A stretch of DNA of 41,981 nt from Desulfocapsa sp. (GTDB lineage: Bacteria; Desulfobacterota; Desulfobulbia; Desulfobulbales; Desulfocapsaceae): assembly GCA_030145625.1 (NCBI GenBank), contig JAQYVF010000038.1, positions 1-41,981 of the forward strand, in the 5' to 3' direction. Below the pieces are notes generated by a model that ran no database searches, was not told the DNA's origin, and saw nothing but the letters and a program-made list of their open reading frames with translations. Positions 1 to 41,981 of the stretch are shown piece by piece. Within the stretch, counting starts at the first letter, position 1. Each line of letters begins with the position of its first letter. Both the position numbers and the translations under genes were made by a program.

Positions 1-4
1 AAAA

Positions 5-81
5 TGGTCGGGACGAGAGGATTTGAACCTCCGACCCCAGCGTCCCGAACGCTGTACTCTACCAGACTGAGCCACGTCCCG
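5..81 (-). tRNA. tRNA-Pro (anticodon CGG)
   Basis: Read on the minus strand, the 77 bases fold as a full tRNA. The acceptor stem is CGGGACG with CGTCCCG, the anticodon stem CAGCG/CGCTG encloses loop TTCGGGA with anticodon CGG, the T loop is TTCAAAT, the discriminator is A and the CCA end is encoded. The C1-G72 pair and A73 are typical of proline tRNAs. It abuts the integrase end of the prophage, so it is probably the attachment site. Its 5' end, not its 3' end, faces the prophage, which is the less common orientation. Confidence 0.95.
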
Positions 82-134
82 ACCTAGTGTAAATTCAAGT
101 ACTTACATCACTTTCACAGACATTATATCTTCAT

Positions 135-164
135 TTTTGCACCCAGGCGCTGCTGGGTGCAAAA
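135..164. repeat. Perfect 12-bp inverted repeat between integrase and tRNA
   Basis: TTTTGCACCCAG (135-146) and CTGGGTGCAAAA (153-164) form a perfect 12-bp stem with a 6-base loop. The T and A runs lie inside the stem, so neither strand has the free U tract of a classic terminator after the hairpin. It could still stop integrase transcripts before the tRNA, or be an integrase/excisionase site. On the minus strand a TATAAT hexamer (122-127) follows it and may be the -10 box of the tRNA promoter; I see no good -35 box. Confidence 0.7.
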
Positions 165-206
165 GGTGACATATTTCTTGGTATTTGTTTGTCAGCAAAC
201 GACTCA

Positions 207-1241
207 TTAAATGCTCCGTTTAGTCCGTTTAGTGGTGTCAAAAGATGGTAATTTATTTATTGCATCCTTCCGACCTGCATCCATACTATGTGCGTAATGC
301 TTTAGCATAGTACCCACATCGTGTCCAGAAATATCTGCCACGGTGCGCAGGTCCACACCCTGGTGGAGAAGCGCTGTAACAAAGGCATGGCGCAGTGAAT
401 ATATCGGTATTTTCCTCCCCCCTACCCCCGCACGACGTTTTGCACTGTTAAAGGCCGTTTTCAGGCTTTTTATCGGCTTCCCCTTCCAAGTAATAACATA
501 CCCATCATCATGACTCCCATCTTCCTCATACCATTCCCTGATCGGCAGGGATGAATGGATCGGTACCTCTCTCCGCTGCAACCCACCTTTTTTGGCAGAT
601 ATTATCGTGATACTCATGGCTGACCAGTTGATCTGGCTATATTTGATTGATAGCAACTCAACCGCACCTGGCCTGAGACCGCAGAAATAAGCCAACAGCA
701 TAGACCTACGCAAGTGATCAGCAGAATGTGCTATAATAGCCTCAATCTCCCCATGAGTGAGCGGCAGGATAGTTTCATCATCCCGTCTTGGCATCTCGAA
801 CCCGGCCATAGGACTGTTTGAGATCAGTTTCCGTTTAACTGACCAGTTTAGAATAGCCCGTACATCGGATAGTTCCCGATGTATCGTTGTCATTTTGACT
901 GTTGCGGCACGTTTAGTAACGTATCTATCAAACGTGCCATGATCCATCCTCATGACCTCTATGCCATCAAGGATCGGCAGGATCACCCCGCACATTTTGT
1001 ACCAGATATTTTCTGCGCTGGCTGCAGGCATGGCCGAGGATTTTGCTTTTAAATATTCGTTAACCAAATCTTTAAAAATAGGACGTGATGAGTGCATGGG
1101 TGCACGGCTGGTGACAATATCATTGTATGCCCTGGCCCTAGCCTCTGCCCCTGCATCTTTCCCGAAGTACTTCCGCTTTTTCTTTCCCTTCACGGACCAA
1201 TTAACAAACACTGTCCCGTCTTTTCTGGTACAAACGCTCAT
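207..1241 (-). CDS. int: Tyrosine recombinase / phage integrase
   Basis: This 344-residue enzyme would integrate and excise the prophage by site-specific recombination. The C-terminal catalytic domain shows the first arginine at R190 (CGLRPGA), a basic beta-hairpin near K217-K218, the Y-S-L-R box ending at R284 (the usual first His is Tyr281), H307 (SGH) and the nucleophile Y316 (KHYAHS). The N-terminal basic segment and the SAM-like domain (about 55-150) would bind arm and core sites. The gene lies 125 bp from tRNA-Pro and reads toward it, as expected at a prophage end. An AGGA sequence precedes the chosen ATG. Length and motifs are complete, so it looks active. Confidence 0.95.
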   Translation of the reverse strand: MSVCTRKDGTVFVNWSVKGKKKRKYFGKDAGAEARARAYNDIVTSRAPMHSSRPIFKDLVNEYLKAKSSAMPAASAENIWYKMCGVILPILDGIEVMRMDHGTFDRYVTKRAATVKMTTIHRELSDVRAILNWSVKRKLISNSPMAGFEMPRRDDETILPLTHGEIEAIIAHSADHLRRSMLLAYFCGLRPGAVELLSIKYSQINWSAMSITIISAKKGGLQRREVPIHSSLPIREWYEEDGSHDDGYVITWKGKPIKSLKTAFNSAKRRAGVGGRKIPIYSLRHAFVTALLHQGVDLRTVADISGHDVGTMLKHYAHSMDAGRKDAINKLPSFDTTKRTKRSI

Positions 1242-1529
1242 ACTAGTTTCCTACCACCTGGGTTCAATTCCGGAATTTTTTTTTAACCACGATCATCTTA
1301 CAACTTAGCAGTTAAAAACCATTCAATGAGACATATATTACCCACAATTTCACGGGTCCTTTGGGGAGATAAAAGGCTATACGGTTCGAGCCACCGCGGG
1401 GTTTGACTACATGTGGTTTTGAAAATGTTTTGCAACTTAAACGTGTGAATACATGAGGTTACCAGAACACGTCGTTTTGTTTATAAATTGTTTGTATGCT
1501 GTGGAAATTATTTACGATAGTCAGGTAGC
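1242..1529. other. Non-coding gap
   Basis: These 288 bases lie between the integrase and the Abi-like gene. I find no convincing ORF, tRNA or strong hairpin. The integrase promoter must lie here, and arm-type integrase sites could. Confidence 0.5.
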
Positions 1530-2651
1530 TCATGAGTTATAAAATTCTAGATAAAATTTATTATCTCCAAATACTGATTTGTCGTATTTTTTAATCTTTT
1601 CTTTATATCTCTTCAAATGATCGTCAACGGGGAGATGTTCCAGCATTTGATATTTTTCAAGCAAAGGTTTAAATTTCTCCCTACCATATGAGCTTAGGCA
1701 GTGGAACAAAAGCAATAAAAGCTCATTTGAAGAAAACTGTGCTCTCAGCAACCTCAAGTAATGTATCTTTTCGCTGTCTGCAAAATCAACTTTCTCAACA
1801 AATAGCATTATCTGATACAAATGTTTGTGGTAATGGCTAAAATATTTGTCAAATGTTTTATAGAAACGCTCATATGGTTTAAGATTTGGGTAAATTCCTG
1901 CATGATATCGATTTTCTAAAAAACCATACAACTTACTAGTAACCATATAGTCAAAAAAAGCACCGCCATTATGTACTACCGTTCTCGTGCCACTACGAAT
2001 TCCTCCCTCATAAGCATCTATATTTTCTTCAAATTTCATTGAATCTACAATTTCACGATGAAAACTTAATAGGTGAAAGAAAGTGTTTTCAAAGTTGTCT
2101 TTTTTCATCACCTGGTATTGATTCGCCAACTGTTCTCTTTGACCTTTTATTTCATTTCTTGTTTCTTGCAGTTCCTTTCTTTGTAAAACAATGGTCCAGA
2201 TCAGACCAGCAAATGCCAACCCTGAAAAGAGTGTGTTGAGAGCACCAAAGCTGTCGCCAAACGTGCCGAATGATGTGCTACCAGGTCCACCAGGACTGTT
2301 TTCTGGTATCCATATTGGAAGTATCCAATATGGATAGATCCCTGCAACAAACAGTATCGCAATGAAAATCCATACGATAGACCTATTTATCCTGTCAATG
2401 TTACGGTACCACTTAAAATTCCTGATATTGAGACAGAACCAATCTTTATTACTCGGTTCTTTGCAGGCCTCGAGTAGCTTGATGTGATAACGGTTATAAT
2501 CTTCGCTTGGTATTTTCTTCTGAAATTCAAGAAGCAGATCATCAGGATGATCGTAGGTATTCCCCTCTAATGACCTTAATTCCAAGACAATATCCGCAGG
2601 AAAATTGTCTTTAATTTTTTGTAATGCATTCTGGGAAATGATAAATTTCAT
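1530..2651 (-). CDS. putAbiC-type abortive infection membrane protein
   Basis: The 373-residue protein has two transmembrane segments (about 91-115 and 138-156), then a short coiled coil (157-182) and the block FENTFFHLLSFHREIVDS (187-204). This order, a double membrane anchor followed by F-E-x-T-F-F-x-L-L and a helical cytoplasmic domain, is characteristic of the putative phage abortive infection family (putAbiC, PF16872). Family members are proposed to stop superinfecting phages by abortive infection; the mechanism is not established. It sits in the cargo region between integrase and repressor on the repressor's strand, and its AT-rich composition differs from the late genes, consistent with horizontal acquisition. 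Family recognition is fairly secure; the defence role here is inferred. Confidence 0.8.
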   Translation of the reverse strand: MKFIISQNALQKIKDNFPADIVLELRSLEGNTYDHPDDLLLEFQKKIPSEDYNRYHIKLLEACKEPSNKDWFCLNIRNFKWYRNIDRINRSIVWIFIAILFVAGIYPYWILPIWIPENSPGGPGSTSFGTFGDSFGALNTLFSGLAFAGLIWTIVLQRKELQETRNEIKGQREQLANQYQVMKKDNFENTFFHLLSFHREIVDSMKFEENIDAYEGGIRSGTRTVVHNGGAFFDYMVTSKLYGFLENRYHAGIYPNLKPYERFYKTFDKYFSHYHKHLYQIMLFVEKVDFADSEKIHYLRLLRAQFSSNELLLLLFHCLSSYGREKFKPLLEKYQMLEHLPVDDHLKRYKEKIKKYDKSVFGDNKFYLEFYNS

Positions 2652-2694
2652 GCTTCCAACAATATTGGTTTTAGGTCAATTTAGGATTTATCTC

Positions 2695-3486
2695 TTATTT
2701 ATTCAGATATTCGACTGCTTTTGGATGGCCGAGTCTGGCTGCTGTTTTTATATCTTCCAGGGATTTTATGTTGTCTGCGAGTTTGGAGTAGGCAACTGCT
2801 CTGAGATAATAAATATCTCTGTTGTTTAGATCATTTTTTACTGCGTAGCTGAGGGCTGCGATGGCTTGTTTGTACTCGTTTGCCTTTATATGTTCCTTCC
2901 CGATGGAGTACCAATCTGTACCTAACTTCTCTTTTTTCGGTTCAGCTTTTGGAGGAGACATATTTACAGAAGGGCCAGAGTGTGCCGACTGAGCTGGTGC
3001 TGTTACAGCAGGACCTTGATGCGATGGCTGAAAAGTGGACTGGGTGGAATCTATTGTCTCCATGGCCTTTCTCCGGAAGACCAGTGGATCGCTAATGTTT
3101 GGGATAGGGGTGTGGGCTCCTCCTGTCCCGTTAACGATAATGGTACCAAACCCAAAAATCCTACCAGCTATGCCCTGATTTACGTTGAGACTTTCTACTT
3201 TATGATGGTTCAACTCAACTGTACTTCTCCTGATAAATCCCATCTTGGCAATAACCCGCTTTGAGGTAACGGCAACTTCTGTTGAGATTTTAAACAGGAA
3301 TGCCTTTACCAATAATACGAAGGCTACAAAAAAGAAGATACCTGCCAGTGGAGCCACTTTTGAGTCTGTCAACAACATCAGGCCAAATGATGTAAAAAAT
3401 ACACTCGGAATAAACACAAACCAGTGAATATCTCCTTTGTGGAGCACTCGCTCCTGTGACATCAAATTGCTTTCTACGTATCCCAT
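2695..3486 (-). CDS. Membrane protein with bacterial PH domain and C-terminal TPR
   Basis: The 263-residue protein starts with two hydrophobic segments (about 22-38 and 47-65). A bPH2/YdbS-like domain follows, with the typical T-S-K-R-V-I-x-K-x-G-F-I-R-R core and the G-x-G-T-I-I-V-N-G-T-G-G strand (about 70-145). After a Pro/Ala/Ser-rich linker comes a TPR-like or Sel1-like helical repeat (about 190-263). The PH part is expected on the cytoplasmic face of the membrane and the TPR part to bind a partner. It ends 43 bp before the putAbiC start on the same strand, so the two may be cotranscribed. The function is unknown; its neighbours suggest phage exclusion, but general envelope proteins share the domain. 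Confidence 0.7.
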   Translation of the reverse strand: MGYVESNLMSQERVLHKGDIHWFVFIPSVFFTSFGLMLLTDSKVAPLAGIFFFVAFVLLVKAFLFKISTEVAVTSKRVIAKMGFIRRSTVELNHHKVESLNVNQGIAGRIFGFGTIIVNGTGGAHTPIPNISDPLVFRRKAMETIDSTQSTFQPSHQGPAVTAPAQSAHSGPSVNMSPPKAEPKKEKLGTDWYSIGKEHIKANEYKQAIAALSYAVKNDLNNRDIYYLRAVAYSKLADNIKSLEDIKTAARLGHPKAVEYLNK

Positions 3487-3633
3487 TTATGCACTCCGTA
3501 TTTATTATTTTTCACACAACGCGTGCCCTTTTTTACTAAAAGACATTACGTAAAAATCACCAGTTTATCTGAAGTATTACTTTATGATAATAGGGATTGT
3601 GTCTCTGAAATTCGGTAAACCGTGGTCTGTCCC

Positions 3634-3816
3634 GAATGGCGCTAGTTTAAGGTTGTTTTATTGCTTTTAAACATACGGTTAACCGGATCCAGATCTTATT
3701 GAAGGGCTGATGCAATACTCTGGAATTTCAGGAAACAAAGATCAAGGAGTTTTAACAAGCTCCGTTTCTGTGACTCTCTGAAATTTCGATATTTCTTGCT
3801 TAAACTAGCGCCATTC
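3634..3816. mobile_element. MITE-like element, 18-bp inverted repeats, 11-bp target duplication
   Basis: GAATGGCGCTAGTTTAAG (3634-3651) and its exact complement (3799-3816) bound a 183-bp non-coding segment. Immediately outside, TGGTCTGTCCC occurs on both sides (3623-3633 and 3817-3827) as a direct repeat. That is the signature of a transposon-derived miniature element with an 11-bp target site duplication, a size typical of IS4-type transposases. No transposase fragment is evident inside. It lies between the PH-TPR gene and the TIR gene, in an otherwise empty stretch of about 420 bases. Confidence 0.8.
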
Positions 3817-3902
3817 TGGTCTGTCCCGTATTACTCGTATTACTTCGTGGACACGGATAGTGCCGAAAAACGCTGCCCCTTGGGGTCTGGTGTAGCAACT
3901 GG

Positions 3903-4709
3903 TTAGGGGTTATTGGTGTCATTCAGAATCAGCCATTCAAAAAAAGCTCTACCTTTGCTTGAAAGTTTAACATGGCCTCCCGACTGATCTAAGAGCCCAA
4001 ATGCTTTGGCCGTAGCAGAACCATTGACATTTAATGGGTGAAAGGTGTCCTCTGTTAAAATCATGTCTTGCGCTGCAATGAAATCATTAAGCTTGCCTGA
4101 TTCTAAATAGTTCATAAACTCTTCATTTTGGTTATTCTTTGGATCTTTATTCTTATGTCTCTCTATTTCTGCCTTAAGAGTTAAGATTTCCTTTTCCTTC
4201 TGAAATATTTCTTTTTCTTTTGCTAAAAGTTGACGTTGCGTTTCGACATCTCCGCCTTGAAGAGATAGGTATTTTGACCAAATTGCGGATAATAATTGCC
4301 CTAATTTGATTTTCGAATATTTTTTTGGCATAAGATGAAGAAAGTCATCTGTAAGCTCAGGATACCTTTCATTAATTGCATCGTATGTTTCTTGTGAATC
4401 GAATATTGAAATTATTTTGTTAAGGTCAAAATTGTTTCCTTTTTTTGATTCTTCCCTTAGGACATGCTTTATTTCACGATCTACCCATGAAGATTTTAAT
4501 GATTGTTCTGTGAAAAATAGTAAAGCAATATCTGCCTTATCAAGACCGTCACGAAAAATAGATTTCCTGAGATTTTCACCAGGAACAATCTTTCGTTTAT
4601 CAATCCAAACATTGATATAGCAATTCTCAAGATCGGAAACTATTGGTTCTATATATGTCTCTTTGTCATCAGAGGAATGGCTGACAAATACTAAAACTGA
4701 CTGGCCCAT
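3903..4709 (-). CDS. TIR-domain protein with coiled coil
   Basis: I start this at the ATG at 4709, because AAAAGGAT lies at ribosome-binding distance; an upstream TTG at 4736 would add nine residues. The product has 268 residues. Residues 5-130 form a TIR domain: V-F-V-S-H-S-S-D-D-K (box 1), W-I-D-K-R-K-I-x-P-G (BB loop, 35-44) and S-S-W-V-D-R-E-I, in which E79 is the expected NADase glutamate. A coiled coil (about 160-188) and a small C-terminal domain that may be winged-helix follow. Bacterial TIR proteins often deplete NAD or act in nucleotide-triggered anti-phage systems. No cyclase, SIR2 or Argonaute partner is adjacent, so it may act alone. Confidence 0.8.
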   Translation of the reverse strand: MGQSVLVFVSHSSDDKETYIEPIVSDLENCYINVWIDKRKIVPGENLRKSIFRDGLDKADIALLFFTEQSLKSSWVDREIKHVLREESKKGNNFDLNKIISIFDSQETYDAINERYPELTDDFLHLMPKKYSKIKLGQLLSAIWSKYLSLQGGDVETQRQLLAKEKEIFQKEKEILTLKAEIERHKNKDPKNNQNEEFMNYLESGKLNDFIAAQDMILTEDTFHPLNVNGSATAKAFGLLDQSGGHVKLSSKGRAFFEWLILNDTNNP

Positions 4710-4751
4710 TTTTTTATCCTTTTCTGTCCCTAACAAGTTGTTGTCCAGTTT

Positions 4752-4860
4752 CTTGATATCTACACGAATTCGACGTACGAGCCGACGAAAAATTGAGCAC
4801 TTAACGTAATTCTCAACTTGATATCATTCACTCATGCATGTTATCAAGGAACTTGATAAC
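4752..4860. promoter_or_regulatory. Repeated CTTGATAnC motif upstream of the TIR gene
   Basis: CTTGATATC occurs at 4752-4760 and 4817-4825 and CTTGATAAC at 4852-4860. The last pairs with GTTATCAAG (4840-4848) as a perfect 9-bp inverted repeat around a 3-base loop. The cluster lies just upstream of the minus-strand TIR gene and downstream of the nuclease gene. It could be an operator or a weak transcription stop. The rest of the 306-base gap (4710-5015) has no convincing gene. Confidence 0.35.
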
Positions 4861-5015
4861 ACCACTAACGCCTGAACTTTATGTTTCAGTTGGTAATACT
4901 AAGGGGTTAAGTAAAAACTGCAATTTGATCTTCTGCCTGAACACCTATGATCCACAGAGAGGAGGCCAACATTTTTCGAAATATTTTGAAGAAACAATAC
5001 GTCATGCTATAGCCC

Positions 5016-6575
5016 TCACTGAATAGTTAGTTCTTGCTGTAGTCTTCTGGATTCATAAAATTCTTCAGCAAGTGCAGTCATTCGAAAATCAACATCATCG
5101 CCAATAATGTTATCTACTGCTTTTTTCACCTCGGGTAAGTCAACGGTGAAAAATTCTTTTCTAAAGTTAACTGCGTTAACACGGCGATGTTTGAATTCTC
5201 GGTGAAGTGAGGCCTCAAGGGCCGGGGCATCTTCTGCGTGGATGATAGCATGAACATCAAATTTAAAAGGGACGCTGGCGTCACCTAGCTCGTTTACCCG
5301 AACCAGTGGATCAAGGCGGCGTGTTAAACCAATTTTACATATTCCTTCACCAAACGAGCCTACATTACTAATGACATACACATGCCCTCTACGGGTTTGC
5401 TCTGCAAGACTTTTTGCTCTTTCTTCTTTTGCCACAGCTTCAGCAAGCTGCTGCTCCAGATCTTCAATTCGCTGCTGTGTAATAATCCGCTCATCTTCTG
5501 AAGCTTCCTCAAGTGATTTTTTTGCCCGTTCGAGCATTTTCCGATACATGCTCTCTTCTTTCTCTGCAGCAGCTATCGCACGTTCAAATTCTTTTTGTGC
5601 TTTAATTTCTTCCCGCATTTGCTCTTTAATAAGGCGCTGTTCTTCTTTTTCCTCCTCCCTTTTAAGCGTGTACTGATATTGAAATTTGCATTCCTCATAT
5701 TTGAGTTTTACATACTCTGTATTGAAACCACAATGAAGAGATGCCGCTGATTTTTCAAGCTTTGTAGCCAGTTTTTCAATTTGCTCAAGGGTACGAGTAA
5801 ATGTGCTTGGTTTGACTTTACCAATTAAGTAATCACAATCAATATTGAAAGAGGTGAGCATCAGGGTAACTTGTCCATCGAGGATCTTTTTGTCAGTTTT
5901 TTTGTCAGGCGAAAGTGAAATTGATGATGGGTAAGTTACTGCTGTCCGCTCCTTCAAAAAAATCTTTTGTTTTTCCCTCACACGTTTAATTTCTTCTGAA
6001 AACCTTGCTGATGTCTCATATAAGTATTCAGGTTCTTCAAAATGACCGTGAGACACAAAATCATCAAGGCGTGAATATAAATCAATCCTGGACATTAGTT
6101 CTTGAAGTTTGTGTTTAGCTTTTGCCCATTCTTCATTTTTGCTAACGATCTGCGAGTTAAGCTGGTTTAGTTGGTCTGAAGATAAGCGCAATTCGCTTGC
6201 CATTCTATCTGCATCTGCTTTTAACTTTTGAAGGGCAATTGTCTCATCATGCAACTTTTTATGCTTTCCTTTAATTTCCTCATAGGAAATCAACATTGTT
6301 TGTAACTCACTAGTGATGCGTTCTTTTTCTGAAGAACTTTTTTCTACAGTGTCGTTATTTAATTTAATTTCTTGCTTAATTTCTCGTATATTTTTTTTAT
6401 TTTTTATCAGTTCAGTTCTTACAGAAGCTAATCTTTCTTCATTTTTTTTTATCTGCTCATTTATCGACTGATGCTTTCCAACCTCTTTAATAACTTTATT
6501 TCTGTATATAAAAAACAGGATGATAAGTAAAAAGCAGATACCGCTTTCAATCCCCATAATCAGCAGATAATTCAT
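5016..6575 (-). CDS. Membrane-anchored DUF4041 / GIY-YIG nuclease (SNIPE-like)
   Basis: The 519-residue protein has an N-terminal membrane segment (about 3-23), a long coiled coil (28-165), a central region fitting DUF4041 (about 170-320), a second charged coiled coil (320-395) and a C-terminal GIY-YIG domain of the T5orf172/Mug113 type. The nuclease core shows H-V-Y-V-I-S (398-403), I-C-K-I-G-L-T-R-R (412-420), E454 and H458, and R-K-E-F-F (472-476), so the catalytic set looks complete. This is the architecture reported for SNIPE, an inner-membrane nuclease that cuts phage DNA during injection. It follows the small gene at 6585-6977 after 9 bp, so they form an operon. DUF4041 boundaries are approximate. 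Confidence 0.82.
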   Translation of the reverse strand: MNYLLIMGIESGICFLLIILFFIYRNKVIKEVGKHQSINEQIKKNEERLASVRTELIKNKKNIREIKQEIKLNNDTVEKSSSEKERITSELQTMLISYEEIKGKHKKLHDETIALQKLKADADRMASELRLSSDQLNQLNSQIVSKNEEWAKAKHKLQELMSRIDLYSRLDDFVSHGHFEEPEYLYETSARFSEEIKRVREKQKIFLKERTAVTYPSSISLSPDKKTDKKILDGQVTLMLTSFNIDCDYLIGKVKPSTFTRTLEQIEKLATKLEKSAASLHCGFNTEYVKLKYEECKFQYQYTLKREEEKEEQRLIKEQMREEIKAQKEFERAIAAAEKEESMYRKMLERAKKSLEEASEDERIITQQRIEDLEQQLAEAVAKEERAKSLAEQTRRGHVYVISNVGSFGEGICKIGLTRRLDPLVRVNELGDASVPFKFDVHAIIHAEDAPALEASLHREFKHRRVNAVNFRKEFFTVDLPEVKKAVDNIIGDDVDFRMTALAEEFYESRRLQQELTIQ

Positions 6576-6584
6576 TGTATTTCC

Positions 6585-6977
6585 TTACGTTAGGACCTTA
6601 TCAATCAAATCATTCCTTGCTTTCTCTCTTTCCCGGCAACGTTTTGCAAAAGCATTTTGAGCAGCTAGTTTTTCATCTTTTTTTCTCTTTATCTCACTCG
6701 CTTTATTTCGCTGTTGTTCTCGTTGTTGAGCAGATTTTAACTCAGCTAGCTTTTGTTTTTCTAACTGCTGCCTTCTTTTTTCCTCAGCCTTTTCCCTAGC
6801 ACTTTGCTCTCGCTCTTCCTGTTTTTCAAGACGTTCTAATTCACGCAAATCACGAGCGATTTGTCGTTCATTTGCGTTATGTCTTTTGGTTGCTTCACGA
6901 GCACTTCGTTTGTTAGCACGATCAATAGCTTTCGCAACCTTTACAATCGTCCTTAAGCCACTTCCTTTTCTTGCCAT
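6585..6977 (-). CDS. Small highly charged coiled-coil protein, nuclease partner
   Basis: The 130-residue product is almost entirely Lys, Arg, Glu, Gln and Ala and is predicted as one long helix or coiled coil from about residue 25 on. It has no membrane segment. It lies directly upstream of the DUF4041 nuclease with a 9-bp gap on the same strand, so both are translated from one message. A partner role, for example scaffold, DNA-binding helix or regulator of the nuclease coiled coils, is inferred from context only. I do not recognise a named family. Confidence 0.7.
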   Translation of the reverse strand: MARKGSGLRTIVKVAKAIDRANKRSAREATKRHNANERQIARDLRELERLEKQEEREQSAREKAEEKRRQQLEKQKLAELKSAQQREQQRNKASEIKRKKDEKLAAQNAFAKRCREREKARNDLIDKVLT

Positions 6978-7039
6978 TATCTTTTGATATTGTCTTAGTT
7001 AATATAATAAAATGCTTCGGGAATTACTTTTTAGAAAGG

Positions 7040-7516
7040 TCATCTTAGGCCTTTAATTTTTGCCAGTATTTTTTCTTTGTAGAGCATACTTAAGACTTCT
7101 GAGTGGGCGTCTATTTCGCGTTTTATGCAGGCTTCCATGCGGGCGGCTTTTCGTAGGGGTGTTACGAAGCATAGTGTTAGCAAACATACTGACACCATCA
7201 GGAATGGAGAAACAAAAATTGGTTTTATGCTCAGTTGGCCGATGGAGATGACCAGAAAAATGGCAACCAGGGCAATAAGCGAAAATTTAAACAGGGTGTC
7301 CCATACCACTGTTTTTAATATCTGTCGTTCATAGCGCTTTGAAGCTGATTTGAGTGCATCTGCTGTGAATTTCAGTGCTCCGTCAAAATCATTGATCTTG
7401 TCTAAATCATTTGTGACCATTGTGATGAAAATGTTTTCCTTTACGTCGTTCCCTGCCTGGACAGCTAATTTGTTCTTGATGGCCGTCTGGCTCATACCCT
7501 CTTCTCTTCCATGCAT
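7040..7516 (-). CDS. Small double-membrane-span protein downstream of repressor
   Basis: The 158-residue protein has a soluble N-terminal part (about 1-70) and two hydrophobic segments (about 72-90 and 96-114), ending in a charged tail. It starts 12 bp after the repressor stop, so it is probably cotranscribed with it and made in lysogens. That is where superinfection-exclusion proteins are commonly encoded. Residues 19-30 read VQAGNDVKENIF, nearly repeating IQAGRDAKENIV in the repressor. An internal ATG at 7495 (MSQTAIK) is an alternative start with a purine-rich upstream sequence. No known family recognised. Confidence 0.7.
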   Translation of the reverse strand: MHGREEGMSQTAIKNKLAVQAGNDVKENIFITMVTNDLDKINDFDGALKFTADALKSASKRYERQILKTVVWDTLFKFSLIALVAIFLVISIGQLSIKPIFVSPFLMVSVCLLTLCFVTPLRKAARMEACIKREIDAHSEVLSMLYKEKILAKIKGLR

Positions 7517-7528
7517 CGTCGTTCTTTA

Positions 7529-7972
7529 CTAATTGTCCTCAAGTAGATTTTTGATTTTCAGAAGTCGCTTTTTGAAGCTCTCGATGGTCTTGGATCCGCC
7601 GTACTGACGGATTAGATCAATGAGTTCCTGTTCCTCTTGGGACAGGCCCCCTGCCCCACCTTCCACTATATTTTCTTTGGCATCTCTTCCAGCCTGGATT
7701 GAGATACCGCTGCCAGTAGACGATTGGATAAGTGCCTCCGACTCTTTGGTTGGTAGCGTTGGAAATGGCTCGCCAATTCCATCAGCCAGCCATTTGAAGT
7801 TGCAACCAACAACATCGGTAAGCTCTGCAATGGTTGTTCTTCTAGGAACTACCTCCCCCCTCAACCATCTACTCACCTGAGCACTGTCAAACCTGGTGTT
7901 TTCGACAATAAAAGCCTGATTAATTTTTTTTGTGTCCACAACATACTGTAATCGTGTATTAAATTTATCCAC
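7529..7972 (-). CDS. CI-like phage repressor (XRE HTH, no peptidase domain)
   Basis: The 147-residue protein has an N-terminal helix-turn-helix domain (about 5-70). The recognition region is A-Q-V-S-R-W-L-R-G (31-39), followed by the D-G-I-G-E-P-F-P ending typical of CI-like repressors. The rest lacks the LexA/S24 protease domain; instead it has a linker with IQAGRDAKENIV (92-103) and a helical tail, perhaps for oligomerisation. It diverges from the gene at 8043 across a 70-bp region holding three repeats, so it is the likely lysogeny repressor. Without a peptidase domain, induction by RecA-stimulated self-cleavage is not expected. Confidence 0.85.
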   Translation of the reverse strand: MDKFNTRLQYVVDTKKINQAFIVENTRFDSAQVSRWLRGEVVPRRTTIAELTDVVGCNFKWLADGIGEPFPTLPTKESEALIQSSTGSGISIQAGRDAKENIVEGGAGGLSQEEQELIDLIRQYGGSKTIESFKKRLLKIKNLLEDN

Positions 7973-8042
7973 AGCGCCACCGGTCTGTATTTGTCTGTAT
8001 TTTACAGTTGTACTTTTCTGTATCTTTCGCTAACATACTTGC
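7973..8042. promoter_or_regulatory. Immunity-region operators and divergent promoters
   Basis: TCTGTAT occurs three times in the same orientation at 7984-7990, 7994-8000 and 8017-8023. The first two are 10 bp apart (one helix turn) and the third 23 bp further, the arrangement expected of repressor operators. On the plus strand TTGTAC (8008-8013), a 17-bp spacer and TAACAT (8031-8036) fit a promoter overlapping the third copy. It would start transcription near the ATG at 8043, giving a leaderless or nearly leaderless message. Confidence 0.5.
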
Positions 8043-8297
8043 ATGAACGGTACATATTTACTCTTTCTTGCAACCAAGACAAACAATGAGCCAACCGGCA
8101 AAACAATAGACCTGGATCCGTTGCCGGCAGGCACCAAGTCGGAACACTTCCTGTTCACCGTTAGTGTTTTGAAAGAAACAGGCATCGTTAGTGTTTTCTC
8201 TGAGCGCACCAGCACCTTACTGGAGATGCATAAAAAAGACCTGCCAGTGCTCATAGCAGCTCTGCATGATCTTGATTTATGGGAGCAACAATCGTGA
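8043..8297 (+). CDS. Early hypothetical protein
   Basis: This 84-residue ORF is the first rightward gene after the repressor, in the position of cro. It has no helix-turn-helix that I can see; it reads as a small mixed alpha/beta protein with an acidic C-terminus. No Shine-Dalgarno sequence precedes the ATG, which agrees with the promoter placing the transcript start close to the codon. Its last 47 bases overlap an opposite-strand ORF (8251-8424). Function unknown. Confidence 0.5.
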   Translation: MNGTYLLFLATKTNNEPTGKTIDLDPLPAGTKSEHFLFTVSVLKETGIVSVFSERTSTLLEMHKKDLPVLIAALHDLDLWEQQS

Positions 8298-8424
8298 ACT
8301 TTTTTCCTTTATCATTTTTCTTAAATTTGTGGGTCCGATAGTAGTGTCTTGCAATTTTAGCGGCCTTCTCATCGGAAATTTCTCCAAATGAGACGACTTC
8401 AAAAATAAAAAGGTATGGCTGCAT
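8251..8424 (-). CDS. Possible 57-residue basic protein on the opposite strand
   Basis: On the minus strand, ATG at 8424 opens 57 codons to TGA at 8251, preceded by GAGG at good distance (GAGGGTATAAATG). The product begins MQPYLFIFEVVSFGEISDEK and continues with an amphipathic, Lys/Arg-rich helix-like stretch, so its composition is that of a real protein. It converges on and overlaps the 3' end of the 8043 gene. A convergent small gene in an immunity region could act as an antirepressor or give antisense control, but that is speculative. Confidence 0.4.
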   Translation of the reverse strand: MQPYLFIFEVVSFGEISDEKAAKIARHYYRTHKFKKNDKGKKFTIVAPINQDHAELL

Positions 8425-8466
8425 TTATACCCTCAGACCCAAAAAACACCATTAAGGACAAACCCA

Positions 8467-8685
8467 ATGACCAAAGTACAAATCATCGGTTTGCTCATGT
8501 ACCGCACCAATATGCGGGTTGAGCAGTGGGCCAAGAAAAAAGGATTTACCATGTCCACCGTGTACCGGGTTATTTCCGGGCAGCTGACAAAGGGTACGAG
8601 CACAGAACGAGTGCGGACGGAAATTTCTGCTGATGTACGGAAAGATGAGGCCGAGATTTGGCCTAACACAGCAATAACTCAATAG
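8467..8685 (+). CDS. Small HTH DNA-binding protein, Cro/Ner-like
   Basis: The 72-residue product has one helix-turn-helix: residues about 13-35 (V-E-Q-W-A-K-K-K-G-F-T-M-S-T-V-Y-R-V-I) with a following basic helix. It resembles the small phage regulators of the BcepMu gp16/Ner kind. AAGGA precedes the ATG at proper spacing. It lies in the early rightward region just after the repressor operators, so a Cro-like role in early gene control is likely. The exact family is not certain. Confidence 0.65.
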   Translation: MTKVQIIGLLMYRTNMRVEQWAKKKGFTMSTVYRVISGQLTKGTSTERVRTEISADVRKDEAEIWPNTAITQ

Positions 8686-8829
8686 TTTTAGATTCCCCGG
8701 CCCCTTGTTCGTTTTCTGAACGCAAAAATGGCTTTGTTTGTTGGCACTTGCAATCCTAGCAGGGGGCAGGGGTTTTTGGCAACTATATTTTCCCATAGGT
8801 ACAGAATAGCAGTATTGGAGATCAAGTAA

Positions 8830-9282
8830 ATGCCCAAAAGACTCGAAACTTGGCAGTTATGGCATGCCATGAAAAACCACCTAGGCGAAAGTTTTCTTAT
8901 CAAAGTCCTTGGGCGTCGGAACGGGCGCACCATCAGGCTTTATTCTCAAGATCCCCACTTTACCGAAGACCGATGCAAAGATCCGCTGCAGGCCCTGCGC
9001 ATCATCTTTCAAGAGCTCTCTGATTATGGCCGTGCAGATGTAGCCAGGAAGGCAATCGCCTACCTGAAGACTGCCCTGCCGGGAGAAGACAGCTTGCTGC
9101 CTGCCGTTGCTAATCTGAAGGAGACAATGAGTGAAGAAGTTCTAGCAGACTTCAGTGCCGTTGAGTCGTTACGAAAGGCAATTGATGATGGACTGACGGC
9201 AAATGTTGTCGAATCAAAAATGACTTTCGCCATCGAAGAGATAGAGCGCACATTCGCCCTGTACATGAAAACCAGAGACTAA
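8830..9282 (+). CDS. Phage early hypothetical protein, possibly CII-position regulator
   Basis: The 150-residue protein is predicted mostly helical. The segment with RRNGRTIRLYSQDP and D-P-L-Q-A-L-R-I-I-F-Q-E-L (about 34-65) resembles a region found in early regulatory proteins of temperate phages, where a helical partner domain follows a W-x-L-W-x-A start. Its place between the Cro-like gene and the replication genes also suits a regulator. No catalytic motif is visible. It overlaps the next small gene by one base (TAATG), implying translational coupling. Confidence 0.65.
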   Translation: MPKRLETWQLWHAMKNHLGESFLIKVLGRRNGRTIRLYSQDPHFTEDRCKDPLQALRIIFQELSDYGRADVARKAIAYLKTALPGEDSLLPAVANLKETMSEEVLADFSAVESLRKAIDDGLTANVVESKMTFAIEEIERTFALYMKTRD

Positions 9283-9452
9283 TGGCCCTGCAACCACTCC
9301 CCCAGGCGGCATTTACTGCTGCAAAGCTACGCGATATGGCGCGCGATCTCATCCTCCAGGCAGAAGCTCTGGAGGCAAGCCTGCCTCAACCCACCAGTCC
9401 ACGGCGGGATGTTCCGCTCTTTGATCCACGTAAAAAGAAAGCCAAAAAATAA
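9282..9452 (+). CDS. Small hypothetical protein
   Basis: ATG at 9282 overlaps the preceding stop (TAATG) and opens 56 codons ending in a basic tail (DPRKKKAKK). The product is an N-terminal amphipathic helix (about 8-35) followed by a Pro-rich stretch. The tight overlap in an otherwise packed early operon is the main evidence that it is translated. Function unknown. Confidence 0.6.
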   Translation: MALQPLPQAAFTAAKLRDMARDLILQAEALEASLPQPTSPRRDVPLFDPRKKKAKK

Positions 9453-9472
9453 CATTTACTCCGAGGTTCGAA

Positions 9473-9766
9473 ATGACAAAAGCAGAACGCAAGCTGATCC
9501 GGGACGAGATCATAGCCTCGATTATACTTTTTTTCATCTTCACCGGTGCACTCTGGGTGGCAGGTGACACCATATCCGGGACCGGGTCGGGGACTGCTGC
9601 CCACCAGGATATCATCTCTGCCCAGGGGCACACTCTCCTTACCTCCAACTTTTCAACTCAACCAGGTCATGGGCCCAGAAGGTATGCAAGCAGTCCGGCC
9701 CATGCCCGCCCTTTCTTCCCAACAACAGATAACATTATGGAGGGTCACGGCAATGGCCTATATTAA
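9473..9766 (+). CDS. Small single-span membrane protein
   Basis: The 97-residue ORF starts after GAGG at suitable spacing and encodes a charged N-terminus, one membrane helix (about 13-32, I-I-A-S-I-I-L-F-F-I-F-T-G-A-L-W) and a polar tail. Its end overlaps the replication initiator start by 14 bases. The last 60 residues have little predicted structure, so only the N-terminal half may matter. No family recognised. Confidence 0.5.
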   Translation: MTKAERKLIRDEIIASIILFFIFTGALWVAGDTISGTGSGTAAHQDIISAQGHTLLTSNFSTQPGHGPRRYASSPAHARPFFPTTDNIMEGHGNGLY

Positions 9767-10781
9767 CCCCTACCGCATGTTTCAGGGGATATTCATCCCC
9801 AATGGTGTACTCAGGCTGCGCGATCTTTCCCAGTCGGCCAAGCTGATGCTGGGACGGCTCTTTCAATATGCCGGCAAAGACGGGAAATGCTACCCTTCCA
9901 TTGAAAAACTGAGTCTAGAAATCGGGATCAAGGTGAGACAGGGCAAGGCCGTCATTGGTGAGCTGGAGACATATGGCCTGATAGAGGTTGTCAGGCCAAC
10001 CGGCAGGGACAAACTCCTGCACAAATGCAACTCCTATTTCTTCATCGATCATCCCTGTTATCACGATCCGGTGCCTAACAAACCAACCAACGAAATACCG
10101 CCCTCCGAAGGTGACAAACAGTGCACCTCCGGGAGTGCGAAAAACTGCACCTCCGAACCTGCAGCTAACCGCCCCTCCTTAGAGGTGCAGAAAACTGCAC
10201 CCGAAGAGAATCATATAAGAGAATCATATAAAAAGAAGTCGAAGAATGCTGCGCATGTCTCCGACGCAGTTTTTTGGGCTGATTCTGAACAAGCAAAAGA
10301 AGAGCAATCCACTCCACCCCAAAAAACAAATCCTGAAGATCTTTCCCTCTCAGAAAAAATCTTTCAGACGATTCTTACCATCAACCCCACTGTCAAAAGA
10401 CCGAACATGGACAAGTGGGCCGATGTGATCCGGCTCATGCGGGAAAGGGACAAGCGCAGCCATGCCGAAATCTGGCGGGTCTTTGAGTTTGCCAACAAAG
10501 ATCAATTCTGGCGTCAGAATTGTCTGTCCCCCGTTTCCCTGCGTAGAAATTACTCCAAGATTGCCGGAAAATTCCTGGACAGCGGCGGAACCCTACAGCC
10601 ACCACCAACAAAACAAGCCGCCTATGTCTGCAAGGATTGCGCATTCATGCCCATGGACCGCGACATCTGTGCAGGAAAGGGAAAGGCGGCGCCCCATGCC
10701 GATGCCTGCAACCTCTTCCGCCACATCGACCCGGAGATAGACGCCAAGCTCCAGGCCCACATCAGCAGGTTGTGTGCATAG
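9753..10781 (+). CDS. Phage replication initiator with helix-turn-helix
   Basis: I use the ATG at 9753 (MAYINPYRMFQGIFIPNG) because GGAGGG lies 8 bases upstream; the frame is open further 5' but that part overlaps the small membrane gene. Of 342 residues, about 20-95 form a winged HTH of the HTH_36 type common in phage and plasmid replication proteins (L-S-Q-S-A-K-L-M-L-G-R-L). A low-complexity linker follows, then a DnaD/O-protein-like helical segment. The C-terminus carries C-K-D-C and C-x8-C cysteines suggestive of zinc binding. It directly precedes dnaB, matching lambda O followed by a helicase function: it would bind the phage origin and recruit the helicase. Confidence 0.8.
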   Translation: MAYINPYRMFQGIFIPNGVLRLRDLSQSAKLMLGRLFQYAGKDGKCYPSIEKLSLEIGIKVRQGKAVIGELETYGLIEVVRPTGRDKLLHKCNSYFFIDHPCYHDPVPNKPTNEIPPSEGDKQCTSGSAKNCTSEPAANRPSLEVQKTAPEENHIRESYKKKSKNAAHVSDAVFWADSEQAKEEQSTPPQKTNPEDLSLSEKIFQTILTINPTVKRPNMDKWADVIRLMRERDKRSHAEIWRVFEFANKDQFWRQNCLSPVSLRRNYSKIAGKFLDSGGTLQPPPTKQAAYVCKDCAFMPMDRDICAGKGKAAPHADACNLFRHIDPEIDAKLQAHISRLCA

Positions 10782-10784
10782 GCC

Positions 10785-12140
10785 ATGACACAGCCTATAG
10801 CCAACATCCCGCCCCAGGCCATGGAGACCGAAGTGGCCCTGCTCGGTGCCTGTTTTCAGTACCAGGAAGTGGTGGGCGACGCCCTGTCCAAGCTGATTGC
10901 CAAAGATTTCTACAGGACCGCCCACCAGCTCATCTTCGAGTCCATGACCAAGCTTTTTCAAAAGAATGAACCGGTTGACCTGTTCACGGTGCACAACCGC
11001 CTGCAGGCCGATGGGCATCTTGAAGCTGTGGGCGGGATGGACTACCTGACCGAGCTCTCATCGGTACTGCCCAGCGTGTCCGGATATGGCGCCTGGTCCC
11101 GCATTATCCGGGAAAAGTCCATGCTGCGGCGGATGATCATCATGGGGGCCAATATCCAGCAGCTCTGCTACCAGGGCAACAGCCACATAGACGAGGTGAT
11201 GGCCGAGGCGGAAGCAGCACTCTTTGCCGTAACCGGTGCCAAAAACGAAGAGATAGACAGCCTGAAAACGCTGGTCCCCCCGGTAATCAAAACGGTGACC
11301 AGCAGACGGGAGATAGGGTCGGCAGTAACCGGTATCCCCACAGGATTCCATGAACTGGACCGGATGACAGCAGGCCTGCAGGACACCGACCTGATCATCC
11401 TGGCCGGTCGTCCATCCATGGGCAAGACGGCCCTGGCCATGAACATTGTCCGCAATGCCAGCTACCACTCTAGTATTCCCTGCCTCTGCTTTTCCCTGGA
11501 GATGTCCAAGGAGCAGCTCACCGAGCGCCTTATCTCCTGTCACGGCAAGGTAAACAGCCAGGGCCTGCGTACCGGTAGCCTGCTTGACAGAGACTGGGAC
11601 ATCATGCTGAAGGCGGCAAACAATATTGCCGAGATCCCAATTTATCTCGATGACACCCCATCGCTTTCCATCACCGACATACGGGTCAGGGCCAGACGCA
11701 TGGTGGCCAGGCACAAGGTAGGCTTGGTGGTGATCGACTATTTACAGCTCATGCGCGGCAATGGTGGAACGGGATCAAACCGCCAGCAGGAGATCTCTGA
11801 GATTTCACGCGGCCTCAAGACCTTGGCCAAAGAACTGAAGATCCCGATTATTGCCCTCTCCCAGCTCAACCGCAGCCTGGAAACCAGATCAGACAAACGA
11901 CCCATGATGTCGGACTTGCGTGAATCCGGTGCCATTGAGCAGGATGCGGACGTGATTGCCTTCATTTACCGGGATGAGGTGTACCGCAAGGACTCTCCTA
12001 AACTGGGTATTGCCGAAATCATCATCGCCAAGCAGCGCCACGGCCCCACCGGAGATTTTTCAGTGGCCTTTATGAAAGAATTTTCCAGATTTGAAGATCT
12101 CACCAACAACTACAGCGAACCATGGAAAAACAAAAAGTAA
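10785..12140 (+). CDS. dnaB: Replicative DNA helicase, DnaB family
   Basis: The 451-residue hexameric helicase has the N-terminal DnaB domain (about 8-110), a linker helix and the RecA-like ATPase domain (from about 180). Walker A is GRPSMGKTA (208-216); the Walker B and L-Q-L-M segment is V-V-I-D-Y-L-Q-L-M-R-G (about 321-331); the motif-4 region (S-D-L-R-E-S-G-A-I-E-Q-D-A-D) is intact. Length matches cellular DnaB. It follows the initiator by 3 bp and replaces the host-helicase recruiting protein of other phages. It would unwind the phage origin once loaded. Confidence 0.95.
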   Translation: MTQPIANIPPQAMETEVALLGACFQYQEVVGDALSKLIAKDFYRTAHQLIFESMTKLFQKNEPVDLFTVHNRLQADGHLEAVGGMDYLTELSSVLPSVSGYGAWSRIIREKSMLRRMIIMGANIQQLCYQGNSHIDEVMAEAEAALFAVTGAKNEEIDSLKTLVPPVIKTVTSRREIGSAVTGIPTGFHELDRMTAGLQDTDLIILAGRPSMGKTALAMNIVRNASYHSSIPCLCFSLEMSKEQLTERLISCHGKVNSQGLRTGSLLDRDWDIMLKAANNIAEIPIYLDDTPSLSITDIRVRARRMVARHKVGLVVIDYLQLMRGNGGTGSNRQQEISEISRGLKTLAKELKIPIIALSQLNRSLETRSDKRPMMSDLRESGAIEQDADVIAFIYRDEVYRKDSPKLGIAEIIIAKQRHGPTGDFSVAFMKEFSRFEDLTNNYSEPWKNKK

Positions 12141-12391
12141 AAAAGAGTACAGACGACCTGATCCTGGAGATGTGCCGGTTGATGAAGGCAGGCAATATCA
12201 GGATCTGCATCCACAGCGAAGGCAAAGGCCAGCGCGTTGAGTGGAATGACAGCTTTGTCACCGAACAGCGTGAGGCCACAACCAGGCTGCAGGACCTTTT
12301 TTACAGGGTGGAAGACACAGCATGTCTGATTTCCCGGCTGGATGACGGATGGTATGGGCCGGTGGAGTTATGGCATAAATTTATCAATTAA
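12122..12391 (+). CDS. Small hypothetical protein overlapping dnaB
   Basis: The 89-residue product starts 19 bases inside the dnaB 3' end. It is a mixed alpha/beta protein with no cysteine motif, membrane span or known domain that I recognise. The overlap implies cotranslation with the helicase. It is followed after 11 bp by another small gene with a strong ribosome site. Confidence 0.65.
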   Translation: MEKQKVKKSTDDLILEMCRLMKAGNIRICIHSEGKGQRVEWNDSFVTEQREATTRLQDLFYRVEDTACLISRLDDGWYGPVELWHKFIN

Positions 12392-12402
12392 GGAGGTGAC
12401 CT

Positions 12403-12645
12403 ATGAGTCTATGGAAAGAACCGGAACCAAAACGTTGGTATTCGTTCGTCATTGACGGAAAATGCATTGCTACTGTTGAAGAATGTGCAGCAGTTGAAAA
12501 GGAAAAAAACCGGCTTTCCGGTCTCGCAGGTGTCCAGATCGGCTTTGCCACAAACGAGCAGCTTATTCATGCAAAGGCCATGACGCGCTTGCCAAAAAGG
12601 ATAACGGACAAGATGGAAATGGCCGCTGCCAACAAACGATCATGA
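12403..12645 (+). CDS. Small hypothetical protein
   Basis: The ORF begins after AAGGAGGTGACCT, an almost perfect Shine-Dalgarno sequence, so it is probably strongly translated. The 80-residue product has an N-terminal beta-strand region (W-Y-S-F-V-I-D-G-K-C-I-A-T-V) and a basic helical C-terminus. No family recognised. It overlaps the next gene start by four bases (ATGA). Confidence 0.65.
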   Translation: MSLWKEPEPKRWYSFVIDGKCIATVEECAAVEKEKNRLSGLAGVQIGFATNEQLIHAKAMTRLPKRITDKMEMAAANKRS

Positions 12646-13055
12646 GCGTGAAAATCTTCCAAGGCCTGGACCCTGCCCCCTACACCCCGAGCCTCCTCCT
12701 CACCATGCTGGACAGGCAGGCGTGTATCGAGTGGCTGCTGGGCGAGCTTCATCCCGGCGGTTTGGCTTGCGCTGTATGTGGTGCCACCAGCAAGACCGGA
12801 AACGGAAAGACGGAGAAGGGCCTCCCCCGCTACCTCTGCGGCGGGTGCGGCATTACCTACAACCTGTTTTCCCATACCCCGTGGTCTGGCTCAAAACTTG
12901 GCCCCAGGCGCATCGTGGTTTTCATGTTTCTCCTGGGGCTGGATACCCACCCTGTGGAAATCGGTGAGGCAGTCGGTCTGGACAGGACAACGGTGATCAC
13001 CACCTCCCGCAGGCTTGCCGCCTACCGGATGGCCCATGAGGAAACAGGCGCATGA
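12642..13055 (+). CDS. Zinc-ribbon plus HTH protein, possible late regulator
   Basis: The 137-residue protein has a zinc ribbon, C-A-V-C (43-46) paired with C-G-G-C (66-69), followed by a helical domain with a helix-turn-helix (E-I-G-E-A-V-G-L-D-R-T-T-V-I, about 105-120). The R-Y-L-C-x2-C-x-I-T-Y-N arrangement matches the N-terminus of IS1595/ISL3-type transposases, but no DDE catalytic domain follows. A transposase DNA-binding domain reused as a phage transcription factor is the simplest reading. Its position directly before the terminase genes, with four-base overlaps on both sides, suggests late gene control. Confidence 0.65.
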   Translation: MSVKIFQGLDPAPYTPSLLLTMLDRQACIEWLLGELHPGGLACAVCGATSKTGNGKTEKGLPRYLCGGCGITYNLFSHTPWSGSKLGPRRIVVFMFLLGLDTHPVEIGEAVGLDRTTVITTSRRLAAYRMAHEETGA

Positions 13056-13681
13056 GCAAGATACTCAGGCAGCAGTATGAGTCTTTGAAGAAGAAGGCGC
13101 AGGCCGGGGAGCACCTGAGCGTCAAGGAGCTCAACTCCCTGGCCAAGCTGGAGGCAGACCTGGAAGACCTTGATGCTGATGAGATCTTTGATACCCCGGA
13201 GCAGGTTGCCGAATATGGCGGCTATAAAGAACGCACCGTCTATGCGGACGTGAAAAAGGGAGTGCTGATCAGGCAGGATGATGGCACATTTCTGCAGGAC
13301 GATGTGGACACCTGGCTTGCTGCCAAGGGCCGGATGCCGGCAGTGAAAGACCAGGACAATGAAGATCCCGAAGGTGGTGAAAAGACAAAGTGGGATAAAG
13401 CGGAAGAAGAGGCCAAATATCGTCATTACCGGGCAATCAGAGAAAAGCTGCTGGTGGAGAAACTGAAAGGTGAGCAGTTGCCGAAAAAAGAGGTTATCCG
13501 TCAAAATGTCAACCGTGCCCATGAGTACAAAACATCTCTGCTCCTCTTCTCCCGGGCAGTCTCCCACAAGATTGCTGCAGCAAGCGGCATAGAAGCAAAA
13601 GTAATATCCGCAATAATCGACACCGAGGCAAAAAACATCCTCACAGCCATGAGCAGGAGGATCGATCTGCATGTTGATTGA
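13052..13681 (+). CDS. Terminase small subunit (Nu1-like)
   Basis: The 209-residue protein would recognise the packaging site and load the large subunit. After a charged helix (1-45), residues about 48-95 show a winged HTH like phage Nu1: F-D-T-P-E-Q-V-A-E-Y-G-G-Y-K-E-R-T-V-Y, then a D-D-G-T-F strand and D-D-V-D-T-W. A long charged helix (120-165) and a helical C-terminus for large-subunit binding follow. It overlaps the large subunit gene by 11 bases, the standard terminase gene order. Confidence 0.85.
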   Translation: MSKILRQQYESLKKKAQAGEHLSVKELNSLAKLEADLEDLDADEIFDTPEQVAEYGGYKERTVYADVKKGVLIRQDDGTFLQDDVDTWLAAKGRMPAVKDQDNEDPEGGEKTKWDKAEEEAKYRHYRAIREKLLVEKLKGEQLPKKEVIRQNVNRAHEYKTSLLLFSRAVSHKIAAASGIEAKVISAIIDTEAKNILTAMSRRIDLHVD

Positions 13682-15614
13682 AATTGCGGCAGTAGATATC
13701 CAATGGGATCCATGCATTGGTGATGAATGGCACGATGGCCTGGGCTTTGAGGAGCTCTCCTTTGCCTGGGACGATGCGGAACGGGATGCCTTTGCCCCGC
13801 CACCGGATATCACCGTCTCTGAATATGCAGACCAGGACAGGGTCCTGCAGGCAGGGGTATCCAGAAATCCTGGCCAGTGGCGTACCGATTACACACCCTA
13901 TCTCAGGCAGCCCATGGACAGCTACAATCTGGAGCATGTCCGCCATATCGTCCTCTGTTTCGGTACCCAGCTCGGTAAGACGGAATTTCTTTACAACATC
14001 CTGCACTATATCATCGGACACGATCCCTACTCCACCCTGCTTATGTACCCCAGGGAGGATGACGCAAAGAGTATCTCCAGGACCCGGGTGCAACCAATGA
14101 TCGATGACTGTCCTGACCTGCGGGCAAAAAAACCGGAACAGGCCGACCTCTATCAGACCTTGGAGATGCATTTTCCAGCCATGGTCCTGCATCTGGTCGG
14201 GGCGAACTCCTTGGCCGCCCTTGCTCAGAAATCGTGCCGGAATATCCTTCGCGACGAGATCGACAAATATCCTAAAAAACTGGGCAAGGATGCCGACCCA
14301 CACTCCAAATCCGGAGAGCGGGCAAAGTCCTACTGGGATATCCGCAAAGAGGTGGATGTTTCCTCCCCTACGTTTAAGAAAACAGGGATCCTGCGGCAGA
14401 TAGACCGCTGCCATATTGTTTACATCCTGCATCACCCCTGCCCGCGTTGCGGAAAACTGCTCAAGCTGGATTTTAAACAGATCAAATGGGATGACAGACC
14501 GGAAGATCCGGACCGGATCATGATTGCCAAGCAGAGCGCTCACTACATCTGCCAGAAATGCGAAAGAACAATCGACAACGGTCACCGAGCCAGGATGATT
14601 GCCAACTGTAAATATGTTGCAGATAGAGAGATCGATTACCTGCCGGAGCGCATCGGCTTCTGGGCATCTTCCCTCTCCTCCCCCATCCTCACCTGGGGTG
14701 ATATTGCCGAGGCCTTTCTGGAGGCCATGCGAGAACTTGAGGAAAACCAGGACAAAAAGCCTCTGCAGAATTTCAACAACGACTGGTTGGCCAAGGCCTG
14801 GGAAGAAAAAGTTGTAGTTGCCAAACATGGCGAGATTTTGAAGGCCAGGTGCGGCCTGGCCGGTGGAATGTTGCCGGAAAAGGCAGTGGCGCTCACTGCC
14901 GGGGTAGACGTGCAGAAACACGGGTTCTGGTATGTGGTTCGGGCCTGGGCAGCAGACTACACCTCCTGGCTCATCGACTATGGCGAACTGGAGACCTGGG
15001 ACGATGTGGACCACCTGCTCTTTTCCACCAGGTTCCAGGTGCAAGACAGTGAGCGCAGCATGGGCATCTGCCGGGCCGGAGTAGATACAGGCGGCGGGAA
15101 GTCGCAGTGGTCCAATGTCTCCACCACAGAAGAGACCTATCTCTGGCTGCGCAGGAACAGGCTGCGCCCCGGCATCCGGGTATACGGAGTCAAGGGCGCA
15201 TCCAGGCCCCAGGAAAACCCGGTCAAGATCGGCCAGCCCTTTGACAAGACCCCGTCAGGCAAGGCCCTGAACGGCAGCTTGCGTATCTACACCGTTGACA
15301 CCGAATATTACAAAGACCTCTACCACGAACGGCTGCAGGCAGCTTTAGGGGAAGTCAACAATGCAGTCCCCGCCTGGCTCAGTGCCGACACGGATGAAGA
15401 CTACGCCAGGCAGATCGCAGCCGAGGAAAAGCAGGAAGACGATAATGGGGTTGCCAGCTGGGTGAAGGTGGCAAATGACAATCATTATTTTGATTGCGAA
15501 GACTACGCCATGGCCGTGGCCTCTCCCCAGTGGCCCGGAGGTGGAATACACACCATGGCAGCGATGAAACCGAGACGGCAGCGCAGGGTAAGATCAACAG
15601 GAATTACCGTATAG
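13671..15614 (+). CDS. Terminase large subunit (GpA family)
   Basis: The 647-residue motor-nuclease cuts concatemers and pumps DNA into proheads. The N-terminal D-I-T-V-S-E-Y-A-D (46-54) is the usual GpA opening. The ATPase P-loop is FGTQLGKTE (97-105), a Q-x-G-K-T variant normal in this family. A zinc-binding insert has C-P-R-C and C-Q-K-C. The nuclease core starts at T-A-G-V-D-V-Q (around residue 410) with further acidic positions (A-G-V-D-T-G-G-G and the D-N-H-Y-F-D-C-E-D-Y-A end). Length and motifs match lambda gpA-type terminases (PF05876). AGGAGG precedes the ATG. Confidence 0.95.
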   Translation: MLIEIAAVDIQWDPCIGDEWHDGLGFEELSFAWDDAERDAFAPPPDITVSEYADQDRVLQAGVSRNPGQWRTDYTPYLRQPMDSYNLEHVRHIVLCFGTQLGKTEFLYNILHYIIGHDPYSTLLMYPREDDAKSISRTRVQPMIDDCPDLRAKKPEQADLYQTLEMHFPAMVLHLVGANSLAALAQKSCRNILRDEIDKYPKKLGKDADPHSKSGERAKSYWDIRKEVDVSSPTFKKTGILRQIDRCHIVYILHHPCPRCGKLLKLDFKQIKWDDRPEDPDRIMIAKQSAHYICQKCERTIDNGHRARMIANCKYVADREIDYLPERIGFWASSLSSPILTWGDIAEAFLEAMRELEENQDKKPLQNFNNDWLAKAWEEKVVVAKHGEILKARCGLAGGMLPEKAVALTAGVDVQKHGFWYVVRAWAADYTSWLIDYGELETWDDVDHLLFSTRFQVQDSERSMGICRAGVDTGGGKSQWSNVSTTEETYLWLRRNRLRPGIRVYGVKGASRPQENPVKIGQPFDKTPSGKALNGSLRIYTVDTEYYKDLYHERLQAALGEVNNAVPAWLSADTDEDYARQIAAEEKQEDDNGVASWVKVANDNHYFDCEDYAMAVASPQWPGGGIHTMAAMKPRRQRRVRSTGITV

Positions 15615-15622
15615 GAGCAGAG

Positions 15623-15874
15623 ATGGGCAGAGACGTGATGGAATTTACAGATGCAATGAAAGCTGCAAGGGCCGGGGTAGACTATTCGCCAAGGTTTGGC
15701 GCGGAATGTCCTGCCTGCGGGACAAAACGGGCAAAGGTTACCGGCTCCTGCGGCTGGGAAGAAGGCTATAAGATCAGGTATCACAAGTGCAGGAATGGTG
15801 GCTGCCCCATGGCCGTGGCCGGGATTTCCATCAAATCCATTGAGAAAGACTATGTCACTGGAGACACCCACTGA
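15623..15874 (+). CDS. Ogr/Delta-like zinc-binding protein
   Basis: I start at ATG 15623 (MGRDVMEF), which has AGGAG six bases upstream. The 83-residue product contains C-P-A-C, 23 residues, then C-R-N-G-G-C: C-x2-C-x23-C-x4-C. This is essentially the spacing of the P2 Ogr/P4 Delta late transcription activators (C-x2-C-x22-C-x4-C), and Y-H-K-C before the second pair also fits. It could activate a late promoter. It lies between the terminase and the reverse-strand island, where a separate promoter for the head and tail genes would be needed. Confidence 0.6.
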   Translation: MGRDVMEFTDAMKAARAGVDYSPRFGAECPACGTKRAKVTGSCGWEEGYKIRYHKCRNGGCPMAVAGISIKSIEKDYVTGDTH

Positions 15875-15933
15875 ACTCCAGTCTCCTGTAACATTGGGCC
15901 TGATAACGATCTGTAGCGGCTAGTGAGGGAAAA

Positions 15934-16257
15934 ATGAGTGAACAGCGTATTCCGGATATGGCATTCACCCGTACAATTGCCAGGGAGAATGGCAAAATAA
16001 AAAGCGGTTTGTGCAAATCCACCCGCTTTGAGGTGTACGGGGCCTGGCAATTTTCCCAACGTTTGGATGGGAAAAACTTTAGTGGTGACATGCCGGCCAG
16101 GAAGAGTGCCAGAAAGGAATTTTATAAGACCATGTTCCGCCTGCGGATTGATGGGAGGTGGTACATGCCTGGCGGGAGGAAGTACGTCTTTTTGACCTTG
16201 GAAGAAATTGCGAAGATGTTACTTCACTATTCTGGAGAAAATGAATGTGGAGAATAA
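15934..16257 (+). CDS. Hypothetical protein
   Basis: GAGGG precedes the ATG. The 107-residue product is basic and rich in aromatic residues; the C-terminal part (R-L-R-I-D-G-R-W-Y-M-P-G-G-R-K-Y-V-F-L-T) looks like paired beta strands followed by a helix. I recognise no family. It overlaps the next gene by 13 bases, so the two are probably an operon, and it lies on the plus strand just before the reversed island. Confidence 0.6.
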   Translation: MSEQRIPDMAFTRTIARENGKIKSGLCKSTRFEVYGAWQFSQRLDGKNFSGDMPARKSARKEFYKTMFRLRIDGRWYMPGGRKYVFLTLEEIAKMLLHYSGENECGE

Positions 16258-16472
16258 ACTGCGGTGAATGTGGCAAAACGAGTATTGCTGACCAATGGCT
16301 GGAGACGGCAATGGGACCACTTCCTGCCGGTCATTTGCAATGCCCGGAGTGCAAGGCGGGGATCAAGAAAAATATGCCAGCAATTAATCTGTCCGTTTTA
16401 TTGGGGGAGCCTCAGCCCGATTTCACAACAACAGGGGACAGACCCCGATTTCACTATTTCAAGTGGAAATGA
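16245..16472 (+). CDS. Small zinc-finger-like protein with REP-derived C-terminus
   Basis: The frame starting at 16245 has GGAG seven bases upstream and encodes C-G-E-C (6-9) and C-P-E-C (33-36), a four-cysteine zinc-ribbon pattern, so I prefer it over the overlapping frame at 16264. Of 75 residues, the last 14 or so (T-G-D-R-P-R-F-H-Y) are encoded by the REP-like element at 16429-16502. The insertion appears to have replaced the original end of the gene. Function unknown; DNA or RNA binding is possible. Confidence 0.55.
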   Translation: MWRINCGECGKTSIADQWLETAMGPLPAGHLQCPECKAGIKKNMPAINLSVLLGEPQPDFTTTGDRPRFHYFKWK

Positions 16473-16502
16473 TTGAGGGAAAACGTGGCCTGTCCCCTGT
16501 TG
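16429..16502. repeat. REPIN-like element (paired REP ends without transposase)
   Basis: CAACAGGGGACAG (16429-16441) and its exact complement (16490-16502) enclose 48 bases. Just inside lie ACCCCGATTT and AACGTGGC, the same inner sequences as the two ends of the RAYT elements (GGGGTCTGTCCCC side and GACCACGTTT side). It is therefore a miniature element with both REP ends, probably moved by the RAYT proteins nearby. Confidence 0.65.
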
Positions 16503-16780
16503 CATTTCTATTGCATTGCATTATTGTTGCATTAAAAAACACCTTTCAATTTGAAAATATCGGGGCTGTTGTAGTTCATCAAAGAGCCTGAAAAGATAGT
16601 AAAAACAATTTATTACACAGTGTTCCATCCATGTGACGTTAAGAATGAAATACATTTCTCATTTGTTGTTTTTCTACAAAATCAACATGTTGCCTAGAAG
16701 TACGCTTTAGCCGGATGAGCCTCATTTTTATTATACAGTTCCTTCAGTCACGAGTTTGCATCATGGTAGACCAGTTACTA
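16503..16780. other. Island left boundary, non-coding
   Basis: No gene is apparent. TTGCATT occurs at 16500-16506, 16511-16517 and 16527-16533 within 34 bases. From about 16730 the sequence resembles the downstream flank of the related gene at 27437 (the ATACAGTTC..TTCAGT stretch), so duplicated material starts here. The plus-strand phage genes end and the minus-strand island begins in this interval. Confidence 0.5.
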
Positions 16781-17443
16781 TTAATTTTCACACCTATCAG
16801 GTGGGCCGGCATTTTGTCGAACATTAGAACATAGGCCCTCACAGGTCTCATTGCTCCATTTGATTATATCCTGGACTGAACCACATTCAACAATTTTGGC
16901 ATTGTATTCATCAGTACAATCCTCATCGGGAAGACAGTGGCCCTCACATGTTTCATCGTCAATGAAATATTTATCAGAACCACCGCATTGAGCCAATAAC
17001 GTTGCTTTCTCATCTACACATAGAGCACATTGGCCAGTACATGAATTATCATCCCATGATAAAATTCTATCAGAGCCACCACATTCATCTATTTTTGCGG
17101 CATACTCTTGTTGACAATCCATATCGAAAAATGTGATATGTCCAGAATGACCTTGCTCTAGAGGACTTGGACAGTTTACGGGAGACGCCCAACTTTCCGC
17201 ATTATACGTCATTTTTGTCCATTCCCAATATGGAAACCATGTTATATCCATACATCCAGTAATAGTTGATATATATGCTTTTGTTATTTGTTTATATCGT
17301 CCATCCCAAGGGTGTGTGATTACATCACCAACTGAATAAGCAAAAACACTCTTCACCAACCCCAGCACAAAAAACACCACCAGCACCCCAATGATGATGA
17401 TCACCAGGCGGATCTTGAAGAATGATGGAATAAGGACAGCCAT
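16781..17443 (-). CDS. Secreted cysteine-module protein A (three modules)
   Basis: The 220-residue protein has a hydrophobic N-terminus (about 8-35, S-F-F-K-I-R-L-V-I-I-I-I-G) ending in S-V-F-A, a likely signal peptide or anchor. A unique region follows to about 105, then three copies of a four-cysteine module C-x10-C-x12/13-C-x3-C (about 109-209). Typical core residues are E-C-G-G-x-D and C-x-G-x-C. Residues 153-220 are nearly identical to the ends of the proteins at 27437 and 28262. GGAGGAAC precedes the ATG, and the ATG overlaps the stop of transposase copy 1 (TAATG). Disulfide-stabilised and extracytoplasmic is the likely state. No known family recognised. Confidence 0.7.
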   Translation of the reverse strand: MAVLIPSFFKIRLVIIIIGVLVVFFVLGLVKSVFAYSVGDVITHPWDGRYKQITKAYISTITGCMDITWFPYWEWTKMTYNAESWASPVNCPSPLEQGHSGHITFFDMDCQQEYAAKIDECGGSDRILSWDDNSCTGQCALCVDEKATLLAQCGGSDKYFIDDETCEGHCLPDEDCTDEYNAKIVECGSVQDIIKWSNETCEGLCSNVRQNAGPPDRCEN

Positions 17444-18204
17444 TAGAGTTCCTCCAACACAACAGAAGTAATAGGAAGTAATAGGAGACCCCGTTTAATC
17501 GTCGTTCTCCAGGCTCTTTGTTTTTTTCGTGGTCTGCCTGCTTTTCCGGGAGTTACCCGGCGGCCAAGCATGGCGGCTATTTCTTCTTTGAACCGTGGGT
17601 TGCCAAGGGCAAAATTTCCATTGGTGGCTTGACGGATCTGGTCAACGACTCCAGGCTCCAGCTCATGACGAAAAAGTTCCCGGTAGGCGGCCTGCCTTTC
17701 TTCACTGGTGCGGCCAAGACTCAGGTAGACCAAATGGTGGCTTAACAGGTCAGAGTTCTCGCCCTGTCCATTGCAACCGTAGCTTGACCAACGGTACTCA
17801 CCAGGGTGTGCCACCATATCTGCGCGGACAGGATTCAATTCGATATACCGTTGACAGGCGAGCAGATAGTCCTCCTGTTGGGCAATGCAGGAGCGAAAAT
17901 GCCCCTCCCAAAGTGTTCCGCTGCGCCGATAGGTGCGATTGATATATTGTTCATACCGTTGTCCTAAACGTTTCATTAGCAATCCGGCACTGTTCGCATC
18001 TCTCGGGGTCAAAAGAAGGTGGATATGGTTTGTCATCAACACATAGGCATGGATAGTACAACCCGTTTCACGGCTGTAATCATTCAACCAGTCTAGGTAA
18101 AAACAGTAATCCTCGTCAGAATAAAAACAGGATTGCCGATTATTTCCACGCTGGATCAGATGCAGGGGAACGCCGGGTATGATGATACGAGGTCGTCGGG
18201 GCAT
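17443..18204 (-). CDS. RAYT transposase copy 1, frameshifted C-terminus
   Basis: This Y1 (HUH) single-strand transposase of the REP-associated family has HIH at 60-62 and the catalytic tyrosine at Y120 in R-Y-I-E-L-N-P-V-R. It is nearly identical to copies 2 and 3, but its coding-strand A run has seven instead of eight A residues (near 17521). The final residues K-K-T-K-R-L-E-S-D-D are therefore replaced by a longer tail that runs to 17443 and into the next gene's start. The catalytic core is intact, so it may still work. N-terminal extension MHIV of the other copies is absent here. Confidence 0.85.
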   Translation of the reverse strand: MPRRPRIIIPGVPLHLIQRGNNRQSCFYSDEDYCFYLDWLNDYSRETGCTIHAYVLMTNHIHLLLTPRDANSAGLLMKRLGQRYEQYINRTYRRSGTLWEGHFRSCIAQQEDYLLACQRYIELNPVRADMVAHPGEYRWSSYGCNGQGENSDLLSHHLVYLSLGRTSEERQAAYRELFRHELEPGVVDQIRQATNGNFALGNPRFKEEIAAMLGRRVTPGKAGRPRKKQRAWRTTIKRGLLLLPITSVVLEEL

Positions 18205-18267
18205 AAATATATAATTACCGCTCTTTCACTTTACAGACTAACAGAAAAACGGGGTCTGTACCCTATT
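17481..18267 (-). mobile_element. RAYT element copy 1
   Basis: The element spans from AATAGGAGACCCCGTTTAAT downstream of the transposase to GGGGTCTGTACCCTATT upstream of it. Both ends have decayed from the perfect GGGGTCTGTCCCC form seen in copies 2 and 3, so this is probably the oldest copy. The upstream end supplies the TAG stop codon of the gene at 18263-18970. Confidence 0.65.
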
Positions 18268-18970
18268 GTTGGGGGATACGACAGATGGGTGGGCCGAGGT
18301 TTTGTGAGTTTATACAGTCTCCTGTGCAATTCTCAGAATTCCAGTTAACAATATTGCCCTCCCCGGCACACTCTTTTACCAAGGCAGCCCAGGCATCACC
18401 ACAGCACATACCTCCTTCTTCGTGTACATAGAAATCAATTGTTGCCTCATCTATTATATCCCCTTCATGCTTCGACATATTAGACGACCAGCCATATATG
18501 TAACCGACGTAACAAAAAGTCCCAAAGATGTCCTGGAGCACCAGGGACAGAGTGTGCTGCCCAGGCTCAAGAAGAGAAATATCAATTTCCAGCCAGAAAT
18601 TCAAAACTTCCCCTAGTTGTGTCCAGTCGCCTGAGGGATAAGGGGACTCCACATATTTAATGAACTGATACTCACCACCATCAACAGCATAAAGCAATAT
18701 TCCATGGGTACGATTAGTGGTCGGAGAATAGAAAGAAGGTCTATAATCTGTCTGGAGGCTACAATATTCTGTAGGGCCCTCTTTCCCTGTTGGAGTTTCA
18801 TCCTGGTCGAAAATAAATGTCCCATATACAGGAGTATTTTCAAATGTGCAAAACACTATTGACGTATCATGAGATGTCACAGTCACAGAACCAATTGCTG
18901 CATTGCCTGAACGAACTCCAGTCAAAGTAAAATATAAAAGAAAAAATAGAAAAACAGGAATCTGTTTCAT
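18263..18970 (-). CDS. Secreted protein with one cysteine module
   Basis: GGAGTG precedes the ATG. The 235-residue product has a signal peptide (about 1-25, ending G-N-A-A) and a beta-rich middle region whose E-P-G-Q-H-T-L-S-L-V motif recalls immunoglobulin-like or fibronectin-like strands. One C-x10-C-x13-C-x3-C module follows near residues 189-219, and the protein ends N-L-G-P-P-I-C. The N-G-P-P-x-C tail is shared with the other island proteins. Its stop codon lies in the end of RAYT element 1. Probably exported to the periplasm or cell surface; no enzyme motif seen. Confidence 0.7.
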   Translation of the reverse strand: MKQIPVFLFFLLYFTLTGVRSGNAAIGSVTVTSHDTSIVFCTFENTPVYGTFIFDQDETPTGKEGPTEYCSLQTDYRPSFYSPTTNRTHGILLYAVDGGEYQFIKYVESPYPSGDWTQLGEVLNFWLEIDISLLEPGQHTLSLVLQDIFGTFCYVGYIYGWSSNMSKHEGDIIDEATIDFYVHEEGGMCCGDAWAALVKECAGEGNIVNWNSENCTGDCINSQNLGPPICRIPQQ

Positions 18971-19003
18971 TCATACACTCCGTCTTGTAACGTATTAGAA
19001 AAC

Positions 19004-19796
19004 AATCGGGGTCAGACCACGTTTAATCGTCGCTCTCCAGCCTCTTTGTTTTTTTTCGTGGTCTGCCAGCTTTTCCGGGAGTTACCCGGCGGCCAAGCAT
19101 GGCGGCTATTTCTTCTTTGAACCGTGGGTTGCCAAGGGAAAAATTTCCATTGGTGGCTTGACGAATCTGGTCAACAACTCCAGGTTCCAGCTCATGACGA
19201 AAAAGTTCCCGGTAGGTGGCCTGCCTTTCTTCACTGGTTCGGCCAAGACTCAGGTAGACGGAATGGTGGCTTAACAGGTCAGAGTCCTCGCCCTGTCCAT
19301 TGCAACCGTAGCTTGACCAACGATACTCACCAGGGTGCGTCACCATATCTGCGCGGACAGGATTCAATTCGATGTACCGTTGACATGCGAGCAGATAGTC
19401 CTCCTGTTGGGCAATGCAGGAGCGAAAACGCCCTTCCCAAAGTGTCCCACTGCGCCGATAGGTGCGATTGATATATTGTACATACCGTTGTCCTAAACGT
19501 TTCATTAGCAATCCGGCACTGTTCGCATCTTTCGGGGTCAAAAGAAGGTGGATATGGTTTGTCATCAACACATAGGCATGGATAGCACAACCCGTTTCAC
19601 GGCTGTAATCATTCAACCAGTCTAGGTAAAAACAGTAATCCTCGTCAGAATAAAAACAGGATTGCCGATTATTTCCACGCTGGATCAGATGCAGGGGAAC
19701 TCCGGGTATGATGATACGAGGTCGTCGGGGCATAACTATATGCAAACCACTCTTTCACTTTATAGGCTACCTGAAAAACGGGGTCTGTCCCCGATT
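19004..19796 (-). mobile_element. RAYT element copy 2
   Basis: The ends AATCGGGG (19004-19011) and CCCCGATT (19789-19796) form an 8-bp terminal inverted repeat. Inside the right end is the palindrome CGGGGTCTGTCCCCG (19779-19793), and inside the left end GGTCAGACCACG. Transposase copy 2 fills the space between. The upstream end reads into the 3' end of the gene at 19760. Confidence 0.75.
19023..19745 (-). CDS. RAYT (REP-associated tyrosine) transposase copy 2
   Basis: The 240-residue Y1_Tnp protein (PF01797) moves single-stranded REP-flanked DNA. HUH motif HIH is at 64-66 and the nucleophile at Y124 (R-Y-I-E-L-N-P-V-R-A). The N-terminal M-P-R-R-P-R-I-I-I-P-G-V-P-x-H-L-I-Q-R-G-N-N is the classic RAYT opening. 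It ends R-L-E-S-D-D, the native C-terminus. It differs from copy 3 at only a handful of residues, so duplication is recent. Both ends of its element are present, so it is likely functional. Confidence 0.92.
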   Translation of the reverse strand: MHIVMPRRPRIIIPGVPLHLIQRGNNRQSCFYSDEDYCFYLDWLNDYSRETGCAIHAYVLMTNHIHLLLTPKDANSAGLLMKRLGQRYVQYINRTYRRSGTLWEGRFRSCIAQQEDYLLACQRYIELNPVRADMVTHPGEYRWSSYGCNGQGEDSDLLSHHSVYLSLGRTSEERQATYRELFRHELEPGVVDQIRQATNGNFSLGNPRFKEEIAAMLGRRVTPGKAGRPRKKTKRLESDD

Positions 19797-20299
19797 ATTG
19801 CTGACCATACAGTTTCACATTGCAATTGATCACAATAACTTTTTAAAGAAAGATATTGTGTTTTTATTCCTGTAGGATCATTTTCAGCCTCCTCTTCGCA
19901 TTTACATCTACTCTCGCATGTATCAGGATCAACAGAAGTAGCGTCCCAATATTCAGCACCACCACAGGCTTGTTGTTTTATTTCGTTTTCTTCCATACAA
20001 TCTGGGGGGAAAACTTCAGTGCAACCAGGACATGTTCCGCCTTCATATCGGCAGGCATTTTCGGAATCCATGATATAATAGACTTTTGTACCACTAGCCC
20101 AATAAGTATACCATTCACCTGGAATATGATAATCATCAGAACTTGCAAGGAAATCAACATCACTGGTGACTCTCATAAGATGTTCATTGTTATACACTTC
20201 TATTATCCATCCATTAGCATCTGGACAATCACCAATATCAGAAGCAAAGATTGGGGAAGAAAAAAGAGAAAGAAATATGAAAAATGATAAAAACTTCAT
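19760..20299 (-). CDS. Secreted protein with one cysteine module, 3' end altered by RAYT element
   Basis: The 179-residue product has a clear signal peptide (1-19, ending I-F-A-S), a Cys-containing middle region (C-R-Y-E-G-G-T-C-P-G-C) and one module of the form C-x10-C-x15-C-x3-C (about 110-141). The last 13 residues (I-I-G-D-R-P-R-F-S-G-S-L) are encoded by the RAYT element 2 end, which also supplies the stop. The original C-terminus is therefore lost or extended. It lacks the N-G-P-P-C tail of its relatives, perhaps removed by that insertion. No strong ribosome site is seen before the ATG. Confidence 0.65.
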   Translation of the reverse strand: MKFLSFFIFLSLFSSPIFASDIGDCPDANGWIIEVYNNEHLMRVTSDVDFLASSDDYHIPGEWYTYWASGTKVYYIMDSENACRYEGGTCPGCTEVFPPDCMEENEIKQQACGGAEYWDATSVDPDTCESRCKCEEEAENDPTGIKTQYLSLKSYCDQLQCETVWSAIIGDRPRFSGSL

Positions 20300-20323
20300 T
20301 ACAAATCCAAAAGTAGAATAGGA

Positions 20324-20358
20324 GGGAGAATAGGGGACAGTCTGTCCCCTATTCTCCC
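20324..20358. repeat. 35-bp perfect palindrome (solo REP pair)
   Basis: GGGAGAATAGGGGACAG (20324-20340), a single T, and the exact complement (20342-20358) form an uninterrupted palindrome. The core AATAGGGGACAG..CTGTCCCCTATT is two RAYT-type ends joined with no DNA between them. It may be an excision scar, a minimal REP doublet or a transcription stop between the flanking minus-strand genes. Confidence 0.8.
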
Positions 20359-20423
20359 GATCGGCTGAGTGGGCTGTGCAGTGGCCATGAGCCGTAAAAA
20401 TAGGCGGCTGAGGGAAAGTTCAA

Positions 20424-20878
20424 CCGCCTGGGGGTGTTTGGGGGGTTGGTGGTAATTAATTGTTGCATTGTGGATCATCAGGTGGACCAAAGTTTTTTAG
20501 CTCGTCCACCCAAACGTATTTTTCACTTCCTTCAGCGCAATAAACACTACTGCAAGCTAGACATGGATGATTCGAGCACATGTCGCCTGAATCGGTTGCA
20601 GTGTTTGCGCAATTGAAATAATCAACAACATACTTATAACCATCCACTATTTCTGTAGTTTGATGCCAGCCGTCTAATACACCACACGATTCTTCCAACA
20701 CCCATACAGCTGACGCAGAGGTACATAAATTCAAGCTTAAAAAACTTGCCAGTATCAGGATTAAAATTTTCTTTTTCATAATAGTCTACCTGCAACATGT
20801 TTACTCAATTACTCTTTTCCCATATTTTTCTTCTCAGTCAAGGCGACTAAAGAATGAACTCTAGCCGCCTGGGGGTGT
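20424..20878. repeat. Direct repeats flanking the 107-residue gene
   Basis: CCGCCTGGGGGTGT occurs at 20424-20437 and 20865-20878. Both copies are preceded by a GGCGRCTnA..CCGCC imperfect hairpin and followed by (T/A)TGGGG. The 441-bp segment between equivalent points holds exactly the gene at 20456-20779, so this looks like a cassette boundary or two copies of a small hairpin repeat. Confidence 0.5.
20456..20779 (-). CDS. Small secreted cysteine-rich protein
   Basis: The 107-residue product has a textbook signal peptide (M-K-K-K-I-L-I-L-I-L-A-S, cleavage after A-S-A near residue 24). The mature part carries eight cysteines, including C-x5-C-x2-C-x4-C. It ends N-F-G-P-P-D-D-P-Q-C, the tail motif shared with other island proteins, but does not contain the complete four-cysteine module. 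AGGT lies upstream of the ATG. Probably periplasmic or extracellular; function unknown. Confidence 0.65.
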   Translation of the reverse strand: MKKKILILILASFLSLNLCTSASAVWVLEESCGVLDGWHQTTEIVDGYKYVVDYFNCANTATDSGDMCSNHPCLACSSVYCAEGSEKYVWVDELKNFGPPDDPQCNN

Positions 20879-20892
20879 ATGGGGTTAGCAAA

Positions 20893-21684
20893 AATGGGGT
20901 CAGACCACGTTTAATCGTCGCTCTCCAGCCTCTTTGTTTTTTTTCGTGGTCTGCCTGCTTTTCCGGGAGTTACCCGGCGGCCAAGCATGGCGGCTATTTC
21001 TTCTTTGAACCGTGGGTTGCCAAGGGCAAAATTTCCGTTGGTGGCTTGGCGGATCTGGTCAACGACTCCAGGCTCCAGCTCATGACGAAAAAGTTCCCGG
21101 TAGGCGGCCTGCCTTTCTTCATTGGTTTGGCCAAGACTCAGGTAGACGGAATGGTGGCTTAACAGGTCAGAGTTCTCACCCTGTCCATTGCAACCGTAGC
21201 TTGACCAACGGTACTCACCAGGGTGTGCCACCATATCTGCGCGGACAGGATTCAATTCGATGTACCGTTGACAGGCGAGCAGATAGTCCTCCTGTTGGGC
21301 AATGCAGGAGCGAAAACGCCCCTCCCAAAGTGTCCCGCTGCGCCGATAGGTGCGGTTGATATATTGTACATACCGTTGTCCTAAACGTTTCATTAGCATT
21401 CCGACACTGTTCGCATCTGCCGGGGTCAAAAGAAGGTGGACATGGTTTGTCATCAACACATAGGCATGTATAGAACAGCCAGTTTCACGGCTGTACTCAT
21501 TCAACCAATCCAGGTAAAAACAGTAATCCTCGTCAGAATAAAAACAGGATTGCCGATTATTTCCACGCTGGATCAGATGCAGCGGAACGCCGGGTATAAT
21601 GATACGAGGTCGTCGGGGCATAACTATATGCAAACCACTCTTTCACTTTATAGGCTACCTGAAAAACGGGGTCTGTCCCCGATT
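20893..21684 (-). mobile_element. RAYT element copy 3
   Basis: It runs from AATGGGGTCAGACCACG (from 20893) to GGGGTCTGTCCCCGATT (to 21684). The roughly 60 bases upstream of the transposase are identical to those of copy 2, including the CGGGGTCTGTCCCCG palindrome. The upstream end overlaps the 3' end of the TPR gene and supplies its TAG stop. Confidence 0.75.
20911..21633 (-). CDS. RAYT transposase copy 3
   Basis: This is a 240-residue Y1 transposase almost identical to copy 2. HUH motif reads HVH at 64-66 instead of HIH, still valid, and the catalytic tyrosine is Y124. Small differences, such as N-E-Y-S-R-E-T-G-C-S and P-A-D-A-N-S-V-G-M, make it slightly diverged from copies 1 and 2. It has the native R-L-E-S-D-D C-terminus and both REP ends, so it should be functional. 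Confidence 0.92.
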   Translation of the reverse strand: MHIVMPRRPRIIIPGVPLHLIQRGNNRQSCFYSDEDYCFYLDWLNEYSRETGCSIHAYVLMTNHVHLLLTPADANSVGMLMKRLGQRYVQYINRTYRRSGTLWEGRFRSCIAQQEDYLLACQRYIELNPVRADMVAHPGEYRWSSYGCNGQGENSDLLSHHSVYLSLGQTNEERQAAYRELFRHELEPGVVDQIRQATNGNFALGNPRFKEEIAAMLGRRVTPGKAGRPRKKTKRLESDD

Positions 21685-22065
21685 GTCCCCACTCTGCTTA
21701 TCAAGGGTAGATAATTCATCAATTTTATTCTTTATATACACAGCATCACTTTTTTCAATATCAGTTGTTTGGGGACAATACTCCAATGCTTCCTTGTATG
21801 TTAATAATGCAAGATCAACAAAATGCTTATCTTCATAAATCGAAGCCAATGAGATATGTGCTGGGTAGTTTTTTGGGTACTTGCCTATTGCTTGATTTAA
21901 AATAGCTGTAGCTAGCTCAGTATTTTCTTTATTAGTGTCTAACAAAGTTAGAGAATAGCCATACAAAGCTTTGGATTGTTCTGCTACGTAATAATTTAAA
22001 ATAAAAAGCGTTGCCATTACACCTACTAACAAACCTAACGATACATATAAAATATTTTTCTTCAT
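21655..22065 (-). CDS. TPR membrane protein downstream of Rhs, candidate immunity protein
   Basis: I start at ATG 22065 (MKKNILYVSLG), 7 bases after the Rhs stop; upstream codons in this frame lie inside the rhs gene. The 136-residue product has an N-terminal membrane anchor (about 5-27) and two TPR-like helix pairs (A-T-A-I-L-N-Q-A-I-G-K-Y-P and A-L-L-T-Y-K-E-A-L-E-Y-C-P). The tight spacing implies translational coupling with Rhs, the classic place for an immunity protein. Rhs immunity proteins are usually unrelated to TPR proteins, so this is a position-based guess. The last residues (G-D-N-R-G-Q-T-P-F-F-R) come from the RAYT element 3 end. Confidence 0.6.
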   Translation of the reverse strand: MKKNILYVSLGLLVGVMATLFILNYYVAEQSKALYGYSLTLLDTNKENTELATAILNQAIGKYPKNYPAHISLASIYEDKHFVDLALLTYKEALEYCPQTTDIEKSDAVYIKNKIDELSTLDKQSGDNRGQTPFFR

Positions 22066-22072
22066 TAGTAAT

Positions 22073-25000
22073 TTATGGTTTTGGTCTGGGTGATGGTTTA
22101 GGGCCTGGATATGGACTTTTAATACATGCATAAGCCCATTTAGAGTATAAATCTGGGTCCTTTGCCCGGACACAATTCATAATAGCTTCAGATAGAAAAC
22201 TTGCGTCATATTTATCCATAAAATAACACTGATCTTCCGCTGTATGCCCTATTTCTTTCCTACACTTTTCTTTGAGCTTCTGAATTTTCCGTCCTAAATA
22301 TAAACATTTTCCGATATCCAGAAGGCTTTCTCCAGTTGGGTCAAAAAAGTTGATCGGATTTCCGCCCACATACGCATACAGATTGATACCGCCTTGCAAT
22401 CCAATAGGATCAGCAGAGATATACCGCCCGGTAGCAGGATCATAATACCTATTCCAATTATAATGCAACCCAGTCTCCCCATCAAAATACTGTCCCGGAA
22501 ACCGTATATTACTAACAACACTTTCCGTTCCCACCTGAGCCTCGCCAAAGGGCAGATAAGCCGCCTGCCAAACAATATTGCCTAGCCCATCAATTAATTG
22601 CTGGGGGGTACCAAGGTGATCATTGATATAATAGTACAAGCCAGCATTGTTTTCATACTCTCTGAGCGCCAACGGCTCACCGTCAAGATAAAAATATTCT
22701 CTTAAAATCGTCCCACCTGTGCTGGTTTCTGAAATCAATTGATTATTCAGATCATAGTGGTAATGGATGGTAACCCCACCAGTGGTTTTACGCACCCTTC
22801 TGTTGCTGGAATCATACGCATAGGTGGCAAGAACAGCACTGTTCTTATCCACCTGGATGAGTCTGTTTAACGCATCATAGATGAAGGTGTGAAGGCCGTC
22901 GGAGGTAATATTTCCATTGTCATCATAGGCATAAATCTTCGGCGTGTTGCCGGTGAAACTCGCCAGCTGATTAGTATTTATATTATAGGTGTAGGCAATG
23001 GACTCATCGGCTACCGTTAAGGGTGGGAGATTGGAAATTTCTGTTACATGCCCATCACCGTCTCGTGTATAGGTGGAGTCAAAGAGTCCGGCCTGGATTC
23101 GGGAAACATTATAGCGCTCATCAACTGTCTTGGTTAGGGTTGTCGAGCCTGCTATGTCTCCATTTGTTAGGGGCCCAAACGGTTTTCGTTGTATGGTAGT
23201 CATTAAGGATATTGGTGTAGCATCCTCAAGCGTTACGGCAGTAATCTGACCATCGAGGTCACGACTATAGCTAACAGCGCTCCCTCCGGTACCAGGATAC
23301 GTCATGCTGTCCAACTGACCAGTAGTAGAATCCCACAAATAGCTGGTTGTATAAGTCGTTGTCCCAAGAATACGTATCTCGTTTGTGAGTTGTCCCAAAG
23401 AGTTATAGGAAAAGGAGCGGCTCCCCTCTTCATCGGTTACCAAACCAAGTTTTCCTATCCCGTTAGGACCATTCAGGTCATATTGCAAACTGATGACCTG
23501 CTCGGTCGCTCCCATAGGGTATTTTTGATTTGCAAGTCTATTGAGGGCGTCATACTCGAAGCTTATCGTTTGGCCTTTTGCATCAACAAAGGAAATCAAA
23601 TTATCAGCTTTGTCATAGTCATATGTGGTTAGGCCCGTGTCAGGGGCATCCCGCTCTTGCCTCCTGCCAAAATCATCATAGACAAAATTGGTCATTTCGC
23701 CATCAGCAGCCATGACCCATAGCAGATTGTCCTTTTTATCATAGTGATAAAGGATGATACTGTCGAGATCGGGTACATGATCAGGATAAACAGTTGTGTC
23801 AACAATGTCCTTTTCTATGACATTTTTCAAACGATTAAGATTGTCATACGCATATATCGTTTTCAGGAAACCGGAGGAATTTATTGTTTCTACCAGGTTG
23901 CCCATCTTGTCGTAGTCAGCAATACTCTCATCAATACGCCCGGCCACTAGCTCTGGATACACTGTTGTTGTCCGACGAACGGCATCAGGATTTTCACTCA
24001 CCAGATTCTCATCTATATATTCGGTATCCAGGTAACGAGTAAGGCTGCTGTTCTCTTCATCCCAGACCTCTGTTCTTTCGACCCTTCCCTCGCTATCATA
24101 AAAATATTTAATAGAATTTTGCAGATTATCACTGATTGTTTGCAACTGCCCATCAGCGGAATAAACATAAGTTATAACATAATTTCCTCCACTCCCCGGC
24201 GAGGTGCTTGTTTTAAGCTTTCCGTCATCATAATAGGTGTGGGTAGTAACGATTCCTCCGGTTGTAGACGACTCAAGCCGACCGTTATCTGCATTATAGA
24301 CACGGGTTGTCACCAAGCCATTTGCCGCAGTGATTGTCTCTGCTTCACCGTAGAAGTTATAGTTACTATAGGTTGTCACATGTCCAAGAGCATTTGTAAT
24401 CGTAAACAACTGGCCTTGATTAAGGCCCTGACTACTGTCATTGGGATAATAGGAAAAGTCTACCGTATCATCACCATCAACAATATCGTCTCTTGGTCCG
24501 TTAATTGTGGTTATCCGGCCATCACTGTTGCGAGGAGTACTGGTTGTTCTGGTGATTGCGGTACCTTGATCAAATCCATCTTCTTTTTTACTGAGGAGAT
24601 TACCATTGCTATCATATGTCAATGTGACAACACTGTCTCCAGTGGAAGCTATTGAAGAGGTAATGATTTTTTTAAGAAGATTATCTGCACTGAAATATTT
24701 ATCAGTGGTGCGCCAATCAACTGTCCCTAGCGCTTCAGTAATGGTATCTTTGCGCAAGCCTTCTGCATCATAGGTGGTGCCATAGGTATATTCTGTGACA
24801 ACAGTCTCAAGGTCTGCGGCATCTTTACTTACGGTCTTGAGAATCACCCGCCCACGATCATCATAGACGTAAGAAGTATCAGAACTGGTACTGCATGAAC
24901 TACACCCAACCCCCTCAATGGATTCAACCATCACAATCCCGTTGACTATTTCGAGGGTATAAGTTGTTAACACTCCTAAACTATTTGTAATCTCTCTCTT

Positions 25001-25876
25001 ATTGTAAGCTGTATAAGCAATGGTAACTTTGTTTTGTTCGCTGGCACTGTCCCCTTTGACTGAACTGGTCACCCGGTCGAGGACATCATATCCCACCGTG
25101 AGGATAATTTTCCCTTCTTCATCCTCAATACCAGTGAGATTGTGTGTATCAAGGGGGTCGCCATAACTATAATTGATGCTCGTTCCATCTGGCTTGGTGA
25201 CAGTTATCAAGTTGATATTACTGTCATAAAGATAGGAGGTGATTTTGGATGTGCCATTAAAGGATGATGTGACCGAATCTAATTGTCCACTTTGGTCATT
25301 AAAATCAAACTCCAGACTTCTCCCAAAATTATTTTCAATCTTGAGATCGACGCCGGTATAAGTGTAAGTGAGACTATTACCATTCTTGTCAGTGACACTC
25401 TTAAGGAGCTTGTTGCTGTCAATGCCGCCAAAGAGCTTGACTGTTCCGTTTGGCTCCTTAAGCTGATAGTCATCCGCCACCTGTGTAATAACCCGTTCCT
25501 TGCCGGTTTCATTGATCCATTGCCCTGAGCCGTTGTCAATAAAATGAACAGCACGGCCACCCGGTTGGGCAAGGATGATATCAGGAGAACCAATGGTTAA
25601 CTTCTCACTAAACCCACCTGTCCAGCCATAACCAAGGGGACCGAACTCGTCACTTTGGCTGTTATATGTCCGGGTAAAGGTGAGATCTATCCCTGGGCTT
25701 GCTAGCTTCACATCGGTGGCAGCAAGGTATTTATTGCCTGTTCCGAAGTTTATCTGGTGGTCCCCGATATAAGGTTGTGTTCCTGCTATGGCGTTATACG
25801 CACAGAGACAGAAACCAGCCCAAAGAAGAAGTGAGATGAATGAATATCGGCTTATGGCTTTTTTCACGTTTTTCAT
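22073..25876 (-). CDS. Secreted Rhs/YD-repeat protein with variable C-terminal tip
   Basis: I start at ATG 25876 (MKNVKKAISRYSF); an upstream TTG would add 15 residues before the signal peptide. The 1267-residue protein has a signal peptide (1-31), an N-terminal G-D-H-Q-I-N-F-G-T-G-N-K-Y domain (DUF6531-like), many YD repeats forming a beta cocoon, and the Rhs core ending D-P-I-G-L-Q-G-G-I-N-L-Y-A-Y..N-P-I-N-F-F-D-P-T-G. The 85 residues after that are a unique tip with five cysteines and a Pro/Lys-rich end. Rhs tips are often toxins; I recognise no toxin fold here. Sec export rather than a PAAR/T6SS link is indicated. Confidence 0.9.
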   Translation of the reverse strand: MKNVKKAISRYSFISLLLWAGFCLCAYNAIAGTQPYIGDHQINFGTGNKYLAATDVKLASPGIDLTFTRTYNSQSDEFGPLGYGWTGGFSEKLTIGSPDIILAQPGGRAVHFIDNGSGQWINETGKERVITQVADDYQLKEPNGTVKLFGGIDSNKLLKSVTDKNGNSLTYTYTGVDLKIENNFGRSLEFDFNDQSGQLDSVTSSFNGTSKITSYLYDSNINLITVTKPDGTSINYSYGDPLDTHNLTGIEDEEGKIILTVGYDVLDRVTSSVKGDSASEQNKVTIAYTAYNKREITNSLGVLTTYTLEIVNGIVMVESIEGVGCSSCSTSSDTSYVYDDRGRVILKTVSKDAADLETVVTEYTYGTTYDAEGLRKDTITEALGTVDWRTTDKYFSADNLLKKIITSSIASTGDSVVTLTYDSNGNLLSKKEDGFDQGTAITRTTSTPRNSDGRITTINGPRDDIVDGDDTVDFSYYPNDSSQGLNQGQLFTITNALGHVTTYSNYNFYGEAETITAANGLVTTRVYNADNGRLESSTTGGIVTTHTYYDDGKLKTSTSPGSGGNYVITYVYSADGQLQTISDNLQNSIKYFYDSEGRVERTEVWDEENSSLTRYLDTEYIDENLVSENPDAVRRTTTVYPELVAGRIDESIADYDKMGNLVETINSSGFLKTIYAYDNLNRLKNVIEKDIVDTTVYPDHVPDLDSIILYHYDKKDNLLWVMAADGEMTNFVYDDFGRRQERDAPDTGLTTYDYDKADNLISFVDAKGQTISFEYDALNRLANQKYPMGATEQVISLQYDLNGPNGIGKLGLVTDEEGSRSFSYNSLGQLTNEIRILGTTTYTTSYLWDSTTGQLDSMTYPGTGGSAVSYSRDLDGQITAVTLEDATPISLMTTIQRKPFGPLTNGDIAGSTTLTKTVDERYNVSRIQAGLFDSTYTRDGDGHVTEISNLPPLTVADESIAYTYNINTNQLASFTGNTPKIYAYDDNGNITSDGLHTFIYDALNRLIQVDKNSAVLATYAYDSSNRRVRKTTGGVTIHYHYDLNNQLISETSTGGTILREYFYLDGEPLALREYENNAGLYYYINDHLGTPQQLIDGLGNIVWQAAYLPFGEAQVGTESVVSNIRFPGQYFDGETGLHYNWNRYYDPATGRYISADPIGLQGGINLYAYVGGNPINFFDPTGESLLDIGKCLYLGRKIQKLKEKCRKEIGHTAEDQCYFMDKYDASFLSEAIMNCVRAKDPDLYSKWAYACIKSPYPGPKPSPRPKP

Positions 25877-25963
25877 CGTATTACCAAGGTCGTCTGTTGA
25901 ATGATAAATGTACTTCAGCAAGTGGCTGATTTATTTCATAAAATAAAATCAAGTATCTTGATA

Positions 25964-26770
25964 TCAGCTATCTATTATTAAAAAATATTTGAGCAATCTC
26001 TGTTTGGGATTTGAGTCTGCATCTCCAGGATCGGTTCCTTCAGCAACCTCTAGGCCATCGAGGTAACCATCATTATCGGAATCAGAATCATGTAAATTAT
26101 CGAGGCTGTCTCCATCAATATCTGCATTCCAGTCATTTCCCCAGAGAGTACGCTCTGCACCGTCATCCAATCCATCTGCATCGGTATCAGCCAGGTTGGG
26201 ATCGGTAAAATAGACTTCAAGCTCCTCACCATCCTGGATACCATCACCATCAGTGTCAACCCTAATGACAGAGAAGTTCCAAACTGGTCCTTCCGCTATC
26301 AAGCCGCCCTGATCTTTAGCGACGATCTTCCAAGAGTAGGATGTATTGGCAACAAGATCGGTTACGTTCATTGTTGTTTCAGTAATATCCTGCAGTAAGA
26401 GAGCGGGATCTGTGGTTTCATCTAAATAAAGGTCATATGTGACGATATCCCACGTATTAGGGTCTCCTCCGGTCCAAAACAGTTCCGCCCCATAATAAAC
26501 ATCCATATCTACGGCACCATCTACAGGAAACGGATTGGAAGGAATATATGGATTAAGATTGACGGTAATAGAGCTTTTAACGCTTCTATTACCCAGGGAA
26601 TCGTATTGGTAGGTAATGGCCAGGCCATTGTCGTAGGTGGCTTTTTTTACACGATGTTTACTGTCATACTGGTAAGTAACTGCACCTGCCAAGGTAGGAC
26701 CCGCTAAAAAGGCCAAGCACAATAGAAACAGAGAAACATATTTACAAGATAGTACTCTTGTTCTCTTCAT
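25964..26770 (-). CDS. Secreted YD-repeat, fibronectin-III and TSP3-repeat protein
   Basis: ATG 26770 (MKRTRVLSCK) begins a signal peptide of about 28 residues; a GTG four codons upstream is possible. The 268-residue protein has two YD repeats (Y-Q-Y-D-S-K-H-R, Y-Q-Y-D-S-L-G-N-R), a fibronectin type III domain (about 72-170) and calcium-binding thrombospondin type 3 repeats (D-T-D-G-D-G-I-Q-D-G, D-T-D-A-D-G-L-D-D-G, D-S-D-N-D-G-Y-L-D-G). It lies 87 bp before the Rhs gene on the same strand. A surface-exposed, calcium-stabilised partner of the Rhs protein is the likely role, inferred from shared YD repeats and position. Confidence 0.8.
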   Translation of the reverse strand: MKRTRVLSCKYVSLFLLCLAFLAGPTLAGAVTYQYDSKHRVKKATYDNGLAITYQYDSLGNRSVKSSITVNLNPYIPSNPFPVDGAVDMDVYYGAELFWTGGDPNTWDIVTYDLYLDETTDPALLLQDITETTMNVTDLVANTSYSWKIVAKDQGGLIAEGPVWNFSVIRVDTDGDGIQDGEELEVYFTDPNLADTDADGLDDGAERTLWGNDWNADIDGDSLDNLHDSDSDNDGYLDGLEVAEGTDPGDADSNPKQRLLKYFLIIDS

Positions 26771-26915
26771 CTCTCTTCTCACTCCCGAAAAGATTTTATG
26801 TATATACGACTCAAACCTACTAATACCAGTCAGGTTTATTCAAATAATTAGATAATGGGTGAATCGTCACCTTGAGAAAACGTTGTTGCCTAGTTTTCAA
26901 GGGGAATTATTTATC

Positions 26916-27269
26916 TTATTGAGCAACCGCAAAGTAATTAGGGACAAGAGAGTCGCCAAAAGTAGGTAAATCAGAACAGGTGTAGCTGTCGGTTATATAT
27001 TTTACAACCACCGATTGACTATTTTCAAAAGCAGTTTTCGCCAACCCATACCATTGCAGACAAACTACTGCATCGATACCACCCCATTCTTCGTCCTGTG
27101 TGTTGCAAAGCAATGTAGCACTAGGAGTGGCTGTCCATGAGCCTTGTATATATAAAGCTCCGCTACTATATAATGTTATATTGTTAATTTCCCCTGAACA
27201 CCATATAGTTCCTGCTTGTGCACTTGGAACAACAAAAAACATTAACAGAACCAGGATAATTTTCTTCAT
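26916..27269 (-). CDS. Small secreted protein
   Basis: The start at 27269 (MKKIILVLLMFF) has GGAG six bases upstream; an ATG four codons earlier is less well placed. The 117-residue product has a signal peptide (cleavage after A-Q-A near residue 19) and a small beta-rich mature domain with four cysteines. It lacks the four-cysteine module and the N-G-P-P tail. No known family. It belongs to the same minus-strand run of secreted proteins. Confidence 0.6.
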   Translation of the reverse strand: MKKIILVLLMFFVVPSAQAGTIWCSGEINNITLYSSGALYIQGSWTATPSATLLCNTQDEEWGGIDAVVCLQWYGLAKTAFENSQSVVVKYITDSYTCSDLPTFGDSLVPNYFAVAQ

Positions 27270-27436
27270 TTTTCTCTCCATTTTTGTTTTTATTTACATC
27301 ACTTAAATGAATATCACGGGAACACAATACAATTGCCAATGGTATTGTGACCGCAGACCCAATTATTGCCATCATTATCATTTTAATTATACAGTTCTTT
27401 CAGTATCGAGTTTGCAACATGGTAGGCCAGTTACTG

Positions 27437-28192
27437 TTAATTCTCACATGTTGGTGGACCGGCATTTTGTGGGACATAGGAACAAAGGCCCTCACAGGTC
27501 TCATTGCTCCATTTGATTATGTCCTGAACTGAACCACACTCTACAATCTTGGCATTGTATTCATCATTACAATCCTCATCAGGAAGACAGTGGCCCTCAC
27601 ATGTCTCTTCATCAATGAAATATTTGTCAGCCCCACCACATTCCATAATTTTAAGAAGTTTTTCTTCTATACAAGGAGGACAAGAAGCGGGTAATTCAGT
27701 ACCACTCGGCCCATCATATGTATATCCGCTTGTATCCGCTACACGTTCATAGTGAGTGTAAGAATCATTAGGAATCCAGTCCCCGTTTACATTTGCATAC
27801 AGGACTATAAGACCACGTCTAATATAATGCGGACCTGACCCTTCGTCAGGATAGTGTTGTAGTTCTTTGACCATACGCCCTACATAGTAGGCATCGTCAT
27901 GGTGAAAGCCTGTTGTAAGATAATTTGTTGTTGAACTATCTGCGGTGTAGCTAGTGTTACTTTCTAAATAAAATATACAATCTCTATCAGCAAAAAGAGC
28001 GGCAAAGACTTGAACCGGAGAAACAAAAAATAAAAATATAAATATAAATATTTTACCCTTTGCCATACGCTTGAAAAAGGCGATCCCGACAACGACACCC
28101 AGGACGATTCCGAGGATAGGAAGTCCGGCAGTAAGAGCGGTGGTCAACTGACCTGTGATTTCGGTTACTGCACCTGCATAATCTACAACCAT
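27437..28192 (-). CDS. Secreted cysteine-module protein B with coat-like N-terminus
   Basis: The 251-residue ORF has two parts. Residues 1-45 (V-V-D-Y-A-G-A-V-T-E-I-T..L-P-I-L-G-I-V-L-G-V..F-F-K-R-M-A-K-G) resemble filamentous-phage major coat proteins: amphipathic start, one membrane helix, basic end. An internal Met (residue 44) begins what looks like a signal peptide (M-A-K-G-K-I-F-I-F-I-F-L-F-F..Q-V-F-A). After a unique middle region there are two C-x10-C-x12/13-C-x3-C modules, and residues 185-251 are nearly identical to the end of proteins A and C. Either one protein with two membrane helices or two products are made. A one-base change near 28063 would separate them. Confidence 0.6.
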   Translation of the reverse strand: MVVDYAGAVTEITGQLTTALTAGLPILGIVLGVVVGIAFFKRMAKGKIFIFIFLFFVSPVQVFAALFADRDCIFYLESNTSYTADSSTTNYLTTGFHHDDAYYVGRMVKELQHYPDEGSGPHYIRRGLIVLYANVNGDWIPNDSYTHYERVADTSGYTYDGPSGTELPASCPPCIEEKLLKIMECGGADKYFIDEETCEGHCLPDEDCNDEYNAKIVECGSVQDIIKWSNETCEGLCSYVPQNAGPPTCEN

Positions 28193-28206
28193 GATATAAA
28201 ATCTTT

Positions 28207-28250
28207 ATAAAAGAATAGGGGACAGACCATAAAAGAATAGGGGACAGACC
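28207..28250. repeat. 22-bp tandem duplication of a REP-type end
   Basis: A 22-base unit ending AATAGGGGACAGACC occurs twice head to tail (28207-28228 and 28229-28250), followed by ACGTTTACTCG. It matches the transposase-downstream end of the RAYT elements (GGTCAGACCACGTTTAATCG), but no transposase is present. It lies between the genes at 27437 and 28262 and is probably the scar of an element end. Confidence 0.75.
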
Positions 28251-28261
28251 ACGTTTACTCG

Positions 28262-29008
28262 TTACTGGTAATTTTCACACCTATCAGGTGGACCAGCATT
28301 TTGTGGAACATAAGAACATAAGCCCTCACAGGTCTCATTGCTCCATTTGATTATGTCCTGAACTAAACCACATTCTACAATTTTGGCATTGTATTCATCA
28401 GTACAATCATCATCGGGAAGACAATGGCCTTCACATGTTTCTCCATCAATGAAATATTTATCAGGACCGTCGCATTCTTGTTCGAGAGCTTGCCTTGCTT
28501 CCTGACATGTGCAAGTTCCATCACATTCTATTTCATCCCAATCGACATTTTCTTCGCCACCACATTCTTCTATAATTTGCTGGCGTGTTAAATCACAACA
28601 AGATGAAGCATAAGAATTTCTTCCAACACCTCTTGGGTCATTTACTAGCCAACGTGATTGATTGTTCAAGTAATATCCTTGGTCATGCCATTCACGATTT
28701 TCATAATAAACTGACTTTATTGTACCAATGTAAAAGGTGCACTCTTGATATTTATAACCACATTCATATTCACGAGAAAACTCTCCGGTTTCATCATTAT
28801 AGATAACCTCTCCTGTACCTATGCAATCCTGCCATGTATTAAAAGATGTTCCAGTTGCATAAATATTTTCATATATAAAGTGACATTCACCTGGCCATCC
28901 TTCAGCAAAAACATCCTTGACGGAACCCAAAAACGAAAACACCACCAGCAATCCAAGTACGATTAGCAGCAAGTGGAGTTTAAAAAATGATGAATCCGGA
29001 AGAACCAT
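28262..29008 (-). CDS. Secreted cysteine-module protein C (three modules)
   Basis: The 248-residue protein is the first gene of the reverse-strand island, with GAAGGAAT before the ATG. Its N-terminus (S-F-F-K-L-H-L-L-L-I-V-L-G-L-L-V-V-F, about 7-34) closely matches that of protein A, including the V-K-x-V-F-A cleavage region. A unique Tyr-rich region (35-130) is followed by three modules (C-x10-C-x12/13-C-x3-C, starting near 137, 167 and 202). Residues 179-246 are the shared C-terminal block ending N-A-G-P-P-D-R-C-E-N. Predicted extracytoplasmic and disulfide-bonded. No known family recognised. Confidence 0.7.
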   Translation of the reverse strand: MVLPDSSFFKLHLLLIVLGLLVVFSFLGSVKDVFAEGWPGECHFIYENIYATGTSFNTWQDCIGTGEVIYNDETGEFSREYECGYKYQECTFYIGTIKSVYYENREWHDQGYYLNNQSRWLVNDPRGVGRNSYASSCCDLTRQQIIEECGGEENVDWDEIECDGTCTCQEARQALEQECDGPDKYFIDGETCEGHCLPDDDCTDEYNAKIVECGLVQDIIKWSNETCEGLCSYVPQNAGPPDRCENYQ

Positions 29009-29668
29009 AAAAATTCCTTCAATTTAAACAAAATAGCAGGTTGGCTGCATTGAAGTTGCAACCTATCTGATTATTATAACATCCTAGTTAACACCCTTTG
29101 ATCGCTCAGAATTCTTTCTTTATTTTGAGCCAAAAATGAATCGCCATTCATCTAACCACAATCAGATTTCATTTGCAATAGGTAAATATACCTATTTTTA
29201 GCCTTAATTCTAAAAAAAATAAGCCAATAGAGGATAACAAACCACGGTTCACTGGAAAGTTGTCTTCACCAGGCCTCGTTCGCAGTTGCCGGGAGGTTTC
29301 TGTGTTATCAAGCGCTTCGGCTAATTGACAACCACCCCGACACCTTCCTTTTTAAGTAGCTTTATTTCAAGAGGTTACTACGAGCACCTACAGAAGATAA
29401 AAAACAAGCACTCCTTTATTTTATACTTCTTTCCTCTATGACCATTCCCGTGGCAGTCGGAATCCACCTTTTGCCAGTCTCTTTTTGAAGCCTAAGAAAC
29501 CATTTCAACAACAATCAGCAACTATCCTCCACAAGTAAAACTCTTCCCCAGGAGTTTCTATTCCCCAGGAGAATCTCCTCTGCAAGAGAAACTCTTCCCC
29601 AGGATACAACCCTCTTTTTTTTCTTTTCACGAACGCTCATACTCTCCTCATCATCAAAGGAGAAATGT
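29009..29668. other. Island right boundary and divergent control region
   Basis: These 660 bases separate the minus-strand island from the plus-strand head genes; both transcription units must start here. I see an 8-bp inverted repeat AATAGGTA/TACCTATT (29177-29184, 29189-29196) before the island genes. On the plus strand there is an exact TTGACA (29335-29340) with only a weak -10 match after it. AAACTCTTCCCCAGGA occurs twice (29538-29553 and 29589-29604), with a related TTCCCCAGGA between (29561-29570). No convincing gene. A late promoter for the head genes would have to lie here or read through the island. Confidence 0.45.
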
Positions 29669-29899
29669 ATGGCAAATGCAATCGAGCTGAGTACAGCGGT
29701 AAAAAACAGAGATGCTTGGGTAGCTGCCAGTGTGGCAGTTGCTTCCGGGAAATCGTATAAGATTGGCCAGCGGGCATTGACCCGTGCTGATGCTGCAGAA
29801 ATCATCCGGATGATCGACTACTGGCAGGCCTTGGTTGACAGGTTATCCAGGACCGTTGCTGGTATGCGTTGCAGGCAGGCGGTGCCCCTTGATAACTAA
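29669..29899 (+). CDS. Head-tail connector, gpW family
   Basis: The 76-residue protein follows AAGGAG. It shows the gpW pattern: an N-terminal helix, A-S-G-K-S-Y-K-I-G-Q-R-A-L-T-R-A-D and a second helix A-A-E-I-I-R-M-I-D-Y-W. In lambda, gpW (68 residues) stabilises packaged DNA and joins the portal to FII. It directly precedes the portal gene as in lambda. In lambda, W directly follows the terminase gene; here about 14 kb separates them. Confidence 0.8.
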   Translation: MANAIELSTAVKNRDAWVAASVAVASGKSYKIGQRALTRADAAEIIRMIDYWQALVDRLSRTVAGMRCRQAVPLDN

Positions 29900-31415
29900 T
29901 ACCGTCCAGACGACACCTCCCCCAGTTCCTGCACGCTCTGCCGGTACCGGGGTGAAGATCACCAACCAGGCAGGCGATGCCTACAGTGGCGCCTCTGCTG
30001 TACGGCGGGTGGTGCGTGGCTGGATGGCCACCGGTGCTGATGCAGATTCCATTGTCCGCTCCGACCTCAACTCTTTGCGTGATCGCTCATTTGATGCTGT
30101 CCGCAACATTCCCATTGCCACATCGATAGTCAAAACACCTGTTACCAGTGTTGTCGGGTCTGGCCTGGTCATGCAGTCCCGGATTGCCAGAGAAGTGCTG
30201 GGCCTTTCTGACACAGAGGCAGAGGCCTGGCAGGCAAATACAGAACATGAGTTCAGGATCTGGTCGGAGTCGGTTGAATGTGATGCAGCCAGGAAGCTGG
30301 TGTTTGGTGAGCAGCAAAGCCTGGCCTTCTATTCTGCGCTTCTGGCCGGTGATTCCTTTGCCTTGCTGCCCATGATCAAACGGAGCAACAACCCCTATTG
30401 CCTGGCCGTCAAATTGATCGAGGCCCACCAGGTTTCCACCCCGCCTGCCTATATGCACGACCATAATGTAGTTGAGGGCATACGCAATAATCAGCACAAC
30501 GAGCCTACCAGTTACTATTTTGCAGACCGTCATCCCGGCAGTGCCTGGACAGGGCAACGAAAGTGGAAAGCTGTTCCGGCCCGGGGAAAACGATCCGGCA
30601 GGATTAACGTAATCCACCTCTTTACCCCGGAACGGATCGGCCAGTCCCGCGGTATTCCCTATCTCGCCCCTGTTCTGGAGCAGCTGAAACAGCTGGTACG
30701 CTTGACGGACGCGGAACTGATGGCCGCAGTCATCACCTCCATGCTCACTGTCTTTGTCAAAAAGAATGCGGGCAGTGACGGACTGCAGGACTCGTTTGAA
30801 AATGATGGCCAGCCAGAGGTGGCAAAAGCACCGACAGAGCTCAAGCTTGGCAATGGCCTGGTCATCGACCTGGAGGAAGGCGAGGATATCACCACCGTTG
30901 ACCCTACCCGCCCGAACTCTGCCTTTGATCCTTTCTTTGATGCCATTGTCAAGCAAATCGGGGCCGCCGTCGAGCAACCGGCAGACATTATCCTCAAGCA
31001 GTTCAACAAATCCTACTCTGCCAGCCGGGCCGCTTTCCTTCAGGCCTGGCAGTTCTACAAGACCCGCCGTGTCTGGCTTGCCCGTCATTTCTGCCAGCCG
31101 ATATATGTCGAGTGGCTGCGTGAGGCCGTGATCATCGGCAGGATCCAGGCCCCTGGCTTTCTGGAAGACCCGGCCATGCGTTATGCCTGGGCCGGTGCAG
31201 AATGGCAAGGCCCCGCCCCCGGCCAGCTCGACCCGTTAAAGGAAGTCATTGCTGCGGTGAAACGGGTAGACGCAGATTTTTCCACCAGGTCCAAGGAAAC
31301 AACCGAGCTCACCGGAGGCGACTTTGACATAAACGTCCAGCAGCGAACCAGGGAAGAGAAGAAGAGACGCGCCGGCGGTCTGGTGCCAGACGAAACACAA
31401 GGAACGACGAAATGA
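29889..31415 (+). CDS. Portal protein (lambda gpB family)
   Basis: The frame is open from upstream, but it overlaps gpW. I choose the TTG at 29889 (M/L-I-T-N-T-V-Q-T-T), preceded by AGGCGG, giving 508 residues; an ATG at 29835 would add 18. The protein matches the lambda portal family (PF05136): R-S-D-L-N-S-L-R-D-R-S..D-A-V-R-N near the N-terminus, G-S-G-L-V-M-Q-S-R-I, H-L-F-x-P-E-R-I-G-Q-S-R-G-I-P-Y-L-A-P-V and S-Y-S-A-S-R-A-A-F-L-Q-A-W. Twelve copies form the DNA channel at the prohead vertex. The C-terminus overlaps the protease start by four bases. Confidence 0.92.
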   Translation: MITNTVQTTPPPVPARSAGTGVKITNQAGDAYSGASAVRRVVRGWMATGADADSIVRSDLNSLRDRSFDAVRNIPIATSIVKTPVTSVVGSGLVMQSRIAREVLGLSDTEAEAWQANTEHEFRIWSESVECDAARKLVFGEQQSLAFYSALLAGDSFALLPMIKRSNNPYCLAVKLIEAHQVSTPPAYMHDHNVVEGIRNNQHNEPTSYYFADRHPGSAWTGQRKWKAVPARGKRSGRINVIHLFTPERIGQSRGIPYLAPVLEQLKQLVRLTDAELMAAVITSMLTVFVKKNAGSDGLQDSFENDGQPEVAKAPTELKLGNGLVIDLEEGEDITTVDPTRPNSAFDPFFDAIVKQIGAAVEQPADIILKQFNKSYSASRAAFLQAWQFYKTRRVWLARHFCQPIYVEWLREAVIIGRIQAPGFLEDPAMRYAWAGAEWQGPAPGQLDPLKEVIAAVKRVDADFSTRSKETTELTGGDFDINVQQRTREEKKRRAGGLVPDETQGTTK

Positions 31416-32464
31416 AAAAATGGTACAGAATCGAGGCCCTGGCCGAGCGTGAGGCAGATATCCTCATCTATGAACAGATTGGCAAGGACTATTGGAGCGA
31501 AACAGGAATAGGCGCCAAAGAATTTGTTGAGGAGTTGAACGCACTGGATGTGGACAAAATCACCCTGCGGATCAACTCGCCTGGAGGCAACGTCTTTGAA
31601 GGCCACGTCATCTACAATGCCTTGCGGGCCAACAAGGCCAGGATCGATGTTCATATCGACGGTATTGCCGCATCCATTGCCTCCGAGATAGCCATGGCCG
31701 GAGACACTGTCAACATCCCTGAAAACGGAATGATCATGATTCATGATCCGTCCTGTGGAGAATGGGGAACTGCTGTGGATATGCGCAAGACTGCAGAGAC
31801 CCTGGACAAGCTGAAGGTTGGCATTATTGCCTCATATCGGCAGAAAACAGGCCTGGATGAAACCGTTCTTGGCGAGATGATGGCAGAGGAAAAATGGATG
31901 ACGGCAGCGGAAGCAGTTGAACATGGATTTGCCGACGCCATCACCGACCCTGTCCTTGCCCAGGCCAACTTTAAGCAGCTTAAAAATTTCAGGAACACAC
32001 CGGAGAGGCTGTTTTCTAACCGTGCAGCCCTACCAGAACAACAGCCATCAGGAGGAACCGATATGGCAGATCAAACAGACAAGAACGAGATCACCCCGGA
32101 CTTTATCCGGGCCAACCATCCGACCATTGCCCAGGCCTTCATTGATGAGGGTGCCACCGGAGAACGGGAACGTATCAAAGGCGTGATGGATCTGGCCAAG
32201 GACAACATGAGTGATGACATCCAGACCATGGTCTTTGACGGAAAATCCTCTGCCGGAGATGTGGCCGTGGCCATCCTGAAAGCCGGACCTACCCAGCCTG
32301 CAGCCCCACAGCCAACCGCGGCCCAGGCCGCTGCTGCTAACCTGGCCGCTGACGGGGCAGAGATCCCGATCATTAACAGCCAGACCACCGACAATGTGCA
32401 GGACGAAACCGAAATGCAGAGTTTTATGGACAACATCAAGGCAGGGGCCGCACAGCATAAGTAA
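31412..32464 (+). CDS. Prohead protease fused to scaffold (lambda C-like, ClpP fold)
   Basis: The 350-residue protein starts with an S14/ClpP-like protease domain (about 1-185). It has R-I-N-S-P-G-G-N (53-60) for the oxyanion region, nucleophile S88 in G-I-A-A-S, H111 in M-I-H-D-P-S and a Glu/Asp near 159-160 as the third residue. The C-terminal part (218-350) is helical, Ala/Gln-rich and acidic, typical of scaffold. It would assemble in the prohead, mature the head proteins and be removed. Gene position after the portal and before the decoration protein matches lambda C/Nu3. Confidence 0.9.
   Translation: MKKWYRIEALAEREADILIYEQIGKDYWSETGIGAKEFVEELNALDVDKITLRINSPGGNVFEGHVIYNALRANKARIDVHIDGIAASIASEIAMAGDTVNIPENGMIMIHDPSCGEWGTAVDMRKTAETLDKLKVGIIASYRQKTGLDETVLGEMMAEEKWMTAAEAVEHGFADAITDPVLAQANFKQLKNFRNTPERLFSNRAALPEQQPSGGTDMADQTDKNEITPDFIRANHPTIAQAFIDEGATGERERIKGVMDLAKDNMSDDIQTMVFDGKSSAGDVAVAILKAGPTQPAAPQPTAAQAAAANLAADGAEIPIINSQTTDNVQDETEMQSFMDNIKAGAAQHK
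32063..32464 (+). CDS. Nested in-frame scaffold protein (Nu3-like)
   Basis: Inside the protease gene an in-frame ATG at 32063 is preceded by AGGAGGAACCGAT, a very strong ribosome site that has no other use there. It would make the last 133 residues (MADQTDKNEITPDF..) as a separate protein. Lambda makes its scaffold Nu3 in exactly this way from within C. The product is acidic and helical with an Ala/Pro-rich hinge. Confidence 0.75.
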   Translation: MADQTDKNEITPDFIRANHPTIAQAFIDEGATGERERIKGVMDLAKDNMSDDIQTMVFDGKSSAGDVAVAILKAGPTQPAAPQPTAAQAAAANLAADGAEIPIINSQTTDNVQDETEMQSFMDNIKAGAAQHK

Positions 32465-32512
32465 TTTTTCAGCCTATTCACCTTCAGCCTTTACACCTAC
32501 AGGAGCAACATC

Positions 32513-32863
32513 ATGACTGAAACATTTACCCCAGACAACCTGCATGCAGGCGATTTCCCCATCGTGACCGGAGCAGTGACCATTGCTTCCGGCCAGGTTC
32601 TTAGCCGTGGCGCCGTGCTCGGCACCGTGACCGCAAGCGGCAAGCATCTGCTCTGTGACACTGCCGCTGTGGATGGTTCGCAATCTCCCACCCATATCCT
32701 TGCCGAAGACGTTGATGCCAGCCTGGCAGATGTGGAGGCCATTTCCTACTTGACAGGAGAGTTCAACGAGGAGCAGATCTCCCTGGGCGGGGCCACCGTT
32801 GCCGCCGATGTGCGCTCCGCCCTGCGGGCGTTGGCGATTTTTCTGCAGGCACCGAGCAACTAG
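32513..32863 (+). CDS. Head decoration protein (lambda gpD family)
   Basis: The 116-residue protein follows AGGAGCAACATC. It matches the HDPD family (PF02924): H-A-G-D-F-P-I-V-T-G-A-V-T-I-A-S-G-Q, S-R-G-A-V-L-G and the late A-D-V-R-S-A-L-R-A-L helix. Trimers would clamp the expanded capsid. It lies between scaffold and major capsid genes, as in lambda. Confidence 0.9.
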   Translation: MTETFTPDNLHAGDFPIVTGAVTIASGQVLSRGAVLGTVTASGKHLLCDTAAVDGSQSPTHILAEDVDASLADVEAISYLTGEFNEEQISLGGATVAADVRSALRALAIFLQAPSN

Positions 32864-32870
32864 AAATGCA

Positions 32871-32938
32871 GTGGATAGTTGAGAGTAGACAGGTGATATT
32901 TTTTGCCACTCTCCTCTCTCAACTTTCAACTCTCAACT
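32871..32938. repeat. GAGAGTTGAGAGT-type intergenic hairpin, copy 1
   Basis: GTTGAGAGT (32878-32886) pairs with ACTCTCAAC (32929-32937), and AGTGG with CCACT inside or beside it. A second copy of the repeat family lies at 36574-36624 in the other orientation. It sits between decoration and capsid genes and could form an mRNA hairpin. It is not phage coding sequence; it looks like a host-type dispersed repeat. Confidence 0.55.
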
Positions 32939-32953
32939 AAAGGAATAAACACC

Positions 32954-33991
32954 ATGACTATCAATATGTATGAAACACGGACCATGCTCCAGGCCATGGA
33001 GCAGGTCCCCTCCCCGCGCACCTTTCTCCGCGATACCTTTTTCGGGGGAACGAAAACCCACGATACCAAGCATGTGGATATCGATATCGTCAAGGGCAAG
33101 CGCAAGATTGCGGCCTTTGTCAAACCCATCTCCGAGGGCAAAGTGGTTGAGGATGAAGGCTTTGAGACAAAGACATTTACCCCGCCCTACCTGAAAGAGA
33201 AAAAGCGGCTCACCCCGCAGGAACTCTTCAACCGTCCTGCAGGGTCTGTCATCTATGCCCCTGGCGATGGCCCGGAGGCCAGGGCACAGAAAGAGCTTGG
33301 CAAAAAACTGGCAGATCTGGAAGACCGTTTCACCCGCAGAGAAGAGGTGATGGCCTCCGAGCTGATGAACTCCGGCCTGGTGACCGTAACCGGCGAAGGC
33401 ATTAATGCGGTTGTGGATTTCGGCATGCCGGCAGCCCACAAGGTGACCCTGATCGGCACCGACCTGTGGACCGATGCGGCCTCCGACCCTTTAACCGACC
33501 TGATTGACTGGTGTCTTATGATCGGCCAGGCATCCGGCTTGCTGCCAAGCGTTGCAGTACTTGGCATTGATGTGTGGAAGGCCCTGCGCAGTAACGACAA
33601 ATTCACCAAGGCCCTGGACAATCGGCGCATCATCACCGGCCAGATCGATCCACGGGTCCTGCCCAACGGGGTTTCCTATCTCGGATCTATCAACGAATCC
33701 GGTGTGGACCTGGATCTTTACACCTATGCCGAGTGGTATGTGGACCCGGTGACTTCCAACGAACTGCCCATGGTCCCTGCCGACAAGCTGTGGCTTGGGA
33801 ATCCTGCGGCGCGAGGTGAGCGGCTCTATGGGGCCATTGAAGATCTGGATGCCGGTGGCCTTGCTGCCGTGGAGAGATTCCCGAAATCTTGGGTGGTGCC
33901 TGATCCGTCGGTTCGCTGGCTGCTTCTCCAGTCTGCGCCCCTGGTGGCCATGTTGCAGCCGGATGCCTTCGGCTCCATGAAAGTCGTGTAA
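32954..33991 (+). CDS. Major capsid protein (lambda gpE family)
   Basis: I start at ATG 32954 (MTINMYETRTM), with AAAGGA upstream; the open frame 5' of it lies in the repeat. The 345-residue protein matches phage capsid E (PF03864): T-F-L-R-D-T-F-F early, V-D-I-D-I-V-K-G-K-R-K-I-A-A-F-V, P-x-Y-x-K-E-K-K-R-L-T-P-Q-E-L and the C-terminal S-A-P-L-V-A-M. It forms the icosahedral shell of HK97 fold. Length matches lambda gpE (341). Confidence 0.93.
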   Translation: MTINMYETRTMLQAMEQVPSPRTFLRDTFFGGTKTHDTKHVDIDIVKGKRKIAAFVKPISEGKVVEDEGFETKTFTPPYLKEKKRLTPQELFNRPAGSVIYAPGDGPEARAQKELGKKLADLEDRFTRREEVMASELMNSGLVTVTGEGINAVVDFGMPAAHKVTLIGTDLWTDAASDPLTDLIDWCLMIGQASGLLPSVAVLGIDVWKALRSNDKFTKALDNRRIITGQIDPRVLPNGVSYLGSINESGVDLDLYTYAEWYVDPVTSNELPMVPADKLWLGNPAARGERLYGAIEDLDAGGLAAVERFPKSWVVPDPSVRWLLLQSAPLVAMLQPDAFGSMKVV

Positions 33992-34017
33992 GCATTCCCA
34001 AGCGGCGCATCTTTTAC

Positions 34018-34065
34018 CGATCAGGCAGGTTCACATAAGAAGCCTATGCTTCACCTGCCTGATCG
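34018..34065 (+). terminator. Strong hairpin after the major capsid gene
   Basis: CGATCAGGCAGGT (34018-34030) pairs perfectly with ACCTGCCTGATCG (34053-34065). The loop holds a second perfect stem, GAAGC/GCTTC (34039-34043, 34048-34052). There is no U tract directly after it, so it may attenuate transcription or protect capsid mRNA rather than terminate fully. Confidence 0.55.
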
Positions 34066-34125
34066 CCCAAACCTGCACCACTTGAAAACACTTACCTTAA
34101 TTTATCTTTTTTTTGAGGAATCAAA

Positions 34126-34419
34126 ATGGCACGTAAGAAAAGGACGATAGCCGTTGTTTCTATAGGCAACGTTAAGTGTGACGGAAAATATTATCCGCCG
34201 GGAAAGGAGTGGGATTGTCCGCATGATCTGGTTGGAGCGCTGGAAGAGGTGGATGCCGTTGAGCGGATCCGGGTTGTTCAGGAAAAGGCATCCCCTGCCC
34301 CAAAGAATCCGCCGGCTGGTGGGAAGGGAAAAACTCCCCCGGCTGGAAACGATGATGAAGGTTCTGCGCAGGACGATGCCGCTGCCGGTAGCGGTGGCGA
34401 TGCGGGCGACCAGGAGTAG
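34126..34419 (+). CDS. Small head-region protein, FI position
   Basis: The 97-residue product has a short beta-rich N-terminal domain (V-K-C-D-G-K-Y-Y-P-P-G-K-E-W, with a D-A-V-E-R-I-R-V-V end) and a disordered Pro/Gly/Asp-rich acidic tail. The N-terminal pattern resembles the small phage proteins of the DUF7210 kind, like the gene at 36657. Its place after the capsid gene is that of lambda FI, which helps DNA packaging. The role is inferred from position. Confidence 0.65.
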   Translation: MARKKRTIAVVSIGNVKCDGKYYPPGKEWDCPHDLVGALEEVDAVERIRVVQEKASPAPKNPPAGGKGKTPPAGNDDEGSAQDDAAAGSGGDAGDQE

Positions 34420-34422
34420 GCC

Positions 34423-34734
34423 ATGACCTTTAAGGATCAGCTTGCTCTTGATAACGCCAACTTGTTCATGAACACGGATGAGTTTTGCGGTGATTCTATC
34501 CTGGACGGTGTCCCCTTGAAAACGATCAAGGAGGATGTCTCTTTTGCCGAGATCGGGATCGAGGCGCCCGGAGCTTATGGTCATGCCATGATCCTCCATG
34601 TTGTTGCAGCAGACCTGACCATTTCCTATGTGCCAAATCAGGAGATCGACCTGGACGGTACTGTCTGGACTGTCAAGGACGTGCGCGATGAATACGGAAT
34701 GCTGGTCTTTGAACTCTACAGGTTCACCTCATGA
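34423..34734 (+). CDS. Head-tail joining protein (FII-like)
   Basis: The 103-residue protein is a small beta protein: F-C-G-D-S-I-L-D-G-V-P-L-K-T-I, then D-L-T-I-S-Y-V-P-N-Q-E-I-D-L-D-G-T-V-W-T-V-K-D-V. This layout, 'nominal value..threshold..W-x-V', is seen in gpFII/head-tail stopper proteins. It starts after the preceding stop with 3 bp spacing and overlaps the next gene by four bases. Order E, FI, FII, Z matches lambda. It would bind the gpW ring and the tail terminator. Confidence 0.7.
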   Translation: MTFKDQLALDNANLFMNTDEFCGDSILDGVPLKTIKEDVSFAEIGIEAPGAYGHAMILHVVAADLTISYVPNQEIDLDGTVWTVKDVRDEYGMLVFELYRFTS

Positions 34735-35345
34735 TCGAGTTTGATTTTGATAATGCCCGGCTGGAGGCTGCTGCCGAGGGGCTAAACGGAACCAGGGAGC
34801 AGATCGAGGCTGCCAGGACCAGGGCTTTACGAAAGACCGGCAAGCGTTTCAGCACTGCCGTTAAGCGGGAAGTGGCAAAACGGGAGCGCATGCCCCAGAA
34901 GGCCATTGCGGATCGCTTCTTTATCTCGCGCGTGGCCAGGGATGACGACGAGGTCACCATCTGGATAGGCACCTTTGATGTGGATCCGTTTTCGATTGGT
35001 AAACCGTCACAGGGTGCCGCCGGCGTAAAGGTCGGCAGGCGCAGTTATCAGGGGGCATTTCTTGGCACCATATACACTGCCCGGGAAAAGGTGTGGATCC
35101 GGCTGCGTTCGCCACACTACAGCCCGGAGTTGTATCCGACCAGAAAACAACACCACTCAGGATATCGAGGTGATCTTTCTGCTGGAGAATTCGGCCACCG
35201 TTTCCCGGTGGTCAAGGCTGCTGTTCCCATTGACGAGACGGTCAAGGCCGTTGCTGCCCAAAAGGAAGACGAGATGGGCGAGGAGTTTATGAAGATCTTC
35301 AAGCAGGAACTCAACTATGAAATCTTTATCAAGGGGATGGCGTGA
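34731..35345 (+). CDS. Minor tail protein Z
   Basis: The 204-residue protein fits the prophage minor tail protein Z family (PF06763), with R-A-L-R-K-T-G-K-R-F-S-T-A-V-K-R-E-V-A near the start, Q-K-A-I-A-D-R-F-F-I-S-R and a long helical, charged C-terminus. It would help make the tail competent to join heads. It overlaps both neighbours by a few bases (ATGA/TGATG), indicating coupled translation. Confidence 0.82.
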   Translation: MIEFDFDNARLEAAAEGLNGTREQIEAARTRALRKTGKRFSTAVKREVAKRERMPQKAIADRFFISRVARDDDEVTIWIGTFDVDPFSIGKPSQGAAGVKVGRRSYQGAFLGTIYTAREKVWIRLRSPHYSPELYPTRKQHHSGYRGDLSAGEFGHRFPVVKAAVPIDETVKAVAAQKEDEMGEEFMKIFKQELNYEIFIKGMA

Positions 35346-35803
35346 TGAATGATCTTGTCGAGCTGATCATTGCAGCATGCACCAAGGCCACAGCCGGGGA
35401 GCTTTTTGACGATGCGGCAAGCGAGGCCGGACAAACCACGGTCACGGTCTATGATTCGTTCCTGCAGAAAAACGATCCTGGCCAGGCCCCGAAAAAGGAG
35501 CACCCTTTTATCCTGGTGCGGCCTGTGGGTGGTGAGGAGACTACAGAAGAAAGTAAAATCTTTGTCCCTGTGCAATGCGGAATCCATACTTACGGCAACG
35601 TGGATGCCGGAGTCCATGATATCAGGAGAATTGTCGGCCTACTGTTACAGGGCCTGAGCGATAATACCCAGTTTATAGGCTACTCCCTGAAAAAGATCGT
35701 TATCACCCTGGGCGATCCACGGGATGGAGCCCAGGCACACCCAAAGTATTACGCCCATATGGAACTGACCTTTGGTCGAACCCCTATCTTAAACAACTAT
35801 TAA
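35345..35803 (+). CDS. Tail terminator / minor tail protein U-like
   Basis: I use ATG 35345, which overlaps the previous stop (TGATG); a GTG one codon earlier is possible. The 152-residue product has an alpha/beta fold pattern with P-F-I-L-V-R-P-V-G-G-E-E and a D-V-H-D-I-R-R-I-V-G-L-L-L-Q-G-L helix, seen in gpU-type tail terminators. These form a hexamer that stops tail tube growth. Order Z, U, V supports it. Confidence 0.7.
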   Translation: MNDLVELIIAACTKATAGELFDDAASEAGQTTVTVYDSFLQKNDPGQAPKKEHPFILVRPVGGEETTEESKIFVPVQCGIHTYGNVDAGVHDIRRIVGLLLQGLSDNTQFIGYSLKKIVITLGDPRDGAQAHPKYYAHMELTFGRTPILNNY

Positions 35804-35825
35804 CGCGGCTTGAAAGGAGCACGAT

Positions 35826-36575
35826 ATGAAAGGATTTAGAGGCGCAGGAAATGTGAGAATGGCCCTGTTTGATGAGACCACCGGGCTGCTGATTAATAAA
35901 TGGTATCCGTTTGGCAACCTGGTCAGCCTGGTGATGACTCCGGAGGCTGAGCCGATTGATGTGTTGTCCACCGATCATGCAACCTATGGCCAGGTCCTGG
36001 ATACCATGGATGATCCCAAACCGGCCAAAGGCAAGATATCCTCCAACCGATTTGACCATCGCACCATTGCAATCGCCTTTATGGGTGAAGATGTACTCAA
36101 GGCAGATGCAGAGGCAACTGTTACTGATGAGGCGCATACCGCATCCCTGGACAATGCACTGCGTCTGGCAAATGGAGATGTCTCGGCAGTTGTGGTCACG
36201 GACTCTACAGCGGTAACCACCTATGTTGAGGATACTGATTATACGATCTCAACCGGCCCTGGTTTTGCCTTCGTCACCCCTCTTTCCACAGGGGCTATCA
36301 CCGAGGATGAGGCCTTGCTCATCGATTACACCGCTGCTGCCGGCAGCGGCTACAAGATTGAGGGCGGCTCCAAGCCTTCCCGCAAGATCGCCCTGCTCTT
36401 TGACGGCCGTAACCAGATGGACGGTACCCCAACGCTGCTTGATGTTTTCCAGTGCACCATCAAGCCGTCCGGAGGGTTTGATCTAATGTCCAAGGATCCG
36501 GCCACCCAGGAGTATGACATTACACCGATACTCATGCCCGGCAAGACCTCAACCTACGAAGTCCACGTAAAATAG
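35826..36575 (+). CDS. Major tail tube protein (gpV-like)
   Basis: GAAAGGAGC precedes the ATG. The 249-residue protein polymerises into the tail tube: F-R-G-A-G-N-V-R-M-A-L-F-D-E-T-T-G-L is a typical tube N-terminus, followed by a beta-rich body and an E-Y-D-I-T-P-I-L-M-P end. It precedes the G/GT and tape measure genes, as expected. Sequence is only moderately diagnostic, so the call rests on position as much as motif. Confidence 0.75.
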   Translation: MKGFRGAGNVRMALFDETTGLLINKWYPFGNLVSLVMTPEAEPIDVLSTDHATYGQVLDTMDDPKPAKGKISSNRFDHRTIAIAFMGEDVLKADAEATVTDEAHTASLDNALRLANGDVSAVVVTDSTAVTTYVEDTDYTISTGPGFAFVTPLSTGAITEDEALLIDYTAAAGSGYKIEGGSKPSRKIALLFDGRNQMDGTPTLLDVFQCTIKPSGGFDLMSKDPATQEYDITPILMPGKTSTYEVHVK

Positions 36576-36624
36576 TGGAGAGTTGAGAGTGGAAAGTTGA
36601 GAGTGTTTTGCTCTCCACTCTCAT
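36574..36624. repeat. GAGAGTTGAGAGT-type intergenic hairpin, copy 2
   Basis: AGTGGAGAG (36574-36582) pairs with CTCTCCACT (36611-36619), enclosing GTTGAGAGTGGAAAGTTGAG. The repeat family is the same as at 32871, inverted. It begins inside the stop codon of the tail tube gene and is probably a dispersed host-type repeat. Confidence 0.55.
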
Positions 36625-36656
36625 AGTCAATTTCAAGAGAATAAGGGACTGAAACA

Positions 36657-36806
36657 ATGGCAGAGCAGAAAAAACCAGCAGAGCGCAAGGAATACACGGT
36701 CAAGGTAGAGACCCACGTCCACCGGGGAGAACCAGTTGCAAAAGGCGGCAAGATTGATCTCACCGAGGCCCAGGCCAAACGGCTGAAGGGCAAGGGGGTT
36801 ATCTGA
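36657..36806 (+). CDS. Small phage protein (DUF7210-like)
   Basis: ATG 36657 opens 49 codons ending at a TGA that overlaps the next ATG (TGATG). The product ends E-A-Q-A-K-R-L-K-G-K-G-V-I and has V-K-V-E-T-H-V-H-R-G-E-P-V-A-K-G-G-K-I-D-L. Small phage proteins of this pattern, 'hydrophobic strand, H-G-x-x-x-x-G, L-T-E-A-Q-A-x-x-L', are frequent near head and tail genes. Function unknown. The stop-start overlap supports it as a real gene. Confidence 0.7.
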   Translation: MAEQKKPAERKEYTVKVETHVHRGEPVAKGGKIDLTEAQAKRLKGKGVI

Positions 36807-37138
36807 TGGCTGTGGCAGAAACAGCAAAACTTTGCGGCAAGGATATTGCCGCAAAGGAATTGACTGTCTTACAAGTCAAAGAAATGATGGAAACAATACG
36901 CCATGACAGGGTTATCGACAACCTCATGGATGGTGATATCCCTGCAGACTTGGTGGCACTGGCCTGTGGTGTCTCCGTTGATGAATTGGAAAAGGCAAAG
37001 CCCTCTGAGTTAGACCAAGTTTGGGAGGCTGTGCGCAAGGTAAACCCTCGTTTAGCAGGCATGGTGAAGAATACCACGGCAATAATGGAACAGCTGAAGA
37101 GTATGTCCAGCTCCTTACCCGCTGTGTCTGCAGACTGA
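36806..37138 (+). CDS. Tail assembly chaperone (gpG-like)
   Basis: The 110-residue, helical protein lies between the tube and tape measure genes, the standard place for tail chaperone G. It would coat the tape measure protein during tail assembly. The segment D-L-V-A-L-A-C-G-V-S-V-D-E-L-E (about 48-62) is its most family-like part. A second reading frame, offset by -1, continues past its stop to 37224. Confidence 0.75.
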   Translation: MAVAETAKLCGKDIAAKELTVLQVKEMMETIRHDRVIDNLMDGDIPADLVALACGVSVDELEKAKPSELDQVWEAVRKVNPRLAGMVKNTTAIMEQLKSMSSSLPAVSAD

Positions 37139-37224
37139 TCCAGATAGGCCACCAAGACGCTTGGGATTACCCCTGGTCAACTTTTGAAATAGCCCTTAAC
37201 GAAGCAACAAAACAAAACTCCTAA
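37009..37224 (+). CDS. T-like extension read by -1 frameshift (gpGT)
   Basis: The -1 frame relative to gpG is open from 37009 to TAA at 37224. Past the G stop it encodes Q-I-G-H-Q-D-A-W-D-Y-P-W-S-T-F-E-I-A-L, a pattern found in T-type chaperone extensions. The standard G to GT frameshift of siphoviruses would join the two. I find no canonical X-XXY-YYZ slippery heptamer in the overlap, so the slip site is not identified. The extension has no good start of its own. Confidence 0.55.
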   Translation, partial: VRPSLGGCAQGKPSFSRHGEEYHGNNGTAEEYVQLLTRCVCRLIQIGHQDAWDYPWSTFEIALNEATKQNS

Positions 37225-37238
37225 CTCACTGAGACCTA

Positions 37239-40106
37239 ATGTCTGCTGAAAAGAAATTTGTCTATACCATCCAGGCCCAATACAAGGGCAATAATGAGCT
37301 GAATAAGCTCAAGGTTGGCCTGCAGACTATAGGTAACATCAAATCCTTTGACCGGCTGAGTACCAGTATCGGCAAAACAAAGGGTGATCTTGCCAAGGCA
37401 GAGGTAGAGGCGGAAAAGCTGAAACAGGCCCTTGATGGGACGCACGACAAGAAGGCAGCGGCAGATGCCAAAAAAGCTGAGAAAGCTGTTGATTCCCTAA
37501 ACAAAAAACTTGCCAAGGAGAGTGCTGAGCTTGCCAAGCTTGATGCCTCCTTGCGCAAGACCGGTATCAACACCTCCAAGCTTGCTGCAGAGCAGAACAA
37601 ACTGCAGAGGTCCATGCAGTCGCGGGGGAATGTGATTGCTGCCAGGAATGCACTCGAAATACGATCCACCAGAGAAATAAAAACAGAGATATTGGCTCTG
37701 AGCAAGGCATACGCAACTCTGAAGAATTCCGGCACTGCCTCTATGGGAGAGCTGTCCAGAGCCAAGGAGAAGTTGCGTGCCAAGACGCTGAAGTTAAATA
37801 AAGAGTTGGGTAAGGTGCCTGGAATATTCTCCAAGTCTGCCAAGGGAATGAGGAGTCTGCACGGGATGGCTCTTTCCCTTTCCGCCATGTTTGGTGGTTT
37901 TGGTGCTGCCATGTTTGCCCGCTCGATCTTTGATGCCGGTGTTTCATCTCAGCAGTTGGCTATGGCCTTTGAATCCATTTATGGCAGTGGCGAGAAAGCA
38001 GCAGCAGAACTGGAATTCCTCAAAAGAGTTGCCGATGAGCTCGGGCAGGAATATCAGAGCCTTGCAAAATCATACAAGGTAATTGCAGCGGCGGCCAAAG
38101 GTACAGACCTGGAAGGAAATTCTACCCGCCAGTTTGTTGTTGCCATTGCCGAATCTGCCAAAGTTCTTGGCGCAACATCAGACCAGATTAACCGGGCCTT
38201 TGCTCAAATTGGGCAGGGAATTAGTCGCGGCAAGTTTGAGCTTGAAGACTTGAAAACCATTGCAGAGGCATTGCCTGGCATTGGATTTAAGGACTTTGCT
38301 GATTCGATTGGAGTTTCCACAGAGAAATTCTATGAAATGATTTCTGCTGGAGAAATTGTTGCAGATGACTTTATCCCTAAGCTGTCAAAGGCTTTGCACG
38401 GACAATTTGCCGAAGCGGCAAAAGAATCAGAAACAGCCCAGCAGGCACTCAACCGCATGACAAATGCCTGGTACGACTTGCGCGTCGAGATTGCCAACTC
38501 CGGTTTTCTGGATCGGGCTACCAATTACATGGAGGCTCTGACCAATGCCCTCAAAGATCCCCAAGTTCAGCAGGCGGCAAAGGACCTGGCCGACACTATT
38601 TTTGCCTTGGGCGAAGGATTATTCAAGATAGGATTTTTTGCCAAGGCAGCATTTGAGACTGTTGCCTCCGGTATCCTTTCCGTCGTTCAATACGGTGCCG
38701 GCATGATCTCCATGTTTGCTATGCTCACCGACACTTTGGGAATTACCACTGGTGCATTTGAGGAGTTGCAGCAGATCAGCAAAGCTGCTGAAGAAGGAGC
38801 CATTGATCTGGCTGGTAAGGCGGTGAACTCCTGGCAGATCATGGGCAAAGGGGTGTCCGGTTATGCCTCGAAGGCGAAAAAAAGTGTCTCTGTAATTGAG
38901 GAGACATTTTCAAAGATTGAGGGTGCCGCTGAAAAATCTGCAGCCGGTCAGGTGAAGGTGACCAAAGATGCCCTGAAGGAGATGAAAAAGGAATACAAGG
39001 ATCTCCAGAAAGAGGTTGAGAGCATCCAGGACGATATCCAAAAGCGTGCTGCTGGCCTCGGATCCGGTGCAGGCATTGGGAGCTTGACTGCAGAGCTGCG
39101 GGAGATGTCTCGAACAAACATGACTGACCTGCAGGCATGGAGAGACAAGAAAAAAGAGGCTGCCGAATATGTAAGAGCAGCAAAGGCCGCATCTGTTGAG
39201 GCCGAGCGGATGGCCAAGGCAGGAAATTACGCAGGTGCAAAGAAGCTTTTCGAGCAGGCTGTTGAGTACGCAGACGAGGCCAAGTCAGCATATAAGGACC
39301 TGAACGAAGAGGTCAAGCAAAACGACCAGGTTGTTATTTCCTCACAAAAAGCCCTGAAAACATCGATGGCTGGTGTAAAGGCCTCTGGTGAGCTGGCCAT
39401 TGACATACTCAAAGACCAGGAAGCGGCAACCAAAAAGGCCATGGCTGCTTTGGATAAAGAGGCCGGTGGCAAGCTTTCCGGGAAAGAGGCCATTGAGGAA
39501 ACAACAGCTGCAGCTGATGGACTTGAACAGAAAATTGTCAAAGTTGGCGACCGTTGGGAGGCTGTTTGGAAGGATAACAGGAAGGATGGCATTGCTGTCC
39601 TGGATGCTCTCCAGACCAGAGTAGACAGCATGGATGGCCAGACCATTAAGGTCTACGTGGAAGAAATTGCCAAGCACAGATGGGGAGGAATGGCCGGAAA
39701 ACTTTCCATGGCAAATGTTCTCCGATTTGCCGCTGGCGGTAAGCTTGCAGGATATGGTGGCGGCGACAAGATCAGGGCACTGCTTGAGGCCGGTGAATTT
39801 GTGGTCAGAAAAGAGGCTGTGGCTAAATATGGGCCAGGATTTCTCCATGCCCTTAACTCCATGCGCTTTAACTTTGGTGAGCAGGTCAGGGCCAGGGTTG
39901 GCGGATATATCAGCAACGTGACTGCCCCTGTGCTTATGCAATCCGGTGGGCTGGCAACGGCTGGTGCTTCGGGACAATCCATGGGCCACTACACCCATGA
40001 TATTAATTTCCAAGGGGCTCCTGCTCCTGTGCGGGTGATGACAGACAGGCAAAACACTGCTGCATTTATCAATGGCCTGAAACGTATGCAGGAGCTGGCA
40101 TCATGA
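37239..40106 (+). CDS. Tape measure protein
   Basis: The 955-residue protein sets tail length and threads through the tail. Residues 1-220 are coiled coil. Residues about 228-420 form the TMP_3/tape-measure N-terminal domain (F-A-R-S-I-F-D-A-G.., G-S-G-E-K-A-A-A-E-L, I-S-R-G-K-F-E-L-E-D-L-K-T-I-A-E-A-L-P-G-I). A hydrophobic stretch (about 455-505) may span the membrane at injection. More coiled coil and a Gly-rich end (A-A-G-G-K-L-A-G-Y-G-G-G-D) follow. It is the longest gene of the late operon, and its size suggests a mid-length siphovirus tail. Confidence 0.93.
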   Translation: MSAEKKFVYTIQAQYKGNNELNKLKVGLQTIGNIKSFDRLSTSIGKTKGDLAKAEVEAEKLKQALDGTHDKKAAADAKKAEKAVDSLNKKLAKESAELAKLDASLRKTGINTSKLAAEQNKLQRSMQSRGNVIAARNALEIRSTREIKTEILALSKAYATLKNSGTASMGELSRAKEKLRAKTLKLNKELGKVPGIFSKSAKGMRSLHGMALSLSAMFGGFGAAMFARSIFDAGVSSQQLAMAFESIYGSGEKAAAELEFLKRVADELGQEYQSLAKSYKVIAAAAKGTDLEGNSTRQFVVAIAESAKVLGATSDQINRAFAQIGQGISRGKFELEDLKTIAEALPGIGFKDFADSIGVSTEKFYEMISAGEIVADDFIPKLSKALHGQFAEAAKESETAQQALNRMTNAWYDLRVEIANSGFLDRATNYMEALTNALKDPQVQQAAKDLADTIFALGEGLFKIGFFAKAAFETVASGILSVVQYGAGMISMFAMLTDTLGITTGAFEELQQISKAAEEGAIDLAGKAVNSWQIMGKGVSGYASKAKKSVSVIEETFSKIEGAAEKSAAGQVKVTKDALKEMKKEYKDLQKEVESIQDDIQKRAAGLGSGAGIGSLTAELREMSRTNMTDLQAWRDKKKEAAEYVRAAKAASVEAERMAKAGNYAGAKKLFEQAVEYADEAKSAYKDLNEEVKQNDQVVISSQKALKTSMAGVKASGELAIDILKDQEAATKKAMAALDKEAGGKLSGKEAIEETTAAADGLEQKIVKVGDRWEAVWKDNRKDGIAVLDALQTRVDSMDGQTIKVYVEEIAKHRWGGMAGKLSMANVLRFAAGGKLAGYGGGDKIRALLEAGEFVVRKEAVAKYGPGFLHALNSMRFNFGEQVRARVGGYISNVTAPVLMQSGGLATAGASGQSMGHYTHDINFQGAPAPVRVMTDRQNTAAFINGLKRMQELAS

Positions 40107-40483
40107 CAGTAATGATTGGAAACATAGTTCTGGATGACAACCTGCGCCTGCATGGGATCGAGACGGCAAAGGATATTGCTGTGGAACAGATAGGTGTCCT
40201 GGATGGCAGCAGTGTTTTCCAGACCATGCCAATAAGCGGTGGGCGTCAGCTCTCCCTGGTTGCCACCAGAGAGGGAAATAGTCTCAAGGGTAAGATCCTG
40301 CGGTGGCAACTCATGGCCATTAAGTCCCTGGCAGTTGGAGGACAGCCGGTCCCCCTCACCCATCAGCTGGGAACCTTTTCTGTACTCATTGTTTCAACCG
40401 CTGAAGTGGTACCGGTCTACGACTACAAAAACCCGCAAGACGATGATCCCTGCATCGGCTCAATACAAATGATCGAGGTGTAA
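40103..40483 (+). CDS. Minor tail protein
   Basis: The 126-residue protein overlaps the tape measure gene by four bases. It is beta-rich and begins G-N-I-V-L-D-D-N-L-R-L-H-G; the S-G-G-R-Q-L-S-L-V-A-T-R-E strand region resembles distal tail or baseplate proteins of siphoviruses. The position after the tape measure suits lambda M-like tip proteins. No motif fixes the family. Confidence 0.6.
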   Translation: MTVMIGNIVLDDNLRLHGIETAKDIAVEQIGVLDGSSVFQTMPISGGRQLSLVATREGNSLKGKILRWQLMAIKSLAVGGQPVPLTHQLGTFSVLIVSTAEVVPVYDYKNPQDDDPCIGSIQMIEV

Positions 40484-40486
40484 AAA

Positions 40487-41503
40487 ATGCTTGATACTGA
40501 TATCAAAACATACCATTCCGCCGAGGTTTCCGCCCTGGTCACCAATGGTGGGCGCATGTCCGTCAACCAGGTGACATCCGGGGTGGTCAATAATGTGTGG
40601 CCGCATGTTCCCAGGGCGGAACGGTTGGCCGGGGCGATTTTGCATCGGAAGTTGTTTGATAAGGCAGCTGATGATACGGACGGTACTCTGCTGGCTGCCC
40701 AGAAATGGATCGATAGGCCAACACTTGGTGAGGATCTGATTGTGGCCTTTGCGGCTACCCAGACAGACACCCAGGCGGATATTACCGGCAATGAGCGTAA
40801 GTATGGAGCGGCGTATATCAAGACAGATATTGCAGCCGGGGTATCTACCTTTGTGGTTACTGTGGAGGCTGCTGCCCTGGCCAGTGGTACTGATGCCATC
40901 TTTCAGGACGGTGATCCGATCCGGCTCACTGACAAGCTCACTCCGGATGCCGTGGCTGGCAATGAGGAATTTCTTACAATCTCCGGAGTGCCTACGGTTG
41001 TCGGTCTGGATGTGACCATTACCGTGGCGGAAGTGATTGCCAATGCCTATGCAGTCATTGATGAGGCCAGGGTTATGTCCATTATGGACAAGGGTGATAT
41101 CGCCTGCTCGGTGGACACTTTTGTTGTGACCTCTGCAGGTGATGGTGCCTACGATGACACCACCTATCCTGTCACCTGTGACAATATCGGTACTGTTGAG
41201 GATGCAATCACCCTTGAGTTTACCGATGCCACCCACTTTACCGTTACCGGGTCCTCTGGCATTGGTTACGGATCCGGAGACACGGCCACTGATTTCATTC
41301 CCTCCAATCCTGATTTTACCAAACCATACTTTACTCTGGAGTTTGCAGGATTTTCCGGGGTCTTTGCGGCTGGCGATACTATCACCTGGAACATTCATCC
41401 TGCAGCCTTTGCCTACTGGTTGCGGCGCACTGTCCCGGCTGGCTGTGCAAGCCTGGCCAACAATAAACTGACTGCCGTTACTGCCGGGGAGTCTGCTGTA
41501 TAA
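40487..41503 (+). CDS. Tail tip / phage structural protein
   Basis: The 338-residue protein follows after 3 bp. The N-terminal third carries H-S-A-E-V-S-A-L-V-T-N-G-G-R-M-S-V-N-Q-V and W-P-H-V-P-R-A-E-R, with K-W-I-D-R-P-T later, a layout seen in tail proteins of Mu-like and related phages. The middle (about 105-280) holds beta-rich repeats with T-x-F-V-V-T (S-T-F-V-V-T-V-E, D-T-F-V-V-T-S-A). It probably belongs to the baseplate; function not proven. Confidence 0.55.
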   Translation: MLDTDIKTYHSAEVSALVTNGGRMSVNQVTSGVVNNVWPHVPRAERLAGAILHRKLFDKAADDTDGTLLAAQKWIDRPTLGEDLIVAFAATQTDTQADITGNERKYGAAYIKTDIAAGVSTFVVTVEAAALASGTDAIFQDGDPIRLTDKLTPDAVAGNEEFLTISGVPTVVGLDVTITVAEVIANAYAVIDEARVMSIMDKGDIACSVDTFVVTSAGDGAYDDTTYPVTCDNIGTVEDAITLEFTDATHFTVTGSSGIGYGSGDTATDFIPSNPDFTKPYFTLEFAGFSGVFAAGDTITWNIHPAAFAYWLRRTVPAGCASLANNKLTAVTAGESAV

Positions 41504-41981
41504 ATGAACTCTCTCTCTCTTAATCTCTCCAGGCCATCGTCATTGGCCAGGGATACCCTGATCATCGAACAGGAACAGCCTGGCCAGGCAGACGGCTACC
41601 TGTCCAGGGCCGGGATGTATCTGTCCATCATGGCCCTGATCAATGGAGAGATGCCAGAGGATCCGGAGTGCGTCAACGAGTGTACCACCACCTTGTATGT
41701 GTATCGTTTTGATCTGGCCCTGGCCTACCGGCTGGCTGTGTCCCATGGCAGCCTGGGTCCATTGGAACGTGAAGATGATCTTTACTACACGGAAAAGATC
41801 AAGGTGGCCATGGATGATGAGGTCCGTCTCAAGTATCCCAGCTGGGGCGTGGTTGAATCACGCTGGATAGGTGACCAGGTGTGGGACCAGGACGGCAGTA
41901 CAATTGCTGCCCCTGCTTTTGTGGCCGATGTGGATAAGCTGAAATTTGCTGCCCGTGTTTATGGGACCTTGGCCGTCACCT
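41504..41981 (+). CDS. Phage tail protein, partial (cut by window end)
   Basis: ATG 41504 immediately follows the previous TAA, and the frame stays open for 159 codons to the window edge, so this is the start of a longer gene. It begins MNSLSLNLSRPSSLARDTL, then has a Trp/Tyr-rich region (Y-V-Y-R-F-D-L-A-L-A-Y and R-W-I-G-D-Q-V-W-D-Q-D-G-S). It continues the tail cluster. Identity cannot be settled from the fragment. Confidence 0.6.
   Translation, partial: MNSLSLNLSRPSSLARDTLIIEQEQPGQADGYLSRAGMYLSIMALINGEMPEDPECVNECTTTLYVYRFDLALAYRLAVSHGSLGPLEREDDLYYTEKIKVAMDDEVRLKYPSWGVVESRWIGDQVWDQDGSTIAAPAFVADVDKLKFAARVYGTLAVT

What the first reader, a model, noticed from the sequence alone, without database searches (positions are those of the whole stretch)
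16781..29008. New secreted four-cysteine module, ten copies in five proteins
Seen: the pattern C-x10-C-x12 to 15-C-x3-C, usually with E-C-G-G at the second Cys and C-x-G-x-C at the end, occurs three times in 16781-17443, once in 18263-18970, once in 19760-20299, twice in 27437-28192 and three times in 28262-29008. All have N-terminal export signals, and most end N-[A/L/F]-G-P-P-x-C. I do not recognise a named domain. Inference: a disulfide-bonded module of about 30 residues used as a repeat in surface or periplasmic proteins.
Basis: partly seen in the sequence, partly recalled or inferred. Interest (0 to 1): 0.8.

Follow-up and report, generated by a model that had tools for sequence, protein, structure and literature searches.

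The report
Filamentous-phage attachment modules beside Rhs gene
A tailed prophage carries a set of small, apparently exported proteins that share a four-cysteine module with the attachment protein of filamentous phages and end in the same short tag as proteins coupled to Rhs toxin-like genes, which suggests phage recognition parts reused to aim a secreted Rhs protein.

Summary
In detail: ten modules in five minus-strand ORFs at the stated places. No Pfam, PHROG or NCBIfam family covers them. They are not a module without kin. Of 257 genomes of the order 12 have the module: in 8 it lies in the pIII-like attachment protein of an inovirus (Zot by Pfam in all 8), in 3 (window, G250, G195) in exported proteins beside an Rhs gene, 1 is a cut contig. 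An HMM from pIII modules alone picks, among 335 ORFs, the 5 window proteins and 4 other Rhs neighbours. The end N-x-G-P-P-x-C is a shared tag: 13 of 17 Rhs genes of one subclass have a tagged ORF upstream, against 0 of 142 background ORFs; elsewhere the same protein family with tag is fused to the Rhs shell. Best reading: pIII-derived recognition parts recruited as exchangeable N-terminal partners of a secreted Rhs protein. Purifying selection is shown; docking, target binding and toxicity are inferred.

The parts
28262..29008 (-). O7: pIII-type signal peptide (SSFFKLHL..GSVKDVFA), variable part, 3 four-Cys modules, tag NAGPPDRC
   Evidence: (E 2.3e-13 with pIII-only HMM)
27437..28192 (-). O6: coat-like segment read in frame into a signal peptide, variable part, 2 modules, tag NAGPPTC
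   Evidence: (E 3e-11)
28058..28192 (-). inovirus coat-protein-like segment at the start of O6
   Evidence: PF05356 E 1.4e-4 (below cut-off); phrog_7106 E 0.0029; best of 1,836 ORFs: L024_4995, E 3.7e-5
26916..27281 (-). O5: 121-aa exported-type protein with 4 Cys, no module, no tag
25964..26782 (-). small YD-repeat plus TSP3 protein; YD-repeat companions are also seen upstream of other Rhs genes of the class
   Evidence: TSP3_bac 2.8e-8, RHS_repeat 1.3e-6
22073..25921 (-). exported-type Rhs/YD-repeat protein of the HxINFGTGNK class, ending in a variable tip of about 85 residues
   Evidence: DUF6531 1.6e-16, RHS_repeat 3.5e-40, RHS 8.1e-12; Rhs core match ends at residue 1197 of 1282
21655..22065 (-). 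TPR-like protein with an N-terminal hydrophobic segment directly after Rhs: candidate immunity protein (position only)
   Evidence: TPR matches all below cut-offs
20456..20779 (-). O4: 107-aa exported-type protein, tag NFGPPDDPQC, no module
19760..20299 (-). O3: exported-type protein, 1 divergent module, no tag
   Evidence: (E 3.6e-4)
18263..18970 (-). O2: exported-type protein, 1 module (20 of 30 residues identical to an inovirus pIII module of G186), tag NLGPPIC
   Evidence: (E 5.4e-9)
16781..17443 (-). O1: pIII-type signal peptide (PSFFKIRL..GLVKSVFA), variable part, 3 modules, tag NAGPPDRC
   Evidence: E 5.4e-21; vs G050 pIII E 2e-12
20911..21633 (-). RAYT (Y1 transposase) copy 3
19023..19745 (-). 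RAYT copy 2
17443..18204 (-). RAYT copy 1
   Evidence: Y1_Tnp 1.2e-11; 300-base stretch 96-97% identical among copies
13671..15614 (+). terminase large subunit GpA of the tailed prophage, left of the cargo island
29669..29899 (+). head-tail adaptor (DUF6148), right of the cargo island, followed by the portal gene 29835-31415

Best explanation
The island is a prophage-borne Rhs locus with a bank of N-terminal partner proteins. Each partner has an export-type N-terminus, a variable part, and (except O3) ends in the N-x-G-P-P-x-C tag that, in fused relatives, leads straight into the Rhs shell. In this locus several partners got their four-Cys repeat, and O1 and O7 also their signal peptide, from the pIII attachment protein of filamentous phages (inoviruses), without pIII's C-terminal virion anchor. 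Proposed working: partner and Rhs are both exported; the tag docks the partner at the N-terminal mouth of the YD shell, where the fused forms have it; the pIII-derived part binds a surface structure of a related cell (for filamentous phages typically a pilus or a Tol-type receptor, recalled knowledge), so that the Rhs protein is aimed at particular strains, and a set of partners gives a choice of targets. Shown: shared module, signal peptide and tag, fused relatives of other partners, gene neighbourhood in three genomes, purifying selection. Inferred: export, docking, receptor binding, toxicity of the Rhs tip, immunity role of the downstream gene.
For: The module occurs in inovirus pIII (8 of 12 genomes), beside Rhs (3 of 12) or in a cut contig (1 of 12), of 257 searched (Zot; one of these inoviruses is an IMG/VR contig). 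A pIII-only HMM separates 9 Rhs-neighbour ORFs (5 window, 3 G250, 1 G195) from 326 others, next best E 0.12. Signal peptides: G150 pIII and O1 53% over 45 aa. O2 module 20 of 30 identical to a G186 pIII module. G250 partner L158:3647-4159 matches the mature N-domain of G044 pIII (z 9.3 over shuffles) and ends NSGPPDNC plus four residues. Tag upstream of 13 of 17 Rhs of the class, 0 of 142 background ORFs. Split L090 and Rhs-fused L074 36% over 214 aa through the tag. G250 has a like layout, 3 tagged ORFs before and 2 after Rhs, on a contig with a phage-type integrase. dN/dS 0.16-0.24 in the window, 0.27 in G250.
Against: The mature N-parts of O1, O6 and O7 show no convincing similarity to the nine pIII N-domains tested (best z 3.8; profile comparison negative), although four bona fide pIII pairs also score about 0. 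No clear four-Cys module was found fused in-frame to Rhs: L099 looks module-like by eye, has a BLAST E of 8.6e-4 in a 35-sequence set and is absent from the HMM list up to E 10. O3 has no tag. 3 of the 17 class loci have no tag at all. Only 3 genomes show module plus Rhs. The own genome has no Zot match, so no donor inovirus is at hand. Export, docking, receptor and toxicity are untested.
Confidence: 0.5

Rival explanations
1. Superinfection exclusion: the pIII-like proteins without virion anchor occupy the receptor or the Tol-type entry complex of the host and so block filamentous phages; the prophage keeps them to protect its host.
For: Anchor-less pIII pieces are what such a decoy would look like (pIII N-domain immunity is recalled knowledge of Ff phages); colicin N and g3p compete with TolB on TolA (title and start of abstract of PMC4339652). 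Both elements carry other anti-phage genes: PD-Lambda-1 (E 5.3e-153), a TIR protein and an AbiP-like protein in the prophage; IetA (1.7e-74) and a partial IetS (1.1e-7) on the G250 contig.
Against: Most tagged proteins of the class show no pIII resemblance in the tests made and yet lie at the same place before Rhs, and the tag is an internal linker in fused Rhs proteins; a decoy needs neither Rhs nor tag.
Confidence: 0.15
2. Evolutionary debris: fragments of an integrated inovirus duplicated by RAYT/REP and IS activity next to an Rhs gene, without function.
For: Coat-like remnant fused to O6; three near-identical RAYTs and REP-like repeats; an IS-like 22-bp remnant after O4; no Zot, secretin, Rep, pVI or pIII C-terminus found in the window.
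Against: dN/dS 0.16-0.27 in the module and tag region in two loci; six open exported-type ORFs; a like layout in G250.
Confidence: 0.12
3. The tag is a C-terminal sorting signal (surface attachment or a secretion route) shared by Rhs-linked proteins and has nothing to do with docking on the Rhs shell.
For: A short conserved C-terminal motif with one Cys on otherwise unrelated exported-type proteins.
Against: In fused proteins (L068, L074, L067, L069) the same motif is internal, followed by the GNPIN/GEPIN..TGN start of the Rhs shell.
Confidence: 0.2
4. One reading: a general surface or periplasmic repeat module, with phage and Rhs proteins as two of many users.
For: No family model names it; small Cys repeats may spread easily.
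Against: In the 12 of 257 genomes that have it, the module lies in pIII or beside Rhs, bar one cut contig.
Confidence: 0.1

Closest known systems
pIII-like attachment (minor coat) proteins of inoviruses with Zot-type pI
   Same: four-Cys repeats after a variable N-part; in O1 and O7 also the signal peptide PSFFKIRL..GLVKxxFA
   Different: window proteins lack the linker, the C-terminal GLF..GGS domain and membrane anchor, and are not in an inovirus operon; they end in the N-x-G-P-P-x-C tag
Secreted Rhs/YD-repeat polymorphic toxins, e.g. bacterial teneurin-like proteins (PMC13018210: abstract, outline and passages seen; PMC3482391: passages seen)
   Same: export-type start, DUF6531, YD shell, RHS core, variable C-terminal tip, small gene downstream
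   Different: the N-terminal part is a separate, multiplied gene with a tag; the passages seen describe variable adhesion domains in the same protein and downstream immunity genes
Colicins and g3p of filamentous phages at TolA (PMC4339652: title and start of abstract seen)
   Same: toxin and filamentous phage use one recognition route
   Different: there a shared receptor; here shared sequence modules with unproven function
Orphan Rhs/CDI C-terminal tips (recalled)
   Same: array of variable modules near one Rhs gene
   Different: here the array holds N-terminal, exported-type partners, before and after Rhs

Membership tests
Inovirus pIII attachment protein | four-Cys repeat of pIII of inoviruses of the same order | tested here: met
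   pIII-only HMM, 5 of 5 window proteins, E 5.4e-21 to 3.6e-4
Inovirus pIII attachment protein | pIII-type signal peptide PSFFKIRL..FA | tested here: met
   met for O1 and O7; O2, O3 and O6 have other N-termini
Inovirus pIII attachment protein | C-terminal virion-anchor domain and membrane segment | tested here: not met
   seven 170-residue pIII C-terminal pieces give no tblastn match (E <= 0.01) in the window; ORFs stop at the tag
Inovirus pIII attachment protein | encoded in an operon with coat, pVI and Zot | tested here: not met
   no Zot match in the genome; no Zot, pVI, secretin or Rep match in the window; only a coat-like remnant in O6
Inovirus pIII attachment protein | mature N-domain homologous to a pIII N-domain | tested here: inconclusive
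   window proteins not significant; four pIII pairs among themselves also not; G250 relative L158:3647-4159 yes (z 9.3)
Tagged partner of an exported Rhs protein | C-terminal N-x-G-..-C tag | tested here: met
   O1, O2, O4, O6, O7 yes; O3 no
Tagged partner of an exported Rhs protein | gene beside an Rhs gene of the HxINFxTGNK class | tested here: met
   window Rhs starts ..GDHQINFGTGNKY; class counts
Tagged partner of an exported Rhs protein | relatives fused in-frame to an Rhs shell through the tag | tested here: inconclusive
   met for the partner family L076/L090/L082 against fused L068/L074; for four-Cys partners only the module-like L099, not picked by the HMM
Tagged partner of an exported Rhs protein | physical docking on the Rhs shell | not testable with these tools
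   needs co-purification or a structure of the complex
Rhs polymorphic toxin (window 22073-25921) | DUF6531, YD repeats, RHS core | tested here: met
Rhs polymorphic toxin (window 22073-25921) | toxic C-terminal tip and cognate immunity gene | not testable with these tools
   tip of about 85 residues beyond the core; TPR-like protein downstream by position only

The most novel reading that the evidence does not exclude
Mobile elements of Desulfobulbales carry a split Rhs weapon whose N-terminal aiming subunits are separate, multiplied and exchangeable, and some of these subunits were captured from the attachment protein of filamentous phages, so that phage host-range modules became targeting modules of an antibacterial secreted Rhs protein.
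Probability: 0.4. Interest if true: 0.82.

Novelty: new variant of a known kind. Interest (0 to 1): 0.66.

Why it matters
How exported Rhs/YD proteins choose their target cell is, to my knowledge, open. If their N-terminal partners are modular and partly taken from filamentous phages, the likely target could be read from the partner and tested, and inoviruses, whose attachment proteins here match no useful family model, become a source of recognition modules. It also gives kin and context to a repeat that the three family libraries searched do not cover.

Tried and rejected
Profile comparison of pIII N-domains with window N-parts: no match (probability about 0.5%); shuffle test likewise for O1, O6, O7. 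Fold searches with the whole O7 model against PDB and BFVD (best E 0.82 and 0.20) and with the module-only model against PDB (best E 3.4): nothing. The second look by VIA-align gave Z at most 3.6 (rows cover mainly the signal helix, so the modules were barely tested) and 2.2 (one row); this excludes no fold. PDB sequence search with the module profile: 0 matches up to E 1. Viral-contig scans with O7 and A5: no relative confirmed; with the pIII alignment A7: one contig, the G040 inovirus itself. Phage and plasmid records with O7: no match up to E 0.1. Genome-contig scan with A5: only the G250 contig. Partner family A9 in 395 genomes drawn evenly from the phylum: 1, G142; few genomes of the order were in that draw. 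O2 in 93 genomes of the family: only the own genome. In one search the G131 match (E 0.009) lies among housekeeping genes and is taken as chance. A 22-bp sequence identical after O4 and after two orphan partners in G250 looked like a cassette recombination site; attC boxes were looked for by eye only and not found, and a site in G138 shares a longer stretch that looks like an insertion-sequence end (family recalled, not tested), so it is read as an IS remnant. Rfam on 15600-29900: one S15-leader match far below its cut-off.

In L076 and L077 the tagged ORF is not the nearest one. 60 of 88 non-window DUF6531 places were fetched, mostly the best scoring; the G157 place had been fetched before (L028). 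The pIII proteins used for the HMM were themselves found with window proteins, and 2 of its 15 seed segments (G040_35, G150_157) are poor and 2 are duplicates from G142.
Full report
WHAT WAS CLAIMED AND WHAT IS THERE. One search confirms all ten at the stated coordinates, with two unrelated antisense matches of the same pattern in the rest of the six-frame window. I call the proteins O1 (16781-17443), O2 (18263-18970), O3 (19760-20299), O6 (27437-28192) and O7 (28262-29008); O4 (20456-20779) has the C-terminal motif but no module, O5 (26916-27281) neither. Pfam, PHROGs and NCBIfam give no family for the modules (O4 and O5 were not run against NCBIfam).

WHERE IT LIES. The window is a tailed prophage: tRNA-Pro at 5-81, integrase 207-1241, replication genes, terminase GpA 13671-15614, head-tail adaptor 29669-29899, portal, prohead protease, capsid and tail genes. 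The proteins lie in a 13-kb island of G+C about 0.39-0.47, against 0.53-0.58 in the flanking head genes (the left arm of the prophage is also low), on the opposite strand between terminase and head-tail adaptor. Reading order on the minus strand: O7, O6, O5, a YD/TSP3 protein, Rhs, a TPR-like protein, RAYT, O4, O3, RAYT, O2, RAYT, O1.

FIRST KINSHIP: INOVIRUS pIII. A profile of four window proteins searched in 193 related genomes hits 9, the own one included. Six of the other eight (G040, G044, G050, G142, G150, G186) lie in inovirus operons: small coat genes, a long exported-type protein with Cys modules and a C-terminal anchor, a small pVI-like protein, Zot/pI, and in some a secretin, a Rep and a tyrosine integrase; G157 is an Rhs locus, G131 looks like chance. 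Zot is confirmed by Pfam in G040, G050, G112 and G044, G142, G150, G186, G209, G128 (G186 weaker, E 8.6e-8). The second G142 copy (L023) is cut by a contig end. The G209 pVI-like protein matches PHROG minor head proteins (E 1.2e-12). The G040 inovirus is also an IMG/VR contig of 8,832 bases. That the long protein is pIII rests on its place, signal peptide and anchor; Pfam and PHROGs gave only weak, coiled-coil-type or stray matches.

A single-module profile over the 257 genomes searched for the order hits 12. Contexts: inovirus in G040, G044, G050, G112, G128, G142, G186, G209 (8); Rhs in G000, G195, G250 (3); G237 is a contig cut inside a protein with the pIII-type signal peptide (1). An HMM built from 15 pIII segments only was run on 335 ORFs, 51 of the window and 284 of 60 Rhs regions: the five window proteins (E 5.4e-21 to 3.6e-4), three G250 proteins and one G195 protein stand out, the next is at 0.12. 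Pairwise in small sets: G050 pIII to O1 E 2e-12 over signal peptide and modules; the O2 module is 20 of 30 identical to a G186 pIII module; G150 pIII and O1 share 53% over the first 45 residues. O6 starts with a coat-like segment: Phage_Coat_B E 1.4e-4, just under the cut-off; best of 1,836 ORFs of inovirus and a few other loci is L024_4995, E 3.7e-5. No other inovirus gene was found in the window and no Zot in the genome.

SECOND KINSHIP: Rhs PARTNERS. DUF6531 was sought in 242 genomes: 61 have it, at 89 places. I fetched upstream stretches (about 5 kb where the contig allowed) for 60 of the 88 non-window places. In one subclass (short exported-type Rhs starting ..HxINFxTGNK, 17 loci; the window Rhs belongs to it) 13 of 17 have an upstream ORF ending in N-x-G-(1-6)-C; a fourteenth (L082) ends SNGPPVC plus a few residues; L084, L086 and L092 have none. 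The 8 other short loci have none, the 35 loci with a long Rhs N-terminus have none, and of 142 background ORFs in the same regions none ends so. In 9 of 60 loci the motif lies in-frame in front of the Rhs domain; some are clear (L068, L074: KNLGRQCKANTLFGNPINVATGNKY, with A for V in L074; L067, L069), others (L096, L122) are probably chance matches of a loose pattern. Split and fused partners are one family: L090 (split) and L074 (fused) 36% over 214 residues through the tag (E 8e-37), L076 and L074 E 7e-30, L082 and L068 E 8e-33. L082 has a four-Cys module between that family's domain and its end. A YD-repeat protein lies upstream in 7 of 17 loci of the subclass by regex, 5 of the 7 with a TSP3-type motif, like window 25964-26782.

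A LIKE LAYOUT ELSEWHERE. G250 (public contig CAMYOP010000003.1, uncultured Desulfobulbaceae; so the order is taken to be Desulfobulbales) has a phage-type integrase on the same contig, three tagged ORFs before the Rhs gene, all three with modules, and two tagged ORFs after it. One of the latter, L158:3647-4159, matches the mature N-domain of the G044 inovirus pIII (score 80 against at most 52 in 200 shuffles, z 9.3) and ends NSGPPDNC plus four residues. L083 (G050) shares mainly the WPDGPPPxC stretch with the pIII of the same genome (score 71 against at most 66, z 6.9). So pIII parts seem to have been taken up more than once.

WHAT DID NOT FIT. N-parts of O1, O6 and O7 cannot be tied to a pIII N-domain (best z 3.8). 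Four control pairs of true pIII N-domains score about 0 as well, so the region is too variable for this test. O3 has no tag. No clear four-Cys module was found inside a fused Rhs; L099 looks like one by eye but is not in the HMM list.

ARE THEY FUNCTIONAL? O1, O6 and O7 share 88-91% DNA identity over stretches of 204-268 bases at their 3' ends, for O1 and O6 reaching about 59 bases past the stop, while their first parts differ: a constant end and a variable front. In the last 78-81 aligned codons dN/dS is 0.16, 0.24 and 0.18, and 0.27 over 88 codons of a G250 pair, so the module-tag part is under purifying selection in both loci. AlphaFold models show three helix-plus-hairpin units (mean pLDDT 80 for the module-only model; same elements, where much of the variable part is below 50). 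Cys-Cys distances were not available. Fold searches are told under Tried and rejected.

HOW IT MOST LIKELY WORKS. Shown: pIII-derived module, Rhs-partner tag, neighbourhood, selection. Inferred: export; the tag takes, in trans, the place of the linker of fused Rhs proteins and holds the partner at the shell; the pIII-derived part binds a target-cell structure; the Rhs tip is toxic and the TPR-like gene gives immunity. I put this at 0.5 as a whole. The decoy rival (0.15) gains from other anti-phage genes on both elements but does not explain the tag or the many partners without pIII parts.

LITERATURE. Searches for Rhs with N-terminal/upstream terms, inovirus pIII with Rhs, colicin and filamentous phage, Desulfobulbaceae with filamentous phage or Rhs, DUF6531, inovirus with toxin terms and Rhs with filamentous phage listed, among the titles and abstract starts shown, no paper on such partners or on pIII parts with Rhs; the lists were capped and only open-licence papers are held. 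Seen in more detail: abstract, outline and passages of PMC13018210, which tells of bacterial teneurin-like proteins with variable adhesion domains and downstream immunity genes; passages of PMC3482391, whose held text has no 'inovirus', 'filamentous phage' or 'pIII'.

VERDICT. Real, recurrent and not in the family libraries searched; a new variant of exported Rhs systems with partners partly built from filamentous-phage attachment modules. The evolutionary statement is well supported for module and tag, and for the signal peptides of O1 and O7; the targeting mechanism is a testable proposal.

Noticed in passing
window 17443-18204, 19023-19745, 20911-21633: Three RAYT (Y1 transposase) copies, 96-97% identical over a 300-base reference stretch, alternate with partner genes, with REP-like GGGGACAGACC repeats between genes; they may have helped to multiply the array.
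   Followed up: partly
window 20409-20430 (-); L158 2913-2934 and 3516-3537: 22-bp sequence identical after O4 and after two orphan partner genes of G250; 5 sites with up to 2 mismatches in 257 genomes; probably an insertion-sequence remnant.
   Followed up: yes
window 5016-6575, 3903-4736, 1530-2651: Left end of the prophage carries defence-type genes: PD-Lambda-1 (E 5.3e-153), a TIR protein and an AbiP-like protein (E 1.8e-8).
   Followed up: partly
L158 1-2072: The G250 contig with the Rhs array also carries an IetA gene and part of an IetS-like gene.
   Followed up: no
window 27437-28192: In-frame fusion of an inovirus coat-like segment to an exported-type protein: no stop lies between the two, or the gene starts at the internal Met.
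   Followed up: partly
L063 (own genome contig C95): A second exported-type Rhs protein (1634 residues) in the own genome, with a small YD-repeat protein after it and, by eye, no tagged partner in the stretch seen.
   Followed up: no
L028 6130-7591: In G157 three small ORFs in front of an Rhs gene end in a variant tag (D-P/T-G-K-x-C-P); the third resembles O2 by eye and is the G157 match.
   Followed up: partly
window 26916-27281: O5, a 121-residue exported-type protein with four Cys and no Pfam or PHROG family at a useful score, in the same array.
   Followed up: no
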